Below are positions 1 through 60,564 of a DNA stretch of 60,564 bases, in pieces. Positions within the stretch are counted from its first letter, which is position 1, and each line of letters begins with the position of its first letter. The notes beneath the pieces are model-generated. The model had not been told where the DNA came from. It did not search any database and was given only the letters and a program-made list of their open reading frames with translations. The translations under genes and the position numbers were made by a program. This stretch comes from Roseofilum acuticapitatum BLCC-M154 (GTDB taxonomy: Bacteria > Cyanobacteriota > Cyanobacteriia > Cyanobacteriales > Desertifilaceae): assembly GCF_030068475.1 (NCBI RefSeq), contig NZ_JAQOSP010000059.1, positions 1 to 60,564 on the forward strand. Direction: 5' to 3'.

Positions 1-229
1 GGATAAAGGGTGAAGAAGCGGGCAAGATGCCCGCACTCCTCTAATCCCTTGATATTACTGGAGTGGGAGCGTCTCGCTCCCTAAATTTTTAATCATGGTA
101 TTTCCGCTTCGCGGACATGAACAATCGGACTTGATATAATATCGAGGTATCGCCCTCACCCCCAACCCCCTCTCCCACGGGAGAGGGGGCTTTCCACCCC
201 GAAAGCACCTACATTTAGGTCGATCAACT
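1..229. repeat. Composite of dispersed repeats at the window edge
   Basis: No gene is seen here. Positions 1-106 match, in inverted orientation and apparently base for base, the segment at about 11988-12093. This repeat contains the hairpin GCGGGCAAGATGCCCGC and a second hairpin GGGAGCGTCTCGCTCCC. It is followed by the CCGCTTCGCGGACATGAA motif near 105, also found near 17.6 and 45.2 kb, and by GGACTTGATATA at 128-139. At 166-189 lies a perfect 11-bp hairpin (CCCCCTCTCCC, loop AC, GGGAGAGGGGG) of the family also found at 9.4, 39.35, 41.0 and 51.1 kb. The left end is cut by the window. Confidence 0.85.
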
Positions 230-1090
230 TCAATTACTGCGATCTGCCCAGATTAGTGCTGAACTAGCATTCTCATCATAAGTCGCTACTCGCTCTTGAG
301 CCGCCCCATAATTTTCACTATCTTGGGGTACTTGAGCCATTAAATCTCGCGCTTGCTGCCATTGACTCGCCACTTCTTCCCACTCAGCACGGGTGCTTGC
401 CGTTTGTGCGAGTTCAGCCGCACTCATAGCGATATTAATCCCATCTCTCCAAGGGTTAGAGGATGCTGGGGGAACCGATGCCGGAGTTTCAGGAACAGCT
501 TCTGCGGGGGCTTCAGGAGGAGCTTCTGCGGGTACTTCTGCGGCAGTTTGTTCAGGGGCAGCCTCTGGAGCGGTAGCAGGAATCATAGGAGCTGGAGCGG
601 GACGAAGGAAAAACCACCAAACCGCACCACCAATTAGAGCAACAATGGGGATAGCTAACAAGGGCAGGAACTTATTCGCCCCTGATTTCTTCTGCTCTCC
701 CGATTCATCAGACTCGGAGTCTAAAGGCTCCGCACCATCGAGATCGTTATCGTTATAAGAATTCATATCATCATCAGGATCGTCAAGGGCAAAATTGGGT
801 AAATCGTCCTCCTCATCTTTCCCTTGCAAGAGGTCAAGGGTTTCACTCCAACTCGGCTTTTTCGCTCCTATTTGGCGGCCATAAATTTGTAGGGTAGGGA
901 AGGAGTCAATACCCATATTAAGGATTTCATCATGAACGATCGCCACATATTGTTCCTTTTCGGGTATGGTTTCCCCTTCGAGGAGGATATGTAAACAGCC
1001 TTCTTTGATCAGTGCTTTAGCGGTAACCCCTTGGGGTTGTAAGACACTGTTTAGAGCATCGGTGATCTCTGCTGGATTAGGTTGTGCCAT
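230..1090 (-). CDS. Single-pass membrane protein of unknown function
   Basis: The ATG at 1090 gives about 286 residues starting MAQPNPAEIT; a TTG 36 bases further upstream is an alternative. Three parts are visible. The first is an N-terminal globular domain of about 90 residues. The second is an acidic linker rich in Asp, Asn and Glu, ending in a short basic stretch. The third is one strongly hydrophobic segment (FLPLLAIPIVALIGGAVWWF) followed by a Pro/Ala/Glu-rich stretch and a short C-terminal helical domain containing Trp and Gln. This fits a cytoplasmic domain anchored in the membrane with a spacer and a small domain on the other side. The family is not recognised, though cyanobacteria have proteins of this layout. 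No partner gene is adjacent. Confidence 0.75.
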   Translation of the reverse strand: MAQPNPAEITDALNSVLQPQGVTAKALIKEGCLHILLEGETIPEKEQYVAIVHDEILNMGIDSFPTLQIYGRQIGAKKPSWSETLDLLQGKDEEDDLPNFALDDPDDDMNSYNDNDLDGAEPLDSESDESGEQKKSGANKFLPLLAIPIVALIGGAVWWFFLRPAPAPMIPATAPEAAPEQTAAEVPAEAPPEAPAEAVPETPASVPPASSNPWRDGINIAMSAAELAQTASTRAEWEEVASQWQQARDLMAQVPQDSENYGAAQERVATYDENASSALIWADRSN

Positions 1091-1537
1091 GGCGCTGAGT
1101 ACCCTGAACCGGATGAACTTGGACAAGGAGGGGTGAGACAGACAATGGCCGCTCAGGTTCGGTTTTTTTGGCCATTACTACTCGCGTCAATAGTAGCAGA
1201 GTTTGAGAGTCTATGGCAGTTTTTTCGTTATCTTAGATGTATGTGTCGTTTTTAGCTGGAGTAGGGGTTATGGGTTGGAAGTCGGTGCTGCGAGGGGGGG
1301 GTAGTAGCAGCCAAGGTTTACCCAGAGTGCCTATAATTTAGCTCAATCGAATCAGATCCGGTTGGGCGATCGCCAGCAACTGGTTGATTTTATGCTTCAA
1401 GGGAATAGTAAGATTCACCCTCTAACATAACTTCTACGATTTTTGTTTCTATGCTTTTCTTACGATGAGCAGTCAATAGTTAAAAATTGGGACTTAGAAA
1501 CCCGGTTTCTTCCAGAAACCGGGTTTCTAAAAGCACC
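1091..1537. other. Gene-free stretch with a rfbB-distal inverted repeat
   Basis: No convincing coding sequence was found in this 447-base gap. It holds the upstream region of the preceding minus-strand gene, a G-run near 1291-1298, one GGCGATCGCC site near 1364, and the perfect inverted repeat at 1496-1528 listed separately. Confidence 0.6.
1496..1528. repeat. 15-bp perfect inverted repeat, possible terminator of rfbB
   Basis: AGAAACCCGGTTTCT at 1496-1510 and its reverse complement at 1514-1528 are separated by only three bases. It lies just past the stop codon of the minus-strand dehydratase and could end that transcript, but no T-run follows it on the minus strand. A single copy of the same 15-mer occurs at 17286-17300, so this is also a dispersed repeat. 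Confidence 0.8.
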
Positions 1538-2611
1538 TTACCCTTCATAAACTTGGCGGTAATAGTCCTGATATTCTTGAGAAAGTAAGGGTTGCCACCA
1601 ATCTTGATGATCTAAGTACCATTTCAGGGTTTGGCGTAGTCCTTCCTCTACGGTAACCGAGGGTTGCCAACCGAGTTCGGTTTGAATTTTAGTCGAATCG
1701 ATCGCGTAGCGGCGATCGTGTCCGAGTCTATCCTTAACAAACGTAATCAGGTTACGACAAGGACGGACGGGGAGCTGGGGCGCGAGTTCATCCATCAGGT
1801 CGCATAAAAGGGTTACTAAGTCAATATTTTTAACTTCATTATTTCCCCCTACATTGTAAGTTTCCCCTGGTTTTCCCTTATGAATAACCACATCTAGAGC
1901 GCTGCAATGGTCAATCACATAGAGCCAATCCCGGATATTTTGACCATCGCCGTAAACGGGTAAATTTTTGCCGATTAAGGTGTTAATTGTCATCAAGGGA
2001 ATCAGCTTTTCAGGAAATTGATAGGGGCCATAATTATTGGAGCAATTGGTAATAATCGTGGGTAAATTATAGGTATGATAATAGGCGCGAACCAGGTGAT
2101 CGCTGCCTGCTTTGGAGGCAGAATAGGGACTGTTAGGCGCGTAGGGTGTGGTTTCTTGAAATGCGGGATCATTGGGCCCTAAAGAGCCATAAACTTCATC
2201 GGTAGAGACATGCAAAAATAAGCCCTTATCGGATAGGGTGGGATAATGCTGGCGGAAGGCTTCTAAGAGGGTGAATGTACCGACGACATTGGTTTGTACA
2301 AATGCCCCAGGGCCGAGGATAGAGCGGTCTACATGGGATTCGGCGGCGAAGTGGGCAAGGGTATCAATCTGTTCTTCGGCTAAGAGTTGGTCAATGAGGG
2401 GGCGATCGCCGATATCTCCCTGTACAAATCGAAACTGAAGACGATCCTTCACCGGCTGTAAATTAGCCAAATTTCCCGCATAGGTGAGCGCATCTAAGAC
2501 CACTATACGGTCTTGAGGGTGGCGATCGCACCAGTATTGCACAAAATTCGAGCCAATAAACCCCGCACCACCCGTAACCAAAACACGACGAGAACTACGA
2601 TTTTCCATCAC
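1538..2611 (-). CDS. rfbB: dTDP-glucose 4,6-dehydratase
   Basis: This extended short-chain dehydrogenase converts dTDP-glucose to dTDP-4-keto-6-deoxyglucose, the second step toward dTDP-rhamnose. The NAD-binding glycine motif GGAGFIGSN is at about residues 14-22. The catalytic triad elements are the STDEVYG stretch (Thr137, Asp138, Glu139) and Tyr163-x3-Lys167 in SPYSASK. The Asp-Glu pair after Thr is characteristic of 4,6-dehydratases rather than 4-epimerases. The length of 357 residues is normal. Two adjacent ATG codons (2611 and 2608) are possible starts. A PfkB-type sugar kinase lies upstream on the same strand, separated by a hairpin-repeat array. No rfbA, rfbC or rfbD is in the window. 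Confidence 0.95.
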   Translation of the reverse strand: MMENRSSRRVLVTGGAGFIGSNFVQYWCDRHPQDRIVVLDALTYAGNLANLQPVKDRLQFRFVQGDIGDRPLIDQLLAEEQIDTLAHFAAESHVDRSILGPGAFVQTNVVGTFTLLEAFRQHYPTLSDKGLFLHVSTDEVYGSLGPNDPAFQETTPYAPNSPYSASKAGSDHLVRAYYHTYNLPTIITNCSNNYGPYQFPEKLIPLMTINTLIGKNLPVYGDGQNIRDWLYVIDHCSALDVVIHKGKPGETYNVGGNNEVKNIDLVTLLCDLMDELAPQLPVRPCRNLITFVKDRLGHDRRYAIDSTKIQTELGWQPSVTVEEGLRQTLKWYLDHQDWWQPLLSQEYQDYYRQVYEG

Positions 2612-2663
2612 CTTAAATATCCTTAACCTAGTGGACTGTCTCAGCTAATTTGGTGCTGGAGGA

Positions 2664-2937
2664 ATGCGAGCGTCTCGCTCGCTAGGGAAAGGCAGCGAGC
2701 AAGATGCTCGCACTCCTCCTTTTGAGAGAAAGGTAGCGAGCAAGATGCTCGCACTCCTCCTTACTTTGAGAAAGGTAGCGAGCAAGATGCTCGCACTCCT
2801 TACTTTGAGAAAGGTAGCGAGCAAGATGCTCGCACTCCTTACTTTGAGAAAGGTAGCGAGCAAGATGCTCGCACTCCTTGCTTTGAGAAAGGTAGCGAGC
2901 AAGATGCTCGCACTCCTTGCTTTGAGAAAGACAGAAT
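2664..2937. repeat. Tandem array of hairpin repeats, period 39-42 bp
   Basis: Six copies of the perfect hairpin GCGAGCAAGATGCTCGC start at 2695, 2736, 2778, 2817, 2856 and 2895. The spacing is 41, 42, 39, 39 and 39 bp. The spacer reads roughly ACTCCTTACTTTGAGAAAG. A seventh, related hairpin (GCGAGCGTCTCGCTCGC) starts at 2666. The array occupies the gap between two minus-strand genes, the sugar kinase and rfbB. The units stay open in several reading frames and so create spurious open frames on both strands. Relatives with GCGGGCAAGATGCCCGC lie at the window start, near 12.05 kb and near 45.28 kb. Confidence 0.95.
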
Positions 2938-2958
2938 CTATTCCCCACTGCCTACTCC

Positions 2959-4008
2959 CTACTCATTGTCCAGCATATCCGCTAAAGCCTGTTTCATCTC
3001 TTCACCATTAGTCGTTGCTGTTCCGAAGTGGCGCACCACCAGAGAAGCCGCCAAATTACCCAACACCGTCGCCTCCCAGAACGAAGCCCCCACACACAAC
3101 GCCAAAGAAATCGCTGCAATCACCGTATCCCCCGCTCCGGTCACATCAAACACCTGACGACGGTTAAAGGCAGGAATGTGAACCATGGGCTTTTCAGGTG
3201 TAAATAAGCTCATACCCTCATCCCCGCGAGTAATCAGAAGATGACCAGCTTGAGTCATTTTTAACAAATCTTTCCCCGCTTGCATTAACCGCTCATCGTC
3301 ATCAATGGCATAACCCACTGCCTGTTCTGCCTCCGGTAAATTGGGAGTAAACAAGGTCGCTCCCTGGTAGCGCGGCAAATCCTTCTGAGTATCCACCATC
3401 ACTCGCTTGTGTTTTAAACTTGTAGAAATTACTGGAGAGAGTTGCCCATCCGGTCGAGTGCAAAAAGCTCCATCCCCATAGTCCGAACAAATTATCCCGT
3501 CTACTTGGTCTAATTGGGATTGAACATAATCTGCTAACGCCTGTTGTAAAGATAACTCTGGCAACCGATCCGACTTGCGATCGACCCGCACAATTTGCTG
3601 AGTCACCGACTGACGAGCATGGCCAGAAATGCGGGTTTTGGTCACGGTTGGTCGGGTTTCATCGATCAGAATGCCTTGGGTATTAATTCCCGCTTCCTCA
3701 AAAATCCGCCGCAGGGCTTGCCCTTGGTCATCTTTTCCCACAATACCCACCGCTTTAATTTGTCCCCCCAATTTCGCCAAATTATAAACCGCGTTGGCTC
3801 CCCCTCCAGGAATTTGGCGAGTTTCCTCATGGCGTAAAATCAGAACGGGCGCTTCTCTGGAGAGTCGTTCTACTTGACCGGTGAGGAATTCATCGAGGGT
3901 TAGATCGCCAACCACTAGCACTTTAGCAGTCGGGAAGCGATCGATCAGTTCATTTAAACGGCTTTGGTTCTGTTTGAGTTGCCCGATTAAATCTGCGGGT
4001 AAGGTCAT
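2959..4008 (-). CDS. PfkB-family sugar kinase, heptose-kinase-like (RfaE1/HldE N-domain type)
   Basis: This 349-residue carbohydrate kinase resembles the kinase half of HldE/RfaE, which phosphorylates heptose 7-phosphate for ADP-heptose synthesis. The N-terminal VVGDLTLDEFLTG stretch, the GGGANAVYNLAKLG glycine-rich segment and the C-terminal DVTGAGDT anion-hole and catalytic Asp motif are typical of PfkB enzymes. The cytidylyltransferase half of bifunctional HldE is absent. The true sugar cannot be told from sequence. It lies upstream of rfbB on the same strand, so a role in nucleotide-sugar or polysaccharide supply is plausible. Confidence 0.85.
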   Translation of the reverse strand: MTLPADLIGQLKQNQSRLNELIDRFPTAKVLVVGDLTLDEFLTGQVERLSREAPVLILRHEETRQIPGGGANAVYNLAKLGGQIKAVGIVGKDDQGQALRRIFEEAGINTQGILIDETRPTVTKTRISGHARQSVTQQIVRVDRKSDRLPELSLQQALADYVQSQLDQVDGIICSDYGDGAFCTRPDGQLSPVISTSLKHKRVMVDTQKDLPRYQGATLFTPNLPEAEQAVGYAIDDDERLMQAGKDLLKMTQAGHLLITRGDEGMSLFTPEKPMVHIPAFNRRQVFDVTGAGDTVIAAISLALCVGASFWEATVLGNLAASLVVRHFGTATTNGEEMKQALADMLDNE

Positions 4009-4125
4009 ATGAGTTGAGGGGGTTGAATGTTAAACCTTAATCAGTCTACGATCGCCCCTGAACCCTGGCTATGGGAGATGGGCCCTATTGCGGGTAAAAT
4101 TATTGCAGTTGCATAATCGGCGATC

Positions 4126-5076
4126 GTGACTAGATTTATCCATGACCAGTTTGCCAAACAATATCTGAGCGAAATGCTCTCCTCTTTTGGCACAGTAGAA
4201 ACCAGCAAAGATGTTGCCTCAGAAGTCCGCCAAGTTGATGTGTACTTTACCCCATCTTCTTCCGAACTTGATAGCAGCGAACTTGGGTTGTTAGGGAAAC
4301 TCACGGAAACTCCGGCAATCTTTGAACCCTTTCGTAATCCCATCACAGCTAAGGACATTCGCACCTGTCTGTTGAAATTATTGGTACTGCAAGCCAAAGA
4401 GGAACGGGAAAGAGACAATACACAACAGACCAATACTGAGCCACCGAAACTATGGATATTAACTCCCACAGCATCAGAAAACTTACTAGAGAGCGCTGGT
4501 GCAAAAGAGTTAGCCAATGAACCGACAGGAGTCTATTATTGTCCAGCGCTCTACAAAAGTGCCATTATCGTTATCCATCAACTCCCTCGCACACCAGAGA
4601 CGCTATGGTTGAGACTCTTAGGACGCGGAAGAATCCAACAGCAAGCCATTCGAGAACTCGAAGCGTTACCTAAAGGAAATCGCTGGCGAGCGAATGTGAT
4701 AAAATTGGTCTACGAACTTTTAACCATTCTAGCCACTAGGCAAAACCAAGAAGCAGATCGAGATGATGAGGAGCTAATCGTGACTTTAACTCAACTCTAT
4801 GAAGAAGCGATCGCCCAACTGCGTGAAGAAGGACGACAAGAGGGACGACAAGAGGGACGGCAAGAGGGACGGCAAGAAGGACGGCAAGAGGGGGAAGAGC
4901 AAGCCACTGTACGCTTCATAACCAATCTCTTACGAGTTCGGTTTGGAGAAGTGGATGAGGAGCTTGCCGCCATTATAGGGCGAATAGCCGCCCTGCCTTC
5001 AGAAGAATTTACCCCTCTACTTCTACAATTGTCTCGTGAAGAGTTACTCCTGCGATTTAGGGTAGAACAGGACTAA
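4126..5076 (+). CDS. DUF4351-type protein with EGRQ repeat linker (Rpn/PD-(D/E)XK-related)
   Basis: The 316-residue protein begins MTRFIHDQFAKQYLSEML, as in a large cyanobacterial family related to Rpn/transposase-like PD-(D/E)XK nucleases. The central part includes EVRQVDVYFTP, ELGLLGKL and KLWILTPTAS. Five EGRQ tetrapeptides at about residues 239-261 form a charged helical linker. The last 50 residues (LLRVRFGEVDEELAAIIGRI and following) resemble DUF4351. Nuclease activity is not shown. The sequence immediately downstream repeats the 3' third of this gene in frame after a single TAA stop. Confidence 0.8.
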   Translation: MTRFIHDQFAKQYLSEMLSSFGTVETSKDVASEVRQVDVYFTPSSSELDSSELGLLGKLTETPAIFEPFRNPITAKDIRTCLLKLLVLQAKEERERDNTQQTNTEPPKLWILTPTASENLLESAGAKELANEPTGVYYCPALYKSAIIVIHQLPRTPETLWLRLLGRGRIQQQAIRELEALPKGNRWRANVIKLVYELLTILATRQNQEADRDDEELIVTLTQLYEEAIAQLREEGRQEGRQEGRQEGRQEGRQEGEEQATVRFITNLLRVRFGEVDEELAAIIGRIAALPSEEFTPLLLQLSREELLLRFRVEQD

Positions 5077-5418
5077 GTGTCAGAGGAGTGGCTCATCGTG
5101 ACTTTAACTCAACTCTATGAAGAAGCGATCGCCCAACTGCGTGAAGAAGGACGACAAGAAGGACAACAAGAGGGACGGCAAGAAGGACGACAAGAGGGAC
5201 GGCAAGAGGGACGACAAGAAGGACGACAAGAGGGGGAAGAGCAAGCCACTGTGCGCTTCATAACCAATCTCTTACGAGTTCGGTTTGGAGAACTGGATGA
5301 GGAACTGAGAGCTATTGTAGGGCGAATAGCCGCCCTGCCTTCAGAAGAATTTACCCCTCTGGTTCTACAATTGTCTCGTGAAGAGTTACTCAGACAATTT
5401 ACGACAGAGAACGAATAA
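5077..5418 (+). CDS. Duplicated C-terminal tail of the preceding gene (fragment)
   Basis: A GTG codon directly abuts the stop of the upstream gene and is in the same frame. The 113 residues repeat the upstream tail almost exactly from IVTLTQLYEEAIAQLREEG onward, but with seven EGRQ-type units (one reads EGQQ) instead of five. This is a local tandem duplication of roughly 300 bp. It has no copy of the N-terminal or central domain, so it is either a small tail-only protein, a read-through extension, or a decaying fragment. No strong ribosome-binding site is seen; translational coupling is possible. Confidence 0.6.
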   Translation: MSEEWLIVTLTQLYEEAIAQLREEGRQEGQQEGRQEGRQEGRQEGRQEGRQEGEEQATVRFITNLLRVRFGELDEELRAIVGRIAALPSEEFTPLVLQLSREELLRQFTTENE

Positions 5419-5458
5419 CCATAGGAGTGAGTGAACCCCAAACTTAACGCTGGATCGG

Positions 5459-5491
5459 GATGCTCTCAATCAATCAGAGGTTGGGAGCATC
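5459..5491 (+). terminator. Hairpin downstream of the DUF4351 genes
   Basis: GATGCTCTCAA at 5459-5469 pairs with TTGGGAGCATC at 5481-5491 over 11 positions with one G-U pair and an 11-base loop. A short T-containing run (TTCATT) follows. It lies about 40 bases after the stop and fits a weak intrinsic terminator. Confidence 0.5.
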
Positions 5492-5555
5492 TTCATTACC
5501 CATTACCAGCCTGTAGCGCTATATAATCAAAGCCAAATTCCCAAATGGAGTCTAG

Positions 5556-5933
5556 ATGATGAAAACTCGTATAGTTGCCAGCCTGTTAACGGGTTTAACA
5601 GCGTTTTTAGGATCTATGGGAATTTCGGAAGCCGCTTGGGCGCAACACCGCCGAAATTTCCATGAACTGATTGATTTAAATCCCACGTTATACCGCCAGA
5701 TTTGTAATCAAATTCAATCGAGTTCTGAAAATTGTAATAATACTTATCGGTTGGGTGTGCCGATGTATTTGGTAACTGGAAATTTAGGAGAAATATCTTA
5801 TGTAACAATTCTGAATAAACAGCTTTATATTTGGGATTGGGTGAATGGGAATTGGAATCCTGAGAGGGATATGCCGGTAGGAACTTATCAGTTTGTGTTA
5901 TTACTGAGAGAGGTACAAGAAGAAGCTCCTTAA
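5556..5933 (+). CDS. Small secreted protein of unknown function
   Basis: The 125-residue protein has a signal peptide (basic start MMKTR, hydrophobic core ASLLTGLTAFLGSMG, likely cleavage after AAWA). The mature part contains two Cys residues (in QICNQI and ENCNNT) that could form a disulfide, and a Trp-rich strand segment (YIWDWVNGNW). The family is not recognised. It is followed after 36 bases by a gene for another exported protein on the same strand, so the two may be co-transcribed. Confidence 0.7.
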   Translation: MMKTRIVASLLTGLTAFLGSMGISEAAWAQHRRNFHELIDLNPTLYRQICNQIQSSSENCNNTYRLGVPMYLVTGNLGEISYVTILNKQLYIWDWVNGNWNPERDMPVGTYQFVLLLREVQEEAP

Positions 5934-5969
5934 GGAGTATGCCTAGGATGGTTGAGTTTTGAGTAAAGT

Positions 5970-7592
5970 ATGAGGATCATGAAGCGATCGCACCAGCGAT
6001 GGGGTTTAAGATGTGTCTTAGCTTTGCTGACCGGGTGGTGTGCCTTAGCACAAGCTGCCTATGGAGCCGATCGCATTAATCTCCGCTTAGGATTATGGCA
6101 GAGCCAAATTGCGATCGCCGACTTAGAAGACTTTAGCGAAACCGGAACCCTATCCCCAGCCTTACAACCCTACCGCTCTGTCCTTACTCCCAAGGTGCAG
6201 CAGCTCTTAGATTATCGCTTTCCCATCGATACCCAACTGGGCGATCGCATCCTCAGAAATATTTTCCACTCCCCCCTAAGTCTACAAATTTACCAAAGCA
6301 TTGTTCCCATGTTGCCCGATAGTCGCCTCGACTATCTAGAGCAAGCCGTAACCACTACCCTGAAAAACAACCATTTCAGTGTTCTCTCCATTCTCAAAGC
6401 CTATCCCGGTAAAGAAATTACCCTTAATCTGTCCGCCGCTTTATCTTTTGCGCTCCAATTCAACCATGATTATTGGCAAAGTCGGCTTCTAGAACCCTTA
6501 CTGGTGCGGGATTTGTTAGTTAATTCCCCAGAGGATCTTGTCGGGGAAATCGATCCGAGTCAACCGGCGGATGGGCCAGTAGAAAAAACATCCTTAATCC
6601 TGCGAGATAGCCAGAGAAATCGAATCATTCCCGTAGATCTCTACACAGTTCCTGGATCGCTAGATTCTGCCCCCCTAGTGGTCATCTCCCATGGCTTTGG
6701 TTCCGATCGCAATTATTTATCCGGTTTAGCGTATCATTTAGCCTCCCATGGCCTAACCGTAGCGGCGATCGAGCATCCTGGAAGTAGCCTCAGATGGTTA
6801 ATGAAAGGGTCAAAATTTAGCCATTTAGCCACCTTAGTTCCCCCGGAAGAATTTATCGATCGCCCCCAAGATATCCGGTTTATGCTCGATTATCTAGAAA
6901 CCGTCAATCATCAACCCGGCCCCTTTTACAGCAAACTGAACACCAATAAAGTGACAATGGTGGGTCATTCCTTGGGGGGATATACCGCCTTCGTTTTAGC
7001 CGGTGCAGAGCTAGATTTAGCCAGTTTACGCCATTTTTGCCGCGATCGCCTCCCCCTGGGTCGTTCTCCGGCTGACTGGTTGCAATGTGCAGCAGCCGAT
7101 CTCACCACTGTTCCCCAGTCTCTCAAGGATGACCGCATTGCACAAGTAATCGCCATTAGTCCCGTCATCGGCCGTTTATTTGGCGAAACCGGCATCAGCA
7201 AAGTCAAAATTCCTACCTTAATCTTAGCCAATACCAATGATGCCGTTACCCCTGCCCTCGAACATCAAATTCGCCCCTTCAACCACTTAACCGGGCCCAA
7301 ATATCTCCTGACTGCCATTGGAACCCCCCATTTAAGTATTGGTAATCTGAGATATTCCAATTCAGTGGCTTCCCCCTTTCAACCCTTGCAACACTTGCTT
7401 AATGGCGTTTCCTTAGCCTTTATCAAACAATTAACCCCAGAAAAAGAGAACTATCAAGTCTTCCTCAGTCCCACTTATGCCCAATCTTTTTCCACTCCTC
7501 AAATACCCCTGCGCTTAAATCAGTCCCTTCCAGGCAGTTTATGGGAGCGAATAGAAGTCAGTCGTTTGTTGCATTGGCTCGGTTGGAGTTAA
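5970..7592 (+). CDS. Secreted alpha/beta hydrolase with N-terminal DUF1400
   Basis: A signal peptide (CVLALLTGWCALAQAAYGA) is followed by a DUF1400 region and then an alpha/beta-hydrolase domain related to platelet-activating-factor acetylhydrolase and dienelactone hydrolase. The nucleophile elbow VGHSLGG is at about residues 330-336. An HGFGSDR oxyanion segment lies near residue 241, and an ANTNDAVTP acid loop and GTPHLSIG histidine loop lie further on. The length of 540 residues fits this cyanobacterial family. The substrate is unknown; a lipid or ester is likely. The second ATG at 5979 is preceded by GAGG and may be the true start. Confidence 0.85.
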   Translation: MRIMKRSHQRWGLRCVLALLTGWCALAQAAYGADRINLRLGLWQSQIAIADLEDFSETGTLSPALQPYRSVLTPKVQQLLDYRFPIDTQLGDRILRNIFHSPLSLQIYQSIVPMLPDSRLDYLEQAVTTTLKNNHFSVLSILKAYPGKEITLNLSAALSFALQFNHDYWQSRLLEPLLVRDLLVNSPEDLVGEIDPSQPADGPVEKTSLILRDSQRNRIIPVDLYTVPGSLDSAPLVVISHGFGSDRNYLSGLAYHLASHGLTVAAIEHPGSSLRWLMKGSKFSHLATLVPPEEFIDRPQDIRFMLDYLETVNHQPGPFYSKLNTNKVTMVGHSLGGYTAFVLAGAELDLASLRHFCRDRLPLGRSPADWLQCAAADLTTVPQSLKDDRIAQVIAISPVIGRLFGETGISKVKIPTLILANTNDAVTPALEHQIRPFNHLTGPKYLLTAIGTPHLSIGNLRYSNSVASPFQPLQHLLNGVSLAFIKQLTPEKENYQVFLSPTYAQSFSTPQIPLRLNQSLPGSLWERIEVSRLLHWLGWS

Positions 7593-7626
7593 TTAACAAG
7601 GAACAATTACAGAGGTTTAAACTAGA

Positions 7627-8478
7627 CTAATCCCGGTTTTCCATAACGCCTACGAGAGATTGTAAATCAAAGTCGCGATCGCGCCCACTTAAACAAATCC
7701 CCGAACTCATCACCGTTAAATCTCCTTTACTAATGGCAGAAACATGCTGTTCTCCATCCGCCGTTGTCCATTCGACGTGCCAATAGTCTCCTCGATCGCC
7801 AAAGTCTTGCAGCGCTCCTCCCCCTTGTTGGAGTGCTTGATTTAAGCGACGGCGATCGCGTTTTTCGCTACTAAATTCTTCCTGTTGCCCAGCCACTAAC
7901 TCATAAGTAATTTTCGCTTCCGGAGTCATGCCCGAAAACTGGAGAGTTTCCGGCTCAGTCAACTGTTTTAAGTGATGCTTAAGAGTATCGATCATTTGCG
8001 GATCGGCGCGGCGATCGACACTCTCAAACCACCAGCTAGAGCCATCTCCACGGGCGATAATCGTTTCAAACGCTCCGCCTTCAGTCACTAAATGAACAGG
8101 AGTCGGTTGAGTAATTCCATAGCGTCTTTTCGCTTCATCCCCATTCACCGGATAAGCTAACCAAGTTTGTCCTTTAAGGCGATAACCGAGCCAAAATCTC
8201 AGGGGTTTGAGCAAACTTAAATACTCGCTAATTTGGGGCAAAGTTGGCTCATCAACCCATTGAGCTGTGCGCGTATCCAGAGGTTTGAAAATTCCCCAGC
8301 CTTCAAAATCGGCGGGTTGAGGTTGGAAAGAATACGCAATAGAGGAGATCGCGCCAGCGAAACGGAGTTTTATCGCCGTTTTCAGCCCTCCTCCCGCTAC
8401 ACAAGGCGCGAGAAACTCCTGTTCTTGTAATTCTTTTTCCTGCTGTGTCAGTTGATTTAAGAGTTTGTTAATATCCAT
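7627..8478 (-). CDS. Conserved hypothetical protein
   Basis: The 283-residue soluble protein opens with a short helix (MDINKLLNQLTQQEKELQEQ) followed by a segment describing a small beta-rich domain (FLAPCVAGGGLKTAIKLRFAG). No catalytic motif is recognised. It has no signal peptide or membrane segment. The family looks cyanobacterial. It diverges from the DUF4079 gene, with only 38 bases between the two starts, so the two genes share a promoter region. Confidence 0.75.
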   Translation of the reverse strand: MDINKLLNQLTQQEKELQEQEFLAPCVAGGGLKTAIKLRFAGAISSIAYSFQPQPADFEGWGIFKPLDTRTAQWVDEPTLPQISEYLSLLKPLRFWLGYRLKGQTWLAYPVNGDEAKRRYGITQPTPVHLVTEGGAFETIIARGDGSSWWFESVDRRADPQMIDTLKHHLKQLTEPETLQFSGMTPEAKITYELVAGQQEEFSSEKRDRRRLNQALQQGGGALQDFGDRGDYWHVEWTTADGEQHVSAISKGDLTVMSSGICLSGRDRDFDLQSLVGVMENRD

Positions 8479-8516
8479 CCATATTCCCCTTTCTTCCTTA
8501 TACCGTTGTAACCCCT

Positions 8517-9221
8517 ATGATGGACACCAAAGATCTCCTCGCTATCCTACATCCTACCCTCGCCGTAGCCTTAGTTTATCCCCTGATTGGTATCGTCGTT
8601 CATTTTGCCTGGCAAACTCGTCAACGACGACTAGCAACTGCTGCGGGAGAAAAAAGCAAAATTACCCCCATGGTTGGCCCCGATCATGTCAAAATGGGTC
8701 AATGGCTCACTGGCTCCGTGGTTGGTATTAGCTTAGTTGCCCTTGCTTATGTTCTCTTCATTGACAAACCCCGCTCTAGTGCCGTTGAAAGTATTTTAGT
8801 TGCCCTATTATTTGCCGCTACGATTGGCTCCTTAGTCTTCCTCTTTCGCGTCAGTAAAAGCGGCTCGAAATTATGGCGAGGTGTATTTGCTACCGGTGCA
8901 GGAATGGGGATAGTCATTCTTGGCTGCCAAGATGGGGTTTTTCGACGCACCAATGAATGGTATATTTCTCACTATTATTATGGTATTGTTGCGGCCCTAT
9001 TAATGATTTTCTCTTTGGCGATCGTACAAGATATTTACCGCGATCGCTCCCACAAATGGCGCATTGCCCATACCATCATTAACTGTGTCGCCATTTTACT
9101 CTTTGTCGGCCAAGGTTTCACCGGTTCCCGTGACTTACTCGAACTTCCCCTGGATTGGCAAAAACCCTATGTCTATAAGTGTAGCTGGAAGGCAAAAACC
9201 TGTCCACAATTGGGTGATTAA
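8517..9221 (+). CDS. DUF4079 integral membrane protein
   Basis: The 234-residue protein has about six hydrophobic segments. The start MDTKDLLAILHPTLAV and the HPxxAV.YPLIG pattern are typical of DUF4079, a cyanobacterial/chloroplast family distantly similar to cytochrome-b561-like membrane proteins. His residues in the first and later helices (HPTLA, HF, SHYYYG, AHTIINC) could bind haem, but this is inference. Its cellular role is unknown. Two adjacent ATG codons are possible starts. Confidence 0.8.
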   Translation: MMDTKDLLAILHPTLAVALVYPLIGIVVHFAWQTRQRRLATAAGEKSKITPMVGPDHVKMGQWLTGSVVGISLVALAYVLFIDKPRSSAVESILVALLFAATIGSLVFLFRVSKSGSKLWRGVFATGAGMGIVILGCQDGVFRRTNEWYISHYYYGIVAALLMIFSLAIVQDIYRDRSHKWRIAHTIINCVAILLFVGQGFTGSRDLLELPLDWQKPYVYKCSWKAKTCPQLGD

Positions 9222-9320
9222 TAGATATAGTATTTTAATTTGGGTGTTAAACACTTACCCCTGACTTAAGACAGGGATAGAGGAGTGAAAATTATACCTT
9301 TTAACTCTCCACTCCTCTAT

Positions 9321-9482
9321 AGCTAGTCTAAATGAGTTGTGCCATAGGAAATGCCCTCTCCCTTTCATGTCCGAAGGAAAATCCCTCTCCCACGGGATTC
9401 TTGACTTTCCCCCTTCTCCATCCGGAGAAGGGGGTAGGGGGATGAGGGGCAATCGTTACACAACTCATTTAGGTTTACTATA
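9321..9482. mobile_element. Small element with terminal inverted repeats (copy 1)
   Basis: The 162-bp element is bounded by near-matching inverted ends: ATAGCTAGTCTAAATGAG on the left, and on the right the complement of ATAGTAAACCTAAATGAG, both continuing with TTGTG. Inside lie a damaged CCCTCTCCCACGGG hairpin and the CCCTTCTCC / GGAGAAGGGGG hairpin followed by TAGGGGGATGAGGGGCA. A second copy with the same ends and orientation is at 51044-51218. It carries no coding sequence and looks like a non-autonomous MITE. It fills most of the 304-base gap between the DUF4079 and HD-GYP genes. Confidence 0.7.
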
Positions 9483-9525
9483 TCGGGTGCATCAGTTCAG
9501 CTAAAGCCAATGAGAACTTAGGATT

Positions 9526-11217
9526 ATGGATGAACAGTACCAGCATCCCGAATTAGCCTGTTTACTCGATCAAAAGGATTTAAAAGAAGTCGCTAAACGA
9601 GCGAAATTAGTGGAAGAATTGCTTGCTATTGGGACAGCGCTATCCGGGAGTCAGGATTTACAACAGTTACTAGATTTGATTTTATCCAAAAGTCGTGAAA
9701 TCACCTCTAGTGATGCTGGAAGTGTCTATTTAGTCAATCGCAAAGAAGATACCCAAGAATTGATTTTTAAGACGGCCCAAAATGATTCGATCTCGACTCA
9801 CCTGTTTCAAGAGTTTGCTATTCCTTTAACTCCAAAAAGTTTAGCCGGTTATGTGGCCCTAACTGGGGATAGCTTAAATATTGTTGATGCTTATCAGTTA
9901 CCCTCCTCTGTTCCTTATCAACTCGATCGCAGTTTTGACCAAGATTTTGCCTATCGGACTTGTTCTGTTTTGGTATTACCGATGCAAAACCATGAAGGAA
10001 CGGCGATCGGAGTTTTACAGCTCATTAATCGTAAACGTCACTCAGAGGAGAAGGTTACGGCTGATAACGCTCTGGAGCTGACTCTACCGTTTAGTCAGTT
10101 TCAAGAACGCATTGTGCGATCGCTGGCTTCCCAAGCGGCAATTTCCATTGAACGCAATCATCTACAAGAGAGCATTGAAACTCTGTTTGAAGGCTTCGTT
10201 AAAGCGTCTGTACAGGTGATTGAAGCCCGCGATCCGACGACTTCGGGACATTCGGAACGGGTGGCGGAATTAACGGTGAGACTCGCGCAAGAAGTGAATG
10301 ATGTTCACGCGGGGCCGCTTAATTTAATCTGGTTTAATGACCGACAACTTAAAGAAATTCGCTATGCTTCTTTACTGCATGATTTTGGTAAAGTGTTGGT
10401 TCCGGAAACGATTTTAGGCAAACGGGAAAAGCTGTATCCAGAACAGTTGGAAGTGATTCGCCATCGGTTTGCCTTGGCGCAACGGACGTTAGAAATGGAG
10501 TGTTATCAAAGCAAGTTTAAGGTTTTGGTGGAACATCCTAGCCATCAGCATCAAGGGGAAAATTGTCCCCATTGCGATCGCTTGGCTCAGTTAGACCAGG
10601 AACTCGATCGGGCGATCGCCTACTTAAAAGAATCTTTAGCCTTAATTGAAGACCTCAAGCGTCCTTTGGCCATTGAAACCCAAGAACTCAAAACCCATTA
10701 TCAGAGCTTTGAGAAGCAATTACAAAAGATAGCCCAATTTACTTATCGGGATGTGGATGGTCAGCAAAAACCCTTGCTCAAACCCGACGAAATTGCCCAG
10801 TTACTGGTGGTTCGAGGCAATTTAACCCCCCAAGAGCGGCTGGCGATCGAGGCCCATGTTACCCATTCCTATGAGTTTCTCAAGCGCATTCCCTGGACAA
10901 AGGGTTTAGGAGATATTCCGGCGATCGCCTACGGACACCATGAAAAACTCGACGGTACGGGATATCCCCAAGGACTCCATCAACAAGACATCCCCATGCA
11001 AACTCAAATGATGAGCGTTGCGGACATCTACGACGCGCTCACGGCCGCCGATCGCCCCTATAAACGCCGTCTCCCCATCGATATCGTCATCAAAATCCTC
11101 CATGAAGAAGCCGACAACGGCAAAATCAACCCCGATCTCGTTCTCCTCTTTGAACAGCGCCAAGTCTTTACCGCTCTCGGCCATACCTGGCCAAAAGAGA
11201 CCGTTTCGGCTGCCTGA
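9526..11217 (+). CDS. GAF / HD-GYP domain protein, probable cyclic-di-GMP phosphodiesterase
   Basis: The 563-residue protein has an N-terminal GAF domain (about residues 30-210) and a C-terminal HD-GYP domain (about 220-555). Active-site elements are GHSERV (241-246), HDFGK (285-289) and HHEKLDGTGYP (471-481), the last carrying the GYP motif, so metal-dependent hydrolysis of cyclic-di-GMP is the expected activity. Unusually, about 110 residues (roughly 320-430) are inserted between HDFGK and the GYP half. The insert is mostly coiled-coil-like helix and includes a HPSHQHQGENCPHCDR stretch rich in His and Cys. No membrane segment is present, so this is a cytoplasmic sensor. Confidence 0.9.
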   Translation: MDEQYQHPELACLLDQKDLKEVAKRAKLVEELLAIGTALSGSQDLQQLLDLILSKSREITSSDAGSVYLVNRKEDTQELIFKTAQNDSISTHLFQEFAIPLTPKSLAGYVALTGDSLNIVDAYQLPSSVPYQLDRSFDQDFAYRTCSVLVLPMQNHEGTAIGVLQLINRKRHSEEKVTADNALELTLPFSQFQERIVRSLASQAAISIERNHLQESIETLFEGFVKASVQVIEARDPTTSGHSERVAELTVRLAQEVNDVHAGPLNLIWFNDRQLKEIRYASLLHDFGKVLVPETILGKREKLYPEQLEVIRHRFALAQRTLEMECYQSKFKVLVEHPSHQHQGENCPHCDRLAQLDQELDRAIAYLKESLALIEDLKRPLAIETQELKTHYQSFEKQLQKIAQFTYRDVDGQQKPLLKPDEIAQLLVVRGNLTPQERLAIEAHVTHSYEFLKRIPWTKGLGDIPAIAYGHHEKLDGTGYPQGLHQQDIPMQTQMMSVADIYDALTAADRPYKRRLPIDIVIKILHEEADNGKINPDLVLLFEQRQVFTALGHTWPKETVSAA

Positions 11218-11654
11218 GAGTCAGTAAGCCATGAGTTATGAGTGGGGAGCGGGCCATCCTTCCCTGTCTCCCCATCCCCAAATTCGTAATTCTTATCATT
11301 TCCCCCTCTTTTCCCCACACCTTCCACAACCTTTCCACAATTTACCCTCGTCTTTTCCACAACTTCTCCTGAATTTTACACAACCTTAACCGGACAAAAC
11401 TGCCCTGTAGCCCCATCCCTAGGTCTGGCTTGGGGATTTCCCCACTGGCCCTTTAATCTCGATTCCCTATCCCAAAAAAATAAAGTTATGTAACGAAAAT
11501 TGGGCTGAAAGTATCGGTTTTTCGTTGACCTAACAAAAAATGATCGTTTTTTTTTACGTTTCGCAACATTGACAAGACCACCTATTGGTAGCACACAATA
11601 GAGCCACAAGGCATCTTGCCGATATCCACTCAACCCAACCCTAGAGGGCTGCAT
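11218..11654. other. Gene-free stretch with DnaA-box-like cluster and AT-rich segment
   Basis: This 437-base gap has no convincing gene. It holds the DnaA-box-like cluster at 11311-11382, then an AT-rich segment at about 11460-11575 with runs of A and T, then the leader of the DUF2811 gene. Weak ribosome-binding sequence AGAGG lies before the ATG at 11655. Confidence 0.65.
11311..11382 (+). promoter_or_regulatory. Cluster of five DnaA-box-like 9-mers in helical phase
   Basis: Reading along the plus strand, TTCCCCACA starts at 11311, CCTTCCACA at 11320, CTTTCCACA at 11331, TTTTCCACA at 11353 and TTTTACACA at 11374. TTTTCCACA matches the box described for cyanobacterial DnaA, and the others differ from it at one or two positions. 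All share one orientation. The spacings of 9, 11, 22 and 21 bp are close to multiples of a helical turn. An AT-rich stretch follows. No dnaA or dnaN gene is adjacent, so this could be an origin, a DnaA-titration or a regulatory site. Confidence 0.5.
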
Positions 11655-11891
11655 ATGCATACTACAACTGTGAGTATTCTGGCAGAAATACCTGAAGATC
11701 TCCACGAATCCATCCAATGCTATTTAGAAAATCATCCGGATTGGGATCAAGAGCGGGTATTTTCTGCGGCCTTGTCCCTATTTTTGCTGCAAAATGGAAA
11801 TGGTCAGACTTCCCAGAGCCATGAATCGAGCTATCGGAAGGCAGCGCGGGTCTATCTTGATGCTCTGTTTAATATATCCGCTTTGCCCTAA
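11655..11891 (+). CDS. DUF2811 family small protein
   Basis: The 78-residue protein starts MHTTTVSILAEIPEDLHESI and contains NHPDWDQERVFSAALSLFLL, the conserved core of the cyanobacterial DUF2811 family. The first half resembles a ribbon-helix-helix-like fold, but function is unknown. The ATG at 11655 is preferred over an upstream TTG because family members start here. The stop is followed in the same frame by 47 further open codons, described separately. Confidence 0.85.
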   Translation: MHTTTVSILAEIPEDLHESIQCYLENHPDWDQERVFSAALSLFLLQNGNGQTSQSHESSYRKAARVYLDALFNISALP

Positions 11892-12035
11892 TGGGAGGAA
11901 GGCCATAATAGTTTTCAGCCCACTCCAGAGTTGCTCAAGTTCATTGTAGAGGTGGGTCTAGAATCGGATTTGTTATTGGCTGATCTCAATACCATGATTA
12001 AAAATTTAGGGAGCGAGACGCTCCCACTCCAGTAA
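11892..12035 (+). pseudogene. In-frame coding-like continuation after the DUF2811 stop
   Basis: After the TAA at 11889-11891 the same frame stays open for 47 codons to a TAA at 12033. The first part, beginning WEEGHNSFQPTPELLKFIVE and continuing through VGLESDLLLADL, looks like protein with an amphipathic helix. The rest runs into the dispersed repeat that starts near 11990. No start codon or ribosome-binding site precedes it. It may be the truncated remnant of a small gene, the end of a longer ancestral protein cut by a nonsense change, or chance. Confidence 0.3.
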
Positions 12036-12101
12036 TATCAAGGGATTAGAGGAGTGCGGGCATCTTGCCCGCTTCTTCACCCTTTATCCGGACTTGATAT
12101 A
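11990..12101. repeat. Inverted copy of the window-start repeat
   Basis: This segment is the reverse complement of positions 1-106 with no differences noticed. It includes the hairpins GGGAGCGAGACGCTCCC and GCGGGCATCTTGCCCGC and ends in GGACTTGATATA at 12091-12102. TATATCAAGTCC in inverted form begins the related copy near 45.24 kb, so these dodecamers may be element ends. It ends just before the mogA stop codon. Confidence 0.85.
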
Positions 12102-12103
12102 AC

Positions 12104-12634
12104 TTACTTTTTCTTGGGTCGAAAAACTTGAATCACGTCCGGATTACATTCTAAATAGGGTGCGCCAATTAAGTCTAAGCAGTAGGGAATGGCCGGAAAG
12201 ACGGCATCTAGACATTCTCGAATGGATTTCGGTTTACCGGGAAGATTGACAATTAAGGCGCTGCCGCGAATGCCTGCGGTTTGTCGGGACAAGATGGCGG
12301 TGGGAACGTATTGCAGGGAAACGGAGCGCATCAGCTCCCCAAATCCGGGGAGCATTTTGTCACAGACGGCTTCTGTGGCTTCGGGGGTTACGTCCCTGGG
12401 AGCGGGGCCGGTTCCTCCGGTGGTGACGACGAGGGAGCATTGATGCTCGTCAATCAGGGAGATGAGGGTGGTTTTGATTGTCTCATAGTCGTCTGGGATG
12501 ACCTCATAGACGGGTTCCCAGGGACTGGTGAGGTATTCGGTGAGACGGTCAATAATGGCTTTTCCGGACAGGTCTTCATAGACTCCTGCACTGGCCCGGT
12601 CTGAGGCCGTCAGGATTCCAATACGGGTGTTCAT
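12104..12634 (-). CDS. mog: Molybdopterin adenylyltransferase (MogA/MoaB family)
   Basis: The 176-residue enzyme activates molybdopterin by adenylylation before molybdenum insertion. The MogA/MoaB signature TTGGTGPAPRDVTPEA begins at about residue 71, and VNLPGKPKS is the second conserved segment. The length is normal for the family. The start codon at 12634 is directly preceded on the minus strand by three heptamers of ATTCCCC, so there is no recognisable ribosome-binding site. No other molybdenum-cofactor genes are adjacent. Confidence 0.92.
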   Translation of the reverse strand: MNTRIGILTASDRASAGVYEDLSGKAIIDRLTEYLTSPWEPVYEVIPDDYETIKTTLISLIDEHQCSLVVTTGGTGPAPRDVTPEATEAVCDKMLPGFGELMRSVSLQYVPTAILSRQTAGIRGSALIVNLPGKPKSIRECLDAVFPAIPYCLDLIGAPYLECNPDVIQVFRPKKK

Positions 12635-12657
12635 GGGGAATGGGGAATGGGGAATGG
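12635..12657. repeat. Heptamer short tandem repeat (GGGGAAT x3)
   Basis: Three consecutive GGGGAAT units abut the mogA start codon. They belong to the short tandemly repeated heptamers typical of cyanobacteria. A related GGGAATA array lies at 17472-17499 and its complement near 45179-45206. Confidence 0.9.
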
Positions 12658-12781
12658 GTGCTAGGTTTGAGACAACCCTAAAATGGTGGGTTACGGCGGA
12701 TTGAGAGATTGCTGTCAGAGTCTAGGTTTTAGCCGCCTAACCCCCCCTACGCTAATGCACTATTGTAGCTGTGTCACGGCA

Positions 12782-13213
12782 CTAGGTTGTACTAGCTGCG
12801 ATCGCCTTTTTCTTCATCGTCTCGAAGATATTGTAAAATCCATTAGCCCTAGATGGCGTTAGGTTCACTTCTAAACCAGTGTCTTTGATAAACTCGGCGG
12901 AGAGATGGGCTACTTCTTCGGGGGTTAAGCCATCGAGTCCTCTTACGAGTAGCGCGACTAGGCCTTTAGTGAGTTGAGCATCAGAATCCGCTTGATAGTG
13001 CAGTTTCCCCTCTTCTAGGGTTGCCGTCACATAAACTTGGGAAACACAACCAGGGACTTTATTTTCCTCTACCTTATCTGTGTCTGGAAAGGCGGGGAGT
13101 TTCTTGGCGTAGTCGATTAATTGTTCGATGCGACGCTTCGGGTCTTGACAGCGTTGGAAGCGTTTGACAATTTTCTCTAAGTTAGGGGGTAGGCTTTGGG
13201 TTGTTTCAGTCAT
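12782..13213 (-). CDS. sufE: SufE-type sulfur acceptor protein
   Basis: The 143-residue protein matches SufE, which takes persulfide sulfur from a SufS-type cysteine desulfurase and passes it to the SufBCD iron-sulfur scaffold. The acceptor Cys56 sits in NKVPGCVSQVYV, the conserved SufE context. ADSDAQLTKGLVALLV is also typical. No other suf gene is in the window, as is usual in cyanobacteria where sufE is unlinked. Confidence 0.93.
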   Translation of the reverse strand: MTETTQSLPPNLEKIVKRFQRCQDPKRRIEQLIDYAKKLPAFPDTDKVEENKVPGCVSQVYVTATLEEGKLHYQADSDAQLTKGLVALLVRGLDGLTPEEVAHLSAEFIKDTGLEVNLTPSRANGFYNIFETMKKKAIAASTT

Positions 13214-13323
13214 AGGGCGATCGCCACCAACATCATCTAGTCGTCATACTGGATTCTAATCGATGAATTCCCTTTACCTATTCAGACTTAAGATATTTTT
13301 TCTGTGTTTTAAATCTTGAAGAA

Positions 13324-13379
13324 AAAGGAAAAGCGCCTGGGAGTCTGGCCGTGTTTCGACCCCAAGCGCGTTTTCCTTT
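13324..13379 (-). terminator. Long hairpin, probable terminator of the 13.4 kb gene
   Basis: AAAGGAAAA at 13324-13332 pairs with TTTTCCTTT at 13371-13379. It is extended by GCGC on both sides with one bulged G, then by an inner TGGGAGTC / GACCCCA stem. On the minus strand a T-rich run follows the GCGC stem, so it fits termination of the minus-strand gene ending at 13436. Confidence 0.6.
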
Positions 13380-13435
13380 CACTTTACTCCTCACCACCAA
13401 CCACAGTCTATCACATCTTGAGCATGTGTCAAGAG

Positions 13436-13831
13436 CTAAGACAATTTTTCTAATAAATCGACCCGAACACAGCCCATTTCAAAGGCAGCGTACCAATGGC
13501 TGGCGCTTTCATAGAAGTGGCTAATCTCGACGGTTTTACCACTATAGGGCAGCACAATGAGATCGCCTGCTTTCCGTCCTTCGTACTCTGGTACTGGCTC
13601 CGGTTGTTCTAGTCTCGGCAGTCGGGGAGCATCATGGGCTTTACGGGGTTTGGGGACTTTGGAGACCCGTTCAGATGGAGTGGTCTGGGTAATGGGTTGG
13701 GGTCTTTGGGGTTTTTGGACGATTTCCGGCCGTTTGGGCCGTTGAACCCTAGGGGGAGTTAAGGAGAGTTCGGGTTGGGATTCAGGTTTAGACTCGGAGG
13801 GCTGGCGATCGCTAGAATTAGATTTAGTCAT
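13436..13831 (-). CDS. Proline-rich conserved hypothetical protein
   Basis: The chosen ATG at 13831 gives about 131 residues starting MTKSNSSDRQ; an upstream ATG at 13861 would add ten. The first 80 residues are low complexity, rich in Pro, Gln, Arg and Lys, and probably disordered and basic. The C-terminal 45 residues (AGDLIVLPYSGKTVEISHFY and following) form a compact conserved-looking domain. Function is unknown. It shares its upstream region with the end of ychF, which is on the same strand. Confidence 0.7.
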   Translation of the reverse strand: MTKSNSSDRQPSESKPESQPELSLTPPRVQRPKRPEIVQKPQRPQPITQTTPSERVSKVPKPRKAHDAPRLPRLEQPEPVPEYEGRKAGDLIVLPYSGKTVEISHFYESASHWYAAFEMGCVRVDLLEKLS

Positions 13832-13921
13832 CTTTAAACGGGGAAAATGCAACAGAAGCACACTTGTGATCTATCCTATAGCGCTAGGCGCTGGTCATGG
13901 GTAATGTTTTTTTCGCCCCAC

Positions 13922-15013
13922 TTAAACATTAAACCGGAAGAGCATCACATCCCCTTCCTGTACCACATACTCTTTACCCTCACTGCGTACCAGTCCTTTT
14001 TCCTTGGCTGCATTCATCGAGCCACTGGTGACCAAATCAGAGTAAGCCACGGTTTCAGAACGAATAAAACCCCGCTCAAAATCGGAATGAATCACCCCTG
14101 CTGCTTGGGGAGCGGTCATCCCGGCTGTAATTGTCCAAGCGCGGGTTTCCTTGGGCCCGGTGGTCAAATAAGTGCGTAATCCTAACAGGGTATAGGTTGC
14201 GCGAATCAAGGACTGCAAACCGCCTTCCTCTACTCCCAAACTGGCCAAAAAATCAGCCCGGTCTTCTGGAGGCAACTCGATTAACTCTGATTCTACCTGA
14301 GCGGAAATGGTGACGACTTGGGCCGTTTCTTGGGCGGCAATTTGTTTGACCTGCTCCACCCATTCATTGCCCTCGGCTAAATCATCCTCAGACACATTAG
14401 CCGCGTAAATAATCGGTTTAGCCGTTAATAATCCCAGACCTTTAATGCTGTCGAGTTCTTCCTCGTTCAAGGGGGCTAAACGGGCAGATTGGCCTTCATT
14501 CAATACCGGAATTAGTTTTTCTAGGGCGCTCACTTCTACCAGAGCATCCTTATTGCCCCTAGCTTGCTTACGAGCGCGGTCTAATCGGCGTTCTACCTGA
14601 CTCAGGTCAGCTAGGGCTAATTCTAGATTAATCACCTCAATATCCCGACTAGGGTCAACAGAACCGGAAACATGAATGATATCATCATCTTCAAAGCATC
14701 GAACCACATGCACAATGGCATCTACTTCTCGAATATTGGCTAAAAACTGGTTACCGAGGCCTTCGCCTTGACTGGCTCCTTTGACTAAACCGGCAATATC
14801 CACAAATTCCATCCGCGTGGGAACGATTTGTTCAGATTGGGAAAGTTTAGCCAACACAGAGAGGCGTTCATCGGGGACGGCAACCACTCCAACATTGGGT
14901 TCGATCGTACAAAATGGAAAATTAGCCGCTTGTGCTTTAGCATTGGCGACTAAGGCGTTAAATAAGGTTGATTTGCCCACATTAGGCAGTCCAACAATTC
15001 CAGCTCTGAGCAT
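13922..15013 (-). CDS. ychF: Redox-regulated ATPase/GTPase YchF (Obg family)
   Basis: The 363-residue protein is a full-length YchF. Walker [10 protein letters not shown] lies at residues 8-16, and [17 protein letters not shown] supplies the G3 region. The usual NKxD is replaced by AANVSED, in line with the ATP preference known for YchF. The C-terminal TGS domain ends in [14 protein letters not shown]. YchF binds ribosomes and acts in stress and translation control. It diverges from the decarboxylase gene. Confidence 0.96.
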
Positions 15014-15111
15014 TAGTGGAGTTTGTTAATGAAGTTTGAGGTTGTCAAGTTGATTTATAGTGTGTACCGAATCGCCAACTGGGTTGATTGAAAGTTATAG
15101 GATTTACCAAA

Positions 15112-16596
15112 GTGTCTCAAGCCAAAACCCCAATTCTAGATGCACTCCGGCACTATGCGACTCACGCTCACGCTCCGTTTTATACTCCAGGCCATAAACG
15201 GGGAGTGGGTATTTCTCGCCCTTTGGCGGATTTATTCGGGAGTTTGGTGTTTCAATCGGATTTACCGGAACTGCCGGATCTGGATAATTTATATGCTCCA
15301 GATGGGGCGATCCGAGAAGCGCAAGACTTGGCGGCCCAAGCATTTGGAGCCGATCGGACTTGGTTTTTGGTCAATGGTTCGACCGTCGGTGCGATCGCTG
15401 CAATTTTGGCAACTTGCACCAGTGGACAGAAGATTATTTTACCGCGAAATATCCATAGTTCGGCGATTTCTGGGTTAATTCTCTCTGGAGCGATGCCGAT
15501 TTTTGTGAATCCGGAGTACGACCCAGACTGGGATATGGTCAATAGTGTTACGCCGATGTCGATTGAGAAGGCGTTGACTAAACATCCGGATGCGAAGGCG
15601 GTGATGATGGTCTATCCGACCTATCAGGGGGTTTGTGGGGATGTGGAGGCGATCGCCAATTTATGTCATGAGCATAATATTCCTCTGATTGTGGATGAGG
15701 CCCATGGCCCCCATTTTCACTTCCATCAGGATTTACCCCCTTCAGCCCTCTCCTGTGGTGCTGATGTCACCATTCAATCGATTCATAAGGTTTTGGGGGC
15801 GATGACGCAAGCTTCCATGCTCCATCTGAAGGGATCGCGGGTCGATCCCCAAGCCATTGGGCGATCGCTCCAATTACTCCAGTCTACCAGTCCCAGTTAT
15901 TTACTCCTCGCTTCTCTAGATGCCGCACGTCAGCAAATGGCTCTCCAGGGAGAAGCATTAATTTCCCACACTTTAGAATTAGCAGAACGAGCCAAACAAA
16001 ATCTGAAAACACTTCCCCAATTGGCGGTTTTAGAGGCCAAAATGAGTAAGGGATTTCTGGCTTTAGATCCCACTCGCTTAAGTGTGAAAGTGAGCGCTTG
16101 TGGCTTAACGGGTTATCAAGTGGATCGGCTTTTACACGATTGCCATGGAGTCATTGCTGAATTACCCTCAGCCCAATATTTAACTTTTATTATCAGCTTG
16201 GGTAATACCCAAAGCGATATCGATCAATTAATTCAAGGGTTATCCCAGGTTTGCCAAACCCCAGGCACTCATCAATTTAACTGCCCTCCTACTGTCTTAC
16301 AACGATGGCAAGAAGAATGTTTATTTGTCCATCCGTCCTCCTTTCTGATTACTCCGGCTCTTTCTCCCCGTGAAGCCTTTTTCTCAGAAACAGAAACCTT
16401 ACCCCTCGAACAAACCGATGAGCGCATTTGTGCGGAAATCATTTGCCCTTATCCTCCTGGAATTCCGGCGATCATGCCCGGTGAAATGATTAATATGTCC
16501 GCCTTAGACTATCTACAACAGGTTCTCTCCCTAGGAGGTACAATTACCGGATGTAGCGATCCTACTCTAAAAACTTTAAAAGTCGTGAGACAATAG
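15112..16596 (+). CDS. Orn/Lys/Arg decarboxylase family PLP enzyme
   Basis: The GTG at 15112 is preferred over an upstream TTG because AGGA precedes it by nine bases; it gives 494 residues. FYTPGHKRG, the DEAHGPH aspartate-histidine motif and SIHKVLGAMTQ, with the PLP-binding Lys at about residue 226, identify the Orn/Lys/Arg decarboxylase major domain. A C-terminal domain ends near EIICPYPPGIPAIMPGE, a signature of the family. The short, wing-less form is common in cyanobacteria and is often labelled arginine or lysine decarboxylase, but substrate is not fixed by sequence. A polyamine role is likely. Confidence 0.88.
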   Translation: MSQAKTPILDALRHYATHAHAPFYTPGHKRGVGISRPLADLFGSLVFQSDLPELPDLDNLYAPDGAIREAQDLAAQAFGADRTWFLVNGSTVGAIAAILATCTSGQKIILPRNIHSSAISGLILSGAMPIFVNPEYDPDWDMVNSVTPMSIEKALTKHPDAKAVMMVYPTYQGVCGDVEAIANLCHEHNIPLIVDEAHGPHFHFHQDLPPSALSCGADVTIQSIHKVLGAMTQASMLHLKGSRVDPQAIGRSLQLLQSTSPSYLLLASLDAARQQMALQGEALISHTLELAERAKQNLKTLPQLAVLEAKMSKGFLALDPTRLSVKVSACGLTGYQVDRLLHDCHGVIAELPSAQYLTFIISLGNTQSDIDQLIQGLSQVCQTPGTHQFNCPPTVLQRWQEECLFVHPSSFLITPALSPREAFFSETETLPLEQTDERICAEIICPYPPGIPAIMPGEMINMSALDYLQQVLSLGGTITGCSDPTLKTLKVVRQ

Positions 16597-16675
16597 GACG
16601 TTGGGTGAAATAGGCAATGGTGACCCCAAGCCAGACCCATTTTTAATTTTTAATTTCTAATTTTTAATTGATCTT

Positions 16676-17272
16676 ATGTCCCTTTGGCCTTTTATTACTC
16701 CTGGTATCCCTGACGATCTTTTTGAGCGGTTACCGGGTATTCCCTTAAGTAAGCGGGAGATCCGACTTTTGTTGATTTCCGCTCTACGGTTGCGTAAGGA
16801 TTCGGTTTTGTGGGACATTGGCGCAGGAACGGGAACGATTCCGGTGGAAACCGGGTTATTGTGTCCAGAAGGACGGATTTTTGCGGTGGAGCGCGATCGT
16901 GAGGTGGCTAGTCTCATTCGTCGAAATTGCGATCGCTTTGAAGTCAATAATGTAGAAATTATTGAAGGCAGCGCCCCCGAATGTTTAGAGGATATTCCCA
17001 TGCGTCCCCATCGCGTTTGTATGGAAGGGGGACGCTCTGTTAAACCCATTTTAGAAGCCGTCTGGAATTTGTTACTTCCACAAGGGCGCATTGTCGCCAC
17101 TGCTGCATCTTTAGAAAGTCTATATGCCCTCTCCGAAGGCTTTGCCCAGCTCCAAGTCCGCAACATCGAAGTGGTTCAATCTGGGGTTAACCGTCTGGAA
17201 AAACGGGGCATGTATCAGGTTTTTGCCGCCGTCAATCCCATGTTTATTATTAGTGGGGAAAAACTGGATTAA
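16676..17272 (+). CDS. cbiT: Precorrin-8-type decarboxylating methyltransferase subunit CbiT
   Basis: The 198-residue SAM-dependent methyltransferase has the nucleotide motif WDIGAGTGTIPVE at about residues 46-58 and LRLRKDSVLWDIG context typical of CbiT. CbiT adds the C15 methyl group and decarboxylates the C12 acetate side chain in cobalamin ring synthesis. The CbiE half (CobL N-domain) is not adjacent. Another corrin gene, cobM, lies 25 kb away, which matches the scattered cobalamin genes of cyanobacteria. The leader contains an AT-rich TTTTTAATTT repeat. Confidence 0.88.
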   Translation: MSLWPFITPGIPDDLFERLPGIPLSKREIRLLLISALRLRKDSVLWDIGAGTGTIPVETGLLCPEGRIFAVERDREVASLIRRNCDRFEVNNVEIIEGSAPECLEDIPMRPHRVCMEGGRSVKPILEAVWNLLLPQGRIVATAASLESLYALSEGFAQLQVRNIEVVQSGVNRLEKRGMYQVFAAVNPMFIISGEKLD

Positions 17273-17781
17273 TGGTCGTCAATCCAGAAACCCGGTTTCT
17301 TGCCCCCAAATTGATCATGATTTACGAATTTTGTAGGGGCGGGTTCACCAACAACTAGGAAAAGAACGATCAATTCCCAAAACCCGCCCCACCCCATCGA
17401 TACAGCGCTTCGCGCTGTAGTGAGGTACGGTCTTCTAAATTTCTGCTTCGCAGATATAGCGCTTCGCGCTAGGGAATAGGGAATAGGGAATAGGGAATAG
17501 GGTTGTAGTACAGTATTATTAAGATTAAGTCATTGCGAATGGAACGAAGTGGAATGAAGCAATCGCAAAATCCCCCAATCTTGGCGTTTGGGCTTCGCGG
17601 ACATGAAAGCGAAGCTTGCGTGTTTCCGCTTCGCGGACATGAAAAGCGAAGCTTGCGTGAAACGCGAAGCGCGAATGCTTCCCTGCGGTCGCAATGACAA
17701 TTCTAACCCATAGATTAATGCTGTACCTCATAACAGCGCGAAACGCCGTAAAAATCATTACAGCCGTTTTCCCTCACGCTC
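17273..17781. repeat. Intergenic patchwork of palindromic and heptamer repeats
   Basis: No gene is seen in 509 bases. In order, it holds AGAAACCCGGTTTCT (17286-17300), AGCGCTTCGCGCT hairpins near 17403 and 17457, four GGGAATA heptamers (17472-17499), and two tandem units of GCTTCGCGGACATGAAA followed by GCGAAGCTTGCGTG at about 17592 and 17628. Many of the same blocks recur in inverted orientation at 45.12-45.24 kb. It separates the corrin gene from the polysaccharide locus. Confidence 0.85.
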
Positions 17782-18732
17782 TCAACGATAAAGTTCCTGA
17801 ACCCATTTCCACTCCTCCGTTAAGCCCTGCTCTAGGGAAACTTGCGGCTGATATCCAATGAGCTGATTGGCTTTGGAAACATCAGCACTGGTATGGCGAG
17901 CATCTCCCATGGCGCGATCGATGTGATTTCTACGGATAGGCTGACCTACAATTTTTTCCATCGTATCCAACACATCTGTCAGTACCACCCGACTGCCGCC
18001 ACCAATATTAAAAATTTCCCCAACTGCGTCAGGAGCCGTTGCCGCCGCAATATTGGCAGCTACAGCATCTTTAATAAAGGTAAAATCCCTGGTCTGCTGA
18101 CCATCTCCATAGATGTCGATCGCCCGATCTTCCAATACCGCCTTGTAAAATTTATGAAACGCCATATCCGGGCGCTGACGGGGGCCATAGACCGTAAAAT
18201 AGCGGAGTGCCGTAAAGGGAACCTGAAAATTTTGGTGATATAACACACATAATCGTTCCGCCGCCAACTTGGTAATGCCATAGGGAGAAACCGGTTGGGG
18301 AGGAATCATCTCTGAAGTGGGAAAGGTTTCCGCATTCCCATACACCGAAGACGTGGAAGCATAGACAAACCGTTTTAACGTCGTGAACTGTTTCGCCGCT
18401 TCCAGCATAATTTGAGTCGCGTTAATATTCCGTTCCGTATAGGAGCGAAACCCTTCCCCCCAACTCGCACGCACTCCCGCTTGCGCTGCTTGGTGATAAA
18501 CCACCTCTACATCCGTCAGCAGGGAATTCCAGTCTAAAGTTTGAATATCTCCCTCTACCAGGGTGAACTGCGGATGATTTTCAAAACTGCTAACATTCCG
18601 ACGTTTCAGTGTAGGGTCATAATAATCATTAAATTGATCGATACCAATGACTTCTTGACCTTGATTGAGTAAGGTTTCGGCTAAGGTAGAACCAATAAAA
18701 CCAGCTACACCGGTTACAATTACTTTAGTCAT
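17782..18732 (-). CDS. NAD-dependent nucleotide-sugar epimerase (UDP-glucuronate 4-epimerase type)
   Basis: The 316-residue extended SDR enzyme has the glycine motif GVAGFIGS at residues 8-15 and catalytic Tyr151-x3-Lys155 in SPYGITK. QAGVRASWG and YGPRQRPDMAFHKF are typical of the CapI/GAE group, which interconverts UDP-glucuronate and UDP-galacturonate. It marks the left end of the polysaccharide locus and would supply an acidic sugar. The two glycosyltransferase genes upstream read in the same direction (gap of 49 bases), so it may be the last gene of that unit. Confidence 0.88.
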   Translation of the reverse strand: MTKVIVTGVAGFIGSTLAETLLNQGQEVIGIDQFNDYYDPTLKRRNVSSFENHPQFTLVEGDIQTLDWNSLLTDVEVVYHQAAQAGVRASWGEGFRSYTERNINATQIMLEAAKQFTTLKRFVYASTSSVYGNAETFPTSEMIPPQPVSPYGITKLAAERLCVLYHQNFQVPFTALRYFTVYGPRQRPDMAFHKFYKAVLEDRAIDIYGDGQQTRDFTFIKDAVAANIAAATAPDAVGEIFNIGGGSRVVLTDVLDTMEKIVGQPIRRNHIDRAMGDARHTSADVSKANQLIGYQPQVSLEQGLTEEWKWVQELYR

Positions 18733-18781
18733 TTCAAAGATAAATTTTAGATCTCATTCCTGCACAATTATAAGAGATGAA

Positions 18782-19696
18782 TTAACCGAGGATGGTTTTC
18801 TTAATGTTTCTCAGTTTTTGTCTCCATTGCGGTTCCGGTTTAGGTGCTGGAGGGTCAGCCGGAGGATTGGGATCTCCGAGATAGCGGTAATATCTCCATA
18901 ATTGCCTATAAGGGCCACCTTGTCTCATGGGACTTCCAGCCCAATGCAGATACATTAATCGCTTGCCTTTATCATACAAAACATGATCTTTTTCTTCAAA
19001 ATGGCTTGATCCTGCCCAACTTCCCGGCACTCCTTCTGGTAGTTTCACCAAGTTTAAACGTTTAGGAATTGATTTGAGAACCAGGTAGTTGAGAATGGGT
19101 TGGTCAGTGACTTGGGAGGAAAAATCAAAGTATTCTCGATGTTGGGCACATTCTTGCAGAAGAGTATACATCTGCTCTTGAGAAAAAGCCGTTTTTTTAG
19201 AGGCCCAAAAGCCACTATTAAAAACATCTTGTAATTCTGCTTCCGTAAAGAGATTTTGTTCTTTGACTAAGGGCGAAAAAATATCTTGTAATCCTCGTCC
19301 AGAGTGATGATAATCGCAACAGATAAACCCATAGTCTGATAAGTAAGAGAGGATATCGGACATCTTTTCAAAGACGATGATATCCGTATCGATATAGAGA
19401 AAGTCGTCTAGGGGGCCGAACCACGCAACGAGCTTTCGCATTTTGTTGGGTAAGGCCAGAAAGTCCCGATCGAATATCTCGCCAATTTTGCTAGTAAATT
19501 CTTCTACAAGATCTAAATCTGGAAAAACCTGAACATTATGTTTCTCTCCCAGGATTTGGGCGGTTTCTTGATATTCCTCATTGAAGGGTATCATGTAAAC
19601 TGTAATGCCAGGATCGTACATGCGAATACTGTTTAAGAGGGCGATCGCATTCTCTTTAACTTTATTGTTCGCTACAATGTAAATTCCTTGGTTCAT
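18782..19696 (-). CDS. Npun_R2821/R2823-type glycosyltransferase-like protein (1)
   Basis: The 304-residue protein starts GIYIVANNKVKENAIALLNS and carries a DxD-like metal site in FLYIDTDIIVFE at about residues 117-128, as in GT-A fold glycosyltransferases of the GT8-like group. FNSGFWASKK and YLHWAGSPM are further conserved segments. A Pro-rich C-terminal linker precedes a basic tail (RQKLRNIKKTILG). It lies two bases downstream of a paralogue that shares this architecture, so the two were probably born by tandem duplication and are translated from one transcript. Confidence 0.8.
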   Translation of the reverse strand: MNQGIYIVANNKVKENAIALLNSIRMYDPGITVYMIPFNEEYQETAQILGEKHNVQVFPDLDLVEEFTSKIGEIFDRDFLALPNKMRKLVAWFGPLDDFLYIDTDIIVFEKMSDILSYLSDYGFICCDYHHSGRGLQDIFSPLVKEQNLFTEAELQDVFNSGFWASKKTAFSQEQMYTLLQECAQHREYFDFSSQVTDQPILNYLVLKSIPKRLNLVKLPEGVPGSWAGSSHFEEKDHVLYDKGKRLMYLHWAGSPMRQGGPYRQLWRYYRYLGDPNPPADPPAPKPEPQWRQKLRNIKKTILG

Positions 19697-19698
19697 GA

Positions 19699-20712
19699 TT
19701 ATTTCCTAGAGGTCTTCATTCCTAATTTACGCAACACTTTATCTATAAACGTAGGGGGTGCATTATAAGGTTTAGGTTTACCCACAAACTGGGGTCGCTT
19801 TTCTGGTTCGTGCAAATAGCGATAGTGCAAGAAGATATCTCGATAGGGAAAGTCTAAGTTTTCTCCCGCACAGAGTCTAGTGAATACCTTAGAGGATATA
19901 CCGATATAGTGTAGGTAAGTGAGCTGTACTCCTTTATCATAGAGCAAATGACCCCGTTGCTCAAAGTGAGGAGAAGTGACAGAACATCCAGTCGTTTGCT
20001 CTTTGGGAAGTTGCAGAGAAAAGTTGTAGGCTGGGCGATCGCAACGCATGGTCATATAGTTAAGGATAGACTGATCCGGCCCATTGGGGTATAAGATTTC
20101 TGCTTCACCTGATTCCAATTGCTGGAGTAACCACTCTCGCGTTTCTTGGGGAAATAATCCCCGTTTAGATGCATAAAAACCTGCACAAAAAATTTCTGAA
20201 CTTAAACGCTCTTGTGGAAAAATCTCCCCGACTTTTTCAGAGTGAATATTGTAAACATGGCTAAGATCTTTGTATTGGAAATCATAGACCACGAAATCTT
20301 TATCATGGATGCGATCGAAAACAAAATCTAACTGATTGAGAACCAGAACATCACCATCACAATAAATGAAGTTTTCTAAAGGACTGTCTTCATCAAAAGC
20401 ACAAAATCTCCGATGCATCCCTAAACGATTGACTCCTTCAATTCCTCTTGATTGCCAATTTGCTAAGGCTGAAGGATGTCTCTTCCAAATTTCATACGCA
20501 AAATCTTCCCATCGAGAAAGAATAGCCTCATCAGAAAGAAGCTCGACATTGTTTCGACTTTTGACTAACTCCTGAATTCGATCTAAGCGGTTATCGTAGG
20601 GAATAATCCAAACGGGAAACTCTGGACTGAGATTAACTTCAATACTGTTTAAAAGAGCTACAACTTGATCGTAGACAACATCATTGGCAAGGGTGTAAAT
20701 TCCATCAGTCAT
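19699..20712 (-). CDS. Npun_R2821/R2823-type glycosyltransferase-like protein (2)
   Basis: The 337-residue protein begins DGIYTLANDVVYDQVVALLN, collinear with its downstream neighbour. The metal site reads FIYCDGDVLVLNQ near residue 117. AGFYASKRG, DQSILNYM and LTYLHYIG match equivalent positions in the paralogue. It ends in a basic tail (KVLRKLGMKTSRK). A GT-A fold transferase acting on a membrane-linked or soluble glycan precursor is the likely role; donor and acceptor are unknown. Confidence 0.8.
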   Translation of the reverse strand: MTDGIYTLANDVVYDQVVALLNSIEVNLSPEFPVWIIPYDNRLDRIQELVKSRNNVELLSDEAILSRWEDFAYEIWKRHPSALANWQSRGIEGVNRLGMHRRFCAFDEDSPLENFIYCDGDVLVLNQLDFVFDRIHDKDFVVYDFQYKDLSHVYNIHSEKVGEIFPQERLSSEIFCAGFYASKRGLFPQETREWLLQQLESGEAEILYPNGPDQSILNYMTMRCDRPAYNFSLQLPKEQTTGCSVTSPHFEQRGHLLYDKGVQLTYLHYIGISSKVFTRLCAGENLDFPYRDIFLHYRYLHEPEKRPQFVGKPKPYNAPPTFIDKVLRKLGMKTSRK

Positions 20713-20864
20713 AAGCTTACGATCTGTAGGTCACAGACATGACGCAAAAATAGATTCGTCTCCATTATGACTGATAGATTCTTCCTTTGGCAAGGTTTGT
20801 AGGGTTTACAACCTGTCTAAAAACAAAGATAAAGACAATCAGTTTTTTATCATTCGTGATTTTT

Positions 20865-21896
20865 TTATCTCTTCAAAGATAGAATTCGTCGCTGTAAATT
20901 ATTCAACTTGAGGGCTAGATAACGACCCATGAAAAATTTTTGACGTTGCCAATTGGATAAATTTCGCCATTCTTCATAGGCAGGAACGCAAGTTTCGAGT
21001 AAAAAATCTTGCCATTTCTTAGTAATATTCTCTGGAGTGATTTCTTGCGCCCGTTGTTTACAATTGTTCATCATCGCTTGGCGAAATTGCATATCATCTC
21101 GCAGACGTTTCAGCGCATTCACGGTATCTTCATAGCTATTGACTTCGATGTAGTCCAGCTCACTTTTTCTCTCTCCCTGAAAGGCAGACTCACGTCCTAA
21201 AATCGCTGGAACTCCTGCGTTCCAAGCGTTGAAGAGTTTTGATGCTGGTTTCCAAGGATAATCTGTGTTATCGTTAAATGAGCGCACAGCAAGGATAGCG
21301 TCTACTTCACTATAGTCGTGCCAGCGATCGCGCTCTTTCTCTCGTCGCCAGTTTAACCCCATTTTCTTGAGCTGTTCCTGCCATTGGGGTTGACAAAGTT
21401 CAGGAGCTAAGTTATAAGTAATACCAAAGTAAGCCACATTCTCAAAGCGATCGCCTCTTTCGGGGTTTCTCGGAATAACGCCAGCTTGAGGCCAATGGGG
21501 CAAGTAAAATCGCTTACTTGGTAACAAGTATCTATCTTCATCCACAGATTGGATCTGTAAAGGAGGGGAATCAACTTCACAAGCATTCTGAACCACATGA
21601 ATTGGTGCGTAAGGATGAGAATTTTGATCTCCCTTCACACACACCCAAAGGAGATCGGCAGGAGGTTTTGCTTCATAAGGCAAAGAGTACCGATAAGCAA
21701 CTACGATCCCCTCCTTTGGCATTTCTGAAACCAACTGGCAAGAAAATCCACTTTCGTACAAACGCAAATAAGTTTGTAAAATCCAACTCCCTAGAACATT
21801 TGCTGGACGCAGCTCTTCTGCTCTATCAGGAATGATTTTTGGCCAATCTCTGCGAGGAATATAAAAGTATATTTTAGGTAGGTTCTCGATCATCAA
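20865..21896 (-). CDS. Glycosyltransferase-like protein (GT-B C-domain)
   Basis: The 343-residue protein lacks a well-known signature, but the C-terminal half (WKPASKLFNAWNAGVPAILG, then a Glu-rich LDYIEVNSYEDTVNALKRL) follows the pattern of the nucleotide-sugar-binding domain of GT-B glycosyltransferases. The N-terminal half begins with a short beta strand KIYFYIPRRDW. No signal or membrane segment is visible. It is in the same direction as the two GT-A-like genes and diverges from the sulfotransferase gene at 22093. Function as a glycosyltransferase is inference. Confidence 0.6.
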   Translation of the reverse strand: MMIENLPKIYFYIPRRDWPKIIPDRAEELRPANVLGSWILQTYLRLYESGFSCQLVSEMPKEGIVVAYRYSLPYEAKPPADLLWVCVKGDQNSHPYAPIHVVQNACEVDSPPLQIQSVDEDRYLLPSKRFYLPHWPQAGVIPRNPERGDRFENVAYFGITYNLAPELCQPQWQEQLKKMGLNWRREKERDRWHDYSEVDAILAVRSFNDNTDYPWKPASKLFNAWNAGVPAILGRESAFQGERKSELDYIEVNSYEDTVNALKRLRDDMQFRQAMMNNCKQRAQEITPENITKKWQDFLLETCVPAYEEWRNLSNWQRQKFFMGRYLALKLNNLQRRILSLKR

Positions 21897-22092
21897 AGTT
21901 AACTCCAGCTCGTCTGATCCCTAATAAATTAGATCAATTATACAATTATTAGGATCACTCCATATACAAAATCAAAATTATTGACAAATAAAGATATAAA
22001 TGTTATGTTACTATTTGTTTGTTTGATTTATGTCAAGCAACAACTTGCATCAAAAAAATCTATAATCATAATTTTCTCTAAACTTAAGTTTA

Positions 22093-23010
22093 ATGAATAC
22101 CAAAAAAGTTTTGTTTATCATCTCAGCAGGACACTCTGGCTCTAGCCTTCTTTCCGTCATTCTGGGGAGTCATCCTCAGTGCTTTTCTGCTGGAGAATTT
22201 GGAAATCTGCCTAACCGCTACAGAAACGGAGCTTTCCTAGACTGTATTAACCGTAATTCAGATTTTTGGGAAGAAACCTTTGGCAAAGAAGGTATAAAGC
22301 AACTCTCTATTGGCTTAGGGGACACTCGTGCAACACCCTATATTCCTTTAAAAATAGAAAAAAGAGTTCGAGAATTCTTAGGCAACGACCAAGTCTTTAA
22401 TCCCTATAGCTTAATGTTTTCTAAACTTAATGAAGAAGTAATAATCGATGCCACTAAATTTTACCCCTTTGTGGAAAAGAAGCTTAAGGCTAGAGAATTT
22501 AGATCTGGGGAAGTTGAAGCCTATTTATTACATTTAGTTAGAGATGGAAGAGCAGTCCTTAATTCTTTCCTACGCAGATTCCAAGATATGGACGTTGTAG
22601 ACTTTACTGAGGGTTGGGTACAAAAGACGAAGGGAAGGCAGGCTTATTTTCATTCATTTAAAGAAGATAAAAAAATAGAAATTGCCTATGAAGACTTGGC
22701 CAGTCAACCACACCAAACCATTCAAACCATTTGCCAATGGATTGGCATAGAATTTATAGAGGATATGCTAGAGTACTGGAAATACGATCACCATGACATT
22801 TCTGGCAACGATGGAACTTACTCTTTAATTAGACGCTACCAAGGGAAAGAAATACTAGATAAAGTGCGTGAAGTTCATGGAGAGTATTACGAAAAACGAG
22901 ATTTATCAATTAAATTAGATTTACGCTGGAAAAAAGAGCTATCACCAGAGAACTTAGAAATATTCAACCGTATTGCTGGAGCAGTTAACCAACCCTATGA
23001 GTACAATTGA
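22093..23010 (+). CDS. Sulfotransferase (paralogue 1 of a tandem pair)
   Basis: The 305-residue protein has the PAPS 5'-phosphosulfate-binding loop SAGHSGSSLL at residues 11-20 and the 3'-phosphate motif LVRDGRAVLNSF near 148-159. Family length is normal. It should transfer sulfate from PAPS to an acceptor hydroxyl, most likely a polysaccharide given the neighbours. It is AT-rich compared with the housekeeping genes. The next gene is a clear paralogue about 300 bases downstream. Confidence 0.88.
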   Translation: MNTKKVLFIISAGHSGSSLLSVILGSHPQCFSAGEFGNLPNRYRNGAFLDCINRNSDFWEETFGKEGIKQLSIGLGDTRATPYIPLKIEKRVREFLGNDQVFNPYSLMFSKLNEEVIIDATKFYPFVEKKLKAREFRSGEVEAYLLHLVRDGRAVLNSFLRRFQDMDVVDFTEGWVQKTKGRQAYFHSFKEDKKIEIAYEDLASQPHQTIQTICQWIGIEFIEDMLEYWKYDHHDISGNDGTYSLIRRYQGKEILDKVREVHGEYYEKRDLSIKLDLRWKKELSPENLEIFNRIAGAVNQPYEYN

Positions 23011-23326
23011 GCAAAGAGGATGAGAAGGTAATTAAATCATGAACCTTATAGATATAAGGGTAAGGTCTACTGATGAAAGTTTGCTTTCTTTTTCCCCAAA
23101 TATCTTTGTTTAGAGATATTTTTGAATAACTCTTGTACCCTCTCATATTAAGTGAGGAATGAAGCAATCATCAATATTTTTGTGATATCAAAAATAAAGT
23201 TTATCATCGCTTAACAGAGTGAATCTATGGATTAAGTGATCACCCTTAATTATTGACAATTATAAATAAACATGATAACCTAAAGGAGGAAAATATATAG
23301 TACAAAATAATATAAAATTGTCATTT
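23011..23326. other. AT-rich gap between the two sulfotransferase genes
   Basis: No gene is seen in these 316 bases. The only notable site is a strong ribosome-binding sequence AAAGGAGG at 23282-23289, which is too far (about 37 bases) from the ATG at 23327 to serve it directly. It lies seven bases before an in-frame ATA codon. Confidence 0.6.
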
Positions 23327-24256
23327 ATGATCAAAAAAATAGATAGAAGAAATAAAGTTGTTTTTGTAATAAGTATGGGTCGCTCAGGATCAACCTTAGT
23401 TGAATTGATGATTGGCAGTCACCCAGATGCGTTTTCATTAGGTGAAATCAGCAAGCTTCCTCAGATGGTACAAAAAGGAAGAGACTTTTGGTATCCTGAA
23501 GATAGTACCTTTTGGCTAGATAATTTTACAAAGGCAGAATTAAAGCAATTTGCAGCAGGAATGAGCAATCACAGATTGCATCGATATATTCCTTTAAAAC
23601 TTGAACGCCTAGTTCGAGAATGGTTAGGGAATGACGAAATTCTTAATCCCTATACTATACTTTTTTCTAAAACTAAACAATCTATTCTGACTGATTCTAG
23701 CAAGGAAGTGAGTTGGATCTCCAATAAATTGAAGGCTAGGGAATTTAGGCAAAATAAAATTGATGCTTACCTCTTATATAATGTACGAGATGGTCGAGCA
23801 GTTATTAACTCCTATCTCCGGTTTAAGAAAGACTCCATAGAAAACCTCAGTCATCAATGGGTTAATCTTTTTAAAGAGCAAAGTGAATTTTACAATAATT
23901 TTTCAGATGATAGAAAGTTAGCAATTCGCTATGAAGAAATGGCCACCAATCCTCACAAAGTGTTGCAACATATATGCCATTGGTTAGATATTGAGTTTGT
24001 CCCGGATATGATCGAATACTGGAAGCACGATCATCATCATGTTGTTGGCAGTCGAGGAGCAAATGCTTTAATTGCAAAATACAAGGGGAAAAAACAAAAA
24101 AACATGGAAAGTCATGGTCAATACTATCAAGACCCAGAATTTAAAATCAAGCTAGACATGCGATGGAAGCAAGAGTTATCACCAGAAAATTTACAAGTGT
24201 TTAATCAGATTGCTGGAGAACTTAATAAACCTTATGAATGGAACTTAGACATATAA
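23327..24256 (+). CDS. Sulfotransferase (paralogue 2 of a tandem pair)
   Basis: The ATG at 23327 gives 309 residues starting MIKKIDRRNKVVF; the reading frame stays open upstream. The PAPS loop SMGRSGSTLVELM and the 3'-phosphate motif NVRDGRAVINSYL match the first paralogue. The two proteins are collinear along their whole length (compare YIPLK.ER.VREWLGND, ARK.REFR and the C-terminal LDMRWKQELSPENL). Roles are likely similar but on different positions or sugars. It converges on the adenylation-protein gene with only 14 bases between stop codons. Confidence 0.87.
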   Translation: MIKKIDRRNKVVFVISMGRSGSTLVELMIGSHPDAFSLGEISKLPQMVQKGRDFWYPEDSTFWLDNFTKAELKQFAAGMSNHRLHRYIPLKLERLVREWLGNDEILNPYTILFSKTKQSILTDSSKEVSWISNKLKAREFRQNKIDAYLLYNVRDGRAVINSYLRFKKDSIENLSHQWVNLFKEQSEFYNNFSDDRKLAIRYEEMATNPHKVLQHICHWLDIEFVPDMIEYWKHDHHHVVGSRGANALIAKYKGKKQKNMESHGQYYQDPEFKIKLDMRWKQELSPENLQVFNQIAGELNKPYEWNLDI

Positions 24257-24270
24257 GTAATGACTAAGTT

Positions 24271-26943
24271 TTAATTCAAGTCTGATCTTGCGTTCTGGAG
24301 GCACTGGTTCAACTTTTGGGCCAGCTCAAGTACATTAGGGTAATCCATAAAAGAGCCATGGTTGCCTGGTACATCATAAACTTCTACACCAACAGAAGTC
24401 ATTTTTCTCCAACCTAGTAGTGGATCAAGTTTCCATCCTTCTGGTATGGGTCGTCCTAACCTGGAGCGAAATAGTGTAATTTTGCCATCATAGATGGTAG
24501 GAGTATAGCGGCTTTTTGCAGCTCTATTGACTTTCCGAATAAAATGACTGGTTTGAATCACAATATTTGTGCCATCATCTTTAGGCAACCAGTCTTCAGA
24601 AGGAAGTTGGTCGAAAGCCTTAGAAGATGAAGCCATACCCTTCATACGATCTTGCCAACGTTCAACAAGATACTCAAAACCTTGTTGAGAAAATCTTCTC
24701 CAATGCCGAGCGAGTCGTTCATAGGGTGAAAGAGGTGTGGTGTGAATACGTTCAAGAGCATAGGGGCTATGGCTATCAAGAATGACAAGCAGAGCAATTT
24801 CCTGGCCTTGTTGTCTGAGTTGTTGTGCCATTTCAAAAGCTACTAGACCACCAAAAGAGTAACCTCCAATCAAGTAAGGACCTTGAGCTTGCAATGCTTG
24901 CATTGTTTGAATATTACGAGCAGCTATAGCTTCAATAGTAGTTAAAGGTTGGGTTTTGCCATCAAGACCTTGTGCTTGTAAACCATATAACGGTTGATGC
25001 AAACCTAATTCAATTGCTAAGTTGCTATAATTAAGAACATTTCCTCCTATCCCATGACTAACAAAGAAGGGAGGATTATCGCCATTGGGCTGAATTGGAA
25101 CTAACGATGACCAGGCATCAGTGAAGCGATCGCTTTGCAATATTTCTGCTATTTCTTTGATCGTTGGTGCTTTCATCAGTAAAGCCAGAGGAAGCTTCAC
25201 CCCCAAGGTTTGTTCAATTTCAGAGAAAATTTGGGCAGCTAATAGGGAATGTCCGCCAATTTCAAAGAAATGATCGCAAATCCCAATAGGCTTTTGCTCC
25301 AACCATTTTTCCCAAATTTCTACCAATTGGCCTTCAATTTCGTTGCTAGGAGGGATAAACTGCTGAGTTAATTCTAAGTTATCGCGGCTTGGTTCTGGCA
25401 AAGCACGACGATCTAATTTACCATTTGGTGTTAGAGGTAGAGCATCTAAGAACATGAAATGGGCAGGTATCATATAGTCAGGGAGCTTGCCTTGAATCTC
25501 ATGTCGTAATTCTTCCTTTAAAGAAGAGTGAACAGCCATGGTAAGGCCAGATTTGGGGATTAAATAGGCAACCAGTTGAGTTTCTCCTTGAAGAGTTTCA
25601 TGGGCAGAAACAACAGATTGTTTAATCTGGGGATGATTTTCTAGAACAGCTTCAATCTCACCAGTTTCGACTCGCATTCCACGGATTTTAACTTGAAAAT
25701 CTACTCGCCCAAGAATTTCTAAACCACCGCTTTCTAAAATACGAGCCACATCCCCAGAGCGAAAAAGCCGATTAAAGGGATCTTCTGAGAAAGGATTAGA
25801 AATAAATTTGGCCTCATTATCTTGGGGGCGGTTGAGATAGCCTCGTGCCAGATTTTTTCCAGAAATCGCCAATTCCCCAATTTCACCCATAGGTAGAAGA
25901 TTAAGGTTTTCATCCACCACGTGAATACAATTGTGATCGTAAAGTTTCCCCACAACCGGTACATAACCAGAATCTCGTTCAAAGTCTTCAGGGACACAAT
26001 TGGCACAAACTCCTAGAGTTTCTGTCTGACCATAAAGATTAAAAACTTGTGGTTGTTTGTTTATCGGAAATTGACGGCGAACTTTTTTCAGGAGAGGACA
26101 AGGTAAAAGACCACCTGAAAAGACAAGAAACCGCAACTGACTAGAGTGGAGCAAATTTTGCTTTTCGAGAGGAAGAGTGTCTAAAGATTGAATCCCGTAG
26201 CGCCAAACTGACGCAACTGTATCAAATACAGTTACCTTTTTATCTATGATGAATTGAAACAACTGGAGTGGATTTTTAATGTATTCATCAGTGGCAACAA
26301 TAACTTTTGCTCCTTTACATAAGGGAAATAGGAGTTGACGTAAAGACGAAGAAAACGAGAAGGAAGCAGTATGTAAGTAGTAGTCTTGTTCTGTAATAGG
26401 GAAAACATCTGTTAGTCCCTTCAGGTAATAGCTAACATTTTCCTGAGTAATTTGTACTCCCTTGGGTTTACCGGTTGATCCTGATGTGTAGATAATGTAA
26501 GCCAGGTTATCGGGTTGAACAGTTCTTAAGGGATTATCCTGTGGATAGGATCTCAAAAGAGAACGATCTGTATCTAAATTTATTATTTTTCCCAAATAAC
26601 TAGGAAACCCCTCTCGTAAATGTTCTTGGGTAAGTAACCAAGAAATTTCTGTTTCCTGAAGAATAAATTCCGAGCGTTCTTTAGGATATTTCGGATCGAG
26701 TGGAATATAAGCTCCTCCTGCTTTCCAAATCCCTAAAATGCCTATAATTAACTCCAAAGAGCGTTCGGCACAGATGCCGACACGGACTTCTGGTTTTACC
26801 CCTAAGCTTTGTAAATAATGTGCCAGTTGATTCACTTGGTAATTGAGTTGCTCATATGTTAACTGCACATCATTACATTCGAGGGCGATCGCATTGGGGC
26901 TTTGCTGGACTTGCTCTTCCCATAAACTTTGAAATAGTTTCAT
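24271..26943 (-). CDS. Single-module A-T-TE synthetase (adenylation, carrier, thioesterase)
   Basis: The 890-residue protein has an adenylation domain (about 1-515), a carrier domain (about 530-605; DHFFEIGGHSL, Ser566 as phosphopantetheine site) and a thioesterase (about 620-885; GGYSFGGL, Ser696). Adenylation cores are visible: YTSGSTGKPKGV (152-163), NLYGQTET (302-309), RSGDVAR (395-401) and NGKLDRRAL (507-515). There is no condensation domain. The A4 core reads FSSS where amino-acid-activating domains have FDxS, so the Asp that binds the alpha-amino group is replaced by Ser198. The substrate is therefore probably not a normal alpha-amino acid. It closes an operon with an MBOAT and an SGNH-like gene, which suggests acyl activation for polysaccharide decoration. 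Confidence 0.9.
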   Translation of the reverse strand: MKLFQSLWEEQVQQSPNAIALECNDVQLTYEQLNYQVNQLAHYLQSLGVKPEVRVGICAERSLELIIGILGIWKAGGAYIPLDPKYPKERSEFILQETEISWLLTQEHLREGFPSYLGKIINLDTDRSLLRSYPQDNPLRTVQPDNLAYIIYTSGSTGKPKGVQITQENVSYYLKGLTDVFPITEQDYYLHTASFSFSSSLRQLLFPLCKGAKVIVATDEYIKNPLQLFQFIIDKKVTVFDTVASVWRYGIQSLDTLPLEKQNLLHSSQLRFLVFSGGLLPCPLLKKVRRQFPINKQPQVFNLYGQTETLGVCANCVPEDFERDSGYVPVVGKLYDHNCIHVVDENLNLLPMGEIGELAISGKNLARGYLNRPQDNEAKFISNPFSEDPFNRLFRSGDVARILESGGLEILGRVDFQVKIRGMRVETGEIEAVLENHPQIKQSVVSAHETLQGETQLVAYLIPKSGLTMAVHSSLKEELRHEIQGKLPDYMIPAHFMFLDALPLTPNGKLDRRALPEPSRDNLELTQQFIPPSNEIEGQLVEIWEKWLEQKPIGICDHFFEIGGHSLLAAQIFSEIEQTLGVKLPLALLMKAPTIKEIAEILQSDRFTDAWSSLVPIQPNGDNPPFFVSHGIGGNVLNYSNLAIELGLHQPLYGLQAQGLDGKTQPLTTIEAIAARNIQTMQALQAQGPYLIGGYSFGGLVAFEMAQQLRQQGQEIALLVILDSHSPYALERIHTTPLSPYERLARHWRRFSQQGFEYLVERWQDRMKGMASSSKAFDQLPSEDWLPKDDGTNIVIQTSHFIRKVNRAAKSRYTPTIYDGKITLFRSRLGRPIPEGWKLDPLLGWRKMTSVGVEVYDVPGNHGSFMDYPNVLELAQKLNQCLQNARSDLN

Positions 26944-27025
26944 AGTAATTTTACTCCATAGATAGATATATAATAGCTTATAGCCACGGTTTTCTCTTCT
27001 TTAAATTGAAATGAGTCGTATTTTG

Positions 27026-28141
27026 CTATCGCTTTAGTCCTTCTAACATTGTCACGACATCTGGATTGTCCTTCCTCCAGATATTTCTTTGTTTACGAAT
27101 GTCTTCCAAATGCTCTTCAATATTCTCTTGAGCAATCATAATACCAAAATCTTCCGGCACTATTTCTTGATTATACTGTAAAATCCGATTGAGAATCAAG
27201 TCTCCAACGTGCATTGTAAAATGAGAACTATCCCTGTATTTAGTCATTTGATCGGTGATGAATTCCGTAGTTATACTGTTATAGCCAGAAAAGTCCCAAA
27301 CTGGGAGTATATTAACAATCTCTCGCTTCCCTTGTTCTATAACTGCTTCACTACCTGACATATACATAGCTTCAAATTGAGTAACGTGAGGTGGTGTAAT
27401 AAAGGCTATCAAATTCAGGTTATTTTCTCGACATAAATCAACAATAATACTGAGATTTTCTAAAGCAAATGGAAATATTTTATCCTTTGGATTATTAATT
27501 ATTCCTGGAAGCCAAGAAGTAAACTTCACATTCCTATATTTCACATAGTCAGTATCGCGAACGCCTTTAGAGTTATAGTATTCGTAATCTGGTTTGTCTA
27601 AATTAGCTTTAATAGATTCAAGACTTTTACTAAACGTATCCCAAGAAAAATTAATTTCTAGAGATTCTGATAACGGCAAACCTTGTTGTTGCAACCTATC
27701 TTCTTTAAAACCGGTTTTCCTTAAATAGGGATCTTCTAGAAGCCATAAATCTATGCCTAGAATAACGACTTGAATATTTTCTTGTGTTTGAATAGCATAT
27801 TCCAAATAACGTCTTTGCTCATAAAACGTCATTCCTTGCATAGCTAAATTATAAACAGGTTGATATGTTTGTAATGCTGGATGCTCTACATCAAAGGCTG
27901 TTTCTACGCGAGATGCCCCTAAAAATATGGTTTTAGCATCTTGACGAGTTAGGTCTACTGCCTTATATAATCTAGTGTTATCTACAGTTGCAGGCTTAGA
28001 CTGATTAATTCCTGGAATAACTAGGATCTTGATAATGCCGAAAGGATCAATAATTGCATTAAAGAGGGCAACTAGACACGATCCGCTTGCTGCTACTGAC
28101 AACAAGATCAGAGTAAAACTACGATAAGGCTTCATCTTCAC
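27026..28141 (-). CDS. Membrane-anchored SGNH/DltD/AlgX-like protein, partner of MBOAT
   Basis: The 371-residue protein has one N-terminal membrane anchor (FTLILLSVAASGSCLVALFN) and an extracytoplasmic domain. TIFLGASRVETAFD (Ser77) resembles the first SGNH block, and YRDSSHFTMHVGDLIL (Asp304, His307) resembles the last, giving a possible Ser-Asp-His triad. Proteins of this kind accompany MBOAT acyltransferases in alginate (AlgJ/AlgX) and teichoic acid (DltD) modification and place the acyl group on the exported polymer. Its start lies one base past the MBOAT stop, so the two are almost certainly co-translated. Confidence 0.78.
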   Translation of the reverse strand: MKMKPYRSFTLILLSVAASGSCLVALFNAIIDPFGIIKILVIPGINQSKPATVDNTRLYKAVDLTRQDAKTIFLGASRVETAFDVEHPALQTYQPVYNLAMQGMTFYEQRRYLEYAIQTQENIQVVILGIDLWLLEDPYLRKTGFKEDRLQQQGLPLSESLEINFSWDTFSKSLESIKANLDKPDYEYYNSKGVRDTDYVKYRNVKFTSWLPGIINNPKDKIFPFALENLSIIVDLCRENNLNLIAFITPPHVTQFEAMYMSGSEAVIEQGKREIVNILPVWDFSGYNSITTEFITDQMTKYRDSSHFTMHVGDLILNRILQYNQEIVPEDFGIMIAQENIEEHLEDIRKQRNIWRKDNPDVVTMLEGLKR

Positions 28142-28142
28142 C

Positions 28143-29630
28143 TCAGAATTGAAAATATAAGAACTCGCTGACTTGATTCAAGGAGAGTAAACACACAAAA
28201 ACCATCGTACCCGCTCCAACTGCCCACCACCATTTAGGTTGAAACTTTTCCATTATTTCTTGGGTATTTGGACACCAAATTACCAGTGCAAGTAAGGCGA
28301 TAATGGTTCCCAAATTGATGCCTAAAGTTGTAGCATCGGTTCCTGGAAGATAGGGTAGTGCTGATAGCACTTCTTGTCCCTTGAATTCTACACCCAAAGG
28401 AGTGAGCCAAGATAAAAGTGACTCAAACTTACCGGGTAAAACAATACCTTTCATTCCAGTAACTGATTGAATCATGAAGGCAGCATCTTGAAAGCTCGTC
28501 GATCGAAATAAGATCCAACTCATCACCACAGCAAAAAAGGTAATGAACCATGCAAGAAACCAAGGTAATTTAATACGCAGTCGTTGCCATTGCCGGTCTA
28601 TAACGAGGTATAAACCGTGAAGTCCTCCCCAGACCACAAATGTCCAACCTGCACCATGCCAAAGTCCTCCTAAGAACATAGTAATCATTAAATTCAAATT
28701 TCGCCTTAGTTCTCCTTTACGGTTTCCTCCTAGTGGAATATACAGATAATCCCGGAGAAAGTTTGAGAGGGTAATATGCCACCTGCGCCAAAAATCAGCA
28801 ATGGAGGTTGCTTTGTAGGGAGAATCAAAGTTAATCGGCAATTCAATATTAAACATCCATCCCAAGCCGATCGCCATATCTGAGTAGCCGGAAAAGTCGA
28901 AATACAGTTGTAGCGTATAGCATAATGCTCCTACCCAGGCTTCTACAAAACTCACCTGGCTTGCATGATCGAATACGTCTGCCACCCAAGGGGAAAGACG
29001 GTCTGCAATGAGCATTTTTTTACTCAAGCCCAAGGTGAACAGGGTTAGTCCTCTGGCAAAGTTGCGATCGGAGAAAATAAATTTACGCTTCTGCCAAAAT
29101 TGTGGGATCAGTTCATCATGACGGAGAATCGGGCCAGCAATGAGTTGAGGGAAAAAAGACACAAATAAACTGTATTCAAGAACGCCGTATTTTTTGGTTT
29201 CCCCACGATAGGCATCAACGAGATAAGCAATTTGGGTAAAGGTATAAAAGGAAATGGCTAGGGGCAGGACAATGTTGGGCACTGGAAGATCGGTATTCAA
29301 GATGCCATTCATCGATTGAGCTAAAAATCCTGCGTATTTGTAGTATCCGATAAATCCTAAGTTGATACAGACACCACTGATTAATAAGAGTTTAGCCTGT
29401 TGACTTCCATGCTCTGTTCTTGATAGAGTTCTACCGATGAAAAAGTTAGTGAGAATGGAAATTACCAGTAGCGGCAAATAGGCTACATTCCAGTAGGCAT
29501 AGAAAAAGAGGGAGGTAGCCACTAGCCAAATCATCGCTGCTAAAGTGAGTCGAAATTTAGCTAGACCAAAAAAAATAATTAAGGTAAGGGGTAAAAATAA
29601 GAGAATAAAGACGTGGGAATTAAATAGCAT
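28143..29630 (-). CDS. MBOAT-family O-acyltransferase (AlgI/DltB type)
   Basis: The 495-residue polytopic membrane protein has about ten hydrophobic segments. The MBOAT motifs are QLYFDFSGYSDMAIG, WRRWHITLSNFLRDYLYIPL (His285) and GGLWHGAGWTFVVWGGLHG (His325), the last carrying the essential histidine. Such proteins pass an activated acyl group across the membrane to an extracellular acceptor. Acetyl-CoA is the usual donor for AlgI-type members, but DltB-type members use a carrier-protein thioester. The adjacent A-T-TE gene makes the latter possible here. Confidence 0.93.
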   Translation of the reverse strand: MLFNSHVFILLFLPLTLIIFFGLAKFRLTLAAMIWLVATSLFFYAYWNVAYLPLLVISILTNFFIGRTLSRTEHGSQQAKLLLISGVCINLGFIGYYKYAGFLAQSMNGILNTDLPVPNIVLPLAISFYTFTQIAYLVDAYRGETKKYGVLEYSLFVSFFPQLIAGPILRHDELIPQFWQKRKFIFSDRNFARGLTLFTLGLSKKMLIADRLSPWVADVFDHASQVSFVEAWVGALCYTLQLYFDFSGYSDMAIGLGWMFNIELPINFDSPYKATSIADFWRRWHITLSNFLRDYLYIPLGGNRKGELRRNLNLMITMFLGGLWHGAGWTFVVWGGLHGLYLVIDRQWQRLRIKLPWFLAWFITFFAVVMSWILFRSTSFQDAAFMIQSVTGMKGIVLPGKFESLLSWLTPLGVEFKGQEVLSALPYLPGTDATTLGINLGTIIALLALVIWCPNTQEIMEKFQPKWWWAVGAGTMVFVCLLSLNQVSEFLYFQF

Positions 29631-29634
29631 AGGA

Positions 29635-30546
29635 TTACTCTAGCCAATTGGAAAGATCTCGGTTAATTAAGTCTTGCAGTTGCAGAATATCTTGTCGATA
29701 AAGGTTAATAAGTTGCTTCCTAGTTTTGTCAGGGAGTTTGGGTTTTCCTTGGTTACGCTGCTTGAGATTAGTAGCGAGACGCTTGCGTAGTCCAGTAGGT
29801 AAGAGGGGTTTTAAGACTGCTTTAATGGGATTGGGTCGATTGAGGAGTGTATTGACAGTTCGATTTTTAGGAACCTCTGTTTTATTGTGAGTTTTGGTGA
29901 AATTTGGCGTAAAGGTTTTATCGACACCTAAAAATTCAAATATATTTTGGGCTACGGCTAACTTATCTTTGATGAGATCTTCATAGAGATAGATTCTGAT
30001 TTGACTCGCATCAAAGCGGTCAAAGTAGCGCTTTAGTTGGGTATAGTAAAATCCTCGTTTGATATAATGCCAATTGTGACTCCAACCTTGAGAAATGCGT
30101 GTCTCTTCTGCTTGAATGGCTTGATTAAAATCAAAGTCTGTATGGGGTTCAAATCCCTGGGATGCCCAGTATAAATAGTGTGAGAATGCTCGTTCTACTG
30201 GATCGCGAAGAATGGCGATCAGTTTCACGTCTGGGATATAGTGTTGTATCCGTTCCGGTGCTTTTTCACTATAAATGTATACAGTTGAGGCTTCCCCGAT
30301 CGCCTTTTCGGTCGTCACGGGGTCAAAAAGCGATCGGTAAGTGTCGAGATCGGTAACGCGATCGTTCATCTTAAATGTACCTTGGGGCCCTGGATATTCT
30401 AAGGGTTCACCTTCTAGGGCAAAAAAATCGGGTTCTTTGCTATATCCGGAGGGAACGTAAATTTCCGGATGTTGCTTCAAATAATAATACAGAGATGTCG
30501 TCCCTGCTTTGGCAGCACCAATGAGCAAAAAATTAGGCATCGTCAT
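29635..30546 (-). CDS. Sulfotransferase, heparan-N-sulfotransferase-like
   Basis: The 303-residue protein has the PAPS loop GAAKAGTTSLYYYL at residues 10-23 and the 3'-phosphate motif LRDPVERAFSHYL near 113-125. This subgroup differs from the tandem pair at 22-24 kb and resembles heparan N-/3-O-sulfotransferases. The C-terminal region is basic (NLKQRNQGKPKLPDKTRK). It sits four bases upstream of the MBOAT gene in the same operon, linking sulfation with acylation of the same product. Confidence 0.9.
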   Translation of the reverse strand: MTMPNFLLIGAAKAGTTSLYYYLKQHPEIYVPSGYSKEPDFFALEGEPLEYPGPQGTFKMNDRVTDLDTYRSLFDPVTTEKAIGEASTVYIYSEKAPERIQHYIPDVKLIAILRDPVERAFSHYLYWASQGFEPHTDFDFNQAIQAEETRISQGWSHNWHYIKRGFYYTQLKRYFDRFDASQIRIYLYEDLIKDKLAVAQNIFEFLGVDKTFTPNFTKTHNKTEVPKNRTVNTLLNRPNPIKAVLKPLLPTGLRKRLATNLKQRNQGKPKLPDKTRKQLINLYRQDILQLQDLINRDLSNWLE

Positions 30547-30567
30547 AACAGTAAATCCTCATATCAA

Positions 30568-31677
30568 TCAATGGTAGTTTAACCAAAGTTTAGCACTATT
30601 CTCCCAAGTTTCTTCTTGTGCAAGTTGCTGAAATTCTTGACGGATTTCTTCTAATCTATCCTGATTATTTAATAACTCTATAATTTTCATCGCTACCGCT
30701 TCTTGAGTCGTTTGCTTGTAAGGATTACCTGGTGCTTTCATGCAATAGTTCTTTTCACTCAGTGCCACATAATCAGTTGTGACGGGAACACAACCCACGG
30801 CAGCCGATTCCCGGACTGAAATACAATCTATTTCTTGGAAGGTACAGCCATAGTAATGAATCGATGCTGTGGATTTTTCTTGGATTAACTTTTCCACTCC
30901 GATTCTACCATGGTCAGTGACACCAGATTGGTTCATTAATGCTATCATTTTTTCTTTCCAGGCTTGAACTTCTGGTTTACTAAAATCATTGCCAGACCAA
31001 CCATAATATATATGTAGATGAGCTTCTGGAATTTCTTTCTTAATGATCGGCCAGCCATATTGCAACATTCTTTCCAATCCTCTAATATAATTGGATGCGT
31101 AAACCAATTTGTAAGGATCTTTATAACATTTACTATACTCAAAGTAAGATGGATCGACTCCATTCGGGATGATCGCGATCGTTGTTTCCTCTATTTCTGG
31201 TAATAAACTTCTGTGGTAAGCTGATTTGACAAACACGCAATCAAAATTCTTCAGTTTAGATTTAGTGACCTGATCGGGCTGCATGACTTCATGCAAATCT
31301 AACCAAATTCTCTTGGCTTTAGTTCGGGCATATAGTCGCCAAGGATAGCGCCAAATAATTAATATATCAAATTCATCGTATTGATTGAACTCAGAATAGT
31401 GGCGATACTCCACTCCATCATATATTCCGGCTTCTGTACCACAATTATTGTAAACAGTTACTGTATATCCTAATTTTACCCAAACTTTAGTTAGCTGTAT
31501 GATAGCAGTTTCCGATCCACCCAGACCCACTTTCAACGTCTCTGGAGTCCATACTCTTTGGGTTGCTCCAGTATAGTAAACAATAGACTTATTTGGCCAT
31601 ACTTTAGGTCTTAAGTACTGTCCGGTAAGTTTTATTTTTGACATGATATTACTTAGTGCTTGTTGATAAATCTTCAT
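30568..31677 (-). CDS. Glycosyltransferase, GT4-like (paralogue of 31.9 kb gene)
   Basis: The ATG at 31677 gives about 369 residues starting MKIYQQALSN, collinear with its divergent paralogue; an ATG three codons upstream is an alternative. SIVYYTGATQ, VGLGGSETAII (donor loop), AIIPNGVDPSYF and the C-terminal DCISVRESAAVGCVPVTTD, where the Glu of the EX7E-type motif lies, indicate a GT-B retaining enzyme. It starts the run of minus-strand genes leading to the A-T-TE protein, with 21 bases to the sulfotransferase start, and so is probably part of that operon. Confidence 0.82.
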   Translation of the reverse strand: MKIYQQALSNIMSKIKLTGQYLRPKVWPNKSIVYYTGATQRVWTPETLKVGLGGSETAIIQLTKVWVKLGYTVTVYNNCGTEAGIYDGVEYRHYSEFNQYDEFDILIIWRYPWRLYARTKAKRIWLDLHEVMQPDQVTKSKLKNFDCVFVKSAYHRSLLPEIEETTIAIIPNGVDPSYFEYSKCYKDPYKLVYASNYIRGLERMLQYGWPIIKKEIPEAHLHIYYGWSGNDFSKPEVQAWKEKMIALMNQSGVTDHGRIGVEKLIQEKSTASIHYYGCTFQEIDCISVRESAAVGCVPVTTDYVALSEKNYCMKAPGNPYKQTTQEAVAMKIIELLNNQDRLEEIRQEFQQLAQEETWENSAKLWLNYH

Positions 31678-31863
31678 AAAACACATACCTAGTCCATCCG
31701 TTGTGATATAGTTATGATATTAGCAAGTTCTGGTTCAACTGTCGGAAATGATTGACGCTTTTGACCATCTCTTAATCGACCATACCAATCATAAACGACC
31801 TGTCTATACTAGAGACAGAAAATAAAGAAATCTTCACTATCTCCATTATATAAAGCACAGCTC

Positions 31864-32976
31864 ATGAAAAAAATTAAAGAATGGGTTAAGCAAAGTTTTC
31901 CTAATCTTCAGACTCTGTATAAGAAAATAATGGCTAAAACATGGTCTACTGATTCAATTGTTTATTATACAGGTAACCATCATGAAGGCTTAACTCCGGA
32001 TAGCTTGAAAGTAGGTGCAAGCGGTTCTCATGCTGCTGTGATTTATCTGGCTAGGGAATGGGCAAAGTTGGGGCATGAAGTCACCGTATATAGCAATTGT
32101 GGCGATCAGGAGGGAACCTATGATGGCGTAAAATATGTGAACTATTATAAATTCAATTGGTGCGATCGCTTCGATACGGTGATCATTTGGAGACATTCCA
32201 CCTTAGTACAGTATCCCATTAATACCAAAAACCTTTGGTTAGATTGGCATGATACCCTAGGCCCAGCTAAAGCCTTTACAACAGAACGATTAGAACCCTT
32301 TGACAAAATCTTTTCTAAGAGCAATTATCAACGGAAATTATTGCCCCAGTTTAATGATGATAAATTTGTCGTCATTCACAACGGAGTCAGTGAAGACATC
32401 AGTAATTTATATAATCAACCCAAAAATCCCTACAAGTTAATCTATGGTTCCCGCTACTATCGAGGGCTAGAGTATATGCTAACCTACGGATGGCCGATTA
32501 TTAAACGGGAAATCCCTGAAGCAGAACTTCACTTGTACTATGGGTTTACCAAGCGAGATAATCAACCCAAACATGCTGAGTGGAGAAAAAAAATGGTTGA
32601 TCTAATGAGTCAACCAGGGGTTTTTGATCATGGCCGCGTTTCCCAAGATAAGATTCTTGAGGAAAAATCAACCTCATCGATTCATTATTATGGTTGTACC
32701 TATCCAGAAATTGATTGTATTTCTGTACGTGAATCAGCCATGGTCGGTTGTATTCCCGTCATGACTGACTTAGCTGCTTTAGGTGAAAAACCTTATGGAA
32801 TCAAGGTTTCTGGAGACCCAGAATCTCAGGAAACCCAAGAAGCAGTAGCTTATAAAGTGATAGAGTTACTGCGAGAAGACCCAGAAAAATTACAGTTAAT
32901 TCGCGAACAATTTAAGCAATTAACTCAAGAAGAGACCTGGGAAAAAATTGCTCCTATTTGGTTAAAAAATCAGTAG
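31864..32976 (+). CDS. Glycosyltransferase, GT4-like (inverted paralogue)
   Basis: The 370-residue protein is collinear with the preceding minus-strand glycosyltransferase from SIVYYTG through NGV, GWPIIKREIPEA.LH.YYG, HYYGCT..EIDCISVRES to the QEETWE C terminus. The donor loop reads VGASGSHAAVI, where the paralogue has GGSETAII, so a different donor or a loss of activity is possible. The two genes point away from each other across a 186-base spacer, an inverted duplication. It leads into the glycosyltransferase gene at 33033. Confidence 0.82.
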   Translation: MKKIKEWVKQSFPNLQTLYKKIMAKTWSTDSIVYYTGNHHEGLTPDSLKVGASGSHAAVIYLAREWAKLGHEVTVYSNCGDQEGTYDGVKYVNYYKFNWCDRFDTVIIWRHSTLVQYPINTKNLWLDWHDTLGPAKAFTTERLEPFDKIFSKSNYQRKLLPQFNDDKFVVIHNGVSEDISNLYNQPKNPYKLIYGSRYYRGLEYMLTYGWPIIKREIPEAELHLYYGFTKRDNQPKHAEWRKKMVDLMSQPGVFDHGRVSQDKILEEKSTSSIHYYGCTYPEIDCISVRESAMVGCIPVMTDLAALGEKPYGIKVSGDPESQETQEAVAYKVIELLREDPEKLQLIREQFKQLTQEETWEKIAPIWLKNQ

Positions 32977-33032
32977 GATTTAAGTGGAATCTTTGATTTT
33001 GTCTTTTTGTAAAGGTGGCTCACTTAACTGAT

Positions 33033-34295
33033 ATGAAGTTAATTATCCCGATTGAATATTATCGCTCTGGTGGTGTAGAGCGAGTGATCATCTCTTTGAT
33101 CGAAGAATTTTCTAAAAAAATAGAAAAAATAATTATAGTTTTACCCAAAAAAGATATTAATTATTTTCAAAAAATTCTACCCTCTTCTGAGAGCATAGTT
33201 TATGAATCTTTTGCTCCGAATAAAAACATATTTTTATCCTTTTGGAAGATTTTGATTTCAGGATCAAAGATATTGAAATTAAAAAAAATAGAGAAAAAAA
33301 TAAAGAAAATAAGAAGCAGGCAGTCTAAGCGTAATGCACTGAATGGATTAATTGACAAGTATCAAGCTACCCATTGTTTATATGTTTTAACCAATCGATT
33401 AACTCCACCTGACCTGAAAATTCCCTTGGGAATGATCGCTCATGATGTTTTTTGGAGGTTTGCTCCCATGACCTATCCAGAACATTATATGAGAGAGTAT
33501 GATCAAAGTTTATTAGAATGGCTAAAAAAATCTGATATTACTTTTACCGTTTCTCAAAAGACAAAGACTGATATAATATCAGTTTTTCCGGGTTTCTCAT
33601 CTAAAATTAAACCCATTCCTAATGCTGGAGTAGCAATCCGTAAAACGGAAGATAATAGAAAGACAATTCTTAACTCTAATGCTCTAATTACATTTTACTT
33701 TCCTTCTTCATTTGGAATTTATAAGGATCACTTAACTCTACTGAGGAGCGGGATAAAGGTTGCCCAGAAAAAACTTCAGTTTCAGGTTGTACTGACAGGT
33801 AAAGAAACAGATGCTTTAGTCAATGGAGGTTTAAGCCTGTCACAGCAAAGTAGTACCCAAGAATATTCTAATTATTTAAAGCAATGTCATCAAGTCTATG
33901 TAGAAAATGCTGATTTAGTTGAACAGTATTTTAAAGGTTTGGGTTATGGAGAGTATGAACAGGTAGAATATTGGTATCAGCATTGCTCTTGTGTAGTTAT
34001 ACCGTCACAATATGAGGGTTTTGGTTTGGCTCTTTCTGAAGCAATTGCAAGAGGTTTACCGGTTATTGCTTCAGATTTAGAAGTGTTTCAAGAGCAAGTT
34101 AAACTTTATCAATGTTCTGATCAAGTTGAGTTTTTCCCTCCAGGAGATGCAGAGGCTTTAGCTCTCTGCATGGAAAGATTTATTAATAATCCTAAAAGTA
34201 AGTTACTTCCAGAACAAGTAGAAGAAAAACTATCTCTTTGGACTTGGAAGGATGCCGCCGAAGAGTATATTAGTTTATTGGGATCGAATACCTAG
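33033..34295 (+). CDS. GT4-family glycosyltransferase
   Basis: The ATG at 33033 gives 420 residues starting MKLIIPIEYYRSGGVERV, the usual N-terminal donor-loop layout; an in-frame GTG at 33015 is possible. Conserved parts include PNAG, the IYKDHLTLLRSG segment and the C-terminal CCSCVVIPSQYEGFGLALSE pattern with the EGFGL..SEA motif of GT4 enzymes. Residues about 85-110 are unusually Lys-rich (LKKIEKKIKKIRSRQSKRN) and are encoded by a run of A-rich sequence near 33280-33320. The gene is among the most AT-rich here, a hint of recent acquisition. Confidence 0.88.
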   Translation: MKLIIPIEYYRSGGVERVIISLIEEFSKKIEKIIIVLPKKDINYFQKILPSSESIVYESFAPNKNIFLSFWKILISGSKILKLKKIEKKIKKIRSRQSKRNALNGLIDKYQATHCLYVLTNRLTPPDLKIPLGMIAHDVFWRFAPMTYPEHYMREYDQSLLEWLKKSDITFTVSQKTKTDIISVFPGFSSKIKPIPNAGVAIRKTEDNRKTILNSNALITFYFPSSFGIYKDHLTLLRSGIKVAQKKLQFQVVLTGKETDALVNGGLSLSQQSSTQEYSNYLKQCHQVYVENADLVEQYFKGLGYGEYEQVEYWYQHCSCVVIPSQYEGFGLALSEAIARGLPVIASDLEVFQEQVKLYQCSDQVEFFPPGDAEALALCMERFINNPKSKLLPEQVEEKLSLWTWKDAAEEYISLLGSNT

Positions 34296-34346
34296 CCTGA
34301 ACATCATCTTTCATTTCTGATACAGGGATTTATTTTAGGTCTTGAT

Positions 34347-36368
34347 TTAGCGTAGCTTATTTTCAAAAATCTCAAAGGTTCTCAGTAGATTAATGGCTGA
34401 ACGATAGGCCTCTTCTGTCAATTCTAATTGTTCTTCTGGGGTATCGACAATCTCATCGGCTAGTAATCTTAAAGAGCCAATCATGGAATTGAGTTGAGTT
34501 CTGGCTTCGTAGGAAGCTTTAGATAGGGTTTCATAGTCAATCTTTTGCGGGCCAGTAGATTCGATCTCTTCTGTTTCTGAAAATTGCATGGAATGCAGAC
34601 GATGATACAATCCCTCTTTTTCTAATAATTCCTGGTGAGTCCCAAGTTCCACCACTTTACCTTTATCTAAAACAGCGATTTGGTCAGCATTTTGAATGGT
34701 GGAGAGGCGGTGAGCAATAACTAAGGTGGTACGATCGCGACTGAGATGATCGATCGCCTCCTGCACGATACGTTCAGACACCGTATCGAGCGCACTGGTG
34801 GCTTCGTCTAAGATCAAGATATCCGGATCTTGCAGCAGCGCTCTGGCGATCGCCAACCGTTGCCGTTGTCCCCCAGAAAGCATAACACCGCGATCGCCCA
34901 CCTCCGTCTCCCACTGTCTCGGCAACTGCATAATAAAATCATAAGCATTAGCCTGTTTCGCTGCCGTTATCATCTCATCCTCCGTCGCATCCGGACGAGC
35001 ATAGATAATATTATTGCGTACCGTATCATTAAACAGAAACGTCGTTTGACTGACAATCCCCATCGATCGCCGCAAACTTCGCAGCTCAAACTCACGAATA
35101 TCTCGGCCATCAATCAGAATAGAACCCTCCGTCGGATCGTAAAATCGAGGCAACAAATCCGCAAACGTTGATTTTCCGGCTCCTGACGAACCTACCAACG
35201 CCAAACTCTTCCCTCTCGGTAACACCAAATCAGCCTTTTTAATTACCAAATTACTATGACCGGGATATGCAAAAGATATCTCCTTAAAATGAATCTTATC
35301 CTTAAACCCATTAAACGGAACAATCCCTTGAGTCATAATCGGCTTATTATCTCGCCGCCAAATATCATAAGCATAATCTATACTTCCTGATGCTTTAGCC
35401 AGAGTATTTCGCACATTATTAATTTGATTCACCACTGGCATCATCCGAAACAACACAAACAAATAAGTAAGTAATATAGCCGATAAACTTTCTAGTTGGC
35501 TCGCAAAAAAAGTACGACCAACTAATAAAATCGCGATAACTGTAAATATATTAGTGATTTCACTGATCGGCTTAATTAAAGAGCTATTGCTTTGCGCTAA
35601 GAAATTAAATTGCTCCAGATCAAGCATCATTTTCTTAATCAAACCAAACTCTTGCTGCTCATTCCCCACTGACTTAACTAATCGAATTCCTCCCAAAACT
35701 TCCAATACCTTAATCGAGTATGTTTTTTGCTTATTGGATACTTCTCTTCCCAACCGCTTAGACCGTTTGATTATCCCTTGGTTAACCACAGCCACTAAAA
35801 CAATTAGTAGAGTCGAGATAATTGTCAACTGCCAAGACAGCGAAATCAGGAAATACAAAAACACGAAAGCAGTAATTAAATGAATAGTCAAATCTATATA
35901 AGAATTTACGGCTGTCGTTGTTTGTCCTGTATCACTCCCTAAACGTTTAGTAATATCACCTAACTTATTTTTACTATAAAAATCAATATCCGTTTCTAGA
36001 AGAGTTGACATAATATCAATCTTCATACTATTCGTGATTCTTCGTTTGTACGCGGCTGCCACAATAGCACGCAAATAATTAACCCCTTCCTTGAGGACAA
36101 TAGTTAAGATAATAAATGCTAACATCACAACCAGTCGATACCGTTCAGGTATCCCTTCAAATGGCGTAAAGAGCAATTTTAGGGCAGGAGGCGCACCTCT
36201 GAGTTGCACTTCTTGTCCCACAATCTGAAGAACAACTGGAATAATCAAGGCGGTATTCACACCATTAAATATTGCTCCAGAAAATCCTAGGATAATATTT
36301 GCAATGACCGGAAGAGGATATTTTTTTAAGTAAGAAAGTACAAACTCTCTAGAAGATATTTTGTTCAT
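34347..36368 (-). CDS. HepA/MsbA-like ABC exporter with degenerate HisKA tail
   Basis: The 673-residue protein is a half-size exporter: six membrane segments (about 15-330), then an ATPase domain (about 345-590) with Walker A GSSGAGKS, signature LSGGQRQR and Walker B ILILDEATS. It resembles HepA of the heterocyst envelope-polysaccharide cluster and MsbA. An extra C-terminal tail (about 600-673) reads SYEARTQLNSMIGSLRLL followed by TPEEQLELTEEAYRSAINLL. This follows the dimerisation helices of cyanobacterial histidine kinases, with Tyr620 where the phospho-accepting His would be. It would export a lipid-linked glycan or polysaccharide. Confidence 0.9.
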   Translation of the reverse strand: MNKISSREFVLSYLKKYPLPVIANIILGFSGAIFNGVNTALIIPVVLQIVGQEVQLRGAPPALKLLFTPFEGIPERYRLVVMLAFIILTIVLKEGVNYLRAIVAAAYKRRITNSMKIDIMSTLLETDIDFYSKNKLGDITKRLGSDTGQTTTAVNSYIDLTIHLITAFVFLYFLISLSWQLTIISTLLIVLVAVVNQGIIKRSKRLGREVSNKQKTYSIKVLEVLGGIRLVKSVGNEQQEFGLIKKMMLDLEQFNFLAQSNSSLIKPISEITNIFTVIAILLVGRTFFASQLESLSAILLTYLFVLFRMMPVVNQINNVRNTLAKASGSIDYAYDIWRRDNKPIMTQGIVPFNGFKDKIHFKEISFAYPGHSNLVIKKADLVLPRGKSLALVGSSGAGKSTFADLLPRFYDPTEGSILIDGRDIREFELRSLRRSMGIVSQTTFLFNDTVRNNIIYARPDATEDEMITAAKQANAYDFIMQLPRQWETEVGDRGVMLSGGQRQRLAIARALLQDPDILILDEATSALDTVSERIVQEAIDHLSRDRTTLVIAHRLSTIQNADQIAVLDKGKVVELGTHQELLEKEGLYHRLHSMQFSETEEIESTGPQKIDYETLSKASYEARTQLNSMIGSLRLLADEIVDTPEEQLELTEEAYRSAINLLRTFEIFENKLR

Positions 36369-36403
36369 TTTTACTCTTTACAATATATTTTTTACAATCA
36401 TAG

Positions 36404-37612
36404 TCAAAGCTTATACAGTAAATCTTCTAAGGTTTTTGACATGGATTGAATACTATAATTTTCCATACATCTTTGACGGCTTTTTTGACCTTGTTCATGG
36501 GCTAAATCTAGATGGGTAAAAATAGTATTAATCTGATTAGCAATCTGATCGGGAGACTCCGGATCGACTAAATAACCAGTTTCTCCTAAAATCTCTGGTA
36601 AATCCCCCACATTAGAGGCTAAAATCGGTTTGCCCATAGCCATAGCATCGGTTAATTTTAACGGAAACTGGGCTAAGGCTGCGGGGGTATTCCGTTGGGG
36701 AACCACGACGACATGGGCCGCAGACACAACTTCTGGCATTTTCTCATAGGGCAGTTTGGGAATCTGAATAATCCAACGTCCCCATCGCTCTTGTAAACGG
36801 CGGTCATAATCATCATAGGGACTCCCGCCAATAATGACCACTCGCAAATCCGGTTGATTGAGTTGATCTAACGCCTGTAAAACATCCTCAATACCTTTAT
36901 AGGGTCTTGGCGCTCCGGGAAACATTAGCACTCGATAGTCTGAGAGTCCGTAGCGCTCTCTGGACACTTCGGGATCGTAATTCTGGGGATTAAACAGGGT
37001 TGTATCTTTACCATTGGGGACATAAACCCCGCCAAAACGATCCTGCAAAAATCGGGTATGAACAGTTACTGCATCAGCGAGTGAGACTTGATTTTCCATC
37101 CACTTGAGATACAGGGGATGATCGGGCATTCTCAGCGCTCCCTCTGGCTTGAGAATATCGCGGCCAAACTGTTTTAAGCTGGGATGATAGCGCCATTGGT
37201 CTCCCCCATGCCAACTCAATTCCCAATCATCTATATCTAAAATTACAGGGCAACGGCGTTGTAATTTTTTCAGTAGGGCTAAACCAAAACTGGTGGGTTT
37301 TGGTCTTAAGGCGTATAGAATATCTCCTTGAATGGCTTTAAGTAAGGTTTGGGCAGAGCGGAAAAAACCGGGATAGTTGACACCGGGCACACAGACCATG
37401 GGATACTTCGACTTAGAAGTGTCTGGGGGTTCACCAAAGCTAAATCCGAGGATTTCTACTTCATGGCCTAATTGAGTTAAGGCTTGGGCTAATAGAAAGG
37501 TGCGGACAGCTCCTCCCCAACGGCCGGCCCCGGCTTGTGAGAGGTCGCTGACGAGTATAGAAATCTTCAATGGACTCGATTTGGTCTCCATCACTGGCGA
37601 TCGCCCCAACAT
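36404..37612 (-). CDS. GT4-family glycosyltransferase
   Basis: The 402-residue protein carries the GT4 N-terminal donor loop SQAGAGRWGGAVRTF and an acceptor segment with DIDDWELSWHGG. The C-terminal half has PNGKDTTLFNP, GAPRPYKGIEDVLQAL and the EX7E region FPLKLTDAMAMGKPILASN. It begins with ATG at 37612; an ATG at 37591 is an alternative start nearer the conserved part. It is followed by the exporter gene on the same strand (35 bases), so the two may act on one product. Confidence 0.88.
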   Translation of the reverse strand: MLGRSPVMETKSSPLKISILVSDLSQAGAGRWGGAVRTFLLAQALTQLGHEVEILGFSFGEPPDTSKSKYPMVCVPGVNYPGFFRSAQTLLKAIQGDILYALRPKPTSFGLALLKKLQRRCPVILDIDDWELSWHGGDQWRYHPSLKQFGRDILKPEGALRMPDHPLYLKWMENQVSLADAVTVHTRFLQDRFGGVYVPNGKDTTLFNPQNYDPEVSRERYGLSDYRVLMFPGAPRPYKGIEDVLQALDQLNQPDLRVVIIGGSPYDDYDRRLQERWGRWIIQIPKLPYEKMPEVVSAAHVVVVPQRNTPAALAQFPLKLTDAMAMGKPILASNVGDLPEILGETGYLVDPESPDQIANQINTIFTHLDLAHEQGQKSRQRCMENYSIQSMSKTLEDLLYKL

Positions 37613-37656
37613 ATCAATATAAATACTTTTCTCTCTTGTCCTATTTTTTTCATATC

Positions 37657-37866
37657 TTAAGAATCCACTAATTTCAACCGTCCAGTCTGTAGAGCATCCA
37701 ATATACGATTAATTTCCTGTTTCATCTCCTGAGTCAGTGCCCTATTCGAGATTAAAGCCGAGGTGATAATTAAGTATTCTTTCGGGGTGAGTTGACCTCT
37801 TTCCAGAATTCCTTTCACCACTTGATGGGTGACTAAATTCGGTTGGCTAGATGGAGAACGGGACAT
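37657..37866 (-). CDS. Small conserved cyanobacterial protein
   Basis: The 69-residue protein has a short polar N terminus and then a helical region (GILERGQLTPKEYLIITSAL, later MKQEINRILDALQ). The family is not recognised. It shares a divergent upstream region of 120 bases with gloB. Confidence 0.6.
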   Translation of the reverse strand: MSRSPSSQPNLVTHQVVKGILERGQLTPKEYLIITSALISNRALTQEMKQEINRILDALQTGRLKLVDS

Positions 37867-37986
37867 AAAGCGTTAGTCTACTAAATTAGAAGGCGAACCG
37901 AACAACACAGCACTTAACTATCTTACCCTTACGATAGAAGAGAATAGGCCAATCCTGAAGTTCATTAAGCGTACCATCGAGACCCT

Positions 37987-38760
37987 ATGCAAGTTTACCG
38001 ACTTCCTGCCCTTTCTGATAACTATATCTTTGTTTTACACGATCGCCACCTCAATCAAGCTGCTGTTGTCGATCCAGCCCAACCCCAACCCGTACTAGAC
38101 TGCCTAGAGAAGCTAGGAGCAGACCTAATCGCTATCTTAAACACCCATCATCATAGCGATCATGTGGGCGGCAACCAAACGTTAATAGAACGATATCCCC
38201 AACTTCAAGTTTATGGCGGTGCTGTAGACCGGGGAAGAATTCCCGGACAACACTTTTTCCTCGAAGACGGCGATCGCCCCACCATTTTAGGCCAAGAAGC
38301 GCAAATCTTCTTCGTACCCGGTCATACCAAAGCCCATATTGCCTACTACTTCCCTCCAGAAAGCTCCAGCGAACCCGGAAACCTCTTCTGTGGAGACACC
38401 CTATTTGCCGGTGGATGTGGTCGCCTCTTTGAAGGAACCCCAGCCCAAATGGTTAATTCTCTGAGCAAATTAAGAGCGCTTCCCGACAACACCCAAATTT
38501 GGTGCGCCCACGAATACACCCTTAACAACCTCAAATTTGCCCTAACGGTAGATGGAAATAACCCCAAATTACAAGAGAGATTTGCCAGCGTCAAGGAAGA
38601 GAGGCAAAACAACCAACCCACCGTCCCCTCCCTCCTCGGTCTAGAAAAACTCACCAACCCCTTCCTCCGTTGGGATCAGCCCAGTTTACAAGCGGCTGCT
38701 GACAGCACCGATCCTGTGCAAACCTTTAGCCGCATTCGCGGTAAAAAAGACCTGTTTTAG
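37987..38760 (+). CDS. gloB: Hydroxyacylglutathione hydrolase (glyoxalase II)
   Basis: The 257-residue metallo-beta-lactamase-fold enzyme has the metal motif [10 protein letters not shown] at residues 53-62, a [12 protein letters not shown] segment and [17 protein letters not shown] for the second metal and bridging Asp. These features and the C-terminal FLRW..P....A glutathione region match glyoxalase II, which hydrolyses S-lactoylglutathione to lactate and glutathione. The length is standard. Confidence 0.96.
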
Positions 38761-38856
38761 AACTTGAGGCGATCCTAGAATTGCGATCGCCCCCAAAGTC
38801 CGATATAATAAAAGACTTTGATCCAACTTAACCTACTCAAGAAAACCTAACTCATC

Positions 38857-39315
38857 ATGAGCAAAAGAGTACAAATCGTATTAAACAAAGATGTAAGCAA
38901 ACTCGGCAAATCTGGCGATGTCGTAGAAGTAGCCCGTGGTTATGCCCGTAACTATCTCATCCCCCACGGTGTTGCCTTACGAGCCACCCCAGGCATCCTC
39001 AAACAAGTCGAAATCCGCAAAGAAAAAGAACGGCAGCGCTTAATTGAAGAAAAACGCCAAGCCCAAGCCCGCAAAACCGCCCTCGAAACCATTGGTCGCT
39101 TCACCATTCGCAAACAAGTCGGCGAAGGAGAAGCTATTTTTGGAACCGTTACCGACCGAGAAGTAGCCGAAGTCATCCTCGAAACTACCGCCCAAGAAGT
39201 AGACCGTCGGGGCATTACCCTACCCGAAATTAGCAAACTCGGCTTCTATAACGCCGAAATTAAACTGCATCCCGAAGTCACCGCGACTGTTGAAATTCAA
39301 GTTGCCGCCCTCTAG
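38857..39315 (+). CDS. rplI: 50S ribosomal protein L9
   Basis: The 152-residue protein shows the L9 N-terminal domain ([20 protein letters not shown] and [15 protein letters not shown], the family signature), a long connecting helix rich in Glu, Arg and Lys, and a C-terminal domain ([17 protein letters not shown]). The gene is followed by a hairpin repeat and then dnaB, the common rplI-dnaB order. Confidence 0.98.
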
Positions 39316-39325
39316 GGGTAGGGGA

Positions 39326-39418
39326 ATATTGTGCCCTCATCCCCCAACCCCTTCTCCCACAGGAGAAGGGGAGTAAAGTCCCTCTCCCGTGGGAGAGGGA
39401 TTTAGGGAGAGGGAATCT
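39326..39418. repeat. Double-hairpin dispersed repeat before dnaB
   Basis: Two hairpins lie in the rplI-dnaB gap: CCCCTTCTCCCACAGGAGAAGGGG-like and CCCTCTCCCGTGGGAGAGGG-like. The element is the reverse complement of the one found inside the dnaB intein at about 40978-41060, with few differences. Any dnaB promoter must sit in or next to it. Confidence 0.85.
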
Positions 39419-39481
39419 CATGCGAAAATAATATATATCCCGTATCCTTCCCATATCCGAGTCCCGTCCCCACACCTTCCC

Positions 39482-41383
39482 ATGGTTAGCGAGTCCAACC
39501 TTCCAGCCCTTCCCGGAACCCTACCGCCCCAAAATATCGAGGCAGAAGAATCCATCCTGGGCGGTATTTTGCTTGACCCAGAAGCCATTAATCGGGTAAT
39601 TGACATTCTCAGCCCGGAAGCCTTTTCCATTTCCGCACACCAAAAAATTTATCAAGCCACTCTCACCCTTCATAACAGTGGCAAACCCACGGACTTTATG
39701 ACCGTCAACAGTTGGCTCTCTGACCAGAATCTATTAGACAAAATTGGCGGTCAGAGCAAACTGGTACAACTGCTCGACCGTACCGTGAGCGCAGTGAACA
39801 TTGATGAGTATGCCAAACTCATCATGGACAAATATCTGCGCCGTAAACTGATTACCGCAGGTCATGAAATTGTGCAGTTGGGCTATGATACTGCCACGGA
39901 TATTAAACAAGTTCTCGACCAAGCCGAACAAAAAATCTTTAACCTGACCCAAGACCGGGTACAAAAAGGGCTGGTTTCTTTAGCGGAAACCTTAACCCAC
40001 ACCTACGAAGAAATCCAATCTCAAAGTACCGGAGAAATTTTACCGGGTCTTCCCTGCCAATTTTACGATCTTGATGCCATGACCGGGGGATTTCAGCGAT
40101 CGGATTTGATTATTATTGCTGGACGGCCGTCCATGGGCAAGACGAGTTTCGCGCTCAATATTGCTAATAATATTGCCCAATCAACTCACTTAGCCGCCGC
40201 AATTTTTAGTTTAGAAATGTCGAAAGAGCAATTAGCGCTGCGTCTGCTCTCTAGTGAAGCAACCATTGAAAGTAATCGTCTGCGATCGGGGCGGATTAGT
40301 CAAACGGAATGGGAGCCTTTAATTGAGGCGCAAACGAATTTGTCTGAGTTGCCGATTTATATTGATGATACGGCTAATACTACCGTGACGCAGATGCGAT
40401 CGCAAGTTCGCAGACTGCAAGCAGAACAAGGACAACTGGGATTAGTGTTGCTCGACTACCTGCAACTGATGGAAGGTAGCAGCGATAACCGGGTGCAAGA
40501 ACTCTCGAAAATTACTCGGCAACTCAAGGGACTGGCACGGGAGTTAAATGTGCCTGTTATTGCTTTATCTCAGCTCAGTCGGTCTGTAGAGTCACGTACA
40601 AATAAGCGCCCGATGATGTCCGATTTGAGGGAGTCAGGTTGTTTAACAGGAGATACTCTAATTCCCTTAGCTGATGAAGGGATTGAAGTTCCAATTCAAA
40701 ATTTACTCGGTCGCTCTAACTTTACGGTTTGGGCAGTCAATTTAGAGAATTTGAAAATTGAAAAAGCGATAGTGACTAAGGTCTTCTCAACAGGGATTAA
40801 GCCTGTTTTTAGGTTGACAACTGCTTTAGGACGTAAGATTCAAGCCACGGCGAATCATCCCTTTTTAACCATTGATGGATGGAAAAGACTGGATCAGTTG
40901 GACATAGGCTCTTATATTGCTCTACCTCGAATATTACCGAGTCTAAAACATTCATCTATGAGTGATAAACATCTAGCCCTCTCCCTATATCCCTCTCCCA
41001 CGGGAGAGGGACTTTCTCCCCTTCTCCTGCGGGAGAAGGGGTTGGGGGATGAGGGGCAATGGTCTACTTTAGCCAATAGTGAGATTTATTGGGATCGAGT
41101 AGTTTCTATAGAAGCTTGTGGAGAAGCAGAAGTTTATGATTTAACGGTTCCCGGTTATCACAATTTTGTGGCTAATAATATCGTTGTTCACAACAGCATT
41201 GAACAGGACGCGGATTTGGTGATTATGTTATACCGAGATGAGTATTATAATCCCGATACCCCCGATCGCGCGATCGCCGAAGTGATCATCACCAAACACC
41301 GCAACGGCCCTACCGGAGTCGTTAAGCTACTCTTTGACCCCGAATTTACCCGCTTCCGCAACCTCGCTAAACCGCAAAATTAA
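39482..41383 (+). CDS. dnaB: Replicative DNA helicase DnaB carrying a mini-intein
   Basis: The ATG at 39482 gives a 633-residue precursor starting MVSESNLPALPG. The N-terminal DnaG-contact domain starts at PPQNIEAEESILGG. The RecA-like domain has Walker A GRPSMGKTS and LVLLDYLQLM. The host sequence is broken after MSDLRESG by an intein (residues 387-571), and resumes with Ser in SIEQDADLVIMLYRDEYY. The mature helicase would be about 448 residues, which is normal. DnaB unwinds DNA at the replication fork. The conserved insertion site is that of other cyanobacterial DnaB inteins. Confidence 0.97.
   Translation: MVSESNLPALPGTLPPQNIEAEESILGGILLDPEAINRVIDILSPEAFSISAHQKIYQATLTLHNSGKPTDFMTVNSWLSDQNLLDKIGGQSKLVQLLDRTVSAVNIDEYAKLIMDKYLRRKLITAGHEIVQLGYDTATDIKQVLDQAEQKIFNLTQDRVQKGLVSLAETLTHTYEEIQSQSTGEILPGLPCQFYDLDAMTGGFQRSDLIIIAGRPSMGKTSFALNIANNIAQSTHLAAAIFSLEMSKEQLALRLLSSEATIESNRLRSGRISQTEWEPLIEAQTNLSELPIYIDDTANTTVTQMRSQVRRLQAEQGQLGLVLLDYLQLMEGSSDNRVQELSKITRQLKGLARELNVPVIALSQLSRSVESRTNKRPMMSDLRESGCLTGDTLIPLADEGIEVPIQNLLGRSNFTVWAVNLENLKIEKAIVTKVFSTGIKPVFRLTTALGRKIQATANHPFLTIDGWKRLDQLDIGSYIALPRILPSLKHSSMSDKHLALSLYPSPTGEGLSPLLLREKGLGDEGQWSTLANSEIYWDRVVSIEACGEAEVYDLTVPGYHNFVANNIVVHNSIEQDADLVIMLYRDEYYNPDTPDRAIAEVIITKHRNGPTGVVKLLFDPEFTRFRNLAKPQN
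40640..41194 (+). other. DnaB mini-intein without homing endonuclease, 185 residues
   Basis: Cys1 begins block A (CLTGDTLIPLADEG). Block B is TANHPFLTIDGWKRLD with the T-x-x-H pair. The C-terminal blocks read VYDLTVPGYHNFVANN and VVHN with penultimate His and final Asn, followed by Ser+1. All residues needed for protein splicing are present. No LAGLIDADG domain is seen. In its place lie about 50 residues, of which about 28 are encoded by the hairpin repeat at 40978-41060. Confidence 0.93.
40978..41060 (+). repeat. Hairpin repeat inserted in frame inside the DnaB intein
   Basis: The stretch starts CCCTCTCCCTATATCC and includes the perfect hairpin CCCTCTCCCACGGGAGAGGG and the second hairpin CCCCTTCTCCTGCGGGAGAAGGGG, ending GGGGGATGAGGGGCAA. 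It encodes roughly PSPTGEGLSPLLLREKGLGD. It is an inverted copy of the repeat 1.6 kb upstream in the rplI-dnaB gap and related to those at 9.4 and 51.1 kb. Confidence 0.9.
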
Positions 41384-41429
41384 TTCAATCAAGCCTGCGA
41401 TAAACTAAAGAGAAACTCCTCGTCAACTT

Positions 41430-42131
41430 ATGCTACTGAAATACCATCCCAGCAATAGTTTACCCTCGGCAAAAGATTTACCCGACTCGGATGAGACTCC
41501 TGTGGATAACGAACTGCAAGATTTAATTCCCGCTCTCCTGAAAGCGATGTTGGCTTCAATTTGGTCAGAGCGGATGGATTGGTTTTTTGGGGTGGACATG
41601 GGAGTGTACTATGACCCCAAGCAACCTGCTATTGTCCCGGATGGTTTTTTGAGTATCGGTGTCCCTAGAATCATCGATGAGGGTTTACGCTTATCCTATG
41701 TTTTCTGGGAAGAGGAACAAATTCCGACTTTAGTATTAGAGGTTGTCTCGAAAACCCGCAGAGGAGAATATAACGAGAAAAAACAACAATATGCACAACT
41801 GGGGATTCCCTACTATGTCATCTATAATCCTCTGCGGAAAAAGAAACAGAAGCTAGAAGTTTATCAACTCCAGGGGGGTGGATATGAACTATTATCTGGG
41901 GAACCGGTATGGTTATCTCGACTGAATTTAGGCATAGGTCGCGATCGAGGCACGTATCAAGGGATAACCAGAGAATGGCTCTATTGGTATGATGAAAATG
42001 GCGATCGCTATCTGACACCAGAGGAAAGAGCCGATCGCGCTGAAGCCGTGGTTAATGAGCAAGAGCAGACCATTCAACAGTTAAGAGAACGTCTTCAGCA
42101 ACTCGGTATCGATCCAGATACTCTGACTTAA
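41430..42131 (+). CDS. Uma2-family (DUF820) PD-(D/E)XK nuclease-like protein
   Basis: The 233-residue protein belongs to the Uma2/DUF820 family, very common in cyanobacteria. The active-site pattern includes IVPDGFLSIG (Asp), PTLVLEVVSKTRRGE (Glu-x-Val-Ser-x-Thr) and the KKQQYAQLGIPYYVIY segment. A C-terminal coiled coil (EAVVNEQEQTIQQLRERLQQLG) is usual. Enzymatic activity and biological role are not established. It follows dnaB by 46 bases. Confidence 0.88.
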   Translation: MLLKYHPSNSLPSAKDLPDSDETPVDNELQDLIPALLKAMLASIWSERMDWFFGVDMGVYYDPKQPAIVPDGFLSIGVPRIIDEGLRLSYVFWEEEQIPTLVLEVVSKTRRGEYNEKKQQYAQLGIPYYVIYNPLRKKKQKLEVYQLQGGGYELLSGEPVWLSRLNLGIGRDRGTYQGITREWLYWYDENGDRYLTPEERADRAEAVVNEQEQTIQQLRERLQQLGIDPDTLT

Positions 42132-42135
42132 TGCT

Positions 42136-42906
42136 TTAAGGACGAAACAAATGGGAATGATCTGGATGATAAAGCTGCGATCGCCCTCCCATCCCCTGAA
42201 GCGCCGGACTAATCACATACAACGTCGTCCGTATTAACTCCTGCTCCTGAGTCTCGCGGGCCATCTTCTCCAGAGGAACCACCACAATCTTCTCATCGGG
42301 CCATCCCAACCGATAGCAAATGGCCACCGGAGTATCTGCCGGATAATGCCGTAATAGCTGCTCCTGGGAGCGTTCCACATGACGAGCTGCCAAATATAAA
42401 CATAAACTCGCTTGATGGGCTGCTAAAGACTCCAACTCTTCCCCCGAAGGCATTTGAGACGCTCGACCACTGACGCGGGTTAAAATAATCGTCTGTACCA
42501 ACTCCGGAACTGTTAACTCCACCCCCAAACGGGCAGCCGCCAACTGAAACGCACTAATTCCCGGTATAATTTCAAACGGGATTTCCGCCTCTGATAATCC
42601 TTGGATTTGCTCGCCGATCGCACTATACAAACTCGGATCGCCCGAATGCAACCGCACCACTACCCGACCTTGACGCACCCGCTCAATCATCATCGGCAAA
42701 ATAGACTCTAGGGTTTGATGACCCGTCGGAATCAATTCGGCATCCTCACGGGTATCGAGCAACATCTGCTTGGGAACCAAAGAATTGGCATACAGAATCA
42801 CATCCGCTTGGGCCAAAATCCGTTGAGCGCGAACCGTGAGCAATTCCGGGTCACCAGGGCCAGCACCCACAATATAAACGGCAGGTTTTAGGGGAATTTC
42901 GGTCAT
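42136..42906 (-). CDS. cobM: Precorrin-4 C11-methyltransferase
   Basis: The 256-residue SAM-dependent enzyme of the tetrapyrrole methylase family has the glycine loop YIVGAGPGDPELLTVRA and the second loop RLHSGDPSLYSAIGEQ. EIIPGISAFQLAAARLGVELTVPE is the CobM/CbiF signature. It adds the C11 methyl group in corrin ring synthesis. With cbiT at 16.7 kb it supports cobalamin or pseudocobalamin synthesis. No cobalamin riboswitch was recognised upstream. Confidence 0.95.
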   Translation of the reverse strand: MTEIPLKPAVYIVGAGPGDPELLTVRAQRILAQADVILYANSLVPKQMLLDTREDAELIPTGHQTLESILPMMIERVRQGRVVVRLHSGDPSLYSAIGEQIQGLSEAEIPFEIIPGISAFQLAAARLGVELTVPELVQTIILTRVSGRASQMPSGEELESLAAHQASLCLYLAARHVERSQEQLLRHYPADTPVAICYRLGWPDEKIVVVPLEKMARETQEQELIRTTLYVISPALQGMGGRSQLYHPDHSHLFRP

Positions 42907-43104
42907 GGAAAAAATTTAAGAGTAGGCGATCGTAGATTGTAACAGCAAACAAGGCTTTGGGGCGGTGGAATGGCGGCATGGTAGCGTTTTCTCTTCTCTA
43001 GATTTTAGTCCATGGGGTCACTCAAATTGACCAAAATCGGTAAACTATTCCGGATCGCTGCTGGGACGGATGGGAATAAAGAAATAGTAGATGCACCCTG
43101 ATCC

Positions 43105-43139
43105 AGCCCTTGGAGATTAACCTCCGGGGCTTTTTTTTT
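43105..43139 (+). terminator. Strong intrinsic terminator on the plus strand with no upstream gene
   Basis: AGCCC (43105-43109) pairs with GGGCT (43127-43131) and GGAG (43112-43115) with CTCC (43122-43125). Nine T residues follow at 43131-43139. The genes on both sides are on the minus strand, and no plus-strand gene lies between 42907 and 43105. It may end a small RNA. Confidence 0.7.
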
Positions 43140-43151
43140 GGCCGATCTGCT

Positions 43152-44030
43152 TTAGTCATTCCCATCAGCAGTCGAGACCACATCGGGTAAAGGGCGATCC
43201 CATACATACAGCCAAACCAAGCCCAAAATCCCCAACGAAATCGCCCCTAAACTCACCAATTGGGCAATTCTGAGGCCTGCGAACATTAAACTATCCGTCC
43301 GCAATCCCTCAATCCACACCCGACCTGAGCTATAGGCAATCAGATAAACCATAAACAGCGTACCGAGTTTTAGGGGGGGTTTACGGTTTAATCCCCAGAA
43401 GAACAAGCCCAGCAGTAGGGCAAATATCAGCAGATTCCAGAGCGATTCATAGAGGAAGGTGGGGTGAAAATAGTCAAATTCAACATACTCTGGCGGCCGG
43501 CGATCGACGGGAATAAAGAGCTTCCAGGGCAGATCTGTGGGTTTGCCAAAGGCTTCAGAATTAAAAAAATTACCCCAACGCCCGATCGCCTGTCCTAAAA
43601 TCAGAGAAGGAGCCACCAGATCCGTCAACATCCAAAACGAGATCCGGTTGAGTCGCGCAAAGATCAAAGCCGCCAGTAGACCGCCTAAAATTGCCCCATG
43701 AATGGCAATTCCCCCTTTCCAAATGGCGAAGATTTGCCCTGGATTATCCGCATAGCTGGGCCATTGGAATAACACATAATATAATCTAGCCCCAGGAATC
43801 GCCCCCAGCACCAACGCGATCGCCAAATCCCCGATCGCCTCTGGATCGACCCCGCGACGTTCAGCCAAATACTGGGACAAGGTAACCCCCAACAAAACCG
43901 CCGAAGCAATTAACAAGCCATACCAACGGATCGCTAAACTACCAATTTGGAAAATAATCGGGCCAGGAGAGGCAAATTCAAAAGCTAAGGGCAAAATAGA
44001 AGTATTCCACCCAATATCAAGACTGATCAT
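43152..44030 (-). CDS. lgt: Prolipoprotein diacylglyceryl transferase
   Basis: The 292-residue polytopic inner-membrane protein transfers a diacylglyceryl group from phosphatidylglycerol to the lipobox Cys of prolipoproteins. The Lgt signature [13 protein letters not shown] is at about residues 150-162 and the conserved His is in AIHGAILGG (about residue 111). IRWYGLLIA is the typical N-terminal segment. The ATG at 44030 lies only two bases from the rlmN start, which runs in the opposite direction. Confidence 0.96.
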
Positions 44031-44032
44031 CA

Positions 44033-45112
44033 ATGTCTCTGTCCCCGAAAGCAGCTAACGTCAATTCTCCAGTTATATCATCTCCCACCCTGGACTCCCC
44101 CTTACTCGGCCAATCCCTAGAATCTCTCACCACTTGGGTACAAAACCACGGCCAACCCGCCTATCGGGGCCGCCAATTACACCAATGGCTTTATCAAAAA
44201 GGGGCGCAATCGCTCCAAGAGATCACCGTATTTCCCCAAGCTTGGCGACAAGACATGGCCGAGGTTAATCTGGGTCGTTCTCGACTTCATTATCGGGCGA
44301 TCGCCCCCGATGGCACAATTAAATATCTGCTCCAACTCCATGACGGAGAAATTATTGAAACCGTCGGTATTCCCAGCGCCAAACGGCTAACCGTCTGTGT
44401 TTCCTCCCAAGTGGGGTGTGCCATGGGGTGTGATTTTTGCGCCACGGGTAAAGGCGGATTTAAACGCCATCTCCAACCCCATGAAATCATCGATCAAGTT
44501 TTAACCGTCCAAAACGACTTTCAACGGCGCGTCAGCCATATTGTCTTTATGGGCATGGGTGAACCCCTACTCAACTTCGATTCCGTCTTAAAGGCACTCC
44601 ACTGTCTCAATAAAGACGTAGGTATCGGCCAAAGACAAATCACCCTCTCTACCGTCGGCATTGCCAAACGTATCCGCAAACTTGCCCAAGCTCAACTGCA
44701 AATCACCCTTGCCGTTAGTCTCCACGCTTCTAATCAAGCCCTGAGAGAAAAATTAATTCCTAACGCCCTACGTTATGCTTTGCCGAAATTAATGGATGAA
44801 TGTCGAGAATATGTTAAACTGACCGGTCGGCGCATTACCTTTGAATACATTTTATTGGGAGGAGTCAACGATCTACCCCAACATGCCTTAGAACTGGCTC
44901 ACCTGCTACGGGGATTCCAAAATCACGTCAATTTAATCCCCTATAATCCCATCAGTGAAGTCGATTACCAGCGTCCCAATGGTCAGCGTATTCAGCAATT
45001 CCAGGAGATTTTGACCAAGCACCATATTGCCGTCAGTGTCCGCTACTCACGGGGTCTCGAAGCGAATGCCGCCTGTGGGCAACTGCGTGCTTCTCGCGCC
45101 ACTGAGTCATGA
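44033..45112 (+). CDS. rlmN: Dual-specificity rRNA/tRNA methyltransferase RlmN
   Basis: The 359-residue radical SAM enzyme methylates C2 of A2503 in 23S rRNA and A37 in tRNAs. The iron-sulfur cluster motif is [12 protein letters not shown] (Cys129, 133, 136). Other RlmN features are [31 protein letters not shown] and the C-terminal ANAACGQL cysteine. The start codon is two bases from that of lgt in the opposite direction, so at least one promoter must lie inside the other's coding region, unless a start is misplaced. Confidence 0.95.
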
Positions 45113-45448
45113 GTCATACAGCGCTTCGCACTGTTATGGTGTACAGCATTAAAGGCTCAAAGCCATGTACCACAACCCTATTCCCTATTCCCTATTCCCT
45201 ATTTCCTAGCGCGTTCATGTCCGCGAAGCGGAAAGCGCTATATCAAGTCCGGTTAAGGGGAAAATAGAAGCGGGCAAGATGCCCGCACTCCCTCAATCTG
45301 AGTGATATTACTGGAGTGGGAGCATCTTGCTCCCTACATTTTTAATTAGCATCTTGCTCCCTACATTTTTAATTAGCATCTTGCTCCCTACATTTTTAAT
45401 TAGCATCTTGCTCCCTACATTTTTAATTAGCGAAGACTGCTAGATCTC
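45113..45448. repeat. Intergenic patchwork with 27-bp tandem array
   Basis: No gene is seen in 336 bases. In order: AGCGCTTCGCACTG hairpin, TATTCCC heptamers x4 (about 45179-45206), GCGTTCATGTCCGCGAAGC, TATATCAAGTCCGG (element end), hairpin GCGGGCAAGATGCCCGC and then four 27-bp tandem units starting AGCATCTTGCTCCCTACATT at 45321, 45348, 45375 and 45402, ending at 45428. The heptamer block and CGCGG motif are inverted relative to those at 17.4-17.6 kb. Confidence 0.9.
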
Positions 45449-45709
45449 CTATTTAGATCGCCCATTCCCCCAATAAATTCCTGGAGCATAGGCTTCTTTC
45501 ACCCGTCCAGTACGGCTACAAGTAAGCAGAAAATAGTCACAAGATGGGCATTCAATTTTAGTTTGTTCTGACTTAACCAAATGCTTGCGTTCAGCAGACG
45601 AACCACAGTTGGGGCAAGGAATGGGTTGAATCAGAGGGATATTAAACTCTGAGGAATGTACATGAATGGATGATTCTTGAATTCCTGATTTATTTAAAGA
45701 AGTTTTCAT
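45449..45709 (-). CDS. Small zinc-ribbon protein
   Basis: The 86-residue protein has two CxxC pairs, CPNCGS and CPSCDY, spaced as in a zinc ribbon, followed by FLLTCSRTGRVKEAYAPG. Similar small cyanobacterial proteins are often mislabelled as replication restart helicase PriA, but there is no helicase domain here. The function is unknown; a role in nucleic-acid binding is possible. Confidence 0.7.
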   Translation of the reverse strand: MKTSLNKSGIQESSIHVHSSEFNIPLIQPIPCPNCGSSAERKHLVKSEQTKIECPSCDYFLLTCSRTGRVKEAYAPGIYWGNGRSK

Positions 45710-46150
45710 GGTTTTTGAAAAACAAGTTTACAAAGTTGATTACTAAAGAGTTCAGTCAACTTCCGGGTTTCTTGGAGAAAAGATCTTCCCTTAAGCGACT
45801 CAATAGAATTCATACATTATAGTCAATTTTTAAGAAGACTTACTCAGGGCTAAAAGTTGGGGATCGTCTATTTTCGTCGATCCCTTATGGGTTAAAACCC
45901 TTTAGCGATCGGGGTTTGGGACTTTTTGACTCAGGAAAAACTGGGAATAAAGTTCTGTAATCGTAATCTTAAAAATTAATTAAATTTAGTATTTTTTGAT
46001 AGAAATTAACAGACGGGTTTTAGAATAAAAATCTACATATCACAGTTTACAGTCATTTGCGCTCGGTTACAGAATATCTTTATATTTTGGCTCTCCCATA
46101 TAGGAGTCAACGGCTGTTGACTCCTACGGAATCAGAGGATAGAGAGAGAC
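45710..46150. other. AT-rich gap with a 11-bp perfect hairpin
   Basis: No gene is seen in 441 bases. It includes the upstream region of the zinc-ribbon gene and, at 46101-46126, the perfect hairpin TAGGAGTCAAC, GGCT, GTTGACTCCTA. The hairpin lies 25 bases past the glgX stop on the minus strand and may end that transcript, though no T-run follows it. Confidence 0.55.
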
Positions 46151-48271
46151 TTATCGTCCAACCAAGATCAATACGGAGCGATCGCACAATTTCTGTTCAA
46201 ACTGATTTTCCAAAACCGCCTCTGTCCCCGGTTTCCAGCTTTTCTGAGCCGAAGTTAACCCCGTATCGGCAAACAAATGCCACTGTTTCCCATCCGGTAA
46301 CTGGGGAATTTCAAACGTCAGGGGTTCCCAGTGCATATTCATCCCCACATAAATATAATCATCCTCCTCTTCTCCATCTTTGGCATGTTGACCGCAGAGC
46401 AAAAACGCTAAAGTCCGGGAATAGTCAGCCCAGTCCACATTCCACGCTTGGGTTCCATGCCAACTAATATCAGCATAGCCACTACCGACGAGATCTTGAT
46501 GGTGAAAATGGGTGTTGCGTCGCAGCACCCGATGAGCATGACGGAAAGCAATGCAGTGCTGGAAAAACTCAAAAATATCTGGATTCGTCTCCAGTAGAGA
46601 CCAGTCCAGCCAATTTAGCTCATTATCATGACAATAAGTATTATTATTCCCCTGCTTAGTGCGTCCCATCTCATCCCCCATCAAGATCATCGGCACACCT
46701 TGGCTCACCATTAACAGGGCGATCGCATTTTTCACCAGTCGTCGTCTCAGTTCATTAATTTCCGGGTCATCTGTTACCCCTTCAACACCGCAGTTCCAAC
46801 TAAAATTATCATTAGCTCCATCTCGGTTTCCTTCCCCATTTGCCTCATTATGTTTCTCGTCATAGGAGAACAAATCAAGCAGCGTAAACCCATCATGGGC
46901 CGTAATAAAATTAATCGAAGTCGTTGGAGGGCGGTTTCCTTCCGCATACAAATCTGGAGACCCCATTAAACGGTGGGACATCTCCCAAACTTCCGCATCT
47001 CCCTTAACAAACTGGCGCAACATATCCCTATATTTACCATTCCACTCAGCCCAACGGCCGAAGGAAGGAAATGACCCCACCTGATAGAGTCCACCAGCAT
47101 CCCAAGCTTCGGCAATGAGCTTACACTTAGCCAAAATCGGATCGTAGGCCAAAACTTCCAATAAGGGCGGATTGGTTAATGGCGTGCCATCGCGATCGCG
47201 TCCTAAAATAGAAGCTAAATCAAAGCGAAAACCATCAATATGATACTCTGCCGCCCAATAGCGCAAACAATCTAAGACAATATTCCGCACAATCGGATGA
47301 TTGCAATTGAGCGTATTACCACAGCCACTAAAATTAAAATAATACCCCTCTGGGGTCAACATATAATAAACCTTATTATCAATCCCTCGGAAGGAAATCG
47401 TTTGCCCCAGCTCATTCCCTTCTGCTGTATGGTTAAAAACCACATCTAAAATCACTTCAATGCCATTTTTATGCAGTTCTTTCACCAATGCCTTTAACTC
47501 ATCCACCTGCATTCCTAGCTTGCCGGTAGCCGCATAACCCGCTTTAGGGGCAAAAAAACCAACTGTACTATAGCCCCAATAGTTATATAACCTTTCTCCC
47601 GTATCTGGGTTAAACCGGTGATTTTCAAACTCATCAAACTCAAAAATGGGCATTAACTCCACTGCATTAACGCCTAATTCTTTGAGATAGTCAATTTTTT
47701 CCCGCATCCCCGCAAAGGTTCCCCGATATTTCTCTTTCACTCCGGATGAAGAATGCTGGGTAAAACTGCGAATATGCATTTCATAAATGACTAAATCTTC
47801 TGGAGGTAATTCTAAAGGACAATCATCTTGCCAATCAAAATCATCAATTACAATTCGGGCCCGATGTTGATAGATACCCTTAAAGTTGGGGATTTCACCC
47901 CAGACATCCCGGCCACCAATTACTTTAGCGTAGGGGTCCATGAGAATTTTGTTGGGATCGAACCAATGGCCTGCGCTTTTATCATGGGGGCCATCCATGC
48001 GATAACCATATTCAATATTTTCATAGTCTAGGTCAAACACCATCATGGAGTAGACATTACCGATGCGGAATGCTTCAGGAAAGGGAATTTCGACTAAGGG
48101 TTCGGGAGCGCCTTTGGTAAACAAAACCAGGGTACAGGAAGTCGCATGACTGGAAAAAATGGAAAAATTTACGCCTCCGGGTTCTAAGGTTGCCCCAAAG
48201 GGAAAGGGTTTTCCTCGGCGAAATTTGAAGGTTTTGTGGGTATGGGTGGGATGAATATCAATACGTTCCAT
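46151..48271 (-). CDS. glgX: Glycogen debranching enzyme (isoamylase type)
   Basis: The 706-residue GH13 protein has an N-terminal CBM48-like module (FPFGATLEPGGVNFSIFS) and a catalytic barrel with the conserved motifs DVVFNHT, GFRFDLAS (nucleophile Asp), LIAEAWDAGG (acid/base Glu) and FITAHDGFTL (transition-state Asp). It cleaves alpha-1,6 branch points of glycogen. Length and layout are normal for GlgX. Its upstream neighbours on the same strand are signalling genes, with 42 bases to the STAS gene. Confidence 0.95.
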   Translation of the reverse strand: MERIDIHPTHTHKTFKFRRGKPFPFGATLEPGGVNFSIFSSHATSCTLVLFTKGAPEPLVEIPFPEAFRIGNVYSMMVFDLDYENIEYGYRMDGPHDKSAGHWFDPNKILMDPYAKVIGGRDVWGEIPNFKGIYQHRARIVIDDFDWQDDCPLELPPEDLVIYEMHIRSFTQHSSSGVKEKYRGTFAGMREKIDYLKELGVNAVELMPIFEFDEFENHRFNPDTGERLYNYWGYSTVGFFAPKAGYAATGKLGMQVDELKALVKELHKNGIEVILDVVFNHTAEGNELGQTISFRGIDNKVYYMLTPEGYYFNFSGCGNTLNCNHPIVRNIVLDCLRYWAAEYHIDGFRFDLASILGRDRDGTPLTNPPLLEVLAYDPILAKCKLIAEAWDAGGLYQVGSFPSFGRWAEWNGKYRDMLRQFVKGDAEVWEMSHRLMGSPDLYAEGNRPPTTSINFITAHDGFTLLDLFSYDEKHNEANGEGNRDGANDNFSWNCGVEGVTDDPEINELRRRLVKNAIALLMVSQGVPMILMGDEMGRTKQGNNNTYCHDNELNWLDWSLLETNPDIFEFFQHCIAFRHAHRVLRRNTHFHHQDLVGSGYADISWHGTQAWNVDWADYSRTLAFLLCGQHAKDGEEEDDYIYVGMNMHWEPLTFEIPQLPDGKQWHLFADTGLTSAQKSWKPGTEAVLENQFEQKLCDRSVLILVGR

Positions 48272-48313
48272 GGTTATAAGTTACCCTAGAGAAGATCGGC
48301 AAAGAAGGGAGAT

Positions 48314-48658
48314 TTAGGCAAGATTACGGGCTTCATCTATGGTTTCACAAACGGTAAAAAAGTCTAGGAATCCAGTAATGGCCATGGTGTCGCGAATTTC
48401 CTCTGATAATCCAACTAATATGATTTGGATATTTTGCTCGTCTATGGTTTTTTCGGCGGCTTTACGCTGTAAGACTAATAAAGTTCTCAGTCCAGCACTG
48501 GACATAAAAGAAACACCGGTCATATTCAGCAGAATTTTGGGGGTTGAGCCAATTTCTGGCAAAATTTTCTCTTGCCAGCTAGGAGCAGTTTGTCCATCAA
48601 TGTCTCCATTGACTTCTATAATTGTTACTGAATCTTCAGTGTAAATGTTAATATCCAT
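48314..48658 (-). CDS. STAS-domain anti-sigma-factor-antagonist-like protein
   Basis: The 114-residue single STAS domain has the phospho-site loop GVSFMSSAGLRTLLVLQ near residues 48-64, with Ser54 aligned to the phosphorylated Ser of SpoIIAA. It resembles RsbV-type antagonists. It lies 25 bases downstream of the SpoIIE-type phosphatase gene, in the same direction, so the two are likely co-transcribed and form the phosphatase/antagonist half of a partner-switching circuit. Confidence 0.9.
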   Translation of the reverse strand: MDINIYTEDSVTIIEVNGDIDGQTAPSWQEKILPEIGSTPKILLNMTGVSFMSSAGLRTLLVLQRKAAEKTIDEQNIQIILVGLSEEIRDTMAITGFLDFFTVCETIDEARNLA

Positions 48659-48683
48659 GGAGGTTTTCGGGCAGTTTTAAGGA

Positions 48684-50729
48684 TTAAGAGGAAGAAACAG
48701 AAGCAACTGAGTTGTCCTGATTTTCCGAGGGGGCAGATAGTAAGGATCTCCTTACCACCAGTAGGGTCATATCGTCAAATTGATCCCCTTGACCCCGATG
48801 GGCGTTGATCCGATTGATAATCCGCTCTAGCAAGACAGTAGCAGATGTTGCGGGTTGTTCCAATATCGAGAGTAAGTTTTCTAAGGAAAAGGACTCACCT
48901 TGAGGCGATCGCGCATCGGTGATGCCGTCAGTATATCCCAATAGGAGATCTCCTGGTTCTAAAGTCATCTGCCCGGTTTTGTACTCAGCTTGTACATTAA
49001 TGCCAATGGCTGGGCCGGTGGGGGGTAATGAGTCTTTGACTCCTCCTCTAGAGGCAAGAATAAATAGGGGTAAGTGACCGGCATTAATATAAAATAAATT
49101 ACCGCTTTTCTGATCTAAGATGCCAAAAAACAAGGTGGCAAACATTCCCAGGTTGCCATGATTTTTGGCTAAATAGTAGTTGGTTAATTCTACCGCTTTG
49201 AGGGCATTGATTTGTTCGGCGGCATAGGGATGGCGATCGGAGGTGGAATGGAGGATGTCTGCTACACTCAATTTCCCGGTTAAAACTAAGCCATCTAAGG
49301 CGGTTTGTCCGGAAAAAATTCGCATTAAACTTTGAATTAAGGGCATAAATAGGGCTGCCCCAACTCCCTTATCACAAATATCAGCAATGACTAAGCCGAT
49401 GTAGCCTTCACCCAATTCAAAGGCATCATAAAAATCTCCGGCTACTTGACGGGCGGGTTTAAACCAGGCTAAAACTTCCCAGTTGGGAGAATTAAGAATG
49501 ACGAGGGGTTTGGCTTCATCTCTTTTGGGTAAAAAATTGCGTTGAATTTGCCGACCTTTTTCAAGTTCAAAGGTTAAAGCACTATTGGCTGCATAGAGGG
49601 CTTTATTGGCGGCTTCTAATTCTCTAGTTCTTTGGGCTACTTTGTCTTCGAGGGTTTGGTTGGCTTGAGCGAGTTGACGAAAACTTTTTTGAAGTTGATC
49701 GGCCATGCGATTGAAGCTATCGACTAAAATACCGATTTCGTCTTCTCGATTCACTTGAATTCTTGGCTTGAGTTCTCCGGTGCTAAGGGTGGTAGCAACG
49801 ATGATTAAATCGGTGATGGGGCGAGTAAAACTGGTGGCAATTAACCAGACGGCTGTGCCGATTACCACTCCAGTTCCTAGGGTTAAAAAGATGGAAATTT
49901 GCCAAAATTGCTGTTCGGGTTGGCGCAGTTCACTGGCTTGTTCTTGTAGGAGGAGAATGAGTCCATTACTCAGGGGTAAGGAGTAGCCGAGCCAGTCTGT
50001 TCCTTCTCGATCTTGTCGTTCAAAATGGTGGCCGGGGGAGGTGAGGGCGGGTTGAATTTCGGGATGATTTTTCCAGGAAATGAATTGGGGTTGGGAGAGG
50101 AGGTTAAGATCGGGATGGATGAGAATATAACCGTGAGGATCGAGGAGCATGGCGTAGCCGGTTTTTCCCCATTGAAGCGATCGCAGTTGACTACTGAGGG
50201 TGACTAAATTAATACAGCTTCGCAGCACTCCGATTGCTTGGGTTTGACCCCAGATGGGTACGGCTGAACATAATACGGGTTGCTGATAGGCTGGAGAAAT
50301 AGAGGCTTCTATGGAAGTCGATCCGGCGATCGCCTTTTGAAACCAAGAACTTTGAGTCACATTTTCCCCGGATTTTTCCCAGGTACTGCCCACCTCTTTG
50401 CCTTGGCGATCGAACGTTTGGGCCCAAGTTAATCCATAGGTAGATACCAAAAATTTTAATATCGGTTTCTGACGCTCTGGATTCATGCTCCCTATATCCG
50501 AAACTTGGGCAATTTTACTGAGGATATCCCCCGTTTGACTACTATAGGTTGACAGTTGTTGGGCGAGTTCCTGGGCCCGAAGGAGCTTATTTTGTTTGGC
50601 GCTCTGACGCATCCATGCGGTGGCCATAGAACTGGTTAACCAGGATATGGCTAATAAACCGGGAATCACTGCTAATAAAACCAAGACTGTAAGCTGAAAG
50701 CGTAAACTATGGCTAGAAAAAGATTTCAT
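48684..50729 (-). CDS. SpoIIE-type serine phosphatase with dCache sensor and HAMP
   Basis: The 681-residue membrane protein has a first membrane helix (LTVLVLLAVIPGLLAISW), an extracytoplasmic Cache-type sensor (about 35-270), a second helix (ISIFLTLGTGVVIGTAVWLI), a HAMP region (about 300-350), a coiled coil (LEDKVAQRTRELEAANKALY) and a PP2C/SpoIIE phosphatase (about 415-660; VAGDFYDAFELG and LLGYTDGITDA supply metal-binding Asp). It should dephosphorylate the adjacent STAS protein in response to an external signal. Confidence 0.92.
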   Translation of the reverse strand: MKSFSSHSLRFQLTVLVLLAVIPGLLAISWLTSSMATAWMRQSAKQNKLLRAQELAQQLSTYSSQTGDILSKIAQVSDIGSMNPERQKPILKFLVSTYGLTWAQTFDRQGKEVGSTWEKSGENVTQSSWFQKAIAGSTSIEASISPAYQQPVLCSAVPIWGQTQAIGVLRSCINLVTLSSQLRSLQWGKTGYAMLLDPHGYILIHPDLNLLSQPQFISWKNHPEIQPALTSPGHHFERQDREGTDWLGYSLPLSNGLILLLQEQASELRQPEQQFWQISIFLTLGTGVVIGTAVWLIATSFTRPITDLIIVATTLSTGELKPRIQVNREDEIGILVDSFNRMADQLQKSFRQLAQANQTLEDKVAQRTRELEAANKALYAANSALTFELEKGRQIQRNFLPKRDEAKPLVILNSPNWEVLAWFKPARQVAGDFYDAFELGEGYIGLVIADICDKGVGAALFMPLIQSLMRIFSGQTALDGLVLTGKLSVADILHSTSDRHPYAAEQINALKAVELTNYYLAKNHGNLGMFATLFFGILDQKSGNLFYINAGHLPLFILASRGGVKDSLPPTGPAIGINVQAEYKTGQMTLEPGDLLLGYTDGITDARSPQGESFSLENLLSILEQPATSATVLLERIINRINAHRGQGDQFDDMTLLVVRRSLLSAPSENQDNSVASVSSS

Positions 50730-51043
50730 AGGATGCCTTGAATATCCTCACCTTAAGCAGTGAATGGCTTTGGGCCCTAGTACCTGAGATCCCATTTTTG
50801 GGTCATCACTCAGAATAGTGTGGAGGAGAGCAACAAGACTATCTCAGCCATCCCCTACCCTTGAGGTGGGCTAGATTAAGCTTTTATTTTAACTGAAAAT
50901 GAAGGCTAAAAACGGGTTTGACCCTGGCTGGTATGGCGATCGCTCGTTCTAACCTAATCGTCATCAGAGAACTGTATCGAGATAGACACTCAATTCAATC
51001 CTACCCTCGATAAGATTGGCGATCGCTAAAGTGTGCCATGTAT
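50730..51043. other. Gene-free stretch upstream of the phosphatase gene
   Basis: No gene is seen before the element at 51044. The stretch holds two GGCGATCGC-type sites, the hairpin GATCCCATTTTTGGGTC near 50790, and an AT-rich run at 50880-50900. It is a divergent spacer in front of the MFS transporter gene. Confidence 0.5.
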
Positions 51044-51218
51044 ATAGCTAGTCTCAATGAGTTGTGCAACTGGAAATGCCCTCTCCCTCAATCCCTCTCC
51101 CACGGGAGAGGGACTTCTGCTCCCCTTCTCCCTTCGGCTAGGCTCAGGGCAACGCCTGCGGGAGAAGGGGGTAGGGGGATGAGGGGCAGTTATTACATAA
51201 CTCATTTAGGTTTGCTAT
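51044..51218. mobile_element. Small element with terminal inverted repeats (copy 2)
   Basis: The 175-bp element has the same left end (ATAGCTAGTCTCAATGAG) and inverted right end (CTCATTTAGGTTTGCTAT) as the element at 9321-9482. Its interior has a complete CCCTCTCCCACGGGAGAGGG hairpin and a second stem CCCCTTCTCCC ... GGGAGAAGGGGG whose loop holds an extra stretch. It lies just upstream of the MFS transporter gene. Confidence 0.75.
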
Positions 51219-51282
51219 CTAAGGGGCTTTTTTGTTTAACCTTCCTCACTCCATGTCTTAATGCTTAGAGAAGTCAACGCTT

Positions 51283-52539
51283 ATGAGTCTAACCACTGAT
51301 TATGAGCCAAACCTAGAGATCTTGGGAATCCCTGCCAATCGAGGCAGATGGCTTTTTATTCCTTTGGGAATGACGATCTTACTCTGCTTGGGAAGTGTGT
51401 ATTCCTGGAGTATTTTTAGAACGCCTTTAGAAAATGAGTTAGGAATTAGTGCTACTCAAAGCCTATTACCCTACACCTTTGCTTTGGTTTCCTATGCTGT
51501 ATCTATGCCGATCGCCGGTTTCTATATTACTCGTGTGGGTGTGCGTGTGATAACGGCGATCGGCGGGATCGTCGTCGGCTTAGGCTATATTCTTTCTAGC
51601 TTTGCTACCGATATTGGAATGCTCGTCTTTACCTATGGAGTCATGGCTGGAATTGGGGTGGGTATGGTCTATGGTGTTCCCATGGTGGTCGTCTCTCGCT
51701 GGTTTCCAGATAAGAAAGGCCTGGCTTTGGGGTTAACCATCGTTGGGTTCGGACTCTCTCCCCTGATCACTGCTCCCTTAGCCAACCAATTCATCGCGGA
51801 CTATACGGTTCGGACAACGTTACGCATTCTTGGTATTGCCTTTATCGCCATTATTCTAACCATTGCCCTGACGTTGAAGTTGCCCCCTAGGGACTGGCAT
51901 CCCCACCAGAATGCTATAACCTCCTCATCCAGCTCAATGTCAACCTATTCTGGCAACTTGTTTAAGAGTCGCTCATTTTATGGTCTGTGGATTTGCTATG
52001 CCATTGGAACGGTAGTCGGTTTGAGTGCGATCGGGATTTCTAGTCCAGTGGGACAAGAAATCATTGAGATTAATCCCACGGTAGCGGCTAGGAGTGTAGC
52101 CTTATTTGCTCTGTTCAATGGGGTCAGTCGTCCCTTGTTTGGTTGGTTAAGCGATCGCTTTAAACCTCACTACATTGCCATTTTGTCCTATGTGCTGATC
52201 TTAATCGGTTGTGTATTAATGGTAAATGCTCAAACTGGACAAGTGACTACTTATCTAATTGCCTTCTGTCTATTTTGGTTTTGTCTTGGCGGGTGGCTGG
52301 CTATGGCTCCAACCCTTACATTGCGCTTTTTTAATCCCGATCGGTATGCTCAAAACTATGGCATTGTCTTCACTGCCTATGGCATTGGTGCTTTGATTGG
52401 CACATTGGTTACTGGACAAATTCGAGATTTATTTGGCACATATAACTATGTGTTTTACGTTATGGCTTTTTTAGCGATTATCGGTATTGTTATCGCCCAA
52501 GTGCTGCTCAAACGGGAAAAGAATATACCCTCACTTTAG
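51283..52539 (+). CDS. MFS transporter, OFA (oxalate/formate antiporter) family
   Basis: The 418-residue protein has twelve membrane segments. The start RGRWLFIPLGMTILLCLGSV, YSWSIFRTPLENELG and SRWFPDKKGLALGLT match the OFA subfamily, which moves small monocarboxylates or dicarboxylates such as oxalate, formate or lactate. The GVSRPLFGWLSDR motif is the second-half equivalent of the MFS signature. Substrate is not certain. It is the only transporter of this type in the window. Confidence 0.87.
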   Translation: MSLTTDYEPNLEILGIPANRGRWLFIPLGMTILLCLGSVYSWSIFRTPLENELGISATQSLLPYTFALVSYAVSMPIAGFYITRVGVRVITAIGGIVVGLGYILSSFATDIGMLVFTYGVMAGIGVGMVYGVPMVVVSRWFPDKKGLALGLTIVGFGLSPLITAPLANQFIADYTVRTTLRILGIAFIAIILTIALTLKLPPRDWHPHQNAITSSSSSMSTYSGNLFKSRSFYGLWICYAIGTVVGLSAIGISSPVGQEIIEINPTVAARSVALFALFNGVSRPLFGWLSDRFKPHYIAILSYVLILIGCVLMVNAQTGQVTTYLIAFCLFWFCLGGWLAMAPTLTLRFFNPDRYAQNYGIVFTAYGIGALIGTLVTGQIRDLFGTYNYVFYVMAFLAIIGIVIAQVLLKREKNIPSL

Positions 52540-52572
52540 AAAGTGAGGGGCGAAACCTATTTCGCTCCTACA

Positions 52573-53007
52573 CTAAAGTGGATCTAAAGAATTTTCTGGC
52601 CGTTTGACAATAAACACATTACGATTAATCGAGCCGATACGCTCATGGATAAACCGATCTACACTTTGCAGGGCTAAGTAAACCCCTAATCCACCACAGG
52701 GCCGTTGTTCAAGTGGTGAACATAAATGGAGGGGTTCCTCTTCTTCTGTGGGGTCGTAAACCGCTCCGGTGTCTTCCATGGAGACCATCAGCTCTTGGTC
52801 GGTGATGTCTGCTCGGATATCTAGCTCTCCGTTAATTCCAGCTTCTGTATAACCGTGAATAATAATATTCGTGGCGATTTCATCCACTGCTAATCTTAAT
52901 TTATAAGAAGATTTGCGATCTAAACCCGCCTCCTGAGCTACAGCTACGATATACTGCGCGATCGCCGATAAAGAATCAAGTTGTCCTGAAGCGACTAAAT
53001 GCTGCAT
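52573..53007 (-). CDS. RsbW/SpoIIAB-like anti-sigma regulatory kinase
   Basis: The 144-residue HATPase_c protein has the N-box AVDEIATNIIIHGYTEAG, the MEDTGAVYDPTE region and the PCGGLGVYLALQSVD lid. Such proteins phosphorylate STAS antagonists and hold partner proteins. It is separated from the phosphatase and STAS genes by an MFS gene on the opposite strand, yet completes a likely partner-switching set in cis. Confidence 0.9.
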   Translation of the reverse strand: MQHLVASGQLDSLSAIAQYIVAVAQEAGLDRKSSYKLRLAVDEIATNIIIHGYTEAGINGELDIRADITDQELMVSMEDTGAVYDPTEEEEPLHLCSPLEQRPCGGLGVYLALQSVDRFIHERIGSINRNVFIVKRPENSLDPL

Positions 53008-53195
53008 TGTCTTAAAACGGTATCAGAGACGACGGTTTTTAGGGAGGGATCAATTGGGGATCGGTTACTAAGATAGTGTAAATACGTCTTTTTATCTAAT
53101 AAGCTAAAAAAAAGTTACTCTTAGTTGAGCCAAAACACTATCTGTTTTACCCCCACTTCAATGCTAATCTGATTCGGCTAAAGTTGGGTTTAAAA

Positions 53196-54986
53196 TTAGC
53201 TTAAATTTACAGAAATAGATTGATGGTTGGGAAGGCAAAACCAAAACCGAGTCCCCTGGCTGAGATCGCTCTCTACACCCAACTTACTGCCATGGGCGGC
53301 TAAAATGCGATCGCACTGATACAGACCGAGAGAAATACCGGTTAAGGGAGTCGATGTATGACTGTCGGAGGCTTGGGGATCTAAGGAAAATAAATAGGGG
53401 AGCTTTTCTGGGGGGATGCCGACCCCATTATCAGTCACTGAGCAATAAATACCCCGGTTAGAGTGGGCTTGTAACTCAATCTGGATCGCGACTCCAGGGG
53501 GATTATGCTTGATCGCATTGGAGAGGAGATGCTCAAAGACGCGCCGGATGTATTGAGGATTGGCATTGACTAGGGGGAGTTGCTCTGGGGGATGATAGGT
53601 AAGATGAGTTTGATTGGCTTGAAAATGGGATTGCATATTCTCCAATACGGTTTCTAATAGCAGCGCGAGATTGATAGGTTTGGGCTGCGTCGCTCTCAAG
53701 TCAGCATCAAGGGTGGCGACTTCCAGTAGGGTGTTGAGTTTGCTCAGTTGGCGATCGCCCCCTTCAGTCAGCCGTTGCAGTAAAGATCGACTCACCGATA
53801 AGGTTTCTCCAGGTTTTTTGAGTAAATTTTGATTGAGCATCAGTATCCCCATAAGGGTGGTGCGTAAGTCATGAGCAATGGCTTGAAAAAAACAGTTTTT
53901 CAATTGATTGGAGCGGCTTAAGGCTTCTTGATTTTCCTGTAATTTTTGTCTCTGTTGCCACAAGGTGGCTTCTAATTCTAAAATCCAAGCCTCTCTACGG
54001 GTAATATCTGCGGATAAGCGGTCTTGATTGTGGCGCAATAGCTCTGTATTCAGGTTCAGTTCAGTTAAACTAACCACTAAGATCCAAGCTGTGATCTCAA
54101 TGGAGGTGATGAGGATCTCAAACCCGAAGAGGGCTTCTTCTGGGCTATCTGCCCTCATCATTAATAAGCCCCGATCCTGACTCCACCCGATTAAAGCAAA
54201 AAGGGCAAGTAAGAGACTGGTGGCAAAAACTCCGATCGCCCCATAGCGAAAAGCCGCCCAAACCATTAAGGGAAAACAGAGGTATTCTAAGGGGACATCA
54301 GCGACTTCCTGTATCCACCCCCGATCGATCCATCCCCCATGGGGTACGCCAAAAACGAAGCTACTCACCCCTAGCCCAAGCATAATGGCGATCGCCGTTT
54401 CCATCCAAGAGGCAGAACCCTTAACCTCGACTTCCCAGTTCCCCAGAGACCAACGCCCCATCGCATAAACCAGTATCGGAGTGACCAATAAAACTCCCAT
54501 AGTTTGGCCAAACCAGAGACTCCACAGATGCTCTAAAGGGTTACTTAAAGTATGGAGCCATAGGCCCAAAGCTACATCTAGAGAGGCACTGATCCCTGTA
54601 CTGACGATCGCGCCCCAGAGAATCAACTTAAAGACTCCCTTGAGATTGGCTTGTATCGGTTGCCATCGACATAATCCTAAGAGATAAACGCCGAGGGTGG
54701 GGCCTAGGGTATAACTGAGGGCTAGGGCGATCGCTGCTATGGGGGAATGGCCTAGAATGAGAGCATAAGCCCAACTGCCTAGGGCTACTCCTGGCCAAAA
54801 CTCAATGCCATAAACGACTAATACTCCTAGGGCTATCCCTGCGGCTGGGCAAATGGGGGGAATTGCGCCTAAGCCGAGGATGGTTGTCGTGATATAGGCT
54901 ACTGTAAAGTACGCTAGGGCGATCGCTCCAGTTAACCCCGTGTATCGGCTGATTGGGTATCCCTGAATCAGAATTCTGCTATCCAT
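53196..54986 (-). CDS. Sensor histidine kinase with MASE1 membrane domain
   Basis: The 596-residue protein starts with a MASE1-type sensor of about eight membrane segments (residues 15-310), followed by a coiled coil, a HisKA domain (AIAHDLRTTLMGIL, phospho-accepting His) and an HATPase_c domain (NAIKHNPPGV, VTDNGVGIPPEKL, GISLGLYQCDRIL). All kinase motifs are present. No response regulator gene is adjacent, so its partner is unknown. Confidence 0.92.
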   Translation of the reverse strand: MDSRILIQGYPISRYTGLTGAIALAYFTVAYITTTILGLGAIPPICPAAGIALGVLVVYGIEFWPGVALGSWAYALILGHSPIAAIALALSYTLGPTLGVYLLGLCRWQPIQANLKGVFKLILWGAIVSTGISASLDVALGLWLHTLSNPLEHLWSLWFGQTMGVLLVTPILVYAMGRWSLGNWEVEVKGSASWMETAIAIMLGLGVSSFVFGVPHGGWIDRGWIQEVADVPLEYLCFPLMVWAAFRYGAIGVFATSLLLALFALIGWSQDRGLLMMRADSPEEALFGFEILITSIEITAWILVVSLTELNLNTELLRHNQDRLSADITRREAWILELEATLWQQRQKLQENQEALSRSNQLKNCFFQAIAHDLRTTLMGILMLNQNLLKKPGETLSVSRSLLQRLTEGGDRQLSKLNTLLEVATLDADLRATQPKPINLALLLETVLENMQSHFQANQTHLTYHPPEQLPLVNANPQYIRRVFEHLLSNAIKHNPPGVAIQIELQAHSNRGIYCSVTDNGVGIPPEKLPYLFSLDPQASDSHTSTPLTGISLGLYQCDRILAAHGSKLGVESDLSQGTRFWFCLPNHQSISVNLS

Positions 54987-55085
54987 GGGTGATCGAGTAT
55001 CGGTTTCTTTCCTTTTTACATTAAGGATGAATTGATACCGTGACTTCCTCCACTAGGGTGAATTCTGAGCGATCGGGTAATGAAC

Positions 55086-55577
55086 TTAAATTGCTCTATC
55101 TTTGATCGTCAGATCAAAAAAACCGTCGTCTAACTCATAGCCTAGCATCTGGGTCATGGCTTTAAGTCGCGATCGCGGCTCAATTCCCTGCTGTTGCATC
55201 CAATCGATTAAGACAAAAGTTTTACCCATCACGAAAATTTCTAGGGCTTCGGGATTAAACTGAATGCCGTCGGTGCGATGGAATTGATGGGGAATGAGCA
55301 TGGCGGTATAACGGGCAAGTTCTCCCGCTTTCCAGTCCAATAGGAAGGGTAACCAAGGATAAACCGCATCTAAACGGATAAACCATAGGCGAATTTCGGG
55401 AATTTCTGAGAGTTCCCTCGGATCGGTGTCTTCGCGGGGATAGTCAATGCTAAATCTGAGCTGTTGCTCGTATGCCGATAATTTCCCTTGAGCCAATAGG
55501 GGGGCAATCTGCTCCTGAGCTGGCGAAAGATCTAACCCCTGAATGGCTTTAGCCTCTAATTGAATTTCCATCGTCAT
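55086..55577 (-). CDS. CRR6-family NdhI maturation factor (DUF1817)
   Basis: The 163-residue protein contains IRLWFIRLDAVYPWLPFLLD, WKAGELARYTAMLIPHQFHR and LGYELDDGFFDL, the conserved core of the CRR6/DUF1817 family. In plants CRR6 is needed to assemble the NdhI-containing subcomplex of the chloroplast NDH complex, and the cyanobacterial member has the same role. This supports a photosynthetic host. Confidence 0.9.
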   Translation of the reverse strand: MTMEIQLEAKAIQGLDLSPAQEQIAPLLAQGKLSAYEQQLRFSIDYPREDTDPRELSEIPEIRLWFIRLDAVYPWLPFLLDWKAGELARYTAMLIPHQFHRTDGIQFNPEALEIFVMGKTFVLIDWMQQQGIEPRSRLKAMTQMLGYELDDGFFDLTIKDRAI

Positions 55578-55683
55578 TGTTTATGGCTTCCTCATGATTT
55601 GAACGGCTTAGATGAGCAAGGATTTCACCATTTGTACTTCAATCATGTCAAAGATTAACTGATTCTAACAAGATTTACACAAT

Positions 55684-56250
55684 TTATTTCTGCAAAGACC
55701 GTTCGAGAACAAAAAAGAAGGGTTGGGGTAAACTCTTAAAATCCATCACTCCTAATACAGTCCGATCGTCAATTTTTCTAAAAGAATCATTAATGGGTAA
55801 ATAATCATAGATCATGGTGGCACTGACTTGATTTCGGTATTCCATCATCCGTAATCGCGCTTGACTCTTTTCAGTTTTGAATAAAGAATTTGTTAAACTA
55901 AATACAGGCTTGATGATTCCTAGATTGATCTTGGGAATTTTATTGACCCACTCCATCGCCCTAGCATTAGGCGCTACTTTAATGAGTTTACCCTGAGCAT
56001 CTAGAAACAGTAAAGGATGTACAGTCTCAGCATTAACAAATTCTTTGCCATACCAATTCGAGGCTTCTAATAAGCCATCCATGGGGTGATCGGTATGCAA
56101 TCCAGAACCTTTCCACCGACCGAACATAAATTCTAGATTTACGGGTTCTAGGGCATCAAATAATTCTAGGGCGGTTTCCAGGGTTGTGCGACCTTTGTTG
56201 AGAATTAATTGAGTATTTTTGAGGATTTGTTTGGAGTTACTAAGGGTCAC
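55684..56250 (-). CDS. DUF4334 / GXWXG-motif protein
   Basis: The 188-residue protein has the N-terminal FMFGRWKGSGLHT segment (GxWxG motif) followed by LLEASNWYGKEF and a C-terminal LGVMDFKSLPQPFFFVLER, the layout of the GXWXG and DUF4334 pair. The function is unknown; a small ligand-binding lipocalin-like fold has been suggested for related proteins. No operon partners are seen. Confidence 0.8.
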   Translation of the reverse strand: MTLSNSKQILKNTQLILNKGRTTLETALELFDALEPVNLEFMFGRWKGSGLHTDHPMDGLLEASNWYGKEFVNAETVHPLLFLDAQGKLIKVAPNARAMEWVNKIPKINLGIIKPVFSLTNSLFKTEKSQARLRMMEYRNQVSATMIYDYLPINDSFRKIDDRTVLGVMDFKSLPQPFFFVLERSLQK

Positions 56251-56583
56251 TGGATCGATTCCTGATTTTTATAGATTTATATTCTATCGGATTGCTGGTT
56301 TGATCCTGAATGAGTAGGGCAATATACCTCGATCGCGGCGATCGCCTTAAGAAATTCTACTCAACTGCACCCGGATTGCAGATCTTCCACTATCCTGTTA
56401 CTCACTACGATCAACCTGGATCAATGGTTGTACTTAAACACAGCCTTAGAAATTCTGAGTTAAAGTGGTAATGAGTTTACTTTGAAGGGTAAAACTAGCA
56501 TACCCCTAAAGCGATCGCGCTTTACCCTGATGAGCCGATCCTGTTGTTGTGTACCTCAAATAGGAGAATCCATATCATTAACA
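56251..56583. other. Gap upstream of the Fur-family gene
   Basis: No separate gene is seen in 333 bases. A frame upstream of the Fur-family ATG stays open for 34 codons but its sequence looks non-coding and lies in leader DNA with a GCGATCGC site. An AGGAG at about 56562 is about 17 bases from the ATG. Confidence 0.5.
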
Positions 56584-57024
56584 ATGAGCAACGAACCTGT
56601 CATGCTACCACCTATCCGATCCTTAGAGGATGCTATCGATCGATGTCAACATTTAGGAATGCGCCTGAGTCGTCAACGGCGGTTTATCCTGGAATTGCTC
56701 TGGCAAGAACAAGAGCATCTGTCGGCAAGGGACATTTATGACCTGCTCAATCAACAGGGACGGGCGATCGGTCATACCTCAGTGTATCAGAATCTCGAAG
56801 CCCTTTCTTCCCAAGGTATTATTGAATGTGTCGATCGCGCCGATGGACGGCTTTATGGTCATATTAGTGACCCCCACTCCCATATCAATTGCTTAGATAA
56901 TGGCAAGATTCTTGATATTCACGTCGAGCTACCCCCAGAATTGATCGAGAAAATTGAAGCCCAAACCGGGGTGAAAATCACCGATTATCGGATTGATTTC
57001 TATGGATATCAATCTCAAACCTAA
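56584..57024 (+). CDS. Fur-family transcriptional regulator (PerR/FurC-like)
   Basis: The ATG at 56584 gives 146 residues starting MSNEPVMLPP. The winged-helix part (MRLSRQRRFILELLWQEQEH to TSVYQNLEALSSQGIIE) and the dimerisation part (HSHINCLDNGKILDIHVELP) follow the Fur family. The usual C-terminal CxxC zinc pairs are absent; one Cys remains in HINCLDNG. This pattern resembles the cyanobacterial FurC/PerR group, which senses peroxide, but the assignment is tentative. It stands alone with no metal-transport gene beside it. Confidence 0.85.
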   Translation: MSNEPVMLPPIRSLEDAIDRCQHLGMRLSRQRRFILELLWQEQEHLSARDIYDLLNQQGRAIGHTSVYQNLEALSSQGIIECVDRADGRLYGHISDPHSHINCLDNGKILDIHVELPPELIEKIEAQTGVKITDYRIDFYGYQSQT

Positions 57025-57099
57025 ACAAGAAAGCTGGTCAGGTTTATCCTGGAATCAACAATCAAAGTTGATCGGGGCAAAGTTGACAGGGGGAACGAA

Positions 57100-57393
57100 A
57101 TGTTAAGTAAGCAAACCGTTCTACAACAATTATCAGAGCATCGTGAACAATTGCAGCAATTTTCAGTAAAAATGTTGTTTTTATTTGGTTCGGTGGCTAG
57201 AGATATGGCTCATGCAGACAGCGATGTAGATTTGCTGGTAGAATTTGAGCGGCCGGTTGGGTTATTTACATTTCTGGGTCTCAAGCATTATCTGGAAGAG
57301 ATCTTAGGCTGCTCGGTAGATTTGGGTACGCCGAATTCCCTCAAACCAGCTTTCAAGGAAAAGGTCTTAAAGGAGGCTATACGTGCCTTCTAG
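57100..57393 (+). CDS. mntA: MNT-type nucleotidyltransferase, probable antitoxin
   Basis: The 97-residue minimal nucleotidyltransferase has the GS-x-R...D-x-D motif in FLFGSVARDM (Gly30, Ser31) and SDVDLLVEF (Asp42, Asp44). In the MNT/HEPN pair it adenylylates the HEPN toxin and blocks it. Its 3' end overlaps the HEPN gene by 11 bases, a typical coupled operon. A G-rich ribosome-binding sequence precedes the ATG. Confidence 0.9.
   Translation: MLSKQTVLQQLSEHREQLQQFSVKMLFLFGSVARDMAHADSDVDLLVEFERPVGLFTFLGLKHYLEEILGCSVDLGTPNSLKPAFKEKVLKEAIRAF
57369..57376 (+). promoter_or_regulatory. Strong ribosome-binding site for the HEPN gene
   Basis: AAAGGAGG lies six bases before the GTG at 57383 and inside the end of the mntA-like gene. 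It fixes the HEPN start at 57383. Confidence 0.85.
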
Positions 57394-57730
57394 AGAATTG
57401 GCTGACCGAGTTGAGGATATCCTAATAGAAGTGATTGAGATTGAGAAATTTGTCGAAGGTATGACATTTACTCAATTTTGTGCAGATCGACGCACCTTAA
57501 AAGCAGTTTTGTATGGATTGGCCGTTATTGGTGAGGCAACGGCTAATATTTTACCGCAAGTACAGACTAGATATCCACAAGTGCCTTGGGTTGATATTCG
57601 AGGAATGAGAAATGTAGTGATTCATGAATATTTCAACTTAGACTTACAAATTATCTGGGAAACAATTCAAACAGATTTTCCTCAGTTTAAGTTAACGCTG
57701 GAGGGGATTTTGAGGGATGTACAGCAATAA
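57383..57730 (+). CDS. hepT: HEPN-domain (DUF86) ribonuclease-like toxin
   Basis: The 115-residue all-helical HEPN/DUF86 protein has the catalytic RNase motif R-x4-H in MRNVVIHEY (Arg76, His81) plus Tyr83, the tyrosine adenylylated by MntA in the studied pair. It starts with GTG overlapping the mntA-like gene. Together they are a type VII toxin-antitoxin module. Confidence 0.92.
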   Translation: MPSRELADRVEDILIEVIEIEKFVEGMTFTQFCADRRTLKAVLYGLAVIGEATANILPQVQTRYPQVPWVDIRGMRNVVIHEYFNLDLQIIWETIQTDFPQFKLTLEGILRDVQQ

Positions 57731-57745
57731 ATTTAGATTGAGTCA

Positions 57746-60352
57746 ATGAAACCCAAAAAGACTGCTGAAAAAACCCTACAAATTCGCGTCCGAGGACGGG
57801 TTCAGGGGGTGGGATTTCGACCCCATGTTTGGCGTATAGCCCATGAGCTAGGGCTAGGGGGTGAAGTTTGCAATGATGGGGAAGGGGTACGCATTCGCAT
57901 TGCTGGAGAACCGGAAGCATTATCTGTATTTCGGCAACGGTTAGAGTCTGAAGCGCCCCCCCTGTCAGAGATTGAGTCGATTGAAACCGAAGCGCTAGAG
58001 CAAACTGTGGAGTTAGAAGGGTTTGCCATTGTGGAGAGTGTGGGGGGCAAAACCCAGACCCAAATTGCCCCGGATACTGCCACTTGTGGGGCTTGTGTGG
58101 CAGAGATTTATACCCCTTCTGAGCGACGCTATCGCTATCCGTTTACGAACTGTACCCATTGCGGGCCAAGGCTTTCGATTATTCGCTCTGTTCCGTACGA
58201 TCGCCCCTCAACAACGATGGCGAATTTTCCCCTCTGTCCAGACTGTCAGGGAGAATATGACGATCCGGGCGATCGCCGTTTCCATGCACAACCCATTGCT
58301 TGTCCGGTTTGCGGGCCGAAACTTTGGCTAGAGTCCCTCACTGAGAAAGGCGCTCTTGGGGAACCGGGAAAAGAGATAGAAACAGTAATTTCCCGGATCG
58401 AAGAAGGGGAAATTCTCGCCATTCGCGGCTTAGGTGGCTTCCATTTAGCCTGTGATGCTACTAACCCAGAAGCTGTAAACCGCTTACGTCAACGCAAACG
58501 CAGATATGGTAAACCCTTTGCACTGATGGCGCGGGATATTGCCGTTATTCGGCGCTATTGTCAGGTGAGTGCAGTTGAAGAAGAGACGCTCAGGAGTGGT
58601 GCGGCTCCGATTGTGCTGTTGAATGCGGAGGGTGGGGAGAGGTTACCGGAGGCGATCGCCCCTGGAGTAAATACCCTCGGTTTTATGCTTCCCTATACTC
58701 CCTTGCATCTTCTGCTACTTGAAAAACTGAATTATCCCTTAGTGATGACCAGCGCCAATTTATCCCATGAACCCCAGTTAATCAGTAACGCAGAAGCCAG
58801 GACAAAACTGATCGGACTAGCAGATACAGTATTATTTCATAACCGAGAAATCGCTAACCGTATGGATGATTCCGTGGTGCGAGTCATGGCCGGAAAACCC
58901 CGGTTATTGCGTCGCAGTCGGGGGTATGTTCCGGGGGCGATCGCCCTTCCGCCAGGATTTGAGCGGAGCCATACCGCAGGTTCCTCTGCAACAAGGCACA
59001 ATCCAACAGATCCCCCTACATCCCCCTTAAAAAGGGGGACTTTTGCTGCCCCCCTTTTTAAGGGGGGTTGGGGGGATCGACATGCAGGGCATAGCAGCGA
59101 AAACTGCCCTAAAATATTAGCCTATGGCGCAGAACTCAAATCTACCTTTTGCCTGATCCAAAATAATCAAGCTATTTTATCCCAACATCAAGGGGATTTA
59201 GAAAACCCCATTACCTACGCAGATTATCAGAAAAACCTGCAACTTTTTCAAGACCTTTACGATCATCAACCCCAATTTTTAGTCGCCGATCTCCATCCGG
59301 AATATCTCTCTACCAAACTCGCCCAAGACCACGCCCAAACCCAGAATTTACCCCTGATTCAAGTTCAACATCACCATGCCCATATTGCCAGTTGCTTAGT
59401 CGAAAATGGCATCCCCTTAGATCATCCTCCTGTCTTAGGTATTGCGCTAGATGGTTTAGGATTTGGCGAGGATGGTACGATTTGGGGCGGTGAGTTTCTC
59501 CTGGCAGATTATCGAGGCTATCAACGATTAGCCAGCTTAAAACCGGTAGCTATGATTGGGGGCACTCAAGCCATTCTGGAACCTTGGCGTAACACCTATG
59601 CTCACTTAAACGCTACTGGGGATTGGCAAATTTTGTCAGAAAAATATGGTCATCTAGAATTATTTGACTATTTCCAGAGTAAACCGATCGCCCTCTTTGA
59701 CCAAATGCTACAAAAACGACTCAATACACCCCTGGCAAGTTCAGCAGGGCGGTTATTTGACGCAGTATCGGCGGCGATGGGTTTATGTCGCGATCGCGCT
59801 CTGTTTGAAGGTCAAGGAGCGATCGAATTAGAAATGGCAGTCGATCGCCATTTACTCTCAGAATCTGACGCTGATTTTCCTTATCCCTTTGAGATTATCG
59901 ATCCCCCTACATCCCCCTTAAAAAGGGGGACTTTCCTTGCTGCCCCCCTTGCTAAGGGGGGTTGGGGGGATCTTCAAGCAAAACGCTCTAATTCAAGTGA
60001 TAAACTTCTTTCTCTCGATCCTCGCCCCATGTGGCATTCCCTCTTAGAAGACTTGAGTCAAGGGGCAACCCTTTCCCTAATTGCAACCCGGTTTCACCAA
60101 GGTTTAATCCAAGGGATAACCCATCTCGTGGAAAAATTAGCCCATCAGTGTCAATTAGATGGACTCGATATTGAAAAAATTGCCCTCTCTGGGGGATGTT
60201 TCCAAAACCGGATTTTGCTGGAAGAATTAACCAAAAACCTGGAAGCGAGAGGCTATGAGTGCTTATCCCAGGCAAAAGTGCCGTCAAATGATGGTGGGGT
60301 ATCCTTGGGACAGGGGGCGATCGCGATCGCCAGAACCACAGAATCAACTTAA
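57746..60352 (+). CDS. hypF: Carbamoyltransferase HypF with two in-frame repeat insertions
   Basis: The 868-residue protein has all HypF domains: acylphosphatase-like (VRGRVQGVGFRPHVWR), two C4 zinc fingers (CGACVAEIY ... CTHCGP and CPDCQGEY ... CPVCGP), a YrdC-like domain (IRGLGGFHLACDATN) and a Kae1-like domain (VQHHHAHIASCLVE, ALDGLGFGEDG). HypF makes thiocarbamate for the cyanide ligands of NiFe hydrogenase. Two hairpin repeats of 70 and 73 bp lie in frame at 59009-59078 and 59900-59972 and code for DPPTSPLKRGTF and related residues. Both sit at domain borders or surface loops. Confidence 0.95.
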   Translation: MKPKKTAEKTLQIRVRGRVQGVGFRPHVWRIAHELGLGGEVCNDGEGVRIRIAGEPEALSVFRQRLESEAPPLSEIESIETEALEQTVELEGFAIVESVGGKTQTQIAPDTATCGACVAEIYTPSERRYRYPFTNCTHCGPRLSIIRSVPYDRPSTTMANFPLCPDCQGEYDDPGDRRFHAQPIACPVCGPKLWLESLTEKGALGEPGKEIETVISRIEEGEILAIRGLGGFHLACDATNPEAVNRLRQRKRRYGKPFALMARDIAVIRRYCQVSAVEEETLRSGAAPIVLLNAEGGERLPEAIAPGVNTLGFMLPYTPLHLLLLEKLNYPLVMTSANLSHEPQLISNAEARTKLIGLADTVLFHNREIANRMDDSVVRVMAGKPRLLRRSRGYVPGAIALPPGFERSHTAGSSATRHNPTDPPTSPLKRGTFAAPLFKGGWGDRHAGHSSENCPKILAYGAELKSTFCLIQNNQAILSQHQGDLENPITYADYQKNLQLFQDLYDHQPQFLVADLHPEYLSTKLAQDHAQTQNLPLIQVQHHHAHIASCLVENGIPLDHPPVLGIALDGLGFGEDGTIWGGEFLLADYRGYQRLASLKPVAMIGGTQAILEPWRNTYAHLNATGDWQILSEKYGHLELFDYFQSKPIALFDQMLQKRLNTPLASSAGRLFDAVSAAMGLCRDRALFEGQGAIELEMAVDRHLLSESDADFPYPFEIIDPPTSPLKRGTFLAAPLAKGGWGDLQAKRSNSSDKLLSLDPRPMWHSLLEDLSQGATLSLIATRFHQGLIQGITHLVEKLAHQCQLDGLDIEKIALSGGCFQNRILLEELTKNLEARGYECLSQAKVPSNDGGVSLGQGAIAIARTTEST
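59009..59078 (+). repeat. GATC-bounded hairpin repeat inside hypF, copy 1
   Basis: The 70-bp stretch runs GATCCCCCTACATCCCCCTT to AAGGGGGGTTGGGGGGATC with an AAAAAGGGGGA and CCCCCCTTTTTAA core. Its two ends and core are complementary and can fold into a long hairpin. It encodes DPPTSPLKRGTFAAPLFKGG and lies in the linker between the YrdC-like and Kae1-like domains. Confidence 0.93.
59900..59972 (+). repeat. GATC-bounded hairpin repeat inside hypF, copy 2
   Basis: The 73-bp copy has the same ends and core, with three extra bases that keep the frame. It encodes DPPTSPLKRGTFLAAPLAKG. It lies between PFEI and the DPRPMW segment of the Kae1-like domain. Confidence 0.93.
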
Positions 60353-60449
60353 CCTATATTTATACTTAAAATTGGTGCTGGTTTAATGCTATATTAATCA
60401 CAACTGTGGTAAACTAAAACTAGCCCTTAAAGCTCAACAGGAAAAAACC

Positions 60450-60564
60450 ATGAGATTTATCAACCCGAAGATAGACTATGCCTTCAAAAAAATATTTGGT
60501 TCAGAACAAAGCCAACAAATATTAATCAGTTTTCTCAATGCCATCGTTTATGATGGAGAAAAAA
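60450..60564 (+). CDS. Rpn/PD-(D/E)XK transposase-like protein, N-terminal fragment
   Basis: The visible 38 codons start MRFINPKIDYAFKKIFGSEQ and continue with LISFLNAIVYDGE. This is the start of the Rpn/PD-(D/E)XK nuclease-family transposase group common in cyanobacteria. A purine-rich AACAGG precedes the ATG. The window ends inside the gene, so its length and completeness are unknown. Confidence 0.8.
   Translation, partial: MRFINPKIDYAFKKIFGSEQSQQILISFLNAIVYDGEK

Follow-up and report, generated by a model that had tools for sequence, protein, structure and literature searches.

A putative accessory acyl-decoration branch, joining an A-T-TE synthetase to an MBOAT–SGNH pair, in a cyanobacterial sulfated-polysaccharide locus

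Introduction

In the Dlt system (DltABCD with DltX), an adenylation domain, a carrier, an MBOAT acyltransferase and an SGNH-like protein are encoded in one locus. Outside Dlt, bacterial MBOAT–SGNH pairs and AT3 membrane acyltransferases are described, in the available parts of PMC12148441 and PMC9558356, as users of acyl-CoA, which limits the groups to be expected on their products. From the same part of PMC12148441, a built-in shuttle tyrosine motif belongs to the PatA/AlgI-type MBOATs, and the PatA-type enzymes are reported as acyl-CoA users. For AT3 proteins, R-X10-H is given as catalytic and RXXR is implicated in CoA binding (PMC9833829, available part), and acyl-CoA is again the reported donor (PMC9558356, available part). 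Among the open-licence PMC papers listed in searches, no system was found that combines A-T pairs with MBOAT/DltD or AT3, or places them alongside sulfotransferase and exopolysaccharide functions.

Here we describe such a combination in a 60,564-nucleotide stretch (the window) of Roseofilum acuticapitatum BLCC-M154, contig NZ_JAQOSP010000059.1. The original prediction, made from the DNA letters, proposed a Dlt-like acyl-decoration system in which three adjacent minus-strand genes encode an adenylation–carrier–thioesterase (A-T-TE) synthetase, an SGNH-like protein and an MBOAT.

Results and discussion

Gene layout

The genes discussed are the following.

22093..23010, plus strand: sulfotransferase STa, same polysaccharide locus; homologs in G005, G003 (5'-truncated), Okeania and G610
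23318..24256, plus strand: sulfotransferase STb, convergent with the A-T-TE gene, 14 bases between stop codons
24271..26943, minus strand: A-T-TE synthetase, 890 aa; AMP-binding, AMP-binding_C, PP-binding and Thioesterase domains; code SSRDVSLGVK, YGQTE; carrier Ser566, thioesterase Ser696
27026..28141, minus strand: SGNH-like, membrane-anchored partner of the MBOAT, 371 aa; candidate catalytic Ser77, Asp304 and His307; without Pfam family
28143..29630, minus strand: MBOAT acyltransferase, 495 aa; His325 in WHG; C-terminal acyl-shuttle motif FLYFQF (Tyr492)
29635..30546, minus strand: sulfotransferase STc, 4 bases upstream of the MBOAT gene; beside MBOAT also in G005, G003 and Okeania
30568..31686, minus strand: GT1, glycosyltransferase-like, 21 bases from STc; weak Pfam matches below cut-offs; kept in G005, G003, Okeania and G610

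The last five lie on one strand in the order GT1-STc-MBOAT-SGNH-A-T-TE, with gaps of 21, 4, 1 and 82 bases, and no terminator-like site was found in the 82-base gap between SGNH and A-T-TE. The predicted trio is present and intact at the positions claimed, and remeasurement of its two gaps, 1 base between MBOAT and SGNH and 82 bases to A-T-TE, returned the same values. Chance was ruled out for the trio because its domain matches are strong, its reading frames are long and its order is conserved in other genomes. The product of the locus is probably a sulfated sugar coat.

The A-T-TE enzyme and its predicted substrate

The motifs of the synthetase are intact, with GGHSLL in the carrier and GYSFGG in the thioesterase, the latter accompanied by a candidate Asp (LDSHSP) and His (GNHGSF). 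In the A domain, whose ten code positions are numbered as in GrsA, the Asp that holds the alpha-amino group (D235) is replaced by Ser198, and the Pro of YGPTE is replaced by Gln306; Gln occupies this second position in 47/47 xxRD domains, and Pro in all four of the controls. The meaning of changes at D235 and at the Pro has been described for A domains that act on keto or hydroxy acids, the known examples of which carry a small or hydrophobic residue instead of the Asp (PMC11253843). The window enzyme has both features of such domains, the replaced Asp and, for keto acids, the replaced Pro, and should therefore activate not D-alanine but an acid without the amino group, perhaps of the alpha-keto or alpha-hydroxy type, although Ser is unlike the known small or hydrophobic replacements, so that the code does not prove the substrate class. 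A text search of the literature for substrate assignments gave no match to the codes SSRDLAMGIK, SSRDVAMGIK or SSRDVSLGVK. The ‘unusual acyl group’ that had been predicted agrees with an A domain of this kind.

The MBOAT–SGNH pair

The MBOAT has WHGAG at 324 and FLYFQF at 490–495, that is, both the catalytic His and the C-terminal FXYXXF of PatA/AlgI-type enzymes; FXYXXF forms the C-terminal end in 28 of 29 MBOAT reading frames examined (some genes counted twice). Its neighbour, with LGASR and DSSH motifs and one N-terminal hydrophobic helix, would be the SGNH protein, anchored in the membrane and bearing the Ser and His, that adjoins such enzymes. The SGNH fold is weakly suggested by these motifs and by a low-confidence structure model (4 sequences, mean pLDDT 57). 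Many of the 50 PDB matches listed for this model are SGNH/GDSL hydrolases and PatB of two species is among them, but no match reaches E <= 0.001 and DltD is absent. The protein itself matched no Pfam family at E <= 10 and no NCBIfam family at E <= 0.001. Because the MBOAT has its own C-terminal shuttle motif, FLYFQF, the two proteins are, as judged from their motifs, a pair of the PatA/AlgI kind and not DltB and DltD.

This bears on the close kinship with Dlt originally proposed, in which the MBOAT was equated with DltB and the SGNH-like protein with DltD; that kinship is not supported, given the shuttle motif, the missing match to a DltD family and two matching loci without A-T-TE (see below). 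A true Dlt system, with DltA and DltC fused and D-alanine put on the glycan, would share the reaction types, and the NCBIfam DltB model (158.5 bits against a cut-off of 375) and DltA models (295.3 and 271.7 bits against 476 and 559.85) do match, all below cut-off. With D235 absent, the carrier fused, FXYXXF on the MBOAT itself, no DltD match and an extra thioesterase, however, membership of Dlt was rejected, and we regard this explanation as extremely improbable.

Conservation of the locus

The same locus, with A-T-TE beside MBOAT–SGNH, is present at 99% identity in G005, a sister species, and also in a member of another family, Okeania sp. SIO3I5 (A-T-TE 55%, MBOAT 65% and SGNH about 49–51% identity). 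A decayed Okeania copy keeps the order MBOAT scrap, SGNH, A-T-TE scrap. The arrangement, which would have lost its footing had it been confined to the window, thus recurs outside the genus; the cases are at least these, among the matches listed. The loci of the window, G005 and Okeania have a common origin and are therefore not independent.

In G003 and G610 the matching locus retains MBOAT and SGNH and lacks A-T-TE, the place of which is occupied in G003 by a GT61-like gene; no A-T-TE match at E <= 1e-120 was found anywhere in the G003 genome. The MBOAT and SGNH proteins therefore do not need A-T-TE, which is an accessory of the locus. Among relatives the MBOAT–SGNH pair is frequent and in most cases has no A-T-TE: MBOAT adjoins SGNH in 17 of 19 SGNH loci, with A-T-TE within 1.5 kb in two, and three of the eight genomes with the closest SGNH homologs have A-T-TE within the stretch examined. 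G445, G661 and a Nostoc have related A-T-TE genes that also belong to polysaccharide loci, but the surrounding 20 kb or so contains no MBOAT homolog; in the tree, the A domains of the G661 and Nostoc enzymes come from a different lineage.

The neighbours may, then, share no reaction, the MBOAT–SGNH pair O-acetylating the glycan from acetyl-CoA, like PatAB and the alginate systems, while A-T-TE acylates a cytoplasmic sugar nucleotide or a lipid-linked precursor through its own thioesterase. The many pairs without A-T-TE, the G003 and G610 loci, A-T-TE genes in Wzx/Wzy-type loci that lack MBOAT, and the built-in FXYXXF, as in acyl-CoA users, all speak for such a separation. It leaves unexplained the decayed Okeania copy with the same gene order and the sister A-T pairs fused to AT3 domains without RXXR (see below), and we consider it plausible while leaning against it.

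Fungi and bacteria are known to have single-module A-T-TE enzymes that couple keto acids. The window enzyme might likewise make a free small molecule, such as a keto-acid product that its thioesterase would cyclise or dimerise, and belong to a variable surface-glycan locus only as a passenger; several other single-module relatives do sit among housekeeping genes, and the site between STa and SGNH varies between G000 and G003. Against this, A-T-TE has been retained in the locus in another family, and sister proteins have AT3 in place of the thioesterase, which makes a free product quite unlikely.

A link between STb and A-T-TE that looked strict in five loci was dropped: STb homologs (64–69% identity) occur in G001, G002 and G004, genomes without a close A-T-TE, and STb is therefore not tied to it. 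At least three glycan genes surround 2 of 21 D235-bearing A-T-TE genes (one genus) and 5 of 15 xxRD genes, a difference that is only suggestive, given the small counts, the presence of several nearly identical loci and a reference set drawn partly from positive loci.

Link to AT3 membrane acyltransferases

Relatives of the window A-T pair are fused to, or adjoin, AT3 acyltransferases, in keeping with the predicted link between the A-T-TE synthetase and a membrane acyltransferase. A-T-AT3 fusions occur in G511, G453 and G484, with a second kind in G094. Among the matches listed, the closest A-domain relative outside these loci is the G511 fusion, which forms a clade with the window, G005 and Okeania domains (support 100/99). 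R-X10-H, which AT3 proteins have in the first helix, is kept by the fused AT3-like domains in all four cases, whereas the RXXR expected after it is found in the matching place in none; the Pfam AT3 match exceeds the cut-off in G511, is below it in G453 and G484, and is lacking in G094, found by its likeness to G511. In G530, A-T-TE lies 44 bases from a free AT3 gene in a glycan locus, and this AT3 has both R-X10-H and RXXR.

Proposed relay and its significance

We propose, with evenly balanced confidence, that the trio is an accessory acyl-decoration branch of the sulfated-polysaccharide locus. The A domain would activate a carboxylic acid that lacks an alpha-amino group, perhaps one of the alpha-keto or alpha-hydroxy acids, and load it onto the fused carrier. 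The acyl group might then pass to the MBOAT straight from the carrier, or once the thioesterase had moved it to CoA or another soluble acceptor. The MBOAT would place it on Tyr492 of FLYFQF, and Ser77 of the SGNH-like protein would take it from there outside the membrane to form an ester on the glycan, by analogy with the Tyr-to-Ser relay of related proteins.

The trio suggests that carrier proteins, and not coenzyme A alone, can supply membrane acylation machines. A wider proposal, which we advance tentatively and regard as somewhat unlikely, is that carrier-fed glycan decoration is general in cyanobacteria: NRPS-type A-T pairs would be charged with non-amino acids, which the pantetheine arm would deliver directly to either known kind of membrane acyltransferase, an MBOAT alongside or a fused AT3, acyl-CoA then not being the only donor outside Dlt. 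If true, an A-T enzyme tied to such machines by operon, neighbourhood and fusion would make the broad chemistry of NRPS adenylation available for glycan decoration, an acyl group new to the surface glycans of cyanobacteria would be indicated, and the question of the donor could be addressed directly with single fusion proteins.

Comparison with known systems

The Synechan xss cluster of Synechocystis (PMC8205485) likewise combines glycosyltransferases and sulfotransferases in a glycan locus of a cyanobacterium, although a term search of that paper's text found no ‘acyltransferase’, ‘MBOAT’ or ‘nonribosomal’. Single-module A-T-TE NRPS-like enzymes have the same domain order as the window enzyme, which differs in its SSRDVSLGVK code and YGQTE and in adjoining MBOAT–SGNH in a glycan locus. 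With AT3 acyltransferases such as OafB and OatA, as described in the available parts of PMC9833829 and PMC9558356, the AT3-like domains of the sister fusions share R-X10-H but not RXXR, whereas the window itself uses an MBOAT. PatA–PatB and AlgI-type pairs, in the available part of PMC12148441, also combine an MBOAT having the His and a C-terminal FXYXXF with a membrane-anchored SGNH-like protein, and PatB is among the SGNH folds matched by the model; those pairs are described there without a carrier and with acyl-CoA as donor, whereas the window run adds the A-T-TE gene. From Dlt, the window differs in that its A domain lacks the amino-binding Asp (Ser198) and has Gln306 for the YGPTE Pro; its carrier, a separate DltC in Dlt, is fused between the A domain and a thioesterase that has no place there; its SGNH-like protein matches no DltD family; and its shuttle motif is part of the MBOAT, whereas in Dlt a DltX peptide carries it beside a DltB without FXYXXF (PMC12148441, available part). 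The best reading is of a system that works like Dlt without being a member of it, in which polysaccharide acylation is modular and an A-T enzyme provides the feed.

Organization of the locus

The A-T-TE (adenylation, carrier, thioesterase), SGNH-like and MBOAT genes are flanked by sulfotransferase genes (STa and STb) on one side and by a further sulfotransferase gene (STc) and a glycosyltransferase-like gene (GT1) on the other:

24271-26943, minus strand: A-T-TE, 890 aa (Pfam AMP-binding, AMP-binding_C, PP-binding, Thioesterase)
27026-28141, minus strand: SGNH-like protein, 371 aa (no Pfam family)
28143-29630, minus strand: MBOAT, 495 aa (Pfam MBOAT)
upstream of MBOAT, 4 bases off, same strand: STc
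21 bases beyond STc, same strand: GT1
other flank, A-T-TE side: STa and STb, with STb convergent with A-T-TE (stop codons 14 bases apart)

The gene order, strand and spacing of the original prediction were recovered with the same ORFs, 82 bases separating A-T-TE from the SGNH-like gene and 1 base the latter from MBOAT, and the carrier, TE, SGNH and MBOAT motifs are all intact in the protein sequences. No terminator-like site was found within the 82-base gap, and consensus promoter matches around the three genes were no more frequent than in shuffled sequence. Elsewhere in the window (39389-41383), an intein (Pfam Intein_splicing) splits a DnaB helicase gene.

Specificity of the A domain

The window A domain has the ten-residue code SSRDVSLGVK; Ser198 replaces the Asp that anchors an alpha-amino group, and Gln306 the Pro of YGPTE. 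The latter place is occupied by Gln in 47 of 47 domains with RD at the third and fourth code places (xxRD), versus Pro in all four controls retaining the Asp (D235). PMC11253843 reports that, in the domains known to activate hydroxy or keto acids, this Asp gives way to a small or hydrophobic residue, and that the keto-acid domain has one conserved Pro replaced, which on our own reading is the YGPTE Pro. Because Ser198 is unlike the residues so reported, we limit the prediction from sequence to a non-amino acid substrate, with keto and hydroxy acids as candidates. The code SSRDLAMGIK is also seen in Pseudomonadota, Bacteroidota, Acidobacteriota and Actinomycetota (L098, L102, L104 and L106, the last gapped at one place). 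Ten domains with the code TARD[VI]GIG[HN]K form one clade (100/100); at the loci viewed (L252, L253, L254) they lie within larger NRPS genes or beside membrane or MFS-like genes.

Recurrence in other genomes

Among 59 relatives, an SGNH homolog occurs in 16 genomes (own included); MBOAT adjoins the SGNH gene at 17 of 19 loci, and A-T-TE lies within 1.5 kb of it at two, that of the window and that of the sister species (G005). Eight other SGNH loci (L057, L061-L067; 17 to 20 kb each) contained no A-T-TE match. At E <= 1e-88, SGNH matches turn up in eight of 388 genomes of the order; A-T-TE is present in the fetched stretch of three (the window genome G000, G005 and G582, judged to be Okeania sp. 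SIO3I5) and was not found in the fetched 12 to 20 kb of G003, G610, G590, G456 and G541. The neighbourhood that the original prediction proposed to seek in other genomes was thus seen in G005 and Okeania.

The Okeania order (L091) is GT1, STc, MBOAT, four SGNH genes (one broken), STa, A-T-TE (55% identity to that of the window), u20865, u19699, u18782, STb. Interspersed with its SGNH genes are a remnant of an MBOAT C terminus, one intact SGNH gene, an N-terminal A-T-TE remnant containing stops, and another MBOAT remnant; the unit MBOAT > SGNH > A-T-TE therefore once existed there too. Four tandem SGNH genes by one MBOAT occur both here (3242-8469) and in G590 (L215 5013-10588), an arrangement in which several SGNH transferases may share a single membrane acyltransferase.

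Matching loci in G003 and G610 keep MBOAT and SGNH without A-T-TE, whose place in G003 is taken by a GT61-like gene; A-T-TE is therefore accessory to the locus. The G003 STa (L057 7155-7742) is truncated at its 5' end, adjoining the replaced A-T-TE/STb stretch, and marks a recombination site. The main alternative, which we regard as a serious but minority possibility, is that the MBOAT-SGNH pair performs ordinary acetylation and that A-T-TE is independent of it; non-Dlt MBOAT-SGNH systems are described in PMC12148441 as having no carrier protein and evidently using acyl-CoA.

Single-module xxRD A-T-TE genes also occur in Wzx/Wzy-type loci (G445, G661 and a Nostoc, L095), with no MBOAT homolog in about 20 kb; the G661 and L095 A domains belong to a separate lineage. 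Surroundings are mostly housekeeping for the xxRD genes of families f20 and f31 and of G016, G511, G453 and G484. Some MBOAT is encoded elsewhere in 13 of 13 genomes checked, so action in trans is possible. A creatininase-family gene lies near the SSRD A-T-TE gene in f20 genomes and G501 (L202 7115-7861; L210 7527-8273; Pfam on the L202 gene only).

Fusions of A-T pairs to AT3-like domains

In G511, an A-T pair (code SSRDVSIGVK) is followed, where TE would be, by a domain of the AT3 membrane acyltransferase family (36.8 bits, cut-off 31). G453 and G484 share this full-length architecture at 57% identity, with Pfam AT3 scores under the cut-off (27.7 and 20.8). As a query, the fused domain matched long ORFs in four of 340 genomes. 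Besides the three above, these include G094 (L259 8382-10892), which has a second kind of A-T-AT3 protein with a different AMP-binding domain, a carrier (PP-binding 20.5 bits, cut-off 20.8) and an AT3-like region recognized by this search, Pfam AT3 giving no match. The A domains of the window, G005, Okeania and the G511 fusion group together in a tree as one clade (100/99), nested in a 31-row clade (100/100) that holds G453 and G484 elsewhere. All four fused domains keep R-X10-H, described in PMC9833829 as absolutely conserved, and all lack the following RXXR, an arginine of which sits at the CoA 3'-phosphate in simulation (PMC9833829). Both motifs are present in a free AT3 of G530, encoded 44 bases from an A-T-TE gene in a neighbourhood of glycosyltransferase, PIG-L, SIS and methyltransferase genes. 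Searches of open-licence PMC papers, covering listings and the passages cited here, gave no A-T pair tied to such an MBOAT-SGNH pair or to an AT3 domain.

The reading that we favour over every alternative, at about even chances, is that the MBOAT-SGNH pair receives from A-T-TE an unusual acyl group destined for a sulfated glycan. The group would pass to MBOAT straight from the carrier or after a thioester made by TE, a step suggested by the gene linkage and the A-T-AT3 fusions, and then, by analogy with PatA/PatB, from the MBOAT Tyr to the SGNH Ser.

Comparison with known MBOAT-SGNH systems

The closest solved structures to the window MBOAT by sequence are DltB, and the DltB model scores 158.5 bits, under its cut-off of 375. 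Its C terminus is FLYFQF, and FXYXXF ends 28 of 29 MBOAT ORFs examined (some genes counted twice); the exception, which ends in YIYFDF, is a paralog from the same genome. According to PMC12148441, the Tyr of this motif carries the acyl group. The SGNH-like fold model is poor (mean pLDDT 57, built from four sequences); the PDB matches listed for it, none at E <= 0.001, include many SGNH/GDSL enzymes and Campylobacter and Neisseria PatB, with DltD absent among them. The parallel originally drawn with DltB and DltD is not supported on these two points, the motif and the listed fold matches: DltB lacks FXYXXF and relies on DltX instead (PMC12148441), whereas the window MBOAT bears its own. We file the two proteins as a putative pair of the PatA/AlgI kind, which they resemble in the C-terminal FXYXXF of MBOAT and in PatB among the weak fold matches listed.
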